The notes under the pieces were generated by a model. That model ran no database searches. It had not been told where the DNA came from and saw nothing but the letters and a program-made list of their open reading frames with translations. A stretch of 64,000 nt of DNA, from the NCBI GenBank assembly GCA_033398695.1, contig CM065817.1, forward strand, positions 64,592,001-64,656,000, read 5' to 3'. This DNA comes from Orobanche coerulescens. Taxonomy: Eukaryota; Streptophyta; Magnoliopsida; Lamiales; Orobanchaceae. Made by a program: the position numbers and the translations under genes. Below are positions 1-64,000 of this stretch, in pieces (position 1 is the stretch's first letter; each line of letters begins with the position of its first letter).

Positions 1-435
1 TACAGCGATTCGGATCTCAGAGGCTGTAAGTTGAATAGGAAGAGTACAAGCGGCACTTGTCACTTCGTTGGACTAGTACTTTTGCCATGGTTCAGTAAGA
101 AGCAATTGGCGAACTCGCTTTATACAGCTCAGTAGGAATATTATGCTTCTGGAAGTTGTATGTAGATTCTCTGGATGCAACAACAGTTACACAATTATGG
201 GATCAATGCAAGTGAAACACCAATCATGTGCGATAGCAAGAGTGCAACTACAATCATGCACAATCTTGTATTATACTCGTGAAGATTTGAAGCATCATTT
301 CATCAGGAATCATGTTGAGAATAAAGGTGTTCGGGTCGAGAAGATTCATACAGACATCCAGTTAGCCAACATCTTTACAAAACCTCTCAGCACCACCAGA
401 TCTGCATGCTTCGCCAAGAATTTAGAATGGTACAA
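1..435 (+). pseudogene. pol: Sirevirus A: pol C-terminus (RNase H), broken
   Basis: This is the end of a Ty1/copia polyprotein. The translation matches, block by block, the RNase H end of element B at 15020-15474: a YSDSDL start, a STSGTCHF block, and the closing DIQLANIFTKPL block typical of copia RNase H. Reading needs frame changes and passes stop codons (one in the block before 143), so it is dead. The rest of this element lies to the left of the window. Its 3' part resumes at 21146, after the nested element B. The family assignment is secure; the exact C-terminus is estimated from the alignment with B. Confidence 0.85.
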
Positions 436-966
436 CAAGACTCCCTGTAAGTTTTTACATTTCACTCATCAATTGAGTGGAAATGCTGTAAGACACATAA
501 ATACAGTATCTACTTTAATTAATTGTACACTAAGAACTCCAAGTTGTATCTTGTGTAGGAAGAAGAAGGCATATAACCTTCCTACAGATGACATGTGCAT
601 TAATTAAAGGGGAATACATTATGACCCAAGAATACAATATTAATCCAAAATTGTTGTAAGAATTGAATTCTGTATGTACCTTTCAAGGGGGAACACTGCA
701 TTTTTGCGGATACAGCATATACACTCTAGGATATCAGTTAATATTTTAATCATATCTAAATTCATACCTTTAAACACATTTAACTGTTTTTAGTCCACAT
801 GCACTGTCTAAATTTTAAATGATTTATCTTTCAATACTAAAGATACACCTGGACTTTAATGCCTTAAAAACCGCAATTTCATAATTCAAATCGCCATTTC
901 GTGCAATAGTGAAGACGAACTGTGTCAGAAGTGGGAGCGCTCATTAATTCCAAAACTGATGGATTA
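436..966 (+). other. Sirevirus A: 3' noncoding region with polypurine-like motifs
   Basis: No gene is seen. Three purine-rich motifs, near 474-486, 605-613 and 685-694 (the last AAGGGGGAAC), are spaced as in element B at 15515, 15645 and 15725. Repeated polypurine-tract-like motifs downstream of pol are a known hallmark of Sireviruses. Element B is inserted at the right edge. Confidence 0.7.
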
Positions 967-971
967 GTCGT
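967..971. repeat. Target site duplication of B, left copy
   Basis: GTCGT directly precedes the TG of the 5' LTR and recurs as GTCGT at 21141-21145 directly after the CA of the 3' LTR. The match shows that 972-21140 is one insertion despite its 20-kb length. Confidence 0.9.
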
Positions 972-2179
972 TGTTGGGATAACAAAAACCCTGTATCGAT
1001 GATGTTGGGATAAACAATCCCTGTATCGATCATATTGTCAGAATGTTTTAATAATATGCCAAATCCTGCCGCCAATAGCTGTATCGAAATGCTGATCAAG
1101 TATCAACCTGTATCCAAGACTTCTCGCAGTCCCAACCATACAGTAAATCTATCATACAACAAAGAGTCCTGCAAAGCTAAGTATGGAAGCTGTCTCGAAA
1201 TATCAATACAGCGATCCTTACATACAGCCCTCAAACAGGACAAGAAGGAATCTTCAGTATTCGCTAGAAGTCAAGTCCCGTTGATAAGAAATTATTTAAG
1301 TACTAAAGGATAAAGTATTTAAATACTGTAAGTCAGAAGATATTCAAATCCCTCAATATCCGGATCTCAGTCAAATCTCAGTTGTCGCAGAATCTTGCTC
1401 AACGTATATATTTCAAACGGATATATTTCAGAGGCTATATATATCTCCAGAGTTTGAAGATCAAGATCTACAGATCGTCTACAGAAAATACACATAATAT
1501 ATACAGAATATTCATGACATGCAAACCCAAAGCTTACAAGAAATATTCAGAGCAAAACATATCTCCCTAAGCTTTCTGCTATTCTGATAGAAGAGATATA
1601 CAGTGCTCAAACCTTGAACAACACATTATCAGCTTAAAGCCCAGAAAGTTAGAGCTGTTGTTCAAACCCTATTCTATCTTTGAACAAACTCATATCAGCC
1701 CTGTGTGGACTGAGGAATCCTTGCTACTCCCGAACTGTGTGTGACAGACTTGCATTGAAGAAGACGAAAGCTTCAGAACTGTGTGTGAAGAAGCCAGTCA
1801 CGTGTTAGCTCAAACCAATATGTGTGAACGGTTAAAAGCTAAGATCTTTATATCAATCTGTGTGAACGATATATTGATTAGGTGTTGTTATAATTACGTA
1901 GTTCTGTACACAGTAATTATAATAAACTTTTTACTCCTGTGTGGAGGTCCAGTGGACGTAGAGGGGTTTACCTCGAACCACTTTAAATATTGTGTTATTT
2001 ACCTTCTACCTTTATTGTTTTATTAACTGATTATTTAAGTATACACTGCACACCGAGTTAATGTATCCTCAGCAACTTACTATATTTAAGACTTCTGCTA
2101 CGCACTCGGATTTAAAAATCGTACAGCTTGTAGTTTAAAACACTTTCCAAGCTGTATCAAGTATACTTAGTGGCCAACA
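972..2179 (+). repeat. 5' LTR of B
   Basis: It runs from TGTTGGGATAAC to GGCCAACA and aligns along its length with 19928-21140. By eye the copies differ by scattered substitutions and small indels, for example around 1060-1080. That indicates an old insertion, though no divergence was computed. Short open frames inside it are not genes. Confidence 0.9.
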
Positions 2180-2181
2180 AG

Positions 2182-2193
2182 TGGTATCAGAGC
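2182..2193 (+). promoter_or_regulatory. Primer binding site of B (tRNA-iMet)
   Basis: TGGTATCAGAGC lies two bases after the 5' LTR. It is the standard plant copia primer site, complementary to the 3' end of initiator methionine tRNA. Confidence 0.92.
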
Positions 2194-2289
2194 GGTTGAT
2201 TCCAAAAAGAATCAGTCGCATTTTTAACCGAATCAGATCCAAAATCACTTATTTCTATAAAACAGTCTTTTTCATTCCTACATTATCAT

Positions 2290-4218
2290 ATGGATACATC
2301 AATATTCAACAAAGTTCCTATGTTCTCTATTAATGAGTTTGATGATTAGAGAATTAGGATGGAGGCTCATCTTGCAGCAATGCACGAAGAGATGATTTTT
2401 GTTATACAGGATGGCCCCATCAAGATAATGAAGGTAAATCCAGCCGCAAGGATTGAAGGCCAAGCCCATGCTGAGATGCTCGAGAAGGAGCGCGATCAAT
2501 GGACCACAGACGAAAGAAAGCGCGCCAACCTTGAAAATGTTGCGAAGAATGCGCTGTTTGTCACCCTCGACAAAGGAACATTCTCGAAGGTAAAGAGCTG
2601 TAAAATTGCCAAGGATATCTGGGATAAACTCAAGTTGATTTGTGAGGGAACTGAGCTCTCAAAAGAAAACAAGATTTCCAAATTAACTCAGCAATTTGAA
2701 TCTTTTGAAATGAAATCAACTGAAACACTTGAGGAACTTGACCTCATATTCACTGGAATTGTTGGTGAACTTGAAGCTTTGGGCAAAATTTATACTCAAA
2801 AGGAGAAAAATCTAAAAATTTTCAGATCTCTCCCTGCCCGATGGGACATTAAGACCATAGCTATGCGTGTGTCTTGCAATCTTAATGAAATATCTACCTT
2901 TGATCTCTTTTCTGGCCTCAAAGCTTTTGAGTACGATATAGACAGGAGAGAGAAAGCTGAAGAATCTCACGCAAGGACTACAACCTTAGCCACTGTATCC
3001 AACCGTCGACACAGCATGCCCAGCCCATCAAAGCTAAATTACAAGAATGCTGACAGCGACGACGATATACTGTCACAAGATGAAATGGCGCTCCTCATGC
3101 ACAAGTTCAAAAAGTTCATCAAGTAGTCTGGAAAGACTCCCTACAGGCCCAAGCCTGTTCACAAGGTAAGTACTGAAACTTCCTATGGTGACGTTAACCT
3201 ATGCTATAATTGCAGGAAACCAGGACATTATGGAAACAAATGTCGTCATCCCAAAGTTCAAAGGTCGCCGGAAGCCGAGCAACAAGAGAGGGATGAATGA
3301 AGACGTGCTTGGAAAAACAAGCTCAAGGCTCTGATAATAGAATCAGAAGCCTCCCCCACACCATCCAAATCCGAAGAATGTCTTCAGGTAGTCACTGAAA
3401 GTGACCCATCTGACGATGAATTCGAAGATAAGGCATATATGTGCTTTATGGCAAAAGACATTCCGGAAGAAGAAGATAGCGATGATGAGGTAAGCTCAAC
3501 CTCAATTATTCCAGTAAATGCATCGCATACTTTCGAAAACATGATAAATGAATTTAAGAACATTCAAAAAGCCCACGAGAGTTTGAAAAATGAAAACATT
3601 TAGCTTCAACTTTGCAACATAGAGCTGAAAGAAGAAAATGACTTCGTGGAGATAAACTATGAAAATATGTCAATTGATTGTGAAAACAGCAAGGTTGAGC
3701 ATGAAAAACTCGTGGAGAGCAATCATCAACTTGCTCATGAACTAAGTGAGACTAAGTCTCAAAATGGAAGCAAGACAAATGATTTTGTTCTACTACAAGC
3801 AAAATTTAATACTCTCGAAAAGCGAGAAAGCGAACTTGAGACCATTCTGAAATCTTTCGAGAAATCATCTATAAGAATGGAAGAAATTCTAAGCACTGGG
3901 CAACATGCTCATGATAAAAGTGGCTTAGCATACAACTCATTTTCCAACAAAGGGAAAACTAGTATTGTGTTCGTCAAGAGTGTGGAACACATTCCTGTAT
4001 CGGAAGAAACTCCAAGTCCTGTGAAGGAACCTGCTGCACCGCGAAAATCAAAGGCTGCCATTCCGGCCCCGCATTCGAGACAGTGGAATCATAAGCCATT
4101 CCAACCTGTAAGGCACACGCAACAGCATGCTCCCCGAGCATATCAACAGCGCCAACAACCGTTCAGAAAGAAGGTTGTATCCAAATACCAAAGGCCCGCA
4201 GCGAAGATTTCAAGATAA
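2290..4218 (+). pseudogene. gag: B gag: UBN2-type Gag with zinc knuckle and coiled coil
   Basis: One frame runs from the ATG at 2290 to TAA at 4216. The first ~230 codons are a copia Gag of the UBN2 type, with a WDKL block and an LP(A)RWD-like block. A CX2CX4HX4C knuckle is encoded at 3202-3243. An acidic stretch and a heptad-like coiled coil follow, from about 3540 to 3900, then a proline- and basic-rich tail. In-frame stops lie at 2347 (TAG), 3124 (TAG), 3298 (TGA) and 3601 (TAG). There is no frameshift, so decay here is by point mutation only. The downstream link to protease is interrupted by element D. Confidence 0.88.
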
Positions 4219-4779
4219 AGACGCATAGTAATCGGATACAGGAGCCTTATTATCCATCAAGAAAGCAGGTGTTCGCACAGCATCGACAACAGCTCTGGGA
4301 ATTTTCTTTTTTCGACAGGGGTCCATTTCGACGACTCGTTTATGACCGTTTCGTCATTCTGATACTGATTAATTCTGCACCTTTTGCCATCCGAGTTTGT
4401 TTCGGTATCGTTTTGTTGAGTTCTGTGTTCTTGAGTCCGATTCTCGCGAATATCATCCGAAACTATTGTTTTGAGTTTCTCGTAAGTTCATTTAATGTTA
4501 TTATTCATGTTGTAAGCTTTGGTTTAGTGTTTCGATCGTGTATCGTGTATTTCAGACGTTTTGGTCTGTTTTCGTAATTTCTCAAAGTTTGGGGTAATTA
4601 CTTCCGTTGTCGAATTTCGAACCCTCGGGTGGTCGGAATCGTGTGTTCTCTTAGTGCTTAGATTCGTCTTTGCGAGTACTTCGTAACCGTGTTTTCGGTT
4701 TACATTCAGGTCTGAGTTTCGGGATTTTTCGGACCGTCGGATCGACCGAGTCCCAGCTGGCAGGACCTGGCCGAGTAAC

Positions 4780-4945
4780 GGCCGCTATGGCCCGGCAGTT
4801 ACCGCCGCAATGGCCGATTACGTACGTAAGGCCCTATTTGGTAATGTACGTAATTGGCCGGCAGATTTGGGGCAGTGGTTCAGCCATGGCCGGTTACGGC
4901 CGTAAGCCATGGCCGATTACGTACATTATGTGGCCGGCAGTCGGC
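4780..4945. repeat. CG-rich palindrome cluster in D's U3
   Basis: Repeated short self-complementary words, such as TTACGTACGTAA-like, TTACGGCCGTAA and GGCCGGC, are packed just upstream of the TATA box at 4947. The same cluster occurs in the 3' LTR at about 9835-10030. Confidence 0.8.
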
Positions 4946-5842
4946 CTATATAAGGCCCAGCAGACGGGTTTTCACTCATTTTCTCACCTCGTTTTCTTCC
5001 CTTATGTGGCTGGAGGTGTGTTTATCATGGAGCCATGCTGTTGTACAATTAATCCATGAAGTCTTGGAGTTCATATCATCAATCGTTCATCCTATAACAT
5101 CATTTGATCGAGCGAATCAGGTCAGATTTTCTAGAAACCTAGTTTTGGGGAATTTGGGTATTTTGGTTGTTTTCATCCGTTTAATCCGATTTAACTTAGG
5201 ATTGTGATGGATTGATGATTATTTAGATGTATTATATCATTTCCATTGTTATTCCATGGTTGGATCGTATCAGTTTGTTGTTTTGGTCGAGTTCTTAGTC
5301 GACGCCTTGAAGGTGTCCGACAAAAGGTCTTAGAGGGGGGATTGGGCATTGTGTGATTATTATCCATTACGATTGTTGATTTATCATTGGTATGACTTAG
5401 GGACGAAATTCTTGTTAAGAACTCGAGTCGGAACCTTTCCGTTCGTTGCCTTCTTTGGGGTCCGAGCTTCCCGGTCGAACCATGTTCTTCGGAGTATTCG
5501 ATAGCGGTTATTAAGGCAAGTATTTTACTATACAAATTGTGTCTTGTGAATAGGGACGTTGTGTTATGGTTATGATGAATTGATATATCTTAGCGAATAT
5601 GCTTCGTGTGAATTAATTATTATGAACGATTGACGGTAACGATAATACCTTCACTTAGTTAACATCGTGGAATTGTGTTGGATGTGAAAATCATCTAAGT
5701 TTGTGCCGGACGTGGTTGGTCATTGTTGAGTTGTTTTGATGATTATGATATGTGTGTTGTTTTGGTCTACATACTTGATTATACATTTCGGTGTAATGTG
5801 GAATGGCTTGACATTTGATGATTATGAGTTGTGTCGTGTCGA

Positions 5843-6229
5843 TGTGTGTGTGTGTTCCAGGTAGGGTCTGACGAGGCCTCTGGAGTTCGGTACATGATGT
5901 GTACGAACAAGGTGTGTGTTCCAGGTAGGGTCTGACGAGGCCTCTGGAGTTCGGTGCATGATGTGTACGAACAAGGTGTGTGATCCACGTAGGGTCTGAC
6001 GAGGCCTCTGGAGTTCGGTACATGATGTGTACGAACAAAGTGTGTGATCCAGGTAGGGTCTGACGAGGCCTCTGGAGTTCGGTACATGACGTGTACGAAC
6101 GATGTTTGTGGTCGGGTAGGGTACGTCGAGGCCTCCGGAGTTCGGTACATGATGTGTACGAACAGTGCGTGTGGTCCGGGTAAGGTCCGTTGAGGCCCCC
6201 GGAGTTCGGTACATGATGTGTACGAACAA
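5843..6229. repeat. 64-bp tandem repeat, six copies, in D's 5' LTR
   Basis: Starts of the shared TGGAGTTCGG word at 5881, 5945, 6009 and 6073 give a strict 64-bp period; two more diverged copies follow. Each unit contains GTACATGATGTGTAC, an imperfect palindrome. Long minus-strand open frames here only reflect the repeat and are not genes. Confidence 0.9.
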
Positions 6230-6976
6230 TAATCGTATAACAGGGATTGTTTGGATAACATTTTAAATGTGGGTCTCGGACTCATAATGATATCTTATCT
6301 AGTGTGTTTTGAAACGAGAATCGGGCTGAGGCCCTAATGTTTATGAAAAGGTTTTGTAAATTGGGACTCGAGGTCCAAAAGAATTTCTACTTCAAAAATC
6401 CCCAAGATGATGAGTTCCTTTTCAAATATCTCTTGCTTGAGTTCGAATTTTAAAACTTCTCGGGAACATTTGATAATGAATTTCCGTATTAAATTCGTAG
6501 TTGCTATTTACTTGTTGCATTTCGTATCGTATTATACTTGCACTAGTAAAACAGTGGAGTTTTACTAACCCCCGAGTAATCGGGGGATGGATGTCTGTTT
6601 TGCGTCCAGGTACATGTAGGTTCAGGGGAGCAGTCACAGGATTGGCACAAGTGGATGAAGAGCTACGATACTAATCAAGAGTTGAGAGTTGTTTTGATTC
6701 TTGTAGTGTTGTTAGAGTTGATTCCAGTCTTCCGCTGTATTGTGTTTCGACCTCGGTGTGGGTAATGTTATTTTAGTCAGTTCTATTATTGGAGTTGTGT
6801 GACCTCATCGGTCGGTGTATTCATGTGTAAGTGACCTTAACGGTCTGTATTATTATATTGTTTGACCCTGGCCGGGCAAGAATTTGTTTGTTTATGGATG
6901 TTTAGCCTGGTAGATCCTTGTGGAAAGGGTCTACGGTGTGTAATATTCCGATACGGTTTTGGGGGTGTTACATTTA

Positions 6977-6988
6977 TGGTATCAGAGC
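6977..6988 (+). promoter_or_regulatory. Primer binding site of D (tRNA-iMet)
   Basis: TGGTATCAGAGC lies four bases after the LTR end at 6972. Confidence 0.9.
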
Positions 6989-7905
6989 TTTATGTTGCGG
7001 ACACCTAGGATGTCGGGTCGAGTCGAGTCGTGATTTGTCGAGTAACGTGTTGTCTTGTCATTCGAGTCATCAGGTGACAAGTTGAGTTGTGCGTAGTCAC
7101 AACGTGTCGGATATGTTGTCGGATGAGATTAGTATCGTGGGCGACCGTCATCTCTGTGCGGTCTGTGGACGTAAGTCTCCTATTTTATGCGAGGTACCTG
7201 TGTGTCGTGATTTTATCTAAGTGAGTTAATTGCGGTGCATAATTTTATTCGCACGGTGTTGTGAATATAGTTGTATTTAATACGTGTGACACATAGTATA
7301 TGTATAAAACTGGGCCTATTGTTCTTTTACCTTTGAACCACTGTGGGGGTGGTATGGTGTGAAAATTTAGAACCTTGATGGTTTCCGAATAAGATATCGA
7401 CGATTGAGTTCGTGAGAAACTCCGAGGAATGGTTTTGTTGTATGTTTAAACTTGATGTTGTGAGATGTATTCAATTGGATTGGTGATCCTATTTGCCGTT
7501 TGGGTATGTGATTTTTAGTTTGATTGTTTTTAGATTGTTATGTTTATGCCGTTATGGGTAGGTTTTAGAATGTTCTTCCTGGAGGACTTTACGAGTGTGA
7601 ACATATTTGTGGGAATCCTTTGCTATTGTTTCAAATATTTTGATGGTGCGGTTAAAACCACGGTTTATATGGACCGTGTTTTGACCATGTGTGGTTTTGA
7701 CCGTGTTTGATTTGGTAATATCCGAACATCTCTGTTGATGTGACTGTGTGAATTACTTTTGATTTAAGTCCCAACATTACAGTGTTAGTTCGTGCACTTG
7801 TGTGATGACTTGGGGTTGATGTTATATCGTGCTGCTATTTATTGTCCTACGTTGGCGTTGTGATGTTTGTTTGGTTGTGTTATTCTGATTAATCGTCCGT
7901 TCAGT
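6989..7905 (+). other. D 5' leader, no gene seen
   Basis: This T/G-rich sequence lies between primer site and gag. It contains no recognisable coding domain. The gag ATG at 7906 is preceded by a TTCAG-like word, similar to the TTACAG before gag in element F, where a leader intron is possible. Confidence 0.5.
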
Positions 7906-8675
7906 ATGCCGAGAGTCCGAGGACGTGGTCGTAGTCGTGTTCATGATCAGGAGCGTGACAGGGTGACTCGCTCGTTGTCGAGTACCAATCAGCTCAGTAC
8001 GGATGGTCGTGATGACCAATGATCAACAGCAATCATCCAGAGGTAATGATGACATTGGCGCTGCCACCATCCTTCGTCAGATGGTTGACCAACTGGCGCA
8101 GATGAATCAGAATGTGCACCAGGATGGGATCCCAGATAGGGATAATGGAACTAGTAAGTGATTACGAGATGTCTCAAGCAGGTGAAAAGTGAGGCAGATA
8201 AGGTTCGTTATTTCGATATGCGTATGAAACCTCAGATTCGGCAGTGTATGGCTCCTTTTATGTGTACAACCTTGAAGGACTATTAGGATCGAGCCTTGGC
8301 ATTTGAGATGGTTATAATGTCTACTGAGTCCGTATCGGTAGTGAAGAAGCAAAAGATCTCCTATGACGCATCGGGAAGTGAGGGAATTGGGATTCCCACA
8401 CCTCAATCCTTGTATCAGTCGAGTATGGGACCTGTTCGGTCAAATGTGGGACCTAAAAGACCCAAGCCGGTGTCTTTGAGTTTTGGTAATGCTCCTAGGT
8501 GTTTCAACTGTAACGTTCTAGGCCATGAACGCACGCATTGTAAGAAACCGCAAGTGACTTGTTATAATTGTGGACACGAGGGGCATCAAGTTTAGTACTG
8601 CAAGATTGTTGCCGAGATGATAGGGGACCGGAGTTCCACTCCTACTTCTGGAGGGCCCAGTGATGTCCAGTGATA
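7906..8675 (+). pseudogene. gag: D gag remnant with two zinc knuckles
   Basis: The start (MPRVRGRGRSR) resembles the glycine/arginine-rich N-terminus of F's Gag. After about 8155 the central capsid-like part, including the paired tryptophans seen in F and H, is missing. The C-terminal part resumes with a YFDMRMKP block, as in F. Two CCHC knuckles follow at about 8500-8603; the second is split by a TAG at 8593. Several other stops are present. The mix of internal deletion and stops means it cannot make Gag. Confidence 0.8.
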
Positions 8676-9345
8676 GTGTTTTTGGTACTCGTTGCGCGGA
8701 TTATTTCTCGTGTAGAGATGTATTTTGTGACGCTTTTATTTGTGGAACTTGTTGAATGATATTTTGTTTTGTATAAGTTCCCGTTTAGTGGTTGAACCTA
8801 CGGAGGCGTGTCAGTAGACCGCGGGGTCATGAACATGGTATTTTATTATGTGTCGTTATGTTTTGTTTCGTATCACTGTGATAACCTTAGTTTAAGTTTC
8901 GGGACGAAACTTATTTTTAGTATGATGGAATGTTATATCCGGTATTCTCGTTTTCTGTTATCTTGAATTGTTTATGTTTTGACGTCGGACATTTTCTTGT
9001 TGATGAGAATCGGAGTGATTTCTATCGTGATACTCTATTTGTTTCTATCGCATAGCCGTTTTAGTCGGGTGCGACTTGTTGTCGCGTGCGTTTCTTTGAT
9101 TAAATGTATGCATGTGATGTGTCGTTAATTGCTCGTTATTGTTATGAATCATAGTCGGTGGCGTTGTGTTGGCCGTCGTGGGACGTGTTTTCACGCCGCA
9201 TATTCCTTTGCGTTGCTTGTAACGTTTCGCCAATGGGCGAAAGTTACGCGTTTCTTGTGTATCTTGTTGATTTTTCCTGTCGGGATATTTCTTCTCCCTA
9301 CTTGTTTTAAGTTTCGGGACGAAACTTTTTTTAAGGAGGGTAGTA
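8676..9345 (+). other. D 3' noncoding region with duplicated 3'-end signals
   Basis: No pol is present. The inverted repeat AAGTTTCGGGACGAAACTT occurs twice, at 8894-8912 and 9309-9327. The first is followed by an LTR-like start, TGTTATATCCGG, at 8931. The second is followed by the real polypurine tract (AAGGAGGG, 9333-9340) and the 3' LTR at 9346. The interval 8931-9308 therefore looks like an LTR fragment or a recombination scar. Confidence 0.6.
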
Positions 9346-12025
9346 TGTAATATCCGCAATTTCGATTTCTGGTCATTTTCTTTTTTCGACGGGGGTCTGT
9401 TTCGACGACTTTCTTATGACCGTTTCGTCATTCTGAGAATGATTAATTCTGCACTTTTTGCCATCTGAGTTCGTTTCGGTATCGTTTTGTTGAGTTCTGT
9501 GTTCTTAAACGACTTGTCCGCAATTGAGTCCGATTCTCGCGAATCTCGTCCGAAACTATTGTTTCAAGTTTCTCGTAAGTTCATTTAATGTTATTATTCA
9601 TGTTGTAAGCTTTGGTTTAGTGTTTCGATCGTGTATCGTGTATTTCGGACATTTTGGGCCGTTTTCGTAATTTCCCAGGGTAATTACTTCCATTGTCGAA
9701 TTTCTAACCCTCGGGTGGTCGGAATCGTGTGTTCTTTTAGTGCTTAGATTCGTCTTTGCGAGTACTTCGTAACCGTGTTTTCGGTTTATATTCAGGTTGA
9801 GTTTCGGGATTTTTCGGACCGTCGGATCGACCGAGTCCCGGCTGGCCGGACCTGGCCGAGTAACGGCCGCTATGGCCCGGCAGTTACGGACGCAATGGCC
9901 GGTTACGTACGTAAGGCCCTGGCCAGTAACGTACGTAATGGGCCGGCAGATTTAGGGCAGTGGTTCGGCCATGGCCGGTTACGCCCGTAAGCCATGGCCG
10001 ATTACGTACGTTATGTGGCCGGCAGTCGGCCTATAAAAGGCCCAGCAGACGGGTTTTCACCCATTTTCTCACCTCTTTATCATGGAGCCATGCTGTTTTA
10101 CAATTAATCCATGAATTCTTGGAGTCCATATCATCAATCTTTCATCCTATAACATCCTTTGATCGAGCAAATCAGGTCAGATTTTCTAGAAACCTAGTTT
10201 TGGGGAATTTGGTTATTTTGGTTGTTTTCATCCGTTTAATCTGATTTAGCTTAGGATGTGATGTATTGATGATTATTTAGATGTATTATATCATTTCCCT
10301 TGTTATTCCATGGTTGGATCATATCGATTCGTTGTTTTGGTCGAGTTCTTAGTCGACGCCTTGAAGGTGTCCGACAAAAGGTCTTAGAGGGGGGATTGGG
10401 CATTGTGTGATTATTATCCATTACGATTGTTGATTTATCATTGGTATGACTTAGGGACGAAATTCTTGTTAAGAACTCGAGTCGGAACCTTTCCGTTCGT
10501 TGCCTTCTTTGGGGTCCGAGCTTCCCGGTCGAACCGTGTTCTTCGGAGTATTCGGTAGCAGTTATTAAGGCAAGTATTTTACTATACAAATTGTGTCTTG
10601 TGAATAGGGACGTTGTGTTATGGTTATGATGAATTGATTTATCTGAGCGAATATGCTTCGTATGAATTGAATATTATGAACGATTGATGGTAACGATAAT
10701 ACCTTCACTTAGTTAACATCGTGGAATTGTGTTGGATGTGAAAATCATCTAGGTTTGTGCCGGACGTGGTTGGTCATTGTTGAGTTGTTTTGATGATTAT
10801 GATATGTGTGTTGTTTTGGTCTACATACTTGATTATACATTTCGGTGTAATGTGGAATGGCTTGACTGATGATTATGAGTTGTGTCGTGTCGATGTGTGT
10901 GTATGTTCCAGGTAGGGTCTGACGAGGCCTCTGGAGTTCGGTACATGATGTGTACGAACAAGGTGTGTGTTCCAGGTAGGGTCTGACGAGGCCTCTGGAG
11001 TTCGGTACATGATGTGTACGAACAAGGTGTGTGATCGAGGTAGGGTCTGACGAGGCCTCTGGAGTTCAGTACATGATGTGTACGAACAAAGTGTGTGATC
11101 CAGGTAGGGTCTGACGAGGCCTCTGGAGTTCGGTACATGACGTGTACGAACGATGTTTGTGGCCGTGTAGGGTACGTCGAGGCCTCCAGAGTTCGGTACA
11201 TGATGTGTACGAACAGTGCGTGTGGTCCGGGTAAAGGTCCATCGAGGCTTCCGGAGTTCGGTACATGATGTGTACGAACAATGATCGTATAACAGTGATT
11301 GTTTGGATAACATTTTAAATGTGGGTCTCGGACTCATAATGATATCTTATCTAGTGTGTTTTGAAACGAGAATCGGGCTGAGGCCCTAATGTTTATGAAA
11401 AGGTTTTGTAAATTAGGACTCGAGGTCCAAAAGAATTTCTACTTCAAAAATCCCCAAGATGATGAGTTCCTTTTCAAATATCTCTTGCTTGAGTTTGAAA
11501 TTTTAAAACTTCTCAGGAACATTTGATAATGAATTTCCGTATTAAATTCGTAGTTGCTATTTACTTGTTGTATTTCGTATCGTATTATACTTGCACTAGT
11601 AAAACATTGGAGTTTTACTAACCCCCGAGTAATCGGGGGGTGGATGTCTGTTTTGCGTCCAGGTACATGCAGGTTCAGTGGAACAGTCACAGGATTGGCA
11701 CAAGTGGATGACGAGCTGCGATACTAATCAAGAGTTGAGAGTTGTTTTGATTCTTGTAGTGTTGTCAGAGTTGATTCCAGTCTTCCGCTGTATTGTGTTT
11801 CCACCCCGGTGTGGGTAATGTTATTTTAGTCACTTCTATTATTGGAGTTGTGTCACCTCATCAGTCGGTGTATTCTTGTGTAAGTGACCTTAACGGTCTG
11901 TATGATTATATTGTTTGACCCTGGACGGGCAAGCATTTGGTTGTTTATGGATGTTTAGCCTGGTAGATCCTTGTGTAAAGGGTCTACGGCGTGTAATATT
12001 CTCATACGGTTTTGGGGGTGTTACA
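9346..12025 (+). repeat. 3' LTR of D
   Basis: It starts TGTAATATCCGC after the polypurine tract and ends GGTGTTACA. It contains the palindrome cluster (about 9835-10030), a TATA box at 10032-10039 and six copies of the 64-bp repeat (about 10903-11281). Element B's pol resumes at 12026. Confidence 0.9.
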
Positions 12026-12603
12026 CGGCATAGATACTGGATTAAAAATAATAACCCTGATTTTTACATGCATAATGATTATCATGGATACCGTAACTAC
12101 GTACATGCCCCACGTAGATACCGCAAATCTGTACCAAATGTAACCTACAGTAAACCAACTGGTGTCAGGAAAATTTGGGTACCAAAAGGCACTAACATTC
12201 ACGGACCCAACAATCAAAGGGGACCTAAATCTACCTAATTTGTGTGCTGTAGGACATTTTGGAGAAGGACATATGGTACTTCGACAGCGGATGCTCCTAG
12301 CACATGACAGGAGATATAAGCAAGCTATCAGATTTCGTAGAAGGTCGCGGTCCAAAAGTGCGCTTCGGTGATAAATCTAAAGGAAGAATAAGAGGAAAAG
12401 GAAACCTTCTTGTCGGAAAATTCAAAGTCACCGATGCAGCTCATGTTGAAGGCTTACAGTACAATCTACTTAGTATTAGCCAGTTCTGTGACAAACAGTT
12501 CTCAGTGAAATTCTATATAGATCACTATAGAGTCAAGAACATCCTAACCAAAGAAGTTGTGCTCACAGGAAGCAGATCAGGTAATATGTATATTGCTGAC
12601 TAG
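12026..12603 (+). pseudogene. pol: B pol: Gag-protease linker and aspartic protease
   Basis: The linker ends with the copia KIWVPKG block near 12165-12185 in one frame, and TAA at 12236 closes it. The protease follows in another frame. Its active-site block, WYFDSGCS, is encoded at about 12273-12297 and is directly followed by TAG at 12298, before HMTG. A further stop lies at 12250 and another at 12601. The later LLSISQFCD block is typical of copia proteases. Element D is inserted directly upstream. Confidence 0.82.
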
Positions 12604-13407
12604 ATGCCTACGAGCTCCACAATTCCTTGTTTAGTTGCCAAAGGCACTGCAGATCTAAGCTGGCTATGGCATAAGAGGATGTCTCACGTCAACTTCAAGA
12701 TGATCAACAATCTCTCAAGACAGGGACTGGTTATAGGATTGCCTAATGTATCGTTCCAAAAAGACAGTGTCTGTGGACCATGTCAGAAAGGCAAGCGAAT
12801 CAAGTCCACCCTGAAGAGCAAATCCTACCTTTCAACCCACCGATTATTGGAAATGCTACACATGGATCTCTATGGTCCTGTAGACCCGGTAAGTTTGGGA
12901 GGTAAGAAATACTGTCTCGTTGTTGTTGATGATTACTCCAGGTATGCTTGGACAATTTTCTTAAGCAAAAAGAAGGAAACAACATCAAAGTTGCCCGAGC
13001 TCCTGAGAAAGCTTCAAAATGAAAAAGGATCGAGTATCGTGTCCATTTGTTCCGACAGAGGTACAGAATTTACTAACCGCTTTATAGAGCAATACTGTTC
13101 AGAAAATGGGAAACAACACGAATACTCAGCTGCCTGTACACCTCAACAAAATGATGTTGCCAAACGAAAGAATAGGACGCTGAAGGAAGCAACAAGGACA
13201 ATGATTGCCGCAAGCAAGTTGCCACAGCGTTTCTGGGGTGAAGCAACCAATACAGCATGCTACAGTCAAAACCGCTGTATCGTAAACAAGCACCACAACA
13301 AAACAGCATATGAGGGAGGTATGGAACAACAAAACTCCGTTAGTTTCGTATTTTCACATTTTTTGATGCAGGTGCTATGTGTTGAACAATGGGAAGGATC
13401 AACTTAG
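12604..13407 (+). pseudogene. pol: B pol: integrase
   Basis: The pre-integrase zinc-binding region (WHKRMSHVNF with a later CGPCQKGK) leads into the catalytic core. The first Asp is in MLHMDLYGPV and the second in CSDRGTEF. In the third catalytic block the usual Glu is replaced by Lys (VAKRKNRT), and the preceding Gly is Asp. Both are single G-to-A changes. A frameshift occurs near 13315, then TGA at 13364 in the new frame. The loss of the catalytic Glu alone would inactivate strand transfer. Confidence 0.88.
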
Positions 13408-15004
13408 AACCTTTGATGAGAAGTCGGATGAAGAAATATTTGTAGGATATTCCTCCGTCAGCAAAGCTTACAGGATCTTTAATAAAAAGAAGCTGACAAT
13501 CGAGGAATCAGTTCATGTAGTGTTTGACGAACCTCATCATGACCCTATAGGAGTAGAAGCTGTTACTCAGAACATCCAACAACTTTCCATCTTTGATCCA
13601 CCAACTCCCATAAAACCTGTTGTTGACCTAGAAATTAACCCCAGAGCTGTAAGAATCGACGTAGATGAAGCCAATGATGTACAAGCTGAAGCCGAAACTA
13701 CAGCAACTCAAGATACAGTACAGGACCCCGAATTAGAACCCGACCGGAGATGGTTGAGAGATCACCCGCAAGAGCTGATCATTGGAAACATTAATGCTGG
13801 TGTTTCTACTCATAGGAGAATACAGAGTACACAAGGAAATGTACTGTGTGCACAAGAAGAACCAGATACTGAGATATCACCATTCCCTGAATGGAAATCT
13901 CAATCCGAGCTTAGAAGACTCAATATGTGCACTATTGTTGTATTCTTAGCATAGTCCGAACCTGTTTCTACCATAGAAGCTCTCAATAATTCTCATTGGA
14001 TAACATCTATGGAAGAAGAGCTTAACGGTTTCGAAAGAAACAATGTATGGTATCTTGTACCCAGACCTATGCATCAATTAGTTATTAGAACCAAATAGGT
14101 ATTTAGAAACAAGATGGATCCAAATGGACTAATTATAAGGAATAAATCCAGACTAGTCGCACAAGGCTATAGACAGGAAGAAGGCATAGACTACGATGAA
14201 ACGTTTGCCCCTGTAGCCAGACTAGAAGCTATTAGGATATTTTTAGCCTTTGCCGCCCATAAGAGCTTCATTGTATACCAAATGGACGTCAAAAGTGCAT
14301 TCCTAAATGGAGACCTTGCCGAAGAAGTTTATGTTGAACAACCACCAGGGTTTGCCAACACAGACGGCATAGATCTAGTATACAGGCTAAGGAAAGCACT
14401 GTATGGACTTAAGCAAGCCCCTAGAGTATGGTATGAGACCCTGTCCCAATATCTAACTGATAATGGATTTGAGAAAGGTGATGTGGACAAGACCTTGTTC
14501 AAAATACAGGAAGGCGATGACCTTCTAATGGTTCAAATCTATGTAGATGACATTATATTTGGTTCAACTAACCTTGCTTTATGTCGAAGGTTCTCTCATC
14601 TCATGCAAAGTAAATTTGAAATGAGTATGATGGGAGAACTTAGTTATTTCCTAGGTTTGCAGGTAAAGCAGTTGCCTACAGGGATTTTCATTAACCAGGA
14701 AAAATACAGCAAGGAGCTTCTCAACAAATTTGGAATGAATACTTCCAAATATTCGTCAACCCCCATGAGCACTTCCGTGCAAATTAGTGCTGATGAAGCC
14801 GGAAAGCCGGTTGACCAATCACTCTACAGGAAGCTTATTGGCTCTCTCCTGTACCTAACGGCTAGCAGACCCGATATCCAGTTTGCTGTAGGAGTGTGTG
14901 GGAGATATCAATTAGCACCTAAACAATCACACTTCAATACAGCTAAACGAATCCTGAAGTATATTAAAGGAACAGTCGATGTAGGACTATGGTATCCTAA
15001 ATAA
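13408..15004 (+). pseudogene. pol: B pol: integrase tail and reverse transcriptase
   Basis: This is the same frame as the shifted integrase end. An acidic, low-conservation linker runs to the TAG at 13952. RT starts near 14000 (HWITSMEEEL) and has a TAG at 14096, where copia relatives have Trp. From 14114 the RT is open for 296 codons: [32 protein letters not shown] and the catalytic YVDDIIFG (about 14539-14562) are all present. TAA at 15002 separates it from RNase H. Confidence 0.9.
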
Positions 15005-15474
15005 GGCGGATTCGATTTAGTTGGCTACAGCGACTCAGATCTCGGAGGCTACAAGCTAGATAAGAAGAGTACAAGTGGAACTTGTCACTTTCTTGGACCA
15101 AGACTTGTGTCTTGGTTCAGTAAGAAGCAATTGGCAAACTCACTTTCCACGGCTGAATCAGAATACTATGTCTTTGGTAGTTCTTTGTATGCATCCTTTG
15201 GATGCAAAGAATGCTGTCAGATTATGGGATTGAAGCTAAGGAAACGCCGATCATGTGCGATAGCACGAGTGCAATTGCAATAACGCACAACCCTGTATTG
15301 CACTCGCGCACTAAGCATATCCACATGAAGCATCATTTAATTAGGAATCATGTCAAGAACAAGGATGTTCGGCTGGAAAAAGTTCATACAGATATTCAGT
15401 TGGTCGAAATTTTCACCAAGCCTCTCGACACAGCAAGATTCAACATGCTTCGACAAGAATTGGGATTGCTATAG
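15005..15474 (+). pseudogene. pol: B pol: RNase H
   Basis: Starting with GYSDSDLGG and KSTSGTCHF in the RT frame, it shifts frame near 15180-15200. It continues through MCDSTSAI and HIHMKHHLIRNH to the terminal DIQLVEIFTKPL block and TAG at 15472. The order and motifs match copia RNase H. It is the intact-length counterpart of the fragment at 1-435. Confidence 0.88.
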
Positions 15475-16114
15475 CCTGAATCCCTGTAAGTATTTACTAT
15501 TTTTACTCAACAATTGAGGGGGAATGCTGTAAGACCCAATAATATAGTATCCACCATTAATTATCTGTACACTCAGAGCCTTCAATACAGCACTGTAGGG
15601 AACAAAGCAATATGAATCATACTACAGCTGACGTGTGCAATAATTAAGGGGGAATATAGTATGACCCATGAATACAGCACTAATCCAAAAGTTATTGTAT
15701 GGAATTGAAACCTATATGTACCTTTTAAGGGGGAACGCTGTATTGTCGCGGATACAGCACATACTGTGGGAATTCGCTTCATTATATATTACAATATTTC
15801 ATTTTTAAAAACAATTTTTTTCCACGTGCCCTGTTTTCATGTCAAACGTCTTTTACATTAAATGCCTTACACGACATGTGGACAATCGAATCTCAAAAGT
15901 CGCGATATTTTCAAATTGTTTAATATTTAATACCACCGTTTCAGGCATTAAGGGTAATATGAAATTTCAGAAGTGGGACCCACTCATATTTTAAAATTCA
16001 ATGGATAAGTGTACCAGTTACACTCAGTCCATCGTGACCGTTCATTTTATACGCCGGTTCCCATCCCTTAAATCTGACCATTCGTTTTCTGAAAAACCCT
16101 TCTTCGCCACCTAC
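15475..16114 (+). promoter_or_regulatory. B intergenic region with three polypurine-like motifs
   Basis: GAGGGGGAATG at 15516-15526, AAGGGGGAATA near 15646 and AAGGGGGAACG near 15727 form the repeated polypurine motif array described for Sireviruses. No ORF of note is present. The last part is shared with element A at 21180-21240 (a CCCATCCCTTAAATCTGACC block) and leads into a TATA box. Confidence 0.75.
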
Positions 16115-16123
16115 TATAAAAGG
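16115..16123 (+). promoter_or_regulatory. Putative internal promoter TATA box for B's third ORF
   Basis: TATAAAAGG lies 147 bp upstream of the third ORF ATG. The equivalent TATAAAAGG occurs in A at 21241-21249, 125 bp before the matching codon. Conservation in both copies, while surrounding noncoding DNA has diverged, suggests function. This is inference only. Confidence 0.5.
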
Positions 16124-16261
16124 ACTGTAAATTCCATTTGAGACTCTTTACGCCTTCTGCATAATTTAAGAGCACTCGAGCATTCAGCCTACAAGATTTT
16201 TTTTTTGTGTTTACTGCATATTTTTCTTGTTTCTTTTTCACCGTTACTTGAAAAATCATCA

Positions 16262-19200
16262 ATGGCGTCTACTCAGACATCATCCACCTCTCTCAAGAAG
16301 TCACTCAACTTCATCGATGGACGGATCTTCTCCAGATCTGTCGTGCTGGAACGTATTCACTCTGAAGGTGATGACGTTCATGCCATGGAAGTCGTCACTA
16401 CGAGAATCCGTAAACAAGGCCTCTACCGCCTTGGGAGCCACACCGCCGAGAAATATGACGCTCATCTGGTTGAGGAATTCTACCTCAATGCTGTAGTTTA
16501 TTTTCTGTCGCTGGCTCAAGGAGGTCATGTCGCTGACATCACAGCCATTATCCGCGGAGTGGAGATCCGCGTTCACCAAGAGCTTCTCCAAAACATCTTC
16601 AGGCTACCTTGTGATGGCTTAACTATGGAAGAACTTGAGACCTTTGGGTCCCAAGAACTGCTGACTCAGTATTATGGCTTATTCACCGGTTCAGCAACGA
16701 TGGAAGTGGTTCACACCACATGCCATAAGAAGAATTTTTGTTTACCTTTCGTTTACTTTCATGATTTTTGCTGCCGTATTATTGAGAATCGTACAGGTGC
16801 TTTTGAGATGTGCACCAATCTTAGATGCAGGATGATGGTCGCTATAATGACCTGTGAGAAGGTCAATTGGTGTCAAGTCATCCTTAAGCATTTGCAGGAA
16901 GAGGTGTCTAAACCTGCTTCTCAAAAGAAATCGTTTGGTTTATTCTTAAACCATGTTTTGACGAAGTGTGGACTTCAGCAAACTGCAGAAGCAAAGAAGA
17001 TCAGTTCACGGATATTCTTAGGAGGCGTCAGGCCCACTGCCTTCAACCAGAGCGTCTTGATTGCCAACAGACCTTTTATCCGGAATTTGCAGCTGCCTGC
17101 AGATCCGAGGGACATTTATTCCAAGTCCCAAAGTGTCGAATCTTCGAAGAAGAGAAAAATATCTCACAGCAAAACACCAGTTGCTGTTGAGAAGCCAAAA
17201 AGGAAGCTAAGGAGGCTTACGAAAGTTAAAGCTACAGAACCCTCCGAGGATTCTCCTCTCGGGGCGCAACCCACTGATCAACTACCAAAGGGCCCAACCC
17301 CTGCGGAAGAGATGCCCACTACTATTGATACAGTAGATCCCGAGCCCTTGGCAACTATGATGGATACTAGGACATCTGCCAACTCAAAAGACTCTGGCGA
17401 GTCGGCTGCCTGTTTGGAGCCAATAGCTACCTCTCCTATAGGAGATTCCACACCCGTTCAGGATCCATCTTCCTTCGAGGTACCATCACCTGTAAGGAAT
17501 CCCTCTCCAATACAGGATTCTACACTTGTAGAGGAACCCCTTCCTACAGCAAACCCAGGCGCTGTACGGAGTCCCTCCCCGGACACAATCATTTCCAAGA
17601 GCCTGCTTTTATGCAGATTGAACAGTCTTTTGAGCAGTTTCTCCAATAGAAGAGCTTTATACTTGCTCCGTACGAAACTTTGTACAACTGGAGCGAGTGG
17701 TGTAATGTAGAAAAATTCGTTTTGGAAGTGACGGACACTCAAGAAATTGTTGTACTGATCCAATGGGACAACTTATTTGTTAAGGTGCTTATTGAGAGTC
17801 ATCTGCTTGATAAGGTTGAAGCTCGAAGGAAAGGAAAAGCTTCGTCCAAGGAAACTCCCGATAGTCCATAGTCCGATCCTGATTCCGACGACGATGACGA
17901 CGCACTCCACGCTGGTATGCGGATGAGTCGAGAGGAAGCCCAAGCAAAGAGAGATGAAGGGACATCTACTCATCAGTCGCCCCCTTCGCTACAGCAAGAC
18001 ACTGTTCCCGACGATGAGGATTCAGTCCCTCATGTCGAGGAGGAACAACATGTTTCGCAACAGGCACCCGAGCCTGTCGTTGCCCCCGCCGAAGAAAGAT
18101 CTAGTGCTATCCAGCAAGAGGAATCAGTCCCTCTGCCGGAATAGGTGGATGCTGAGAGACACCAAGAGGAATTGGTCCCTCCTGTATCCATGTCTACAAA
18201 AACTATTTCAACACATGAGGATGCCGCACCCCCTGCCGCCGAACCCGAAACAGTTATTCCCGCCCCATCAACCGCCTTGGAATCCGACGACGGTGCTATA
18301 CCTGAGGATGTCCAACTCAATTCACGCCCTAATGTGAATCTGAGAAAGTTAAATGGAGTCGAGGACTTTGCCCAGCCAGACTCTCCCAGCACCGAAGCAA
18401 GAAAAGAGCGATTACGTGCTCTTAGCCTCCAAACTGTCTTTATTCAGGACGCAGTTAATGTTCTACACTCTATAGAAAAGGCTCTTGATCGGCTTCACAC
18501 ATCTGCTGTTGAAGAAATGACCGGACTAAGGCATGAAGTCTCTCGAGTAGTCGAAGCCTTCATTGTCTTGCGACATGGCTTCAAGCAAGCTCTGAGCCAA
18601 CAGCAAGAGAAGCAATAACAGATCCTGAGAGTAGAGCAATTGAAACTCAACGTGTCTGAGGCCAAGACCGCATCTGCTCTGATCGAATACGGTTCCCAAC
18701 TGCGAGCCCATGACAAGAACATTAAAGATATGTCGCAGGTGCTCTCCTCCCTCATTGAGAGAATGTCTAATATTGAGATGAAACAGGATGCCGCTTTGGA
18801 AATCCTAGAATGTCTTGATGAAAAGGTGTCATACCTTGATGATACCAAAAAGGGGGAAGAAGCAAGGGAAGCCGCTAGGAGAACGAGGTTGCAGCAAGAG
18901 AAAGAGTTGTTAACTCCGTTTGAAGACTCCATCACTGCAGACATAGCCCGTATCTCAATGCCAAACGTGAGGATACAGGGAGAAAGACCAGAATTCCAAG
19001 ATCCTAAGTATCCTTGGAAAAGCCTAGTCCGAAAGCCGCAATCTATGAACCTCTCGGCAGACCGACAACCTACCGCTACAGAGATCAAAGATTGGAGGAG
19101 AAATGAATTGTTAAGATACTTTGTTGTACTTATCAGGGATTATCCATTATTCAATAGATGCATAACGGTGTAGGAAGCCGCAGAGGAATTCAAGATGAAG

Positions 19201-19419
19201 CTGGAAGGTGGAACACTCCCGCTACAGCTGCAGATGAAATCAAAGCACAAGAATGGTGACTTGGTGACCCACCCAGAGGATTGGATTCTTGTCTTCGACA
19301 AATCATATGAAGGTCGAGCCATTTATCAGAATCGAGACAAGGAAGCCCATCAATACTGGTGGAAAAACACCAAGAATGACCTAAAAAGTCGATGGAGGAA
19401 TTCAGACTATAGGAGCTAA
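16262..19419 (+). pseudogene. B third ('env-like') ORF, about 1050 codons, broken
   Basis: It begins at ATG 16262 (MASTQTSSTSLKK). The first ~300 codons are a globular domain, with LVEEFYLNAV and RGVEIRV blocks resembling the plant LTR-element domain called 'putative plant transposon protein'; that identification is from memory. A basic patch near codons 310-340 could be a nuclear signal. A long Pro/Ser/Thr/Glu-rich middle and a helical, coiled-coil-like C-terminal third (about 18360-18900) follow. The frame changes once near 17580 and then stays constant to TAG 19417. In-frame stops lie at 17647, 17869, 18142, 18616 and 19171. No clear transmembrane segment is seen, so 'envelope' is only a traditional label. 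Confidence 0.75.
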
Positions 19420-19912
19420 ATTTCCTTGTATTATAGTTTTTGTAATCTTATCTTCCGAACAGCAAAATTTGTACTCGTCATTTCAATATCAATAAATTTT
19501 TTTCCTGTGTTGAAAGATTACAACTCGTAATCTACTATGTTCTTATATGTTTACAGTCACTTTATTTATTCTTACTGTATTCATATTATGAAACCTATCT
19601 CATACACAAGCTTTAAGAACTTGTCTGTGAACAGTTCATAGTTTAAGTTGTATGCATCTAGAAGACAATGTAAGATAGTGCCTGCGCGCCAATCATAAGT
19701 TTTCAATATAACATTCTTTTGATAAAAGCTGAACTTGCCTGCGAGCAGTTCTTAATGTTAAGCTAAATGCCGAAGGCCAGAACATTCGAAAGAAGACCAA
19801 GAAGTTTCCATACTTCAAACCGCTAAGTGTCAAAGTTTTGGCATCATCAAGGATGTTTGGATAACATCATAAGGTTTTAAAAAGAAGACTCGGAAGGACT
19901 TGGCAAATTATC
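19420..19912 (+). other. B 3' untranslated region
   Basis: AT-rich DNA between the third ORF and the 3' LTR. No gene or repeat is recognised. Confidence 0.6.
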
Positions 19913-19925
19913 AAAAAGGGGGAAA
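19913..19925 (+). promoter_or_regulatory. Polypurine tract of B
   Basis: AAAAAGGGGGAAA ends two bases before the 3' LTR start, the expected position for plus-strand priming. Confidence 0.88.
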
Positions 19926-19927
19926 TT

Positions 19928-21140
19928 TTTGGGATAACAAAAACCCTGTATCGATGATGTTGGGATAAACAATCCCTGTATCGATCGTATTGTCAGAATG
20001 TTTTGACAATATGCCAAATCCTGAATACCGCTAATAGCTGTATCGAAAATATGATCAAGTATCAACCTGTATCGAAGACTTCTCGCAGTCCCAACCATAC
20101 AGTAAATCTATCATACAACAAAGAGTCCCGCAAAGCTAAGTATAGAAGCTGTCGCAAAATATCAATACAGCGATCCTTCCATACAGCCCTCAAACAGGAC
20201 AAGAAGGAATCTTCAGTATTCGCTAGAAGTCAAGTCCTGTTGATAAAGAAGTATTTAAATACTAAAGGATAAAGTATTTAAATACTGTACGCCAGAAGAT
20301 CTTCAAATCCCGCAATATCCGGATCTCAGTCAAATCTCAGTTGTCGTAGAATCATGCTCAACGGATGTATTTCAAACGGATATATTTCAGAGGCTATATA
20401 TATCTCCAGAGTTTGAAGATCAAGATCTACAAATCGTCTACAGAAAATACACAGAATATATACAGAATATTCTAGACTTACAAACACAAAGCTTACAAGA
20501 AATATTCAGAGCAAAACATATCGCCCTAAGCTTTTTGCTATTCTGATAAAAAAGATATACAATGCTCAAACCTTGAACAACACATTATCAGCTTAAAGCC
20601 CAGAAAGTCATAGATGTTGTTCAAACCTTGTTCTATCTTTGAACAAACTCATATCAGTCCTGTGTGGACTGAGGAATCCTTGCTACTCCTGAACTGTATG
20701 TGACGGACTTGCATTGAAGAAGACGAAAGCTTAAGAACTGTGTGTGAAGAAGCTAGTCACGTGTTAGCTCAAACCAATCTGTGTGAACGGTTGAAAGCTA
20801 AGATCTTTATATCAATTTGTGTGAACGATATATTGATTAGGTGTTGTTATAATTACGTAGTTGTGTACGCAGTAATTATAATAAACTTTTTACTCATGTG
20901 TGGAGGACCAGTGGACGTAGAGGGGTTTACCTCGAACCACTTTAAATATTATGTTATTTACCTTCTGCCTTTATTGTTTTATTAACCGTGATTATTTACC
21001 TATACACTGCACACCGAGTTGTTGTATCCTCAGCAACTTACTGTATTTAACACTTCCGCTACGCACTCAGATTTAAAAACCGTACAGCTTGTAATTTAAA
21101 ACACTTTCCAAACTGTATCCAGTATACTTAGTGGCCAACA
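19928..21140 (+). repeat. 3' LTR of B
   Basis: It matches 972-2179 and ends GGCCAACA. Its first bases read TTTTTGGGATAAC rather than TGTTGGGATAAC, so the terminal TG has mutated. The GTCGT target duplication follows at 21141. Confidence 0.9.
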
Positions 21141-21145
21141 GTCGT

Positions 21146-21365
21146 ACAAGTTACATCTGAATCCATTATGTATGTTTATTTAAAGAATGTTCCCATCCCT
21201 TAAATCTGACCGTTCACTATAACCTACCTTCCTGGCACCCTATAAAAGGGCAACATGCTAACCTGTGGACTTTTTATGCTTTCTGCATATTATCGAGCCT
21301 ACATCATACAACCTACATACCTTCTAGCTTTTTGCTTACTTCTTTTTCAATTCACTTCTACACTA
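21146..21365 (+). promoter_or_regulatory. A: region upstream of third ORF, with TATA box
   Basis: Continuation of element A after the B insertion. TATAAAAGG at 21241-21249 and the preceding CCCATCCCTTAAATCTGACC block are shared with B (16061-16123). Confidence 0.6.
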
Positions 21366-22432
21366 ATATCTTCTTCCCAGACTTCATCTTTCTCAGTTAA
21401 GAAGAAAGACATGATAATAGATGGAAGAATCTTTGCTCACTCAGTTCTTCAGGAGCGCATAATTTATGAGGATGAGGATATGACTGAGATGGACCTAGTT
21501 GCCTCTTGTGTGAAGCTTGATGGCCTCTACCGGTTAGGTAGCCTGCATCCAGAAAGCTACGATGAATAGATCGTTGAAGTGTTCTTTGTTGATGTTGAGA
21601 TTCAGTATGCATCGAACAAGAAGGGTTCTGACGTCACTGCCATCAACAGTACCATCCAAGAAAAGGAGATAACCGTTAATCGAGAACTCCTTGAACATTT
21701 GTATAGACTTCCCTCTTATGGGTTAACATTGGAGGAGCTTGAGTCTTTCGGGTCTGAGGAGCTTTTGAAGGCGTATTGGGATGTGTTCACTCGGAACTCC
21801 CAATCTTCTCAAGTTCATTTGTCTTGTCACAAGAAAAACTTCACTCTACCCTATCTCTATTTGCACGATTTCCGATGCAGGGTGGTTGAGAATAGAATTG
21901 GTGCATTCGAGATTTGCATAAGCTTGTGTTTCAGGATGATGGTGGCAATCATGACTGGAGAAAAGGTAACTTGGTGCCAAGTCATCTTTCAGGAGGAAGC
22001 ATCGAAGCCTGAATCTGCTACAAAATCGTTTGGCCTCATACTGAACTATATTCTAATTAGCTGTGGCATACAGCAGTCAGCAAATGCCACGAAGATACTT
22101 CCTGGGAAGTTCATTGGTGGCTCAAAGCCATCAGTTTTCAACACGGAGTCATTTCTCGCCAACAAGCCCAATCCTTTCTCAATCCCAACATCTAAAGATC
22201 CCATGGATGTTGTTGATCTTCCCTCAAAATCTAAGTTTGTTAACAGCAAGAAAAAGGTTGTCAGCATGAAAAGAAGCATTCGTGACAGCAACTCTCATAT
22301 AGCTATCGAGAAGAAGAAGAAGAAGAAGAAGCAGAAAACCAAGAAATCTGCGAAGCCGGAAGCTATCCTTACAGCAACCCCGGTGGCTACAGCGGCCACT
22401 GAGGATGTCCCGCATGCTGCATCTATTAGGGT
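21366..22432 (+). pseudogene. A third ('env-like') ORF, truncated by element E
   Basis: It is homologous to the N-terminal ~340 codons of B's third ORF: shared DGRIFxxSV, GLYRLGS, HKKNFxLPxxYxHDF and FRMMVAIMT-type blocks. The codon equivalent to B's start is ATA (21366), so the start is lost. TAG at 21567 breaks the frame. A run of AAG codons near 22310-22330 encodes a lysine tract. The reading is cut at about 22432, where copia element E begins. Confidence 0.78.
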
Positions 22433-23701
22433 TGTATACTGCAAAGCATATTTTAAGCTTGTATTACCTTATTTCCCGATAAATACCTATGAGAATATTA
22501 ATTATATTTAATCACATATTTTGCATATTTATTCACGTCATAGTTATGCAAATAAAATATCTAATTATTTTATATTAAAAATAATATGGTGTGTTGGTGT
22601 AACATGGAAGATCACATTGTCGGTGCCTTATAAAGCAATATAACAGTTCACAACCTATATAATTACTAGACAAATTATATGAAAGGTTGAAATGTATGCT
22701 TAAGATTATTTGGTCTTGACTATTAGCATGCATTAGCGTATTTGCATACGTTGAACTGGATCGAAGTGAGATAGTGTCTTCCGTACTGGCTGTAAGAAGA
22801 ACGTAAATCTCACATAATTATTATTTCTTAATTCCAAGTATATAATATTTAATTATGTATTTATAATATTTATTGCTTTGATTTACCATAGATCGGAGTC
22901 AAAGTGATTGACTCAATATGCTTCATATCTTGGGAAATAATATTATTTATATGACAATTACTATTATAATTAGAAATTGTGTCCGACTCGTGCGGCTTGA
23001 TGATGTCCCCTTGAGGAGCTCGATAATGATTATTATATTAAACCTTGCTGGGGGATTTAATTCCGATATAATAATAAGGTTCGAGTGGTACTACTCTTTG
23101 ATAAGAAATTAATTACCCGATTTCGTAAATTGGGATTTGGATTGAAAGTGCAATATTAGTTCTTTAGTGGATTGAATTGATATTAGTGAACTCAACCATA
23201 TTAGGAAGGGCTTAATATAGAAGGTTGTGTTGCACTAGGAGTCCTAACTATAATCCTCTTTAAAATCCCTAGAGTAGTCCAAAGCCTATAAATAGAATAC
23301 AGGGGGGTTCGGTCGTGATGTATCATACCTACACAAGAGTTTCAATTTTTTTCTTCTTAGTATTTAATTGTGGATCTTGACTTGTGTTTTTTATTCCACA
23401 ATTGATATAACACTTTAATTCTTGCTACAAATCAGAATTACTTGAAAAAGAATAATCGAAGTTGTGAGGAACATTATTCGGCCGATCCACTTTGTAGACC
23501 AAGCAAGATTTGGTATCTCGTTGCCGACACAACGTCCAGATTAAGGCGGGATCATACTCTTGAAGCTTTTAGGAAGAAATCAAGAAAGCAACCAATACGC
23601 TTCAAAAAGTAAATATCATATGATCTTCGATATAGATTAGGATATTAAATTTACCAACAAGTTTATTTAATAAATAATAAATGATATTTAAATTATTTAT
23701 T
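22433..23701 (+). repeat. Element E (copia): 5' LTR, left part
   Basis: Sequence foreign to A begins near TGTATACTGC at 22433, though the exact boundary is not proven. A TATA box, TATAAATA, is at 23287-23294. The LTR is interrupted by element F and resumes at 35498, giving about 1.38 kb in total. No ORF of interest lies within. Confidence 0.65.
23697..23701. repeat. Target site duplication of F, left copy
   Basis: TTATT precedes TGTAACACC at 23702 and recurs at 35493-35497 directly after the other outer end (TATTACA). The whole three-LTR composite is therefore flanked by a single duplication. Confidence 0.85.
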
Positions 23702-24350
23702 TGTAACACCCCGAGATATTCGGAATAATTACAGCGCCGTAAACCCTTTAAGTAAGGATTTACAAGGCTAAATAAAAGAAATGTAAATATAATTCAACCT
23801 TACAACTGAAGTTCAAAATACAGAACTGGTTCAATTGATCCAAAGAGTTAACTTATACAACCATATCGAAAATGACATTATTAAAACACACGTACTCGAG
23901 TATTAAAGTAAACAAAGAAGACAAATCACAATAACAATAAACATCAACCACATCACTGAGCCATTTCATCGTCCTGTCGGGACTGTGGTTGCTTCCCCGC
24001 TCCTCGGCTACCTGAACATCAAAACAATGTCCACCCCGAAGGGGTTAGCAAAACAATGCTAGTACAAGTATCATAATACATAAATCATCAGTGCATCATA
24101 AAATATGTAAAACAGACTTCCGTCATCGGAATCCAACGATGTGAATCCTCACGATTTCATCAACACAATACAGGGTAATCCAGCGATCCAGCGCCCTTGG
24201 TATAGATCCCCATGATGATCCCGTCGGACCAACGCATGGTGGAAAACCCGTCCAGCGATCCAGCGCCCTCAGCATAGATCCCCATGATGATCCCGTCGGA
24301 CCAACACATGGTGGACATTCGATCTAGCGCCCTCAGCATAGATCCCCATG
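23702..24350 (-). repeat. F: partial outer LTR (left)
   Basis: It matches the terminal part (reading minus) of the LTR at 33065-33720, ending CTCGGGGTGTTACA. It is cut at about 24350, where LTR sequence runs straight into gag. Near 24180-24350 lie about three copies of a ~70-100 bp minirepeat containing GATCCCCATGATGATCCCGT. Confidence 0.82.
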
Positions 24351-25527
24351 ATGCCTCTCTTTTCCCAACATTCTGTTGCTGGAAACCGCTTTGCTGCGTC
24401 TGGTTTACACTAGTGTCCTTCGGAACCGGTACAGGAGTGCGAGTACCAAAAGATCGAGCCGCATTTCCACAAAATGTTGTGCGATGCCCTTCCTGTCCAC
24501 ACTCGAAACAGGTCACAGCAGGCGCGAAACCGTCACGTCGAACATGCCCCGCTTTGCCACAGTTATAACATTTCTTCCCTGCGTCTGAAACGGTTGGTGC
24601 TGCCCGGAACTTCTTTCCACCTCGAGAAGGATGCGGAGGCCTCCTGGATGAATGAAAAGAGGACTGGCCCCTGCGAGGCCCACTACTCTTATTCTCCGTG
24701 AAGTTGCGAGACACCTTCTGTTTCTTTGCTTCCGTTGACTTTTCTACTGCCGCCTCTTTCATATCATAAGCCAGTGCTTTGTCCTGATACTGTCGCAAGG
24801 TGGTACATTCAAATCCGGACATATACTGCTGAATTTCCAGCTTCATTCGCATGTCAAAATGAAAAATCCTCTCTGCCTCGGTCCTGACTAAGTGGCGCAC
24901 ATAAGTCAACTGGTGATTAAAAGTCTTAATCACGTCTGTCACAGATGCTTCTGAATTTTGTGGTGAGAAAAACTCCCGGACTCGGGCCTCTCTAACTGGG
25001 CGAGGACAATACTGCGCTTCCATCATTAATTTGAACTCCGTCGAGTCAACATTATGCTCCTTAGGTCGAATGGCTTCCCACCAGTCGAAAGCCTCCCCCG
25101 TCAGAAGATACTGGGCGACCGGAACCTTTCTGTCGTTGGGACAGTTAATTCCCGCAAAAATCTTCTCTAACTCCTTCAGCCAGTGATCCCAAGAAATCGT
25201 CTCAGCAGAACCGTCAAATTTCGGAGGATGCAATTTGATCACCTCAGTAAGCCATTTATCTCCCTGATTATCCACGTTTTGCTGCTGTCCCATCGCCGTC
25301 TGCATGCGATCAACAACTTGAGCAAACTGGTTTATCTGAGCAACCACCTGCTGAAGCACTCCCGGTACATTAGGATCTGCATTATTATTTGCTGATCCCT
25401 GTTGTCCTCCGGAATGGGAATCCGTTCGACTAGCGGTTATTTCTGGGGTAGACACCGAATCTTCCTGTCTCGCATTTCCACGTCCGCGTCCACGACCACG
25501 TCCGCGTCCACGACCTACTCTCAACAT
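24351..25527 (-). pseudogene. gag: F: second gag copy, 3'-truncated
   Basis: A Gly/Arg-rich start (MLRVGRGRGRG) is followed by a Retrotrans_gag-type core (KFDGSAE, WDHWLKELEKIF, EAFDWWEAI, YFDMRMK-like block) and two CCHC knuckles; in the first the last Cys is Gly (RRDGFAP). It then runs into LTR sequence at about 24350, so the C-terminus and all of pol are deleted. Upstream, GTAAGT at about 25641 and TTACAG at about 25530 could bound a ~110-bp leader intron. Nearly identical to the gag at 31525-32880. Confidence 0.85.
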
Positions 25528-25751
25528 ACTGTAAACACAAATACTCAATATCCAGGGCAAACTTCCTAAAAGAAAGCCCATCAATGTTCACAAAACATGA
25601 ATTAAATAAAACGGTAGTATTTGAGATTAGGAAACTTACAATAACGGCCCACACGACGATGCTGGCTCAGCAGTGATGTTACAAACGACCAATTATCAAA
25701 TAACGTAAACAGACCCAACTAACCCGACTGCCAAGATATCCATGAAACTTA

Positions 25752-25763
25752 GCTCCGATACCA
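25752..25763 (-). promoter_or_regulatory. F: primer binding site of second internal unit
   Basis: GCTCCGATACCA on the plus strand reads TGGTATCGGAGC on minus, a tRNA-iMet-type site, five bases from the middle LTR end at 25769. Confidence 0.88.
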
Positions 25764-25768
25764 TATTC

Positions 25769-26780
25769 TGTAACACACCGAGATATTCGGAATAATTACA
25801 GCGTCGTAAACCCTTTAAGTAAGGATTTACAAGGCTAAATAAAAGAAATGTAAATATAATTCAACCTTACAACTGAAGTTCAAAATACAGAACTGGTTCA
25901 ATTGATCCAAAGAGTTAACTTATACAACCATATCGAAAATGACATTATTAAAACACACGTACTCGAGTACTAAAGTGAACCAAGAAGACAAATCACAATA
26001 ACAATAAACATCAACCACATCACTGAGCCATTTCATCGTCCTGTCGGTACTGTGGTTGCTTCCCCGCTCCTCGGCTACCTGAACATCAAAACAATGTCCA
26101 CCCCCGAAGGGGTTAGCAAAACAATGCTAGTACAAGTATCATAATACATAAATCATCAGTGCATCATAAAACATGCAAAACGGACTTCCATCATCGGAAT
26201 CCAATGATGTGAATCCTCACGATTCCATCAACACAATACAGGGTAATCCAGCGCCCTTGGTATAGATCCCCATGATGATCCCGTCGGACCAACGCATGGT
26301 GGAAAACCCGTCCAGCGATCTAGCGCCCTTAGCATAGATCCCCATGATGATCCCGTCGGACCAACGCATGGTGGACATTCGATCCAGCGCCCTCAGCATA
26401 GATCCTCATGACCCCACTCGGATCATTTATACCATAAACCAATCAATTATGCATACATATATGCATTTCAATATGTTCATCAATACGAACAATTAACAAC
26501 GAATACCACGAGAAATTAAAGAAATAAATCTCATATTCGACAACATGAACAAAACCATAAGCATGATCAAAGTTCCAATATAAATCAAACTCAACATATG
26601 ATACTTGCCTCGAAAATGGCAAGAATGAAATACTTCAACAAATGACACGCTTGTGTATGCCACCGCCCCTCGATCGTCCCCTATGCAAGGCTCGGACCTA
26701 AGAAATAATAAAGAATCCCTCTCAAGTCGTACGAATGTCTAACAATCCGGTTTACGGCCGCAAGCTCTAGAAATGAATTC
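25769..26780 (-). repeat. F: middle LTR, minus-strand part
   Basis: It starts (plus strand) TGTAACACACCG and matches 33065-34084. At 26781 it stops abruptly where the inverted segment begins, while the right LTR continues with GCCTGAACTACTTAG. Confidence 0.85.
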
Positions 26781-27979
26781 TAAAACAAAACTTCTGGTGG
26801 GGGAATATGAAGAAGTACGTAGCAGAATACGTTTCAAAGTGTTTGACTTGTCAGCAGGTTAAGATTGAACATCAGCGACCTGCCGGAATGTTAAAGCCGC
26901 TTCCGATCCCTGAGTGGAACTGGGAGGACATCTCGATGGATTTCATCACTAGTATGCCAAGGACCAAGACGGGAATGAACATGATTTGGGTTGTAGTTGA
27001 TCGACTAACCAAGTCGTCTCATTTCCTAGGAATTAAAGATACTTGGAGACCCGAGAGATTGGCGCGAGTATTTATTGCAGAGATAGTCAAATTACATGGG
27101 ACACCGAAGACCATTATTTCAGATCGATATGGTCATTTCGTGTCGCACTTCTGGAAGGCAGTTCACAGGGCTTTGGGGAACGAACTAAACTTTAGCATGT
27201 CTTATCATCCTCAGACAGACGGTCAGTCCGAAATGACTATACAAACAGTAGAATACATGCTTAGAGCTTGTGCTTTGGATTGGTCAACTGATTGGGAAGT
27301 TCATTTGCCGTTGATTGAATTCACCTACAACAATAGTTGGCATGCTTCTATTAAGATGGCACCATTTGAAGCTTTGTACGGGAGAAGATGTCGATCACCC
27401 CTGTGCTGGGATGATTCTTCAGACAAGATTAGGATGGAACCGGAATTGATAGTTTAGACTCAAGAGAAGATAGCTTTGATTCGAGAAAGACTGTTGACTG
27501 CCCAGAGTCGACATAAGTCTTATGCAGACGTACGTCGTCGCCCTCTAGAGTTCGACATTAGGGACCACGTAATATTGAAGGTGTCTCCTACACGAGGAAT
27601 TTTCCGTTTTGGGAGGAAAGGCAAGCTAAGTCCGAGATATATCGGACCATTCGAGATCCTCGAGAGTGTTGGAGATTTAGCATACAGGTTGGCCTTACCG
27701 CCATCGCTGAGTCACGTTCACAATGTGTTTCACGTATCCCAACTGCGAAGGTATTTACCGTATCCCAGTCATATCATTGAGTTCGATGAAATCGAGATAG
27801 CGAATGACGGCACCTTCGAAGAGAGACCAATCAAGATACTTGAGAGTCGGATCAAACAATTGAGGAATAAACCAATACACTTGGTTAAAGTACAATGGTC
27901 ACGACACGGAGTTGAAGAGGCCACTTGGGAAACGGAGGACATTATGAAGACTAGATATCCAGAGTTGTTTTCATCTTAA
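26781..27979 (+). pseudogene. pol: F pol: integrase with chromodomain-like tail, inverted
   Basis: It reads on plus, opposite to the rest of F. It starts inside the integrase zinc-finger region (FWWGNMKKYV, then SKCLTCQQVK). Core acidic residues are present (DFITSMP, ISDRYGHF, DGQSEMTIQ). TAG at 27455 interrupts the frame where relatives have Gln. The C-terminal part has [10 protein letters not shown] and a tail with VKVQWSRHG and EATWETE, which resembles the chromodomain of Tekay/Del chromoviruses. The block at the start continues exactly from the pol end at 29416 if the segment is turned round. Confidence 0.9.
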
Positions 27980-28014
27980 GTTTCGGGACGAAACTTCTTT
28001 TTAGGGAGGAAGGA
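27978..28014 (+). promoter_or_regulatory. F: inverted repeat and polypurine tract
   Basis: AAGTTTCGGGACGAAACTT (27978-27996) is followed by TTTTTAGGGAGGAAGGA, then the LTR start TGTAATACCCG at 28015. It is the same arrangement as in D and H. Confidence 0.85.
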
Positions 28015-29415
28015 TGTAATACCCGAAATTTCTGATATGCATTTGGAACTTGTGATATTGTAATTGTTGCATTTTGATCTGATTATTATTCTCCGTATTT
28101 CATAATCTGGTGTTATTGAGCGCATGATTTCATGAATGTGATTTAAATTGTGATTCTGCGCATGTAGCGCACGCTATCGACTAAGTGTAGCGTACGCTAA
28201 TTTGGATCCGTAGCGCACGCTGTGCATGAACCTTAGCGCACGCTATACGTAGTCAGCATGATTAAGACAGGGTGGTAGGTGAGATAGGCTGAGGATTTCG
28301 GTCGGATCATGTCGGGATGAACCTGGACGGCTTTCGGGAAAAGCCAAGTCAACGCGGTAGCGCACGCTAATGATATGAGGATAGCGCACGCTAAACGCTG
28401 AGTACAGTGAAGTCAGTAAGTTTCGTATGGCCGTTAGCGCACGCTATGGATAGGGACTAGCGCACGCTAATAACCATTTCCTATATATAGGACAGCTTAC
28501 TTTTTCATTATTCAGATATTTTCACTTCCCTAATCCGAATTTTTGAGCTTAGAGAGTTACTTCCTCCCTCCTCAACCTCTCATATCATCCTCCTAGCACG
28601 AGTTTGAAGATTGTAGATCTTTGGAGATTGGTGTTCAAGCCCTTGGTGTTGGATTTCCTCAAGTTCCTTCGTGTTCTTCGCTACTTTAAGGTAGGTGATT
28701 CTTCACCAATTTTAGTAGTATTCTGAAGGACATTTTGATCATGTTTTGGGTTTTATCTAGTCAGCTAGATTCGTAAGTAGTCGAACGTCATGTGTTAGAA
28801 GGATATTTTCGATGTTTCGGTACTTCTTCATCGCATAAACCATTGAACCTTTTTAGGATATGGACTCCTAAGCATATTCATGTATCTTCAAAACCGATTA
28901 TGACCAGTATATAGAGATTACCAAGTTCTTATGCCCTTACATAAAGGAATCATATGTTTTGGGACATGAAATGGATTGAACTTAGGATATTTTTCTTGAA
29001 GATCAAAGATGAATTATGATATTGTAATGATTATACGTACCCTTGTATCTTGTAGTCATTTAATCCGTATAGATCTTTCACAAACCGTATGAGCCTGATA
29101 TGCACGGGGATGGCATGTATTAACACTGAAGATTTCATGAGTTTCATCACCTTTAGCTCAAGTTTTCTGCCCTGTAGTAAACTGCCATGCACAGTTAGCG
29201 CACGCTAAGATAGGCATATTAACATGCGCTATCGGGAATGAATAACGTATGCTACGTTTGGTACGTAACGTATGTTATGACATCCGGCAGGACAGTCGGC
29301 TGATCAGAGAGGGCTGCCTGTACACAGCTAGCGTACACTAGACTTGATTATTTGCGTACGTTAACGGGCAGGCTTAGCGCACATTACGTAGAGTACGTAG
29401 CGCGCGCTAAGTAGT
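28015..29415 (+). repeat. F: middle LTR, inverted part, with palindrome arrays
   Basis: It matches the reverse complement of about 34090-35492. TAGCGCACGCTA-type words recur from 28163 to 28475, directly before a TATATATA box at 28482-28489. More diverged ones recur at 29195-29410. With 25769-26780 it makes one complete LTR of about 2.41 kb. Confidence 0.85.
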
Positions 29416-31527
29416 TCAGATCCTTATACATCTTACTGCTGCCCGGGTGAATAGAATAAGGCGCGCTATGAGCTTCCTTCAGAATTGTCCGTCTCAAACC
29501 ATCAGCGTCGGGAACGCAAAGTCGACTCTGAAATCTCAGAACTCCATCATCTTGTATCACGAATCCTGGGGCCTTTCCTTTCTTTACTTCGTCACATAAC
29601 CAAAGGATCAGAGAATCGTTCAACTGCTTAGATTTGATCTCCTCGACTAGTGATGAAGTCAGTTCTGTCACATATAGTTTCCCTTGGATTCCTGGTGCCC
29701 ATACTTCAATCCCTTCGCGGATCAGTTCCCGTTGAATGCTGGTTTGGGATGTAAGTGCTTCCAACACTCGAAGATAAACAGGCTTACGGCTCAATGCATC
29801 GGCTACTACGTTTGCTTTACCCGGATCAATTCCAGCCACCTTCTCTGCCTCATGTTTAATTCTTTCTGACTGAAAATGTACTTGAGGCTCTTATGATCTG
29901 TAAATATCTGACAATGAGTGCCGTACAAATAATGTCTCCAAATTTTCAAGGCAAAGACCACAGCTGCTAGCTCCAGATCATGAGTCGGGTAATTAACCTC
30001 ATACGGTTTCAACTGCCGAGATGCATAGGTAATCACCTTATCCTTTTGCATCAACACACATCCCAGACCTTGATTTGAAGCATCGCTGTATACCATGAAT
30101 CCATCAGTTCCACCTGGTAACGCTAATATAGGTGCTGTCGTCATTCTCCTCTTAAGTTCGTCAAAACCAGCCTGGCATTTTTCATCCCACGTGAACTTTT
30201 GAGCTTTCTGTAATAGCTGAGTGAGCGGATGAGCAATTTTGGAAAATCCCTCTACAAAACGGCGATAATATCCAGCAAGTCCCAAGAAAATCCGGACTTC
30301 TTTCACGTTATTAGGAGCTTTCCATTCCAAGATTGCTTCGACTTTCTTCGGGTCCACCTGAACTCCGTCAGCTGATATCACATGCCCAAGGAAAGTTACT
30401 TCCCTAATCCAGAACTCGCATTTAGAAAGCTTCGCATAGAGTTGTTCCTTCCTCAAGGTGCTCAAAACCACACGCAAGTGCTCGACATGCTCCTCTGTGT
30501 CTTTCGAATATATCAATATGTCATCGATGAATACGACCACAAATTTATCCAAGTATTCTAAGAATACCCGATTCATCAATTGCATGAATACCGCAGGAGC
30601 ATTAGTAAGTCTAAATGGCATCACTACAAATTCATAATGCCCGTACCGTGATCTGAAAGCAGATTTCGGTATATCCGATTCCTTAATTCTCAAATGATGG
30701 TATCCTGATTGCAAGTCAATCTTCGAGAATACCCTTGCCCATTGCAGTTGATCAAACAAGTCGTCGATCCGAGGTATAGGATACTTATTCTTGATCGACA
30801 CTTTGTTGAGCTCCCTGTAATCAATACACAGTCGGAGGGATCCGTCTTTCTTCCGGACAAAGAGAACAGGCGCTCCCCAAGGAGAAACGCTAGGTTGAAT
30901 ATAACCCTTCTGTAATAATTCCTCTAGTTGCTTCTTTAGTTCATACATCTCGGTTGGCGCCATGCGGTATGGTGCTCTGGAAATAGGAGCAGCTCCAGGC
31001 TCTAATTCTATAGTGAACTCCACTTCTCTCTGCGGAGGTAACCCAGGTAGTTTCTCAGGAAATACATCTGAGAACTCATTCACAACTGAAATAGATGAGA
31101 GCTCTACTCCTTCCTCTTTCCTCATGGCATAGCACCAAAGTCCATGACATCCCTGCTTCAGTAATTTCACGGCTTTCATTGCTTTGATCAATTTTCCCGA
31201 GCTTCCCGGTCTCCATCCCCGGAATAAGTGTTCAGATCCGTCATCAGCAATGATAGAAATGACTCTCATTCGGTAATTCAGAATAGCTCCATAACGGTTG
31301 AGCCAATCGTCTCCGAGAATTAAATCGTCACCGTAGATGTCAACTACAATAATATTCGATGGCCAATCTCTCCCTCCTATAGACACTGGAAAATCTCTAG
31401 TTTCTAGGGTTCCCACAATTTTCTCTCCGCTCGGTAATCCCACAACATAAGGTTCACAATCATACAAGCACGAGATTTTCAAACGATTAACACAGTTCAA
31501 AGATATAAAAGAATGCGTAGCTCCTTA
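29416..31527 (-). pseudogene. pol: F pol: protease, RT and RNase H
   Basis: Reading minus, TAA at 31525-31527 falls inside the protease active site: FD, stop, GATHSFIS, where a Ser or Thr codon belongs. The frame is then open through the RT, with VNNxxP-type loss none seen; [21 protein letters not shown] and the catalytic FIDDILIYS are present. RNase H has [10 protein letters not shown] and [11 protein letters not shown]. Near 29830 about 30 bp are missing together with a frame change, between LELI and [14 protein letters not shown]. The sequence ends at KMYKDL, at the inversion breakpoint. Confidence 0.9.
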
Positions 31528-32880
31528 ATCGAATAAGATACTAACTGGTTGCAAAAGGATCTGAATCGTACCTGATGCAACAGCCGTGTTCTGATCGTCT
31601 GACTTCTTCATCTCGTAAATACGCGGAGGAATGGACCCAGCGCTGGATGCCTCTCTTTTCCCAGCATTCTGTTGCTGGAAACCGCTTTGCTGCGTCTGGT
31701 TTACACTAGTGTCCTTCGGAACTGGTACAGGAGTGCGAGTACCAAAAGATCGAGTCGCATTTCCACAAAATGTTGTGCGATGCCCTTCCTGTCCACACTC
31801 GAAACAGATCACAACAGGCGCGAAACAGTCACGTCGAACATGCCCCGCTTTGCCACAGTTATAACATTTCTTCCCTGCGTCTGAAACGGTTGGTGCTGCC
31901 CGGAACTTCTTTCCACCTCGAGAAGGATGCGGAGGCCTCCTGGATGAATGAAAAGAGGACTGGCCCCTGCGAGGCCCACTACTCTTATTCTCCGTGAAGT
32001 TTCCAGACACCTTCTGTTTCTTTGCTTCTGTTGACTTTTCTACTGCCGCCTCTTTCATATCATAGGCCAGTGCTTTGTCCTGATACTGTCGCAAGGTGGT
32101 ACATTCAAATCCAGACATATACTGCTGAATTTCCGGCTTCATTCGCATGTCAAAATGAAAAATCCTCTCTGCCTCGGTCCTCACTAAGTGGCGCACATAA
32201 GTCAATTGGTGATTAAAAGTCTTAATCACGTCTGTCACAGATGCTTCTGAATTTTGTGGTGAGAAAAACTCCCAGACTCGGGCTTCTCTAACTGGGCAAG
32301 GACAATACTGCGCTTCCATCATTAATTTGAACTCCGTCCAGTCAACATTATGCTCCTCAGGTCGAATGGCCTCCCACCAGTCGAAAGCCTCCCCCGTCAG
32401 AAGATACTGGGTGACCGGAACCTTTCTGTCGTTGGGACAGTTAATTCCCGCAAAAATCTTCTCTAACTCCTTCAGCCAGTGATCCCAAGAAAGCGTCTCA
32501 GCAGAACCGTCAAATTTCGGAGGATGCAATTTGATCACCTCAGTAAGCCATTTATCTCCCTGATTATCCACTTTATGCTGCTGTCCCATCGCCGTCTGCA
32601 TGCGATCAACAACTTGAGCAAACTGGTTTATCTGAGCAACCACCTGCTGAAGCACTCCCGGTACATTAGGATCTGCATTATTATTTGCTGATCCCTGTTG
32701 TCCTCCGGAATGGGAATCCGTTCGATTAGCGGTTATTTCTGGGGTAGACACCGAATCTTCCTGTCTCGCATTTCCATGTCCGCGTCCACGACCACGTCCG
32801 CGTCCACGACCTACTCTCAAAATACTGTAAACACAAATACTCAATATCCAGGGCAAACTTCCTAAAAGAAAGTCCATCAA
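31525..32880 (-). pseudogene. gag: F: gag, full-length copy
   Basis: Same protein as 24351-25527 but complete. It has an Arg/Gly-rich start, capsid-like core with WWEAIRPEE, two CCHC knuckles (CYNCGKAGHVRRDC and CFECGQEGHRTTFC) and a Gln-rich end leading into protease. The codon matching the other copy's MLRV start is ATT (ILRV) near 32823, so translation would need the upstream ATG at 32878, which may lie in a leader intron. Otherwise open to the TAA in the protease motif. Confidence 0.85.
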
Positions 32881-33047
32881 TGTTCACAAAACATGAATTA
32901 AATAAAACGGTAGTATTTGAGATTAGGAAACTTACAACCACGGCCCACACGACGATGCTGGCTCAGCAGTGATGTTACAAACGACCAATAATCAAATAAC
33001 GTAAACAGACCCAACTAACCAGACTGCCAAGATATCCATGAATCTTA

Positions 33048-33059
33048 GCTCCGATACCA
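33048..33059 (-). promoter_or_regulatory. F: primer binding site (5')
   Basis: It reads TGGTATCGGAGC on minus, five bases from the 5' LTR end. Confidence 0.9.
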
Positions 33060-33064
33060 TATTC

Positions 33065-35492
33065 TGTAACACCCCGAGATATTCGGAATAATTACAGCGC
33101 CGTAAACCCTTTAAGTAAGGATTTACAAGGCTAAATAAAAGAAATGTAAATATAATTCAACCTTACAACTGAAGTTCAAAATACAGAACTGGTTCAATTG
33201 ATCCAAAGAGTTAACTTATACAACCATATCGAAAATAACATTATTAAAACACACGTACTCGAGTACTAAAGTGAACCAAGAAGACAAATCACAATAACAA
33301 TAAACATCAACCACATCACTGAGCCATTTCATCGTCCTGTCGGTACTGTGGTTGCTTCCCCGCTCCTCGGCTACCTGAACATCAAAACAATGTCCACCCC
33401 CGAAGGGGTTAGCAAAACAATGCTAGTACAAGTATCATAATACATAAATCATCAGTGCATCATAAAATATGTAAAACAGACTTCCGTCATCGGAATCCAA
33501 CGATGTGAATCCTCACGATTTCATCAACACAATACAGGGTAATCCAGCGATCCAGCGCCCTTGGTATAGATCCCCATGATGATCCCGTGGGACCAACGCA
33601 TGGTGGAAAACCCGTCCAGCGATCCAGCGCCCTTAGCATAGATCCCCATGATAATCCCGTCGGACCAACGCATGGTGGACATTCGATCCAGCGCCCTCAG
33701 CATAGATCCTCATGACCCCACTCGGACCATTTATACCATAAACTAATCAATTATGCATATATATATGCATTTCAATATGTTCATCAATACGAACAATTAA
33801 CAACGAATACCACGAGAAATTAAAGAAATAAATCTCATATTCGACAACATGAACAAAACCATAAGCATGATCAAAGTTCCAATATAAATCAAACTCAACA
33901 TATGATACTTGCCTCGAAAATAGCAAGAATGAAATACTCCAACAAATGACATGCGTTTGTATGCCACCGCCCCTCGATCGTCCCCTATGCAAGGCTCGGA
34001 ACTAAGAAATAATAAAGAATCCCTCTCAAGTCGTACGAATGTCTAACAATCTGGTTTACGGCCGCAAGCTCTAGAAATGAATTCTGCCTGAACTACTTAG
34101 CGCGCGCTACGTACTCTACGTAACGTGCGCTAAGCCTGCCCCTTAACGTACGCAAATAATCAAGTCTAGCGTACGCTAGCTGTGTATAGGCAGCCCTCTC
34201 TGATCAGCAGACTGTCATGCCGGATGTCATAATGTACGTTACGTACCAAACGTAGCGTACGTTATTCATTCCCGATAGCGCACGTTAATATGCCTATCTT
34301 AGCGTGCGCTAACTGTGCATGGCTGTTTACTACAGGGCAGAAAACTTGAGCTAAAGGTGATGAAACTCATGAAATCTTCAGTGTTAATACATGCCATCCC
34401 CGTGCATATGATGCTCATACGGTTTGTGAAAGATCTCTACGGATTAAATGACTACAAGATACAAGGGTACGTATAATCATCACAATATCATAATTCATCT
34501 TTGATCTTCAAGAAAAATATCTTAAGTTCAATCCATTTCATGTCCCAAAACATATGATTCCTTTACGTAAGGGCATAAGAACTTGGTAATCTCTATATAC
34601 TGGTCATAATCGGTTTTGAAGATACATGAATATGCTTAGGAGTCCATATCCTAAAAAGGTTCGATGGTTTATGCGATGAAGAAGTACCGAAACATCGAAA
34701 ATATCCTTCTAACACATGACGTTCAACTACTTACGAATCTATCTGAATAGATAAATCCCAAAACATGATCAAAATGTCCTTCAGAATACTACTAAAATTG
34801 GTGAAGAATCACCTACCTCAAAGTAGCGAAGAACACGAAGGAACTTGAGGAAATCCAACACCGAGGGCTTGAACACCAATCTCCAAAGATCTACAATCTT
34901 CAAACTCGTGCTAGGAGGATGATATGAGAGGTTGAGGAGGGAGGAAGTAACTCTCTAAGCTCAAAAATTCGAATTAGGGAAGTGAAAATATCTGAATAAT
35001 GAAAAGGCAAGTTGTCCTATATATAGGAAATGGTTATTAGCGCGCGCTAGTCCCTATCCATAGCATGCGCTAACGGCCATACGAAACTTACTGACTTCAC
35101 TGTACTCAGCGTTTAGCGTGCGCTATCCTCATATCATTAGCGTGCGCTACTGCGTTGACTTGGCTTTTCCCGAAAGCCGTCTAGGTTCATCCCGACATGA
35201 TCCGACCGAAATCCTCAGCCGATCTCACCTACCACCCTGTCTTAATCATGGTGACTACGTATAGCGTGCACTTAGGTTCATGCATAGCGTGCGCTATGGA
35301 TCCAAATTAGCGTACGCTACACTTAGTCGATAGCGTGCGCTACATGCGCAGAATCACAATTTAAATCACATTCATGAAATCATGCGCTCAACAACACCGG
35401 ATTATGAAATATGGAGAATAATACTCAGATCAAAATGCAAAAATTACAATATCACAAGTTCCAAATACATATCAGAAATTTTTGGTATTACA
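33065..35492 (-). repeat. F: 5' LTR (minus orientation)
   Basis: The only uninterrupted LTR of F. On minus it starts TGTAATACC at 35492 and ends GGTGTTACA at 33065. A TATATA box is at 35018-35026. CG-rich palindromes of the TAGCG(C/T)(A/G)CGCTA type lie at 35036-35345, upstream of it in transcription order. A second group lies at 34095-34315. Confidence 0.9.
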
Positions 35493-35497
35493 TTATT

Positions 35498-35611
35498 AAT
35501 CTTAGTAGTTAATTAATTAGCATGCCTAAATTGGTTTTGTGCTTGTGGAAGCGTAAAACGCTTTTGTCAAATTACCACCAGCTTCGCTTCCGCTCTGTTT
35601 TATTTCCAACA
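35498..35611 (+). repeat. E: 5' LTR, right part
   Basis: Remainder of the copia LTR after F, ending TTTCCAACA, directly before the primer site. Confidence 0.72.
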
Positions 35612-35613
35612 AT

Positions 35614-35626
35614 TGGTATCGGAGCC
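35614..35626 (+). promoter_or_regulatory. Primer binding site of E
   Basis: TGGTATCGGAGCC is a tRNA-iMet-type site, two bases after the LTR. Confidence 0.88.
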
Positions 35627-36953
35627 AGTCTTTTAGGTTTTTTCTATTTTAATTAATTTTGGTGATTAATTGATAGCAATTTAAATATTCATATAATTTG
35701 ATATTGGAGTATTTTGCTAGATGTGTTCTTGCAGGTAACATCATCCAATTATTATGGTTATGTGAATGATTGATTTTATTATTTTTTATAATTGTTGGTT
35801 TGGCCCGATTTTGAGGCATGTAATGATTTTTTCCGGGAGAAAATCCGCGAGTAGATCTAGGATCTTATTTTTCGTGTAATTTGTTGTAAATTCGATGTAC
35901 TTTATTTTCTGCAAAACTGTAATCGAATTCGGAGAAGATAAAATAATGAAGAATTAGAGCAGAAGCGGGACACCCGGACTGCTGGATAGATGCATCGAAC
36001 ATCAGCATGCATGCGCTACTGAGTAGCACATGGCTGACTGCCGAGGGCCGCGGGCAGCTTGTTCCGAGCCAGTTTGCCGGTTCGAGTTGGATCATCCAGT
36101 TTTTGGTCCGGTCCGTTTCACCGCCGTTCGTTGCGTCAACTGGAGAGTCGGGATTTTTAAATTGAATTCCTTTATGTAATTAATTTTTTATATAAGTGTA
36201 ATTTTAATTTTGGAAATCCACGACCCGGCGGGGGAGGAGCGACAAGATGCTTGATCGAATGGGAGATATCGAGTAGAAAATTTTCTCGGGTTCAATTCAA
36301 GGACGAAGACCATGATAATTGGATAATTTAATTATTCATGAATTTATTTTGGTTTTTACTGTTTTGATGTATGACATGTATGAATGTGTGCGTGATATGT
36401 TTCTTGCATGTTAGGACGAGAAAATTAAAAACCTTAAGTCTAAAATAACTAAGTGATTAAAATGATTTTTTAAATAAAATCAAATTGGCCTCCATAATTA
36501 ATTTAAATTGTAAAGTAATTAGCATGCGCATTGATATTAGAGTCTTCCTCCATACCGGATGTTCTAATTATAGGTTCACTAATTTTAGATTTTAAATGAT
36601 AACAAAAGGTAAATATTATTTTTTACGATAGGACCTCTCCATCCGTAGGACTATTATGAAAAGATAATATTTTAAATTTGTTAAATCATGGTGTTCACTT
36701 AGGTGTATGTTAATTAATACATGGCCAAGAGGAACAAACTATTAATTCTACTTGTGATAACATAAATCGACTAGATAGTGAAATTAAAGACGTAAAACTC
36801 TTCTTGGAAAATGTGTGTGTAAACTTCCACATGAACGTGGCTTGCATATGCGGGTTTTTCGAGGTGGTGTTGCTAGCATATATATTGTGTTTTGAGGTTC
36901 TTCAATATATTTTTCTATAGATTATGTGATGAATGTTTTTAATTTTATCTCAG
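35627..36953 (+). other. E: 5' leader, no gene seen
   Basis: AT-rich. CAGGTAAC near 35732 and TATCTCAG directly before the gag ATG at 36954 could be splice sites of a leader intron, but this is only a pattern match. Confidence 0.5.
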
Positions 36954-37818
36954 ATGTCTTTCAATCCACTTGCTGTAATTCTCAAAGAAAATAAACTTGA
37001 TGGCACTAACTTTGCTGATTCGAAACATAATTTAAACATTGTCCTGACCACTGAAGAACACAAATTTTTTCTAACTGAGGAATGCCCATTGGAACCAGAT
37101 GTGGATTGGACACTTGATGAGATGAAAGAATACCGCAAATGGAAGAAATATGATGAGATGGCTCGCTGTTACATCTTGGCTTCTTTAGCAAATGTATTGC
37201 ACCATCAGCGTCATAGTATGGGCACGACCACAGAAATAATAAAAAGTCCCGGCGAGATGTTTGGTCATCAGAAACGGGCGGCTAGGCAAAAATGCTATGA
37301 GGGTCTTGATGACGACCAAAATGCCTGAAGGAACCCCGGTAAGGGATCATGTCCTAAAGTTGATTTCTCATCTAAATGAACTTGATATCTTAGGGGCTAC
37401 TAGCGATGCGAAAATGCAGGTTGATATCATCCTAGGAAGCTTACCTAAGAGCGTTGAGCAGTTCCACCTAAACTTCAATATGAATCGCAGGGAGTATACC
37501 TTGGCGGAATTGCTGACAGAGCTTCAAGATGCGGAAGGAATCTTCAGACAAGGGTATCAAGTTCTTGCGAAAACTAGTGTTTGGACTTCTAAACCCAAGT
37601 GGGGGAAGAAGAAGAAACAAGTGGTCCACAAGCAAGTGGCAACTCTCAAAGTAAAGAGCAAGGATCCTCATCCCGAGGCAAACAAAAAGGCAAAGGGAAA
37701 GTGCTGCAAGTGCAGTCAGAAAGGACATTCCAAAGCAGACTGCCCTGCTCTTAAGAAAGGTATGTCTCGTGCACTAGTAGTCAAAACATGTTTGGCAGCT
37801 TGTTCTACCACTTCGTAG
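36954..37818 (+). pseudogene. gag: E gag
   Basis: A copia Gag starting MSFNPLAVILKENKL, with DEMARCYILASL and the EMFGHQ block. The frame changes near 37287, in a run of A, and continues with TPVRDHVLKLISHLNEL to a CX2CX4HX4C knuckle (CCKCSQKGHSKADC, 37702-37743). TAG at 37816 comes just before the protease. Lineage within copia not assigned. Confidence 0.85.
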
Positions 37819-38546
37819 ATAGTAGATTCAGGCTCCACTGATCATGTTTGGTTTGACTCGCATGGTTTTCAGGTAACCAAGCATCTTAGTGCGGGCGAGA
37901 TCACCATCAACTGGGGCGATTATTCAAGGCTTATGACTAGTGCAGTGGGAGTAGTGCAGTTGAAGATTAATTATTAGTCCTTAATAATGTACTATTAGTA
38001 CCAGATTTTAGAATGAATTTAATTTCAGTTTCTAAATTGAGTTGTGATTGTTATTCAGTTTTTGTTGATGGTGATGCTATTATTAGAAGAAACGGTGAAT
38101 ATGTTCGCAAAGGTATCTATACTAATGGAATGTATGTCATTAATATTGTTCAAACTTCCATGTAGAAACATAAATATCTTAACTCTTTGTCTAAACCTAA
38201 AAGAGAAAAGAACCTTCAAACATAAACGAAATATATCTGTGGCATCTACAGTTAGGTCATGTAAACCTTAGAAGAATTCAAAGATTGGTAGATGATCATC
38301 CTTCGATGACATCCAAGTTAAGTCATTTCTAATTTTGTGAATTCTGTTTGGAAGGTAATATGACCAAAATGGTTTTTAAAATCAAGGAAAACCGTGCTCC
38401 AAATGTGCTAGAATTAGTTCATACGGATGTATGTGGTCCAATGAACATCTAGGCCTGGGGGTGGTTTCGAATGCTTTATCACGTTTATAGATGATTATTC
38501 GAGATATGAATAATCTATTTGATGCAACGTAAGTCTGAAGCATTTG
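37819..38546 (+). pseudogene. pol: E pol: protease and integrase start, decayed
   Basis: The protease active-site block VDSGSTDHVW is encoded directly after the gag stop. Weak, frame-shifting remains of the pre-integrase region (LRRIQRLVDD-like, 38268-38298) and integrase (VLELVHTDVCGPMN near 38407, FIDDYSRYE near 38480) follow. Many stops. It ends at the copia block MQRKSEAFDK, into which element G is inserted. Confidence 0.8.
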
Positions 38547-38551
38547 ACAAA

Positions 38552-40178
38552 TGATAAGTGTCAGATTTATACACTTATTCATGGTTTGTATCGATAAATT
38601 TCACCCATAATTGAGTTAGTCTACTCGTTTTTGCTTTTAATTAATTAGTTTTTAATAATTTTATTTTTATCGGATGAAGATGTAAATCTAGTCTTAATCG
38701 GATTGAATTACTGATTTACTCAAGAAATAACATGTTTATAAAATGTTCTCTTTGTTGAATTTTTATGTATTCATGTTGTAGGGCTTTCCGAGACGAGTTC
38801 GGAAGTCTTTCCGGATTCAAAATTAGAGTTATATATCAAAAGTTATCATCCGAAGAAGATTTGGGGCAAAAACGCAATGTCTAAGAAATTCTGGGTTGGA
38901 AATGAAGTCTGTAACTCCATACGGGCGTAACATCATAAAGTACGGGCGTAATTCACAAAGCAAAAAGCCGTAGCCATGTTACGGCCATAACTTCTCAATG
39001 TTACGGCCGTAAGTCAACACAGTTACGGCCGTAACTCCTCAATGTTACGGCCGTAACTCTTGGCAGATTATTGATCATTGGCTAATTTTTTATACTTTTG
39101 GTCTATTATTGAGGGGATAGCTGGCATTGATCCAATCTAATGTAATAATGCTGGAGTTTTGTAGCTATTAGATGACTTTAGGTGTATAAATAGACCCCTT
39201 AGATCCATCATTATTCATCATTCATCTTCTATTTTTCCACTTTTTGTAATATTTTCCTTTTGTGTGAAGAACACACTTGTGTTCTTGAGTGACTTGTGTA
39301 ATAGTGGTATAGCATATGTTGTTAAGGGAGTTTATTGCTTCTTTCTCCTTTATCTACTAAGGGAGTTAGGATCAATTCTTTCTCTTTTTCAACTAATAAT
39401 GACCACTCAAGCTTGTATTATGTTTATTAAACCCTTCATGGGCTAAGTTACTTAAGTTGGGATTATAAACAAGGTTAGTCATGTTATTTAAGTTTGTATA
39501 AAGATCTATTATGAATTACTTATTATTGTGTGTGATTTTGATTGTTTTACCAATTTTCATTTATTTAGCCAATAAATGACAATATTTATAGTCTTCATAT
39601 GTTTCGAAAGAAAATAGGTTTGATTAGATCAAATGATCTTCACTCTAAGTTGTTCTAGGGGATAGAAATATACCTCTAGACCTTAGATGATTCTTTGAGT
39701 TATTTTCATAAAACCTAATGCTATGTATTGAAACCAATAAGCATAGAAATATAGTGGATTGATTCAATATATCAGGGGCGTTTTATAGTTCGAAAGAGAA
39801 ACCGTCTTTTTAAGGAAAATCGAATCTACACAACATAATAAATAAATTCATCTTATGATCTCCTATACATATTCTATAACTAATGATGAACTAAGTTTGT
39901 AATCCCAACTATTTCATTTTATCTTTCATTAATCTATTATTAGTGCAATCTTTCATTTCCTTGAATATTAGAACTATTATTGCATTTTCTTTGCAATTGT
40001 CAAACCAAACTCTTAAATTGTGTGTTTCAATCATATAAATCTATAGAAAAAATGCTTAGATAGTGTAAAATTCAATATATAACCTAACTTCCTCGTGGGA
40101 TCGATAAACCGGACTCAAAAAGTCCACTTAGTAGATACGATATCGTGCACTTGCGATAGTTACACTAAAGACGTGTCA
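38552..40178 (+). repeat. Element G: 5' LTR
   Basis: It runs from TGATAAGTGTCAG to ACGTGTCA and is followed by a tRNA-Asp-type primer site. The first bases form an 8-bp perfect inverted repeat, ATAAGTGT/ACACTTAT (38554-38578). Four GTTACGGCC(A/G)TAA-type palindromes lie at 38968-39058, upstream of TATAAATA at 39185-39192. It matches 53893-55347, which lacks two of the palindromes. The flanking ACAAA at 38547-38551 is the likely left target duplication. Confidence 0.88.
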
Positions 40179-40184
40179 AGTTTT

Positions 40185-40202
40185 TGGCGCCGTTGCCGGG
40201 GA
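40185..40202 (+). promoter_or_regulatory. Primer binding site of G (tRNA-Asp type)
   Basis: TGGCGCCGTTGCCGGGGA, six bases after the LTR, is the primer site of Athila-type plant elements. Confidence 0.92.
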
Positions 40203-40417
40203 AGTATAAGTGTTATAATTGAAATCTTACATTGTAAACTATTTTTATAGATACAATTTCTCGACATTGTAACTTAGTACTCAATTGTGTTTGTCCGGTC
40301 AAGTGGCGGATAACGGTACTCCGTGACTATTAAAGTCGGAATTTTCAGTTTCCCACAACAATTGATATTTGTAGATATTTTCTCCTATTATTTTCATTTT
40401 TTTTTATTTTTTTTATC
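40203..40417 (+). other. G: 5' leader
   Basis: AT-rich, ending in a T-rich tract just before the ATG at 40418. No other feature is seen. Confidence 0.5.
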
Positions 40418-40984
40418 ATGGAAGAAACTTTGAATAAAATTGAAAAAAGATTTCCCTTTCTGAGCAAAAATGTCATTTTAAAAATTTACAAGACAGGACT
40501 TGAAAGGATGAGGTTGCTTATGAATAAAAGCATACCTTTTGACATTAGATTCTTAATTGAAGCCAAAGTGAGAATAGCAGGTGAATTTACAGAAATACCA
40601 ACTAGATTTTTACCAGGGCTAGGAAAAAGTTCATATGCCAAGAAACGACGAGCAAAGATAATAGCCATTTGCTATAAATGTGCTAGATGGAACTGTAATT
40701 TAAAATGTCGATCGTTAGGAATTCCATCAACAAACATAGAAGATAAAATTCAGTTCATTAAGGATGGTCTGAATAAAGAGAATTTAGATAATATCGAAAT
40801 TTCTCTTGACACGCATCCTAGTGGACTCGTACATTACGGAATTCGATGTTTGTGGAATAAATTCAAACCAGAATATGAACAACGTCTTGGGAATCTGACG
40901 TTAAAAGACCCTGTTTGCCAATTTGTAAGAAAATTAGATGGGAAGCTTCTCCCCGATCATAGAAGGCATTTAGGCCGTTTCTGA
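40418..40984 (+). CDS. ORF with similarity to carlavirus-type cysteine-rich nucleic-acid-binding proteins
   Basis: It is an intact 188-codon frame, the only one in this window. A GKSSYAKKRRAK basic stretch (residues 69-80) is directly followed by CX2CX4CX3C (Cys 85, 88, 93, 97), then a GIPSTN block and an FIKDGL block about 12 residues on. Basic run, zinc-finger-like cysteines and these trailing blocks, in this order, match my knowledge of the cysteine-rich proteins at the 3' end of carlavirus genomes. Those bind nucleic acid and affect RNA silencing. Those proteins are about 100-140 residues; this one has a longer C-terminus (from residue 130) that I do not recognise. The function in a retrotransposon is unknown; packaging or RNA binding would be guesses. 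It could also be an unrelated zinc-binding protein. Confidence 0.55.
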   Translation: MEETLNKIEKRFPFLSKNVILKIYKTGLERMRLLMNKSIPFDIRFLIEAKVRIAGEFTEIPTRFLPGLGKSSYAKKRRAKIIAICYKCARWNCNLKCRSLGIPSTNIEDKIQFIKDGLNKENLDNIEISLDTHPSGLVHYGIRCLWNKFKPEYEQRLGNLTLKDPVCQFVRKLDGKLLPDHRRHLGRF

Positions 40985-41269
40985 ACGTAAAATCAGAGGA
41001 AGATGTGAGCCACAATCACAACTACTGTACGTACACGTGAGTATCTTTAATTTTTGTCCTATGGTGAGATTTTCTGAATAAAAAAGGTGATACGCAATAA
41101 ATGCATTCATTATTCTATTGAGTAGTTGAAGCACAACCAACGCAATCACAAACTTGTTAAACAATTTTACCTCATTTTTTTCTATAAATAGCATTGTGCT
41201 TGTTTCTTTTATTCATCCCTCAAATTTGTACTTTTCTCTTTTTCTCTCTAATAATTTTTTTTTTCAAAA
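40985..41269 (+). promoter_or_regulatory. Region upstream of LOG-like gene with TATA box
   Basis: TATAAATA at 41183-41190 lies 80 bp before the ATG at 41270, a normal spacing for a plant promoter. If real, promoter DNA was carried along with the gene, which would argue against simple mRNA capture. Confidence 0.45.
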
Positions 41270-41899
41270 ATGGAATCATCATCTTCCACACAAAAATTTA
41301 GCACTGTCTGCATTTTTGGTGGAGCTAGTTATGGAAAAGAGGCATGCTTTACTGAAGCAGCCCACAACTTGGGTCGTACCTTAGGAGAAAAATTCATTCA
41401 TGTAGTTTACGGAGGAGGAAGTCTAGGATTAATGGTACGAGCTGCTGCTTCTGCCTATATGGAAGGAGTAAGAGTGTTGGGAATAATTTCAAAACCTCTG
41501 GCTGAAAGTAAAATCACCGGGGCAACTATTGGAGATGAGTTTTGATCTGTAAATATGCAAGATCGCATAACTCACATGATAAATAATTCTGGCACCTTTA
41601 TCACCCTTCCCGGTGGTTTTGACACTCTTGAGGAACTTTTTCATGTGGTTACCAGAGCCCAGCTAAATGTTCATCAAAAACCAATAGGTCTGCTTAATGT
41701 CAATGGTTTCTTTGATGGTTTACTATCTTTCATCGACTACTCTGCTGAAAAGGGTTTTATTTCCGAGCATGCTAAACGAATCATAGTCGTTGCAACAACA
41801 CAAGAAGAACTAATCAAAAAACTCATTGAATTTGTTCCTCAACCAGATCCAGCTCTAGCTAAAATTGTCTGGATGGAAGATTTTACCATGAGAAAATGA
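41270..41899 (+). pseudogene. LONELY GUY-like cytokinin riboside 5'-monophosphate phosphoribohydrolase, intronless, broken
   Basis: LOG enzymes release active cytokinin bases from their nucleotides in the cytosol. The frame covers about 209 codons, the whole family length: CIFGGAS near the N-terminus, VYGGGSLGLM (residues 46-55), GVRVLGIISK, and LLNVNGFF and the helical C-terminus. TGA at codon 92 (41543-41545) interrupts it. The family signature PGGxGTxxE reads PGGFDTLEE (codons 114-122), so the conserved Gly is Asp; the nearby conserved Arg is kept. Plant LOG genes normally have several introns and this copy has none. It lies inside retrotransposon G, downstream of the virus-like ORF. Identification is secure; activity is very unlikely. 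Confidence 0.88.
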
Positions 41900-42105
41900 A
41901 AAGTGGATTCATTCCTCTCCCTTTGATAACCCATGTCGGACCTCTTGTATTTTTACTTTCTGTTGTGTGTAAAAATCGTGCTAAATGATGGCAGCTTAAG
42001 GAGTTTCTTCTTGATCTCTTGACGCGCATCTATTCGCGATTTATGTATTGTTATTTTATTGTTTGTTTTTTATAAAAGAATTGATGGCAGCGTAAGGCGA
42101 CTCTT
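41900..42105 (+). other. G: sequence after LOG-like pseudogene
   Basis: Probably LOG-like 3' flank. A TGATGGCAGC(T/G)TAAGG word occurs twice (about 41985 and 42083). Element H starts at 42111. Confidence 0.45.
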
Positions 42106-42110
42106 AGGAC
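42106..42110. repeat. Target site duplication of H, left copy (imperfect)
   Basis: AGGAC here versus CGGAC at 52457-52461: four of five bases match. Confidence 0.6.
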
Positions 42111-42312
42111 TGTAATATTCGGGGATAATTTTTTTTCGTGTTACTGTTGAGTTGTACATATTCATTTGGAATTGTACAAGTGTTGTTGTTTTGGACTGAT
42201 ACAATGTATATTATATTGGAATATTTCGGGATCGAAATATTATACTTGTCGTCGGGTTGGTTTCGTCGTTTGAATGTTGGTTGGAGAGTTTGGATTTTTG
42301 GCTAAGTTCATA

Positions 42313-42690
42313 GCCTTAGCATACGCTACGGATGTAGCATTACGTACGCTAGCGTGCTGCTATTACGTACGTTATGCCTGTAAGGTTACGTACGTAATGC
42401 TTTGTATGGCAGGAACCTTCCTCGTAGTCACTTTTGGCCGGTGGGTCCCGAGCATCTTCCGATCGGATCTCACTATTGCAGTCAATGGGCCCTTACGTAC
42501 GTTAAGAGGTGAGCTCTACGTACGTAATGCAGGTCTTGTTAACGTACGTAATAAGTTCTTGTTTACGTACGTTAAGGCCTCCGTATTTTAGTCTAGTTAG
42601 TTCTGGATTTTTCATTACGTATGTTAATGTCATGGCATAGCGTACGTAATGTCTCTTACGTACGTTAACCATAGTGTATAACGTACGTAA
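42313..42690. repeat. ACGTACGT palindrome array in H's U3
   Basis: About a dozen TTACGTACGTAA/TAACGTACGTTA-type words, most perfectly self-complementary, spaced about 20-40 bp. The same array recurs in the 3' LTR (48700-49075). Confidence 0.88.
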
Positions 42691-44495
42691 TGAGTTTGTC
42701 AGTCTATTTATGTTAGTTTCGTATTTCATTTCCTCACGAACCAAAACACAATTTCTCTCCCTATAATCGTCCGTTTGGACTTGTTATTGATGTTTAGCAC
42801 CTTCCAACTCGATCTTCATCATCCTAGCTTGGATTGAAGCTTGAAGTTGGAAGCTTGTTGGTGCTCCTTTGGTGTTTGGAGGCTTCTTCTTGTTCTTCTT
42901 CGGTAAGTTCCCTCAATCTCTTGTTCTTCAAGTGATTTTCAAGTTTTTGTTGTTGTTTTCTTTGGGTATTGTTTGATTAATGGAGTATATCATGATTCTT
43001 CATGGTTTTGATAAACTTTTGATGAAGAAATGATAGTATCACTTGAGTTGGATTATGTTCTTGATGTTTTAGATTGTTGGAGGTTTTTAATCATGTCTAG
43101 GAAGGATTATGTTAAGATTGTTATATGATTAACATAGCCTTGAGATGATTTTTGTTGTTGGTGGTGTTCTTGAAAGATTTTAACCATTTTAGTAAGGATT
43201 TATGATAATTTAAGGGGTGATTATCATAATTTGAAAATATTTGAGTGAATCTTGTTGTTTAATCCGAATTCATGATGTATTGATGAAGGATTTTTGTTTC
43301 AGACATCGTGATTATTGAGTTGATGATGTTCTTGGGGTGATAATGATAATATTGATAATATTATCATTGTAGGAGGATCAATTTGATGATATTGGTGATA
43401 TTATCATTTTGAGATGTTTGTTTTGATAATTGTTCTTAAGTGAATCTTGTTGAATGGATTTCACAAGTGTTAAGAACGTAATGATCATGTTAATTGATCA
43501 TCGAGGTGTTGGAGGATTTTGGAATTCATAGTTGAGAACTATGATATTCGTTCGTCTTGATGTGATCGATTCGTGTTTGAATCGGGCTTTGTCCTTGTCG
43601 TTGTTTTCTATTGATTTTGTGTTTTTGAATGAATCGTTTTCATTCAAGGTTGTTCGAGTGTTGTGATCGTCGGGAGGTGCCGTTCGTCGTTTCGTGCCAG
43701 GACGTTGATCGTGGAAGGACTTTCTCGCCTTCGGTTTGAGGAAAGTTTTATACTTGTACTGGTCAATGAGATTAATGTTATCATATATGTGTATGAATGT
43801 ATTGTATCATTTCGAGACTTAGTCTCTTTGTGATTTGTTGATATTCGGGAATTGTTTGATGCAATACCCTTCGGTGATTATGCCAGATGTGATTGTTATT
43901 CGTTAACGGCCGGTTTAAGGCATTGAGATTCTTGTTGTCGATAGCCGGTTCGCGGCATCGATGTATCGATTATTATTGTTGACGTGAATGTCGTTCTGAG
44001 GCATCGTTGAATCGTTATTATTGAATTGGAACTGTCACTATGATGTTGCATTGGCCAACTGAAGGCGTTTGATATATTCATTTATTATATCTGTTTCGGT
44101 GGTCATTTAAGATGCCGGGACATTCACTCTACCGTATCATTGTGTATCGATTGACCGTTCTGAGGTAATCGATGTATTTAATTGGAATTATCGAAGATAA
44201 TTCCCATCCGTTGTATCATTGGTTATCGATTAACCGTTCTAAAGTAATCGATGTATTGAATTGGGACTGTCAAGGATAGTTTCCATCCGTTAAGTTGTTG
44301 CGATCGATTGGCCATTCCAAGGCAGTCGAGGTATTTGAATTGGGACCGCCGTGGACGGTGCCCATCCATGAGTTGTTGTTGTCGTGTTGGCCGACTCAAG
44401 GCATCACGCTATTATTCTTGTGAATTTGGTAATCTTGGGATTGTTACTGTTGTGATTAATTATGTTTTGGAGGCTAGTCTTGGCTAGTGCTCGAT

Positions 44496-45095
44496 GGGTA
44501 AGCTTGGGACTTGAACCTTCGCGGTTGGTTTCCCAACACCTACAGTTCAGTAGGTCACGGTCATGTTAATGATCTCATTATGGGTAAGCTTGGGGCTTGA
44601 ACCTTCGCGGTTGGTTTCCCAACACCTACAGTTCAGTAGGTCACGGTCTGTTAATAATCTCATTATGGGTAAGCTTGGGGCTTGAACCTTCACGGTTAGT
44701 TTCCCAGCACCTACAGTTCAGTAGGTCACGGTCATGTTAATGATCTCATTATGGGTAAGCTTGGGGCTTGAACCTTCGCGGTTGGTTTCCCAACACCTAC
44801 AGTTTAGTAGGTCACGGTCATGTTAATGATCTCATTATGGGTAAGCTTGGGGCTTGAACCTTCGCGATTGGTTTCCCAACACCTACAGTTCAGTAGGTCA
44901 CGGTCTGTTAATAATCTCATTATGGGTAAGCTTGGGGCTTGAACCTTCGCGGTTAGTTTCCCAGCACCTACAGTTCAGTAGGTCACGGTCACTGGGTGAT
45001 CTCATTATGGGTAAGTCTGGGGCTTGAACCCTCGCGGTTGGTTTCCCAGCACCTACAATTCAGCAGGTCACGGTCATTGGATGATCTCATTGTGA
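44496..45095. repeat. 83-86 bp tandem repeat, seven copies, in H's 5' LTR
   Basis: Units begin GGGTAAGCTTGGGGCTTGAA at 44496, 44582, 44667, 44753, 44838, 44923 and 45008 (each +-1). Each contains CCTACAGTTCAGTAGGT, an imperfect hairpin. Confidence 0.9.
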
Positions 45096-45998
45096 TACGG
45101 CTTCGTGCCGTGGCTTCGGCCCTCATTGTGATACGGATTCGTGCCGTGGCTTCGGCCCTCATTGATACAACTTCGGGTTGTTTTGGCTTCGGGCCATTGT
45201 GGTGATTGATAGCTTCGGCTGAGTGACATTCAGGGTATTATGATGATAAACAGCTTCGGGCTGTTCGGCTGTTAGGCCATTGTGATGTATCGGTATTCCT
45301 ATTGGAGCCTTCGGGCATTGTGATTCGTATCTATTTCAGTGTTTGGCTTGGATTACCTTTGGGTGATGTATTGTTGTGCTCTGTATTGATGATTTGCCGT
45401 TGGGCACTTGTGTTCTAGCCTGTTGAGCAGGTATTGATCGTATGCCGTGGGCATAGTATTCCACGAATGCTCGATTCTTACTTTGGTTTGTGAGCATCTC
45501 GTATTACCATTACTATACTATTCATTCTACCCTTTGGATGCATATCATGTTGTACATGTATTTGATAATCATTATCTGGATGACTGACCTCGTGGGGGCG
45601 GAACATGTTTTCATGTTCTAGGTGTTTGCGAGGAGAGAGTTGAGACACAGGGGCATGACGGTGGCGACGAGGCATTCGAGCGATACTAGTCCGAGATGTT
45701 TTGGTGTTCATGTCAGTCAGACAATTGGAGTACTCCAGATTTGTTCAGTCGTTGTTATTTTGTATCATCCTAGCTAGGCTCGTGGATGTCGCTGTATTTT
45801 ATTTAGGCCATGTAGGCTCGTGGATGTCGCTGTCATTGAAATTCCATATCGGAATATTATGTTGGATGTCAGTGTAGGAATTGTGATTCCACTTTTGCTC
45901 AGTTTGTTGTATTTTAGTCATGTTCGCCTGGTGGATCTCCTGGTGTGGGGTCCACGGCACTGTAATGACCCAATGGGATTTGGGGGTGTTACAGAAGA

Positions 45999-46010
45999 TG
46001 GTATCAAAGC
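45999..46010 (+). promoter_or_regulatory. Primer binding site of H
   Basis: TGGTATCAAAGC, five bases after the LTR, is a one-base variant of the tRNA-iMet site. Confidence 0.85.
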
Positions 46011-46449
46011 ATTGGGTTGTGAGATACCCTGATATGTGAGTTACGTGGTTCTACCGACGCGGTAGTAGTGGACTGTCAGGTTATGACAATCTGGACAGTC
46101 GGGCTTTGTGAGTCGTGGTAGTTGAACGGCTGTATGAGTCATTCTTTCATCGAGTCGTCGTCAGTGAAGACTAGTATCGCAAGACCTCGAAGCTTCGTAT
46201 GACCTGTGTAAGGACTCGATTCTCTTGTATGCTCATACATTCATTATGCCATTGATTATACATGTTTTGTTGAAACCTGTATGTAACATTGTGTTACGAC
46301 CCATTCATGATTATTTGCTATGGGGCGTGTTGGCTCAGTATTGACTATAATTAGCATGTTTGAAATGATTGTTTATTTGTTGAGTATGTATACTCGTGTT
46401 TGGCTATTGACTTAGTATTGTGGATTGGCCGTTGAGGCATAATTGAGCC
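46011..46449 (+). other. H: 5' leader
   Basis: T/G-rich, without a gene. A TTCTTTCAG word lies near 46470, just before the first Gag residues, so a leader intron like that suspected in F is possible. Confidence 0.45.
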
Positions 46450-47801
46450 TTGTTCATGATCGAGCGTTATTCTTTCAGTTTGGAAAGAGGAAACCGAGGA
46501 CGTGGCAGAGGGGGTAAAGGCTACAGAGCAGGCCGAAACCTAGAACCTCATGTTTATACGCGTACGGATGCCGAGATGGATCAGGATTCGGCCGGAGATG
46601 TGACTTATGAGACAGATTTCCCTTCAGAACGTCATACTCGAGGAGTCGATCAGATTGAGAGTGGACCCGTCGACCCTTTCTTGCTTATGAGGGGCATGAT
46701 GGCTCAGATGACTCAAATGACGCAGATGATGGAGGCCATGCAGACCTCAGTGGTTCGTGGTCCACCACAGCAGGGATCCCAAGTGCCGTTTTATGGACAG
46801 TCGAGGAGAGTGAGTCAGATTATCGGCGACATCTCTCGTCAGAGGCCGCCTATTTTTGAGGGTTTGTCGGAACCAGCTGATATTGTTAATTGGCTTGAAC
46901 ATTTTGATAAACTCTTCGACATGGTTCAGTGTCCGGAAGAGAGTAAGGTGGCAGTAGCAGATTACTATTTGAGTAAGGCGCTTATTCTTGGTGGCTTTCT
47001 GTAAAACCCACTGATCGTGATTGTGCTTGGAGTGAGTTTAAGACTCTCATGTTAGAGAGGTATTATCTGGCTCCACTTCGTGAAGCCAAGTTGTTAGATG
47101 TTTTGAACCCCGAATCCGTCGAGGACGAGGGTGTTATTGTTATTTCGGAGAAGTTTCAGGGACTCCTTCAGTTTGCTTCATCTGTTATCCGTACTGAGGC
47201 CGATAAGATCAAGTATTTTAGCAAGAGGCTGAACACACAGTTGAGGATGCAGTTGTTCAACCATAATTGCAATTCACTTGGTGAATTCATCGAGAAGGCT
47301 TTTGGAGCAGAGCTTTTGATCAAGGAGCTTGCTCGGAAGAACCCTTCAGTTTCTTCCAGTGAGAGGACTAGGATTCCAGTTTGTTCAGAGGGACATCGGG
47401 CTCCGACGTCGAAGAGGTCAACTTCTAGTCGTCTTCGTTCTGGGAAAGCATCTTCCTCTCAGGCGACGGGTTCGACAGTTGTTTGCTTTAACTGTGATAC
47501 AATAGGACATTGCAGTACTCGGTGCTCGATGCGGTCTATTGCTTGTTTTCTGTGTGGGAGGCAGGGACACCTTCAGAAATACTGCAGGAGTTCTAGTACC
47601 AGTAGGTCTCGAGAGGGCTCACGGGCCTCGAGATATTTTGTTACTCCAGTCCGTACTTCATCCAAGGGGTCCTATCGGGCTTCGGGAGCCAGAGGTATGG
47701 ACACTCGAGGAGGAGCGGCGAGCTCAGATTTGGATCTTCCTCGAGTCGATCAGATCGAGGAGTTCGATGACCTGGAGGATGTTGATTTTGGATACATTTG
47801 A
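46450..47801 (+). pseudogene. gag: H gag with two zinc knuckles, one frameshift
   Basis: The Arg/Gly-rich N-terminus (RGRGRGGKGY) is followed by a Met/Gln-rich helix, then a Retrotrans_gag-type core (RPPIFEGLSEPADIVNWLEHF). A one-base change near 46975-46980 shifts frame; the second frame carries the paired Trp of the core, an ERYYLAPLREAK block, and two knuckles, CFNCDTIGHCSTRC and CFLCGRQGHLQKYC (about 47485-47575). It stops at 47799 after an acidic tail. With a single frameshift it is much better preserved than D's gag. No pol follows. Confidence 0.88.
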
Positions 47802-48481
47802 GATGTAACCTTAATTTTTTTTTATACTTTATTTTTCGGATTGATGTTTAACTCGGTCTGTACTTTAGTATTGTGGTTGCGAACCATTTATGGTTGATCT
47901 ATCTTGTAATGATTGTATCTGAGAATCTTGAGATTTGAGGTCGTGTGATGTGTTTTTCCTTCCTTTTGGTGTTGTACCCGAGATTTTGTAATAATCTGGG
48001 TAATTGTTCATCTCAATTCGGGATGCCGAGTCGTGAGGACTTGGGCGTGCGGTTGATATGGTCCTGAGGACTATGTTTGTGTTGTCATTATTTTTGCGTG
48101 GCGTGAGTCAGTGTTTGCATGGACGTTCGATGCTGATGAGAACGGGGAAGTGTACACCGATGGTCGTAGGCATGTACAATGAGCGGCTCCCTCGGGATGT
48201 GTGCGCCGGTGTTACGAGTCTTGCGGGTGGTGCGACTTCCTGGATGGTCTCTGACGGAGGAGTCATGATTCGATTGATCTCGCACTTGGTTGAGTATTTT
48301 TATCACTTGTTTTTCGACGTGTTCAGGCAGAGGAGACGCGGGAACCCGTGGGGTTGGCCTGATTACTCAGACGGAGTTGCTCATATTGAGGGGTATTCCT
48401 GGATATGTTGTTTTCAGATCTTGATGGATAGTTCGTACCCCGTGTTTTTGCACCCTGAGTTTCGGGGACGAAACTCTTTTT
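47802..48481 (+). other. H: 3' noncoding region
   Basis: No pol remnant seen; the 141-codon open frame at 48058 has no recognisable domain. The inverted repeat GAGTTTCGGGGACGAAACTC lies at 48457-48476. Confidence 0.6.
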
Positions 48482-48493
48482 AAGGGGGGAGTA
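48482..48493 (+). promoter_or_regulatory. Polypurine tract of H
   Basis: AAGGGGGGAGTA directly precedes the 3' LTR start TGTAATATCCGG. Confidence 0.88.
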
Positions 48494-51400
48494 TGTAATA
48501 TCCGGGGATAATTTTTTTTCGTGTTACTGTTGAGTTGTACATATTCATTTGGAATTGTACAAGTGTTGATGTTTTGGACTGATACAATGTATATTGTATT
48601 GGAATATTTCGGGATCGAAATATTATACTTGTCATCGGGTTGGTTTCGTCGTTTGAATGTTGGTTGGAGAGTTTGGATTTTTGGCTAAGTTCATAGCCTT
48701 AGCGTACGCTACGGATGTAGCATTACATATGCTAGCGTGTTGCTATTACGTACGTTATGCCTGTAAGGTTACGTACGTAATGCTTGGTAGGTGGCAGGAA
48801 CCTTCCTCGTAGTCACTTTCGGCCGGTGGGTCCCGAGCATCTTCCGATCGGATCTCACTATTGCAGTCAACGGGCCCTTACATACGTTAAGAGGTGAGCT
48901 CTACGTACGTAATGCAGGTCTTGTTAACGTACGTAATAAGTTCTTGTTTACGTACGTTAAGGCCTCCGTATTTTAGTCGAGTTAGTTCTGGATTTTTCAT
49001 TACGTACGTTAATGTCATGGCATAGCGTACGTAATGTCTCTTACGTATGTTAACCATAGTGTATAACGTACGTAATGAGTTTGTCAGTCTATTTATGTTA
49101 GCTTCGTATTTAATTTCCTCATGAACTAAAACACAATTTCTCTCCCTAGAATCGTCCGTTTGGACTTGTTATTGATGTTTAGCACCTTCCAACTCGATCT
49201 TCATCATCCTAGCTTGGATTGAAGCTTGAAGTTGGAAGCTTGTTGGTGCTCCTTTGGTGTTTGGAGGCTTCTTCTTGTTCTTCTTCGGTAAGTTCCCTCA
49301 ATCTCTTGTTCTTCAAGTGATTTTCAAGTTTTTGTTGTTGTTTTCTCCGGGTATTGTTTGATTAATGGAGTATATCATGATTCTTCATGGTTTTGATAAA
49401 CTTTTGATGAAGAACATGATAGTATCACTTGAGTTGGATTATGTTCTTGATGTTTTAGATTGTTGGAGGTTTTTAATCATGTCTAGGAAGGATTATGTTA
49501 AGATTGTTATATGATTAACATAGCCTTGAGATGATTTTTGTTGTTGGTGGTGTTCTTGAAAGATTTTAACCATTTTAGTAAGGATTTATGATAATTTAAG
49601 GGGTGATTATCATAATTTGAAAATGGTTGAGTGAATCTTGTTGTTTAATCCGAATTCATGATGTATTGATGAAGGATTTTTGTTTGAACATCATGATTAT
49701 TGAGTTGATGATGTTCTTGGGGTGATAATGATAATATTGATAATATTATCATTGTAGGAGGATCAATTTGATGATATTGGTGATATTATCATTTTGAGAT
49801 GTTTGTTTTGATAATTGTTCTTAAGTGAATCTTGTTGAATGGATTTCACAAGTGTTAAGAACGTAATGATCATGTTAATTGATCATCGAGGTGTTGGAGG
49901 ATGTTGGAATTCATAGTTGAGAACTATGATATTCGTTCGTGCGGTGTGATCGATTCGTGTTTGAATCGGGCTTTGTCCTTGTCGTTGTTTTCTATTGATT
50001 TTGTGTTTTTGAATGAATCGTTTTCATTCAAGGTTGTTCGAGTGTTGTGATCGTCGGGAGGCACCGTTCGTCGTTTCGTGCCAGGACGTTGATTGTGGAA
50101 GGACTTTCTCGCCTTCGGTTTGAGGCAAGTTTTATACTTGTACTGGTCAATGAGATTAATGTTATCATATATGTGTATGAATGTATTGTATCATTTCGAG
50201 ACTTAGTCTCTTTGTGATTTGTTGATATTCGGGAATTGTTTGATGCAATACCCTTCGGTGATTATGCCAGATGTGATTGTTATTCGTTAACGGCCGGTTT
50301 AAGGCATTGAGATTCTTGTTGTCGATAGCCGGTTCGCGGCATCGATGTCGATTATTATTGTTGACGTGAATGTCGTTCTGAGGCATTGTTGAATCGTTAT
50401 TATTGAATTGGAACTGTCACTGTGATGTTGCATTGGCCGACTGAAGGCGTTTGATATATTCGTTTATTATATCTGTTTCGGTGGTCAGTTTAAGATGCCG
50501 GGACATCCACTCTACCGTATCATTCTGTATCGATTGACCGTTCTGAGGTAATCGATGTATTTACTTGGAATTATCGAAGATAATTCCCATCCGTTGTATC
50601 ATTGGCTATCGATTAACCGTTCTAAAGTAACTGATGTATTGAATTGGGACTGTCAAGGATAGTTTCCATCCGTTAAGTTGTTGTGATCGATTGGCCATTC
50701 CAAGGCAGTCGTGGTATTTGAATTGGGACCGCCGTGGACGGTGCCCATCCATGAGTTGTTGTTGTCGTGTTGGCCGACTCAAGGCAGCACGCTATTATTC
50801 TTGTGAATTTGGTAATCTTGGGATTGTTACTGTTGTGATTAATTATGTTTTGGAGGCTAGTCTCGGATAGTGCTCGATGGGTAAGCTTGGGGCTTGAACC
50901 TTCGCGGTTGGTTTCCCAACACCTACAGTTCAGTAGGTCACGGTCATGTTAATGATCTCATTATGGGTAAGCTTGGGGCTTGAACCTTAGCAGTTGGTTT
51001 CCCAACACCTACAGTTCAGTAGGTCACGGTCATGTTAATGATCTCATTATGGGTAAGCTTGGGGCTTGAACCTCCGCGGTTAGTTTCCCAACACCTACAG
51101 TTCAGTAGGTCACGGTCATGTTAATGATCTCATTATGGGTAAGCTTGGGGCTTGAACCTTCGTGGTTGGTTTCCCAACACCTACGATTGATGAGTCACGG
51201 TCATGTTAATGATCTCATTATGGGTAAGCTTGGGGCTTGAACCTTCGCGGTTGGTTTCCCAACACCTACAGTTCAGTAGGTCACGGTCATGTTAATGATC
51301 TCATTATGGGTAAGCTTGGGGCTTGAACCTTCGCGGTTGGTTTCCCAACACCTACATTCGATGGGTCACGGTCATGTTAATGATCTCATTATGGGTAAGC

Positions 51401-52456
51401 TTGGGGCTTGAACCTTCGCGGTTGGTTTCCCAACACCTACAGTTCAGTAGGTCACGGTCACTGGGTGATCTCATTATGTGTAAGTCTGGGGCTTGAACCC
51501 TCACGGTTGGTTTCCCAGCACCTGCAATTCAGCAGGTCACGGTCATTGGATGATCTCATTGTGATACGGCTTCGTGCCGTGGCTTCGGCCCTCACTATGA
51601 TACGGCTTCGTGCCGTGGCTTCGGCCCTCATTGATACAGCTTCGGACTGTTTTGGATTCGGGCCATTGTGGTGATTGACAGCTTCGGCTGAGTGACATTC
51701 AGGGTAGTATGATGATAAACAGCTTCAGGCTGTTCGGCTGTTAGGCCATTGTGATGTATCGGTATTCCTGTTGGAGCCTTCGGGCATTGTGATTCGTATC
51801 TATTTCAGTGTTTGGCTTGGGTTACCTTCGGGTGATGTATTGTTGTGCTTTGTATTGATGATTCGCCGTTGGGCACTTGTGTTCTAACCTGTTGAGCAGG
51901 TATTGATCGTATGCCGTGGGCATAGTATTCCACGAATGCTCGATTCTTACTTTGGTTTGTGAGCATCTCGTATTACCATTACTATACTATTCATTCTGCC
52001 CTTTGGATGCATATCATGTTGTACATGTATTTGATAATCAATATCTGGATGACTGACCCCGTGGGGGCGGAACATGTTTTCATGTTTTAGGTGTTTGCGA
52101 GGAGAGAGTTGAGACACAGGGGCATGACGGTGGCGACGAGGCATTCGAGCGATACTAGTCCGATATGTTTTGGTGTTCATGTCAGTCAGACAATTGGAGT
52201 ACTCCAGTTTTGTTCAGTCATTGTCATTTTGTATCATCCGAGCTAGGCTCGTGGATGTCGCTGTATTTTATTTAGGCCATGTAGGCCCACTGTTGTCATT
52301 GAAATTCCATATCGGAATATTATGTTGGATGTCAGTGTAGGAATTGTGATTCCCCTTTTGGTCAGTTTGTTGTATTTTAGTCATGTTCGCCTGGTGGATC
52401 TCCTGGTGTGGGATCCACGGCACTGTAATGACTCAATGGGATTTGGGGGTGTTACA
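48494..52456 (+). repeat. 3' LTR of H
   Basis: Matches 42111-45993. It has eight rather than seven copies of the 83-86 bp repeat (50879-51560), two of them internally deviant near 51183 and 51357. CGGAC follows at 52457. Confidence 0.92.
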
Positions 52457-52461
52457 CGGAC

Positions 52462-53892
52462 TTTCTTGAAGCGTATCTTAAAAATTATGTTATACTTCCG
52501 AGTATATTTTATTATTTTTTTGTTGTTTGCCTCGTATATTTATTCTCTTGCAGATTCTAAAAGGTGTTAGCTCAAGCAAAACTTTCATCAACAGGGAGTA
52601 TTCTACTTTTCTCCATTGCTTTTTTTTTCTATTTTTTTTAAACTGAGGACAGTTTTATTTTCAAGTTTGGGGGTGGTATGTTTTGGTGTGTTGGTCTTTT
52701 GGTGTGTTTTGATTATTTTGGTTATTTACCGTAAATTTTTTTAATATATATATATATATATACATATAGATAGATATATAGATAGATAGTATTTTGATTT
52801 ATGAGATTTCTAGATGTGGCCATAACACCAATAAGTTAGCTATATACAAGCTTCTAAAATCGTTTTAACCGGTAAAAAAATTGTATATTCCAAAATTTTT
52901 GAGCCTTAATCTCTCTTTCCAAGCCTTGTAGTTATCATATAAAATCGAGTCATTCGTTACCTTTAGAAAAGAAGAATTAGTCGGTTGATGAAAAATAGAA
53001 CTGAAATGTACTTAATTTGTGGAGTTTTTGATTTTTTCATGCTTAACTAATAAATGATTTCTGCAAAAATTCAATTCCCTAAAAAAAAGTCATTGGTGAA
53101 AGGAGTCTAGTTGAAAAGGTGTTGAGCAGCAACAGCTGCCTAATTTTGGGGGTCCTGAAATTTTGAAAAAAAATAAAGGACTAACCATTGTTGGTGCGTA
53201 GCTGCCGTCTCACACGAAATGGAAATTTTGTTGGTGAAAAGAGCTACACGTTAGCAAATAACGATGTGAAATCTATCACCTAAAAAAATGGAAATTGTGT
53301 CGGTGAAAAGAGCTACACGTTAGCAAATAACGGTGTGAAAGCTATCACCTAAAAAAAATGGAAATGGTGTTGGTGAAAAGAGCTACACGTTAACAAATAA
53401 CGGTGTGAAAGCTATCATTAAAAGGGATGTAGTTTATGAGCAGATTTGAATTAATTAGCGGCTGAATTTCAATACACTCAATTTTGTGAACAATCACAAT
53501 ATTTGATGACGCCGATGAAATTCTTCTTCATATTGAGTCGAAAAATAAACGAGTGATCGAGAGAACCCATTAAAGGGAGTCGTGTGTATCACGAGTGGAA
53601 AAGAAATAATCAACCTTTTGGGGGAAAACCTTGCATTTTGGAATTACAAAATAAAGCCGTGTTTTAACTTTAAAATCATTAGTAGATTTATTTTGAATCT
53701 TGATTCATTTCTATCTACTGTATAAAGCTGGTTGTTGTGTATTAATGACATTTTGATCTCCTTTTCCCTTTTTATATGATTATTTTTCTTAATTTATGTG
53801 TGTATTATTATTTTTGTGTCTTATTTTTATTTTTGGAGTGTGATTAATAAAGAGTCTTGCTCGGGACTAGCAAGAATTCAAGTTTAGGGGTG
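52462..53892 (+). other. G: 3' internal region, noncoding
   Basis: AT-rich. It contains AAGTTTGGGGGTGG at 52663-52676, a (TA)n/(GATA)n microsatellite at 52744-52790, three copies of a 69-70 bp repeat at 53219-53418, and AAGTTTAGGGGTG directly before the 3' LTR. No ORF with a recognisable domain. Confidence 0.7.
53219..53418. repeat. 69-70 bp tandem repeat, three copies, in G
   Basis: Units start ATGGAAATT(T/G) at 53219, 53288 and 53358. Each holds GGTGAAAAGAGCTACACGTTA and ends in an A-run before the next ATGG. Confidence 0.85.
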
Positions 53893-55347
53893 TGATAAGT
53901 GTCAGTTTTATATACTTATTCATGGTTTGTATCGATAAATTTCACCCATAATTGAGCTAGTCTACTCGTTTTTGTTTTTAATTAATTAGTTTTTAATAAT
54001 TTTATTTTTATCGGATGAAGATGTAAATCTAGTCTTAATCGGATTGAATTACCGATTTACTCAAGAAATAACATGTTTATAAAATATTCTCTTTGTTGAA
54101 TTTTTATGTATTCATGTTGTAGGGCTTTCCTAGACGAGTTCGGCAATCTTTCTGGATTCAAAATCAGAGTTATATATATCAAAAGTTATCATCCGAAGAA
54201 GATTTGGGGCAAAAATGCAAAGTCTAAGAAATTCTGGGCTGAAAATGAAGTCTGAAACTCCATACGGGCGTAACATCATAAAGTACGGGCGTAATTCACA
54301 AAGCAAAAAGCCGTAGCCATGTTACGGCCATAACTTCTCAATGTTACGGCCGTAACTCTTGGCAGATTATTGATCATTGCCTAATTTTTTATACTTTTGG
54401 TCTATTATTGAGGGGATGGCTAGCATTGATCCGATCTAATGTAATAATACTTGAGTTTTAGAGCTATTAGATGACTTTATGTGTATAAATAGACCCCTTA
54501 GATCCATCATTATTCATCACTCATCTTATATTTTTCCACTTTTTGTAATATTTTCTTTTTGTGTGAAGAACACACTTGTGTTCTTGAGTGACTCGTGTAA
54601 TAGTGGTATAACATATGTTGTTAAGGGAGTTTATTGCTTCTTTCTCCTATATCTACTAAGGGAGTTAGAATCAATTCTTTCTCTTTTTCAACTAATAATG
54701 ACCACTTAAGCTTGTATCATGTTTATTAAACCCTTCATGGGCTAAGTTACTTGAGTTGGGATTATAAACAAGCTTAGTCATGTTATTTAAGTTTGTATAA
54801 AGATCTATTATGAATTACTTATTATTGTGTGTGATTTTCATTGTTTTACCAATCTTTATTTATTTGGCCAATAAATGATGATATTTATGGTCTTCATATG
54901 TTTCGAAAAAAAATATGTTTGATTAGATCAAATGATCTTCACTCTAAGTTGTTCTAGGGGATAGAAATGTACCTCTATACCTTAGATGATTATTTGAGTT
55001 ATTTTCATAAAACCTAATGCTATGTATTGAAGCCAATAACGTAGAAATATAGTGGATTGATTCAATATATCAGGGGCGTTTTATAGTTCGAAAGAGAAAC
55101 CTTCTTTTTAAGGAAAATCGAATCTACACAACATAATAAGTAAATTCATCTTATGATCTCTTATACATCTTCTATAACTAATGATGAACTAAGTTTGTAA
55201 TCCCAACTATTTCATTTTATCTTTCATTAATCTATTATTAGTGCAATCTTTCATTTCCTTGAATATTAGAACTATTATTGCATTTTCTTTGCAATTGTCA
55301 AACCAAACTCTTAAATTGTGTGTTTCAATCAAATAAATCTATATAAC
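53893..55347 (+). repeat. G: 3' LTR, cut by element I
   Basis: It starts TGATAAGTGTCAG and follows the 5' LTR closely. TATAAATA lies at 54484-54491. It stops at 55347, where element I begins, lacking about the last 135 bp of the 5' LTR. Its part from 54158 is repeated at 60925-62114. Confidence 0.88.
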
Positions 55348-56670
55348 TGTTAGGCGTATTTTTATACGCTTATTTATCATTATTTCGTATTATTTTGGCG
55401 AGTAAAATTGCATAAATGAGCTTTTAATGTCTTATTCTTGTATGTTTGACAGGAGATTGTAGTCTGGAAGCTAAAACGAGGTAAAATGGGCGAAAACGGC
55501 GAATTTTGGCCATGGGCCGCGGCACAAGGTAAGTGGGCCGCTGCACAGGAAGGCACCCAGCGACCCCTGAGCAATCTGTACTCTGAGCCGCGGCACAGAT
55601 TTGGTGATCCGCGGCCCAGATGAATTAAAAGGCGCCCAGGCGTCCAGCTGAAGACCGTGTGCCGCGGCACAGATTAAGTGAGCCGCGGCACACAAGGCGG
55701 TTTTGGTGTGCTCCGCGCGGATTTTGGCCGTTTTGAAGCCAGTTCTCGACCTACTCACACGAACGCGATTTGGAGACTGTTGAGAGCTATAAATAAGGGT
55801 TTAAGACCCTAATTAATCATCTTGGAGGCTGGAGAAAAGGAGGATCACAGAAGATTATCGCAGACGAGAGAAGCGGAAGAGATCAAGGGCAGAGGGCGGA
55901 AGCCAGAAGAACGGAGGAATCCGAGCTCTTCATCTGCGTTTGATTATCATACTTTTATTTATTAATTCTATATTTTCATTATTTAGCATGTCAGGCTAAA
56001 ACTCTAATCTAGGATTTTGATGAAACCTACGTTTTGACGGATTTGCTTGAGATTATCTATTTAATTCCCTTTTTGTTGAGTTTTCCCAATCGTGTTTAAT
56101 GCTTTCAATTATCTGGCCAATAATTGTATTGTTTTAATCATTCAATTCGAATCGGGAGAGGAGAGTTGGTGAGGAACTATTGGTGAGGACCGTTTTATTT
56201 CGTGAGATAGGAATATACTCATAGGAACTACGTGGCCTTTTGGAGATTTTATGCTTTTTGCCTATTGACGAATTAATTCACCTAGGGATAGAGTGCGTTA
56301 TTCGCCTTTAGAAAAATCTATTGACCTCGGGAGAGGCGGTAGAGTATATTAGCAATCTTCGCCTTCAATAAATTGGGAAAATCATTAACTTCAGATAATC
56401 GAGAGTAAATTCGGATAAACCGAGGTGGATTCAGAATCCTAGACTTATTCATCATTTGATTGTCTTTCTTCAAGCGATCGTTTTTACTGTTTAGTCTTTT
56501 ATTAATTTTCTTTAGTAATTAATTGCTACCCAAAGTTCGATTGTTCAAATAAAACTGGGATACACAAAAATCGGTAGTTAGTGATTCAGTCCTCATGGGA
56601 ACGATACTCACACATAACTTTATTACTTGTATACGATAACGTGCACTTGCGTTCAAGAAAAATCGCAACA
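55348..56670 (+). repeat. 5' LTR of I
   Basis: It runs from TGTTAGGCG to CGCAACA. GCGTAT-TTTT-ATACGC (55354-55369) forms a perfect 6-bp stem at the very start. About six CCGCGG-centred words (55505-55690) lie upstream of TATAAATA at 55788-55795. Confidence 0.88.
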
Positions 56671-56676
56671 AGTTTT

Positions 56677-56694
56677 TGGCGCCGTTGCTGGGGA
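56677..56694 (+). promoter_or_regulatory. Primer binding site of I (tRNA-Asp type)
   Basis: TGGCGCCGTTGCTGGGGA, one base different from the site in G. Confidence 0.92.
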
Positions 56695-56821
56695 CTAAAA
56701 TTTTTGCTAATATCGATTTCAGTATTTCTAGTCTTAGTTTGAACGTTTTTATCTACTTATTTTCGTGTATTTAATTTTATTTATTTATTTGTTTTTCCTT
56801 TCAGGATCTTTCGCGTAGTGC

Positions 56822-58363
56822 ATGAGAAAATTTGGTAACGAAGGCCTACTACCTTTGGATACCGAACTCGAGCGCACTCTTCGAAGAAACAAGAAGGAGA
56901 AACGACAGTTACCAGCGAAAGTCAACATGACCGAAAATATCGAAATTCAAGGAGGAGATAACCATGTGCAGCAAGATCAACCGGCACTGGCTCTTCGAGA
57001 TTATGCTATGCCGCAAATTGATGCAAACTTTTCGGGGATTCGGCGTCCCACTATCCAGGCAAACAATTTCGAAATCAAGCCTGCTATTATTCAGATGGTG
57101 CAGGTGAGCCAATTATGTGGATTGCCGAACGATGACCCCAACGCACATATTGCTTCGTTTCTCGAGATTTGTGACACGTTCAAGAACAATGGTGTCACCG
57201 ACGATGCTATCCGATTACGGCTTTTCCCTTTCTCTTTGAGGGATAAAGCGAAATTTTGGCTGAATTCTTTACCGCCAGGCTCGATCACGACATGGGCAGA
57301 GTTAGCGCAAGCCTTCCTTGCTAAATTCTTCCCACCTTCTAAGACGGCGAGACTGAGAAACGAGATCACTACCTTTGGTCAGTATGATATGGAATCGCTC
57401 CACGAGGCATGGGAGCGATACAAAGATTTGTTACGGAGATGCCCACATCACGGCCTTCCGGACTGGCTTCAGATTCAGACGTTCTACAATGGATTGAGTG
57501 CCTCTACACGCACTCTCGTGGATGCAGCCGCCGATGGAGCTTTGATGGGAAAGACGATGGCTGAAGCACACTCGTTGTTGGAAGCTATGGCCGCTAATGC
57601 TTATCAATGGCCATCCGAACGAATAACGCCGAAGCGAGTTATGGAAATTTCGAGTAATGACCCGATATCTACATTGTCAGCCCAAGTAGCAGCATTAACA
57701 CAGCAGCTTCAAGCATTTTCGCATGCTCCTTCCCCCGTTACCATTGAGTCTTGCAATTGGTGCAACGGATCGCATCCTAGCGCGGAGTGCCAAGTCGGGA
57801 ACCCTTTCGAGCAACATCCGATGGAGCAAGCTCAATTCCTGGGAAACGGAAATCGACAAAATAATTCTTACCCCAGCACTTATAATCAAGGGTGGCGAAA
57901 TCACCAAAAATTTTCGTGGAGGAACGGGCAAGCTTTAAAACCTCCACAAGTTCAATTCGCGCAGCCCCCACAGCAGCCCCTTCAATCACCAAAGGTATCA
58001 TTGGAAGATGCTCTTGCTCAATTGGCGGCTAACACGAGCCAATTCATGGCTCGCACCGAAACGACCCTCCAAAATCATTCTACCTCCATCCGAAACCTAG
58101 AAACACAAATGGGGCAGATTGCTAACCTATTGTCCTCTCGGTATCAAGGTTCATTGCCCAGTGCAACCGAAATGAAACCCAAGGAAAACGTGCAAGCAAT
58201 CGAATTACGAAGTGGAAAGGAGTTGAAAGGGCACCCTATCAATAACAAAGAGCAGCCGATCAAGCAAAGTGAGAAGGAAAAGGATGAGGCGCCCAAGCCA
58301 AAGGAAGTATTGACTACTCAGCCCACTCCTCAAATCTCATTCCCACAGCGTTTCCAAAAGTAA
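56822..58363 (+). pseudogene. gag: I gag (Athila type)
   Basis: 513 open codons. The capsid-like Retrotrans_gag core is at about residues 95-230 (DPNAHIASFLEICDTF, FPFSLRDKAKFWL, FFPPSKTARLRNEI). A CNWCNGSHPSAEC element near residue 305 replaces a standard knuckle. The C-terminus is Gln-rich. TAA at 58361 ends it. The downstream pol is in the same frame, so this stop may be a late mutation in one long gag-pol frame, or the real Gag end. The order and length fit Athila. Confidence 0.85.
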
Positions 58364-60924
58364 AAACTAGACAAGCAATTTTCAAAGTTCCTCGATGTCT
58401 TCAAGAAATTGCACATAAACATTCCATTTGCCGACGCGTTGGAACAAATGCTGAGTTATGTAAAATTCATGAAAGAAGTCTTGTCAAACAAAAGAAAGCT
58501 CGAGGAATATGAGACGGTCGCATTAACGGAGGAGTGCAGTGCTATTTTACAAAAGAAGCTCCCACCTAAATTGAGAGATCCGGGAAGTTTTACCATCCCT
58601 TGCATCATTGGAAATTCGTCTTTTGAAAGAGCCCTATGCGATCTCGGAGCCAGCATAAACCTTATGCCCATTTCTATTTTTAAAAAGCTGGATATTGGGG
58701 AAGCCAAGCCGACGACGGTCTCTTGGGCGACGACGGTCTCCTTACAATTGGTCGATAGGTCCATCAAATATCCGAGGGGAGTAATAGAGGACGTGTTAGT
58801 AAAAGTTGACAAATTTATCTTTCCAGCCGATTTTATTGTGCTCGACATGGTGGAAGATCAAGATATCCCAATTATCTTGGGAAGACCATTTTTGGCAACT
58901 GGCCGAACTTTGATCGATGTGGAAAAGGGGAAGCTGACTCTACGTGTTCAAGAGGAGCAAGTAACGTTCAATATCTTTCGATCCGTAAAATATCCGAGTG
59001 ATGCTGAAAATTGTTTCCAAGTTGACGTCATTGACTCGTGCGTGAGTAGAACCTTTCGAGAGAATTATCCACCCGATCCATTGGAGTCCGTTTTGATTGG
59101 GGCTGTTTCCGAACTAAATGCAAAGCATGCAGCCTACGTACGCCACATGGATGCTTCCCCGCCAATTTTCATTCGTCAACCATTCAAGGAGCTCGGAAGT
59201 TCACTAACTCGACCAGTCCCATCGATCGAAAAACCTCCAAAGTTGGAACTCAAGAAGCTGCCGCCTCATTTAAAATATGCATTTTTGGGGCCCGATGACT
59301 CCCTTCCAGTTATTCTTTCGGCCACTTTAGCGGGGGATCAAGAGGCGAAATTATTGAGAGTTTTGAGGGAGTACAAATCTGCTCTTGGATGGTCTATTGC
59401 GGATATTAGGGGGATCAGCCTGTCAATTTGCATGCACAAGATTTTGATGGATGAAGACTACAAACCATCCATGGAGCATCAACGCCGGTTGAATCCAAAC
59501 ATGAAGGAGGTGGTAAAAGTCGAGGTTTTAAAACTCCTTGACGCAGGTATGATCTTTTTGATTTCTGATAGCAAGTGGGTAAGTCCGGTCCAAGTTGTGT
59601 CGAAGAAGGGTGGGATAACGGTTGTTCAAAATGATAATAATGAATTAATTTCCACTAGGATTGTCACGGGGTGGCGTATGTGCATAGATTATAGGAAATT
59701 AAATAAGGCCACTAGAAAAGATCATTTCCCCTTACCTTTTATTGATCAGATGTTAGATAGATTAGCCGGACATGATTTCTATTGCTTTCTCGATGGTTAC
59801 TCGGGGTATAATCAGATTTATATAGCCCCCGAAGACCAAGAGAAAACGACGTTTACTTGTCCTTACGGCATTTTCGCTTATAGGCGCATGCCTTTTGGAT
59901 TATGTAATGCGCCGGCTACTTTTCAACAGTGTATGATGGCTATTTTTTCTGACATGGTAGAGTAGTGTATTGAGATTTTTATGGATGATTTTTCTGTTTT
60001 TGGAGATTCGTTTGACATTTGTTTGAAAAATTTACAGAAAGTCTTGAGAAGATGCGAAGAGACAAATTTGGTCTTGAACTGGGAGAAGTGTCATTTTATG
60101 GTGCAGGAGGGCATAGTGCTTGGCCATCGAATATCCTCACATGGAATTGAAGTCGACCGGGCGAAAACTGAAACAATTGAGAAGATGCCTCCACCTACTT
60201 CAGTCAAAGGGATTAGAAGTTTTTTGGGACATGCCGGTTTCTATCGCCGATTTATTAAGGATTTTTTGAAGATCACGAAGCCGCTGTGCAATCTACTCAT
60301 GAAGGATGTTCCATTTACTTTTGACAAGTCGTGTAAAGAAAGTTTCGATTTATTAAAGAAAGCTCTAAGCACGACACCGGTGATAGTCGCTCCAGACTGG
60401 GACCTTCCGTTCGAGTTAATGTGTGATGCAAGCGACTTTGCCATTGGGGCTGTTTTGGGGTAGAGACGAGGGAAGGTGTTCCATGTCATATACTATGCGA
60501 GCCGAACACTCGATGACGCCCAAAGAAATTATGCCACAACGGAGAAGGAATTGTTGGCGGTGATCTTTACATTTGATAAATTCTGGGCGTATCTACTGGG
60601 AACGAAAGTGATAGTGTGGACCGACCATTCAGCAATAAAATACCTTTTGGAGAAGAAGGATGCTAAACCAAGGTTGATTAGGTGGGTGCTTCTCCTTCAA
60701 GAATTCAACTTGGATATTCGGGACAAGAAAGGGACTGAAAATGTTATAGCCGATCACCTTTCACGATTAGAGAGTTCCTTTGAGAAGGGAGAAAGTCAGC
60801 CACAAATCATGGAAACGTTCCCCGACGAGCAGCTCTACAAGTTGGGTTCAAAACACGCGCCTTGGTATGCTGATCTAGTGAAATACTTGGCAAGTAAAAC
60901 AATTCCAAACGACCTCTCACGCCA
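58364..60924 (+). pseudogene. pol: I pol: protease, RT, RNase H (Athila type), truncated
   Basis: The frame continues from gag. Protease: LCDLGASINLMP near 58639, with an 18-bp in-frame tandem duplication just after it (58712-58747, TTVSWATTVS). RT: WRMCIDYRKLN, FYCFLDGYSGYNQI, MPFGLCNAPATFQ; TAG at 59963 precedes the catalytic FMDDFSVFG (about 59975). RNase H: CDASDFAIGAVLG, then TAG at 60461; [11 protein letters not shown] follows. After DLSRH the sequence switches to G's LTR at 60925. No integrase present. Confidence 0.88.
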
Positions 60925-62114
60925 TCAAAATCAGAGTTATATATATCAAAAGTTATCATCCGAAGAAGATTTGGGGCAAAAATGCAAAGTCTAAGAAATT
61001 CTGGGCTGAAAATGAAGTCTGAAACTCCATACGGGCGTAACATCATAGAGTACGGGCGTAATTCACAAAGCAAAAAGCCGTAGCCATGTTACGGCCATAA
61101 CTTCTCAATGTTACGGCCGTAACTCTTGGCAGATTATTGATCATTGCCTAATTTTTTATACTTTTGGTCTATTATTGAGGGGATGGCTAGCATTGATCCG
61201 ATCTAATGTAATAATACTTGAGTTTTAGAGCTATTAGATGACTTTATGTGTATAAATAGACCCCTTAGATCCATCATTATTCATCACTCATCTTATATTT
61301 TTCCACTTTTTGTAATATTTTCTTTTTGTGTGAAGAACACACTTGTGTTCTTGAGTGACTCGTGTAATAGTGGTATAACATATGTTGTTAAGGGAGTTTA
61401 TTGCTTCTTTCTCCTTTATCTACTAATGGAGTTAGAATCAATTCTTTCTCTTTTTCAACTAATAATGACCACTTAAGCTTGTATTATGTTTATTAAACCC
61501 TTCATGGGCTAAGTTACTTGAGTTGGGATTATAAACAAGCTTAGTCATGTTATTTAAGTTTGTATAAAGATCTATTATGAATTACTTATTATTGTGTGTG
61601 ATTTTCATTGTTTTACCAATCTTTATTTATTTGGCCAATAAATGATGATATTTATGGTCTTCATATGTTTCGAAAAAAAATATGTTTGATTAGATCAAAT
61701 GATCTTCACTCTAAGTTGTTCTAGGGGATAGAAATGTACCTCTATACCTTAGATGATTATTTGAGTTATTTTCATAAAACCTAATGCTATGTATTGAAGC
61801 CAATAACGTAGAAATATAGTGGATTGATTCAATATATCAGGGGCGTTTTATAGTTCGAAAGAGAAACCTTCTTTTTAAGGAAAATCGAATCTACACAACA
61901 TAATAAGTAAATTCATCTTATGATCTCTTATACATCTTCTATAACTAATGATGAACTAAGTTTGTAATCCCAACTATTTCATTTTATCTTTCATTAATCT
62001 ATTATTAGTGCAATCTTTCATTTCCTTGAATATTAGAACTATTATTGCATTTTCTTTGCAATTGTCAAACCAAACTCTTAAATTGTGTGTTTCAATCAAA
62101 TAAATCTATATAAC
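60925..62114 (+). repeat. Second copy of G's LTR segment
   Basis: Repeats 54158-55347 with the same length and only isolated substitutions (for example CATCATAGAG for CATCATAAAG near 61045). It includes TATAAATA near 61251. Confidence 0.9.
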
Positions 62115-63421
62115 TGTTAGCGTATTTTTATACGCTTATTTATCATTATTTCGTATTATTTTGGCGAGTAAAATTGCATAAATGAGCTTTTAATGTCTTA
62201 TTCTTGTATGTTTGACAGAGATTGTAGTCCTGGAAGCTAAAAGCGAGGTAAAATGGCGCAATTTTGGCCATGGGCCGCGGCACAAGGTAAGTGGGCAGCT
62301 GCAGAAGGCACCAGCGACCCAGGCAATCATGCCTCGAGCCGCGGCACAGATTTGGTGATCCGCGGCCCAGATGAATTAAAAGGCGCCCAGGCGTCCAGCT
62401 GAAGACCGTGTGCCGCGGCACAGATTAAGTGAGCCGCGGCACACAAGGCGGTTTTGGTGTGCTCCGCGCAAATTTTGGCCGTTTTGAAGCCAGTTCTCGA
62501 CCTACTCACACGAACGCGATTTGGAGACTGTTGAGAGCTATAAATAAGGGTTTAAGACCCTAATTAATCATCTTGGAGGCTGGAGAAAAGGAGGATCACA
62601 GAAGATTATCGCAGACGAGAGAAGCGGAAGAGATCAAGGGCAGAGGGCGGAAGCCAGAAGAACGGAGGAATCCGAGCTCTTCATCTGCGTTTGATTATCA
62701 TACTTTTATTTATTAATTCTGTATTTTCATTATTTAGCATGTCAGGCTAAAACTCTAATCTAGGATTTTGATGAAACCTACGTTTTGACGGATTTGCTTG
62801 AGATTATCTATTTAATTCCCTTTTTGTTGAGTTTTCCCAATCGTGTTTAATGCTTTCAATTATCTGGCCAATAATTGTATTGTTTTAATCATTCAATTCG
62901 AATCGGGAGAGGAGAGTTGGTGAGGAACTATTGGTGAGGACCGTTTTATTTCGTGAGATAGGAATATACTCATAGGAACTACGTGGCCTTTTGGAGATTT
63001 TATGCTTTTTGCCTATTGACGAATTAATTCACCTAGGGATAGAGTGCGTTATTCGCCTTTAGAAAAATCTATTGACCTCGGGAGAGGCGGTAGAGTATAT
63101 TAGCAATCTTCGCCTTCAATAAATTGGGAAAATCATTAACTTCAGATAATCGAGAGTAAATTCGGATAAACCGAGGTGGATTCAGAATCCTAGACTTATT
63201 CATCATTTGATTGTCTTTCTTCAAGCGATCGTTTTTACTGTTTAGTCTTTTATTAATTTTCTTTAGTAATTAATTGCTACCCAAAGTTCGATTATTCAAA
63301 TAAAACTGGGATACACAAAAATCGGTAGTTAGTGATTCAGTCCTCATGGGAACGATACTCACACATCACTTTATTACTTGTATACGATAACGTGCACTTG
63401 CGTTCAAGAAAAATCGCAACA
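62115..63421 (+). repeat. Second copy of I's 5' LTR
   Basis: 16 bp shorter than 55348-56670. The differences cluster at 62215-62345, in the CCGCGG repeat region; the remainder is nearly identical. Confidence 0.9.
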
Positions 63422-63427
63422 AGTTTT

Positions 63428-63445
63428 TGGCGCCGTTGCTGGGGA
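63428..63445 (+). promoter_or_regulatory. Primer binding site, second copy of I
   Basis: Same sequence as 56677-56694. Confidence 0.9.
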
Positions 63446-63572
63446 CTAAAATTTTTGCTAATATCGATTTCAGTATTTCTAGTCTTAGTTTGAACGTTTT
63501 TATCTACTTATTTTCGTGTATTTAATTTTATTTATTTATTTGTTTTTCCTTTCAGGATCTTTCGCGTAGTGC

Positions 63573-64000
63573 ATGAGAAAATTTGGTAACGAAGGCCTAC
63601 TACCTTTGGATACCGAACTCGAGCGCACTCTTCGAAGAAACAAGAAGGAGAAACGACAGTTACCAGCGAAAGTCAACATGACCGAAAATATCGAAATTCA
63701 AGGAGGAGATAACCATGTGCAGCAAGATCAACCGGCACTGGCTCTTCGAGATTATGCTATGCCGCAAATTGATGCAAACTTTTCGGGGATTCGGCGTCCC
63801 ACTATCCAGGCAAACAATTTCGAAATCAAACTGCTATTATTCAGATGGTGCAGGTGAGCCAATTATGTGGATTGCCGAACGATGACCCCAACGCACATAT
63901 TGCTTCGTTTCTCGAGATTTGTGACACGTTCAAGAACAATGGTGTCACCGACGATGCTATCCGATTACGGCTTTTCCCTTTCTCTTTGAGGATAAAGCGA
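63573..64000 (+). pseudogene. gag: Second copy of I gag, cut by window end
   Basis: Identical to 56822 onward until about 63829, where a one-base loss (ATCAAACTGC against ATCAAGCCTGC) shifts the frame. A further base is missing at 63990 (TTGAGGATA against TTGAGGGATA). The first copy is open at both places. Confidence 0.85.

Follow-up and report, generated by a model that had tools for sequence, protein, structure and literature searches.

Element G and its two genes

The window, a stretch of 64,000 nucleotides of the Orobanche coerulescens genome, exhibits an LTR element (element G, 38552-55346, on the forward strand like all features described below) with another LTR element nested inside it. 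The 5' LTR (LTR5, 1627 bp, 38552..40178) starts with TGATAAGTGTC, has the terminus GTGTCA, and matches the 3' LTR (LTR3, 53893..55346) with 96.1% identity (56 differences over 1452 aligned sites, K2P 0.040). The preliminary description needs correction in that the right LTR is truncated at 55346 by a neighbouring LTR element. The primer binding site (PBS) TGGCGCCGTTGCCGGGGA (40185..40202), which we take to be of the tRNA-Asp type, precedes a 5' leader (40203..40259), and the polypurine tract (PPT) AAGTTTAGGGGTG (53880..53892) adjoins LTR3. A section of PMC6317226 places tRNA-Asp among the primers of non-chromoviruses. The neighbouring gag/RT element (55347 onwards) shares the AGTTT spacer with G, and its PBS is a one-base variant of that of G. 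The nested element H (42111..52461, direct repeats spaced about 6384) is separate from G, being missing from the sister copies L031, L034, L035 and L036, which continue through the site. With H left out, the interior of G consists of two pieces with a total of about 3.4 kb; its 3' region contains three 69-70-bp tandem repeats (53217..53438), for which repeated matches are also found in sister copies.

The first gene, NABP (188 codons, 40418..40984), is a carlavirus-type nucleic-acid-binding protein gene scoring above the Pfam cut-offs for Carla_C4 (2.9e-6) and Viral_NABP (2e-5). Its final codons are in a different frame from the compared sister copies, and the length of NABP in the elements is 181-188 aa. 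A 32-nt segment GGTCAAGTGGCGGATAACGGTACTCCGTGACT (40297..40328) lies on its 5' side and a 30-nt segment AGAGGAAGATGTGAGCCACAATCACAACTA (40995..41024) beyond the NABP stop of sister copies. Both are identical in L089, a contig of another plant, where the former lies between integrase and NABP; an exact match to the 26-nt core of the latter occurs at 58 of 80 loci compared within the source genome (window copies counted).

The second gene, LOG (41270..41899), is an intronless homologue of cytokinin riboside 5'-monophosphate phosphoribohydrolase. Its second piece matches Lysine_decarbox (PF03641, 2.7e-26) and PDB 2a33 (At2g37210, 2.1e-30). In a further correction to the preliminary description, the gene is not intact in the window: it is broken by an in-frame TGA at codon 92 and stops early (209 codons versus 218 in many copies). 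It exhibits the motif PGGFDTLEE; PGGFGTLE is present in 24 of 44 usable sister copies and, bar one unread codon, in 6 more. Neither PGGxGTxxE nor an open frame, the two marks of a LONELY GUY gene, is thus found in the window copy.

Outside H, the ORFs of at least 90 aa in G are NABP and two LOG pieces only, with no gag/pol ORF among them. G is non-autonomous, lacking the gag and pol of an autonomous Gypsy/Athila element. Paired LTRs, PBS and PPT are all present in G, and a 5-bp target site duplication (TSD) flanks the complete copies (four of four), the TSD evidence coming from these sister copies as the right end of G itself is cut. The preliminary description is borne out at its core: G is an LTR element that lacks gag/pol and bears, besides a LOG gene, a gene for a carlavirus-type cysteine-rich protein. 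Visual inspection of the ORFs of G, of the four complete copies and of L089 revealed none for a replicase, movement protein or coat protein; lacking a recognised replicase or coat ORF, G was rejected as an endogenous carlavirus.

Copies of G and variation among them

In the source genome (3.65 Gb), first-look candidates number 11,765 for NABP and 14,157 for LOG. Of six loci read over 7 kb, four are complete elements (LTR-NABP-LOG-LTR) flanked by perfect TSDs (GCTGC, CGAAG, TGCTC and TTTAT, read by eye). Their LTRs (1593-1626 bp) start with TGATAAGT and end with GTGTCA, and no gag/pol ORF was found in them down to a length of about 90 aa. Among NABP-selected loci (window copy counted), the LTR of G lies 5' of NABP in 30/30 and at least part of LOG is present in 27/30. 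LOG-selected loci have NABP upstream in 28/30 (24 full, 4 partial) and none in the other two; this LTR is visible inside the 1.5-kb flank in 21/30. The LOG frame is open in 22/28 LOG-selected and 9/50 NABP-selected copies, and both frames in 9/28 and 7/50, respectively; both samples consist of best-scoring matches, which biases the numbers of open frames and amino-acid changes, and the open-frame numbers are not genome rates. Further copies of G with both genes open, envisaged in the preliminary description, do therefore exist. A one-off accidental capture was rejected, given more than 10,000 first-look candidates per gene and the LTR at all 30 NABP-selected loci.

Variants common to at least three copies were compared with singletons by their N/S ratio, scaled to a spacer-based neutral expectation. 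With both samples pooled, shared variants are poorer in amino-acid changes than singletons in NABP (0.21 versus 0.77, p 1.7e-5) and in LOG (0.34 versus 0.79, p 0.0017); the non-coding spacer gives 0.82 versus 0.56 (p 0.35). The neutral baseline is rough, since spacer singletons range over 0.56-0.93 rather than lying at 1. In the LOG-selected set alone, singleton and shared LOG variants are equally depleted (0.28 and 0.21, p 0.63), and the NABP contrast reaches p 0.02-0.04 only. In the NABP-selected set, LOG singletons are near neutral (0.81). An unfiltered run including misaligned copies (LOG shared 0.40 versus singletons 1.08) was superseded by the filtered one. The dN/dS of NABP between G and three integrase-linked copies is 0.22-0.26. 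The variants common to copies suggest purifying selection on NABP and LOG.

Relation to gag-pol elements and to other plants

LOG is found at most 2 kb downstream of 23 of 91 Athila-type integrase hits in the same genome, 21 of these at 950-1030 nt, against 0 in control arrangements and a chance expectation of 0.0037. NABP begins in three of four slices 3' of integrase hits (86-87% identity). The name of this parent lineage, presumably Athila, is taken from motifs. Acquisition of the genes by G after the loss of gag/pol was rejected on account of these integrase-NABP and integrase-LOG neighbours: integrase-bearing copies already have NABP or LOG. For the same reason the window copy is not alone in having the genes among gag/pol copies devoid of them, the pattern that the preliminary description had named as contrary to its proposal.

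A gag-bearing locus (L087/L069, gag Pfam 1.1e-9) shares the 3' part of the LTR and the leader with G at 94.4% identity over 808 nt, the match ending at 40259; it is the one locus with the G LTR next to gag. In L088, upstream of a like copy (L068), gag is present and the G LTR absent in the 3.8 kb read. Since the LTR and leader of G lie at a gag locus and its genes lie behind integrase, G appears to have arisen by deletion of gag-pol. The break in its leader is located somewhere from 40259 to about 40292; positions 40262-40277 may be the end of an integrase frame, but tblastn of integrase gave no hit in any of 60 loci. The junction is alike in 13 compared loci, and a 31-nt pattern across it is exact in 26/58 (14/29 NABP-selected, 12/29 LOG-selected), suggesting a single deletion. 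Further deletion classes are represented by L068/L069, which retain gag-protease with an NABP tail only, and by L065/L070/L084, which have a different leader. Pfam matches in relatives include gag, integrase, RT and a protease-like sequence just below the cut-off. A gene model of O. minor (P0002) is of the protease-NABP type.

Proteins of both kinds, NABP and LOG, are also present in other eudicots, in some records seemingly as a pair. All 10 such NABP/LOG pairs taken together gave r 0.53 (p 0.007); the main pair test left out the contig-length pairs 905 and 1018 (too short for both genes) and 1386 (doubtful). In L089, the order is integrase, GGTCAAGTGGCGGATAACGGTACTCCGTGACT, NABP; its NABP is 59% identical, passing Viral_NABP and falling just below the cut-off for Carla_C4. 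No LOG follows within the next 983 nt, so the NABP-LOG pair is not universal.

Known systems and the nature of the two genes

Steinbauerova in 2011 reportedly found LOGL4 in Athila-like elements. Such elements with a LOG-like (LOGL4/YgdH) extra ORF resemble G in having a LOG-type gene in an LTR element. The YgdH domain was found in LTR-retrotransposon consensuses of Citrus sinensis and C. clementina and, when unfiltered, of Populus trichocarpa, a result said to agree with Steinbauerova's (PMC9289625); these elements were found via a reverse transcriptase marker, and the passages describing them mention no NABP or gag/pol-less form. The same source reports an AlkB m6A demethylase domain in Ty3/Gypsy elements of two Phalaenopsis species, a parallel in that a domain also present in Betaflexiviridae is fixed in a plant Gypsy family, but the domain is different and occurs without a hormone gene. 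Maize Bs1 is likewise an LTR element bearing host gene sequences (PMC7264820). Transduced genes are described there as present in one or few copies, whereas NABP and LOG each yield thousands of first-look candidates and lie next to integrase as well. A plant survey reports one betaflexivirid sequence, which is replicase-like, from cucumber, and not NABP (PMC3136472). In the open-licence literature, we found no prior report of NABP in LTR elements, of the NABP-LOG pair or of the gag/pol-less form. A LOG gene by itself is already on record for such LTR elements (PMC9289625).

We consider it probable that G is a non-autonomous derivative of an Athila-type parent in which NABP and LOG, located 3' of integrase, would have followed gag and pol in a single element; gag and pol would have been lost, and the LTRs, PBS, 3' region and both genes kept. 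Gag and Pol would be provided in trans by full-length relatives. The functions suggested below for NABP and LOG are putative. Carlavirus-type cysteine-rich proteins are described in PMC12172455 as silencing suppressors; for CVB p12, weak suppressor activity is reported together with a role as a transcription factor that induces hyperplasia. Such viral proteins share Pfam Carla_C4 and Viral_NABP with the NABP found here, which differs in lying in an LTR element (with no recognised replicase or coat ORF nearby). By analogy with the betaflexivirid proteins, NABP may bind nucleic acid and curb silencing or change host transcription. LOG may free active cytokinin locally, so that expressing cells would go on dividing and element copies from those cells could get into the germ line. 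An advantage of this sort, gained cell by cell, would account for the retention of just NABP and LOG in a unit without gag/pol.

It is possible, though we find it doubtful, that G is an ordinary deletion derivative to which the genes are useless, selection acting on the parent and recombination or repeated deletion reseeding G. The low number of open LOG frames and the near-neutral LOG singletons in the NABP-selected sample fit this, as do the further deletion classes; the shared junction, pointing to one deletion, and the paucity of amino-acid changes among shared variants in both genes speak against it. That the two are host genes merely flanked by LTR elements is extremely improbable. Plants do possess host LOG genes, and the LOG tree includes only two of known identity, most sampled relatives being without demonstrated element context; but the candidate numbers argue otherwise, the LTRs, TSDs and location 3' of integrase contradict this origin in the source genome, and the sampled relatives including the window copy form a clade separate from AtLOG3 and AtLOG8 (98% support).

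A non-viral origin of NABP itself, as a plant or transposon zinc-binding protein later taken by betaflexiviruses or one resembling theirs by chance, is less probable than a viral one; mere chance is unlikely, and a transfer may have gone either way. A non-viral source would agree with the occurrence of the family (about 182 aa, conserved beyond the Pfam match) in several eudicot genera and with an IMG/VR pattern scan (47 pattern stretches) in which no viral contig relative appeared. On the other hand, members of alignment A1 match Carla_C4 in 24/24 cases and Viral_NABP in 23/24 (E<=0.01). A BFVD search with a weak structure model (pLDDT 66.8; first model pLDDT 59) gave 26 matches, no viral fold match reaching E<=0.001; eight of these non-significant matches are named proteins of plant viruses that we take to be betaflexivirids, five of them in the first six.

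With G read as a non-autonomous Athila-type derivative, one may tentatively envisage a eudicot-wide LTR lineage whose env position has long been occupied by genes for a virus-type regulator of silencing or transcription and a cytokinin-activating enzyme, jointly acting on host cell division and defence. Its broomrape derivative, reduced to both genes in perhaps ten thousand copies, would be preserved by selection, and viral cysteine-rich proteins might descend from such elements. If true, this would be a retroelement living by manipulation of development. It is not clear in general why plant retroelements retain additional genes behind pol; those described here are identifiable, recur in several plant families and survive in gag/pol-less form. 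This persistence makes their benefit testable, since any selection on G must stem from the two proteins. The pair would also link suppressor genes of RNA viruses to retroelements, and may offer transposons a route to shift cytokinin levels.

Organization of element G

The LTR element G (38552-55346) exhibits a 5' LTR (38552-40178), a PBS (40185-40202), a PPT (53880-53892) and a 3' LTR (53893-55346), the last being cut by an LTR element that carries a gag ORF and RT and starts at 55347. The element H (42111-52461) is nested in G and is absent at that point from four sister copies, which read through. We regard this anatomy as highly secure. The preliminary description had placed a 188-codon carlavirus-type nucleic-acid-binding protein gene (NABP) and an intronless LONELY GUY homologue (LOG) in the interior. 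Both genes were identified there (Pfam Carla_C4 2.9e-6 and Viral_NABP 2e-5 for NABP; Lysine_decarbox 2.7e-26 for the second piece of LOG), but the window LOG is broken, with a stop at codon 92 and an altered motif.

H exhibits long direct repeats (LTRs of ~3.9 kb) enclosing 85-86-bp tandem repeats, and one ORF with zinc-knuckle matches under the Pfam cut-off. Outside 48058-48483, the scanned ORFs of H (at least 90 aa) include no recognised pol. Copia-type sequence adjoins G at 36933-38551, with Retrotran_gag_2 at 37261-37818. A tandem duplication (54158-64000, period ~6767 bp, second unit from 60925) involves the tail of the G 3' LTR and the adjacent gag/RT element, with 21 differences in 3064 aligned sites.

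Copies of G and constraint on the two genes

Searches of the source genome (3.65 Gb, 1279 contigs) returned 11,765 first-look candidates for NABP and 14,157 for LOG, which are not verified copies; 150 were scored for each gene, all of those for NABP with E < 1e-111. Among the best 30 NABP loci (window included), the LTR is present in all 30 and LOG, at least partly, in 27. Among the best 30 LOG loci (window included), NABP is full in 24, partial in four and absent in two, and the LTR lies inside the 1.5-kb flank at 21. L060 and L082 are LOG copies without NABP, other sequence lying upstream of L082.

The preliminary description had raised the possibility of further copies with intact genes, and such copies exist. 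Four of six 7-kb loci, hand-picked from the best NABP and LOG loci, are complete with LTRs and both genes; their interiors (3.24-3.36 kb) are without gag or pol, each is flanked by a perfect 5-bp TSD (by eye), and their LTR-LTR K2P distances are 0.025, 0.025, 0.035 and 0.060. The other two loci end after LOG or within the 3' region. With 20 extra NABP-to-LOG slices from lower rows of the 150 scored, 50 NABP-selected copies were obtained. At cut-offs of 178 aa (NABP) and 205 aa (LOG) or longer, both frames are open in 7 of these 50 (NABP in 42, LOG in 9) and in 9 of 28 LOG-selected copies (NABP in 10, LOG in 22), each sample being biased toward the gene used for its selection.

Constraint was assessed by N/S relative to the neutral expectation, shared variants being those in at least three copies. 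In the NABP-selected set (LOG usable in 44 copies, spacer in 47), N/S was 0.13 for shared variants and 0.56 for singletons in NABP (Fisher p = 6e-5), 0.34 and 0.81 in LOG (p = 0.006), and 1.09 and 0.62 in the spacer (p = 0.27). The LOG contrast gave p = 0.027 and 0.008 at sharing thresholds of 4 and 6. In the LOG-selected set the values were 0.25 and 0.62 for NABP (p = 0.037), and 0.21 and 0.28 for LOG (p = 0.63), where selection by LOG score masks any contrast. Pooling the two sets gave 0.21 and 0.77 for NABP, and 0.34 and 0.79 for LOG. The non-coding spacer at threshold 2 gave p = 0.04 in the opposite direction, which cautions about noise. The dN/dS of NABP is 0.22-0.26 between G and integrase-selected copies and 0.36 between G and L089, which is a contig of a different plant. 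In one comparison of closely similar copies it is 1.32, from six changes.

A probable gag-pol-bearing parent

Locus L069 overlaps L087, which lies upstream of it. Together they exhibit, in this order, the 3' part of an LTR of the G type with its leader (94.4% over 808 nt); gag (Pfam 1.1e-9, frames broken); a protease ORF that falls slightly short of the Pfam cut-off; the final 122 nt of NABP; LOG; and the beginning of the G 3' region. The protease-NABP junction of L069 recurs in L068, and the gag in L088, upstream of L068. No G LTR was found in the 3.8 kb read of L088; the link of the G LTR to gag comes from the single locus L069/L087.

In L089 an integrase (rve 2.3e-16) is followed by NABP. 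This integrase retrieved 158,630 candidates from the source genome, of which 91 were scored (72-75% identity). NABP starts 3' of the integrase in three of four slices (86-87% identity), two of the three having a stop codon within the part of NABP read. Compared with a separate LOG search (150 scored), at least 23 of the 91 matches have LOG within 2 kb downstream, against 0.0037 expected and none in control arrangements; the distance is 950-1030 nt in 21 of the 23. Accordingly, the order integrase-NABP-LOG exists in the source genome. The alternative that gag/pol relatives of G are devoid of the two genes, which would make their presence in G a chance insertion, is contradicted by these integrase-linked copies carrying NABP or LOG. 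The leader junction of G is alike in the 13 loci compared, and a pattern spanning this junction has an exact match at 26 of 58 loci. G is consistent with an element form that lacks gag-pol, and its descent from a gag-pol-bearing parent with NABP and LOG is the probable explanation. L065, L070 and L084 are NABP-LOG copies of a further structural class, unlike G upstream of the NABP leader, where no integrase was found.

The 32 nt before NABP (40297-40328) and the 30 nt after it (40995-41024) in G are identical in L089, whereas NABP itself is 59% identical; this indicates nucleotide-level constraint, perhaps on a cis-acting RNA or DNA element. No LOG follows NABP in L089 (L089:2348-3330), so LOG may be a later addition, or may have been lost from L089. 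The record (DAIEQH010000041.1) is named a Nomurabacteria MAG yet contains plant-type retroelement genes, likely through contamination.

Relatives, novelty and possible function

The closest protein matches are from O. minor for NABP (85%), and O. hederae and O. minor for LOG (82-85%). NABP relatives (best 120 of 239) are recorded under Orobanche, Xanthoceras, Acer, Populus and Hibiscus; LOG relatives under Orobanche, Rehmannia, Paulownia and Xanthoceras (best 120 of 1593), and under Reevesia, Diplodiscus, Pterospermum, Populus, Melia and Primulina (best 120 of 7919). In O. minor the two genes bear neighbouring locus tags in two cases, OROMI_020768/020769 and 009435/009434. Among contigs above 2 kb, four of 15 LOG sizes equal one of 39 NABP sizes (0.116 expected), which suggests, though does not prove, that these are the same contigs. 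NABP and LOG distances correlate (r = 0.71, p = 0.012, seven pairs). A tree was built from the window LOG, 38 LOG relatives hand-picked of 223, two Arabidopsis and two bacterial references. In it, the window LOG and 37 relatives, only part of them linked to NABP, make up a clade (98%) that excludes AtLOG3 and AtLOG8 and whose sister is a single Xanthoceras protein.

The preliminary description knew of no element with a cytokinin-activating enzyme next to a virus-type nucleic-acid-binding protein. LOG within LTR elements was already reported (PMC9289625, section 12). In the parts of the literature searched, no report was found of NABP after integrase, its pairing with LOG, or the gag/pol-less form.

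Active cytokinin is freed by LOG enzymes. Section 12 of PMC9289625 assigns LOG-type proteins a role in cytokinin activity; PMC12172455 describes viral cysteine-rich proteins as suppressors of RNA silencing, and chrysanthemum virus B p12 as a transcription factor that induces hyperplasia. Since both gene types relate to cell proliferation, we tentatively propose by analogy a mechanism in which NABP and LOG would both act toward proliferation of host cells.
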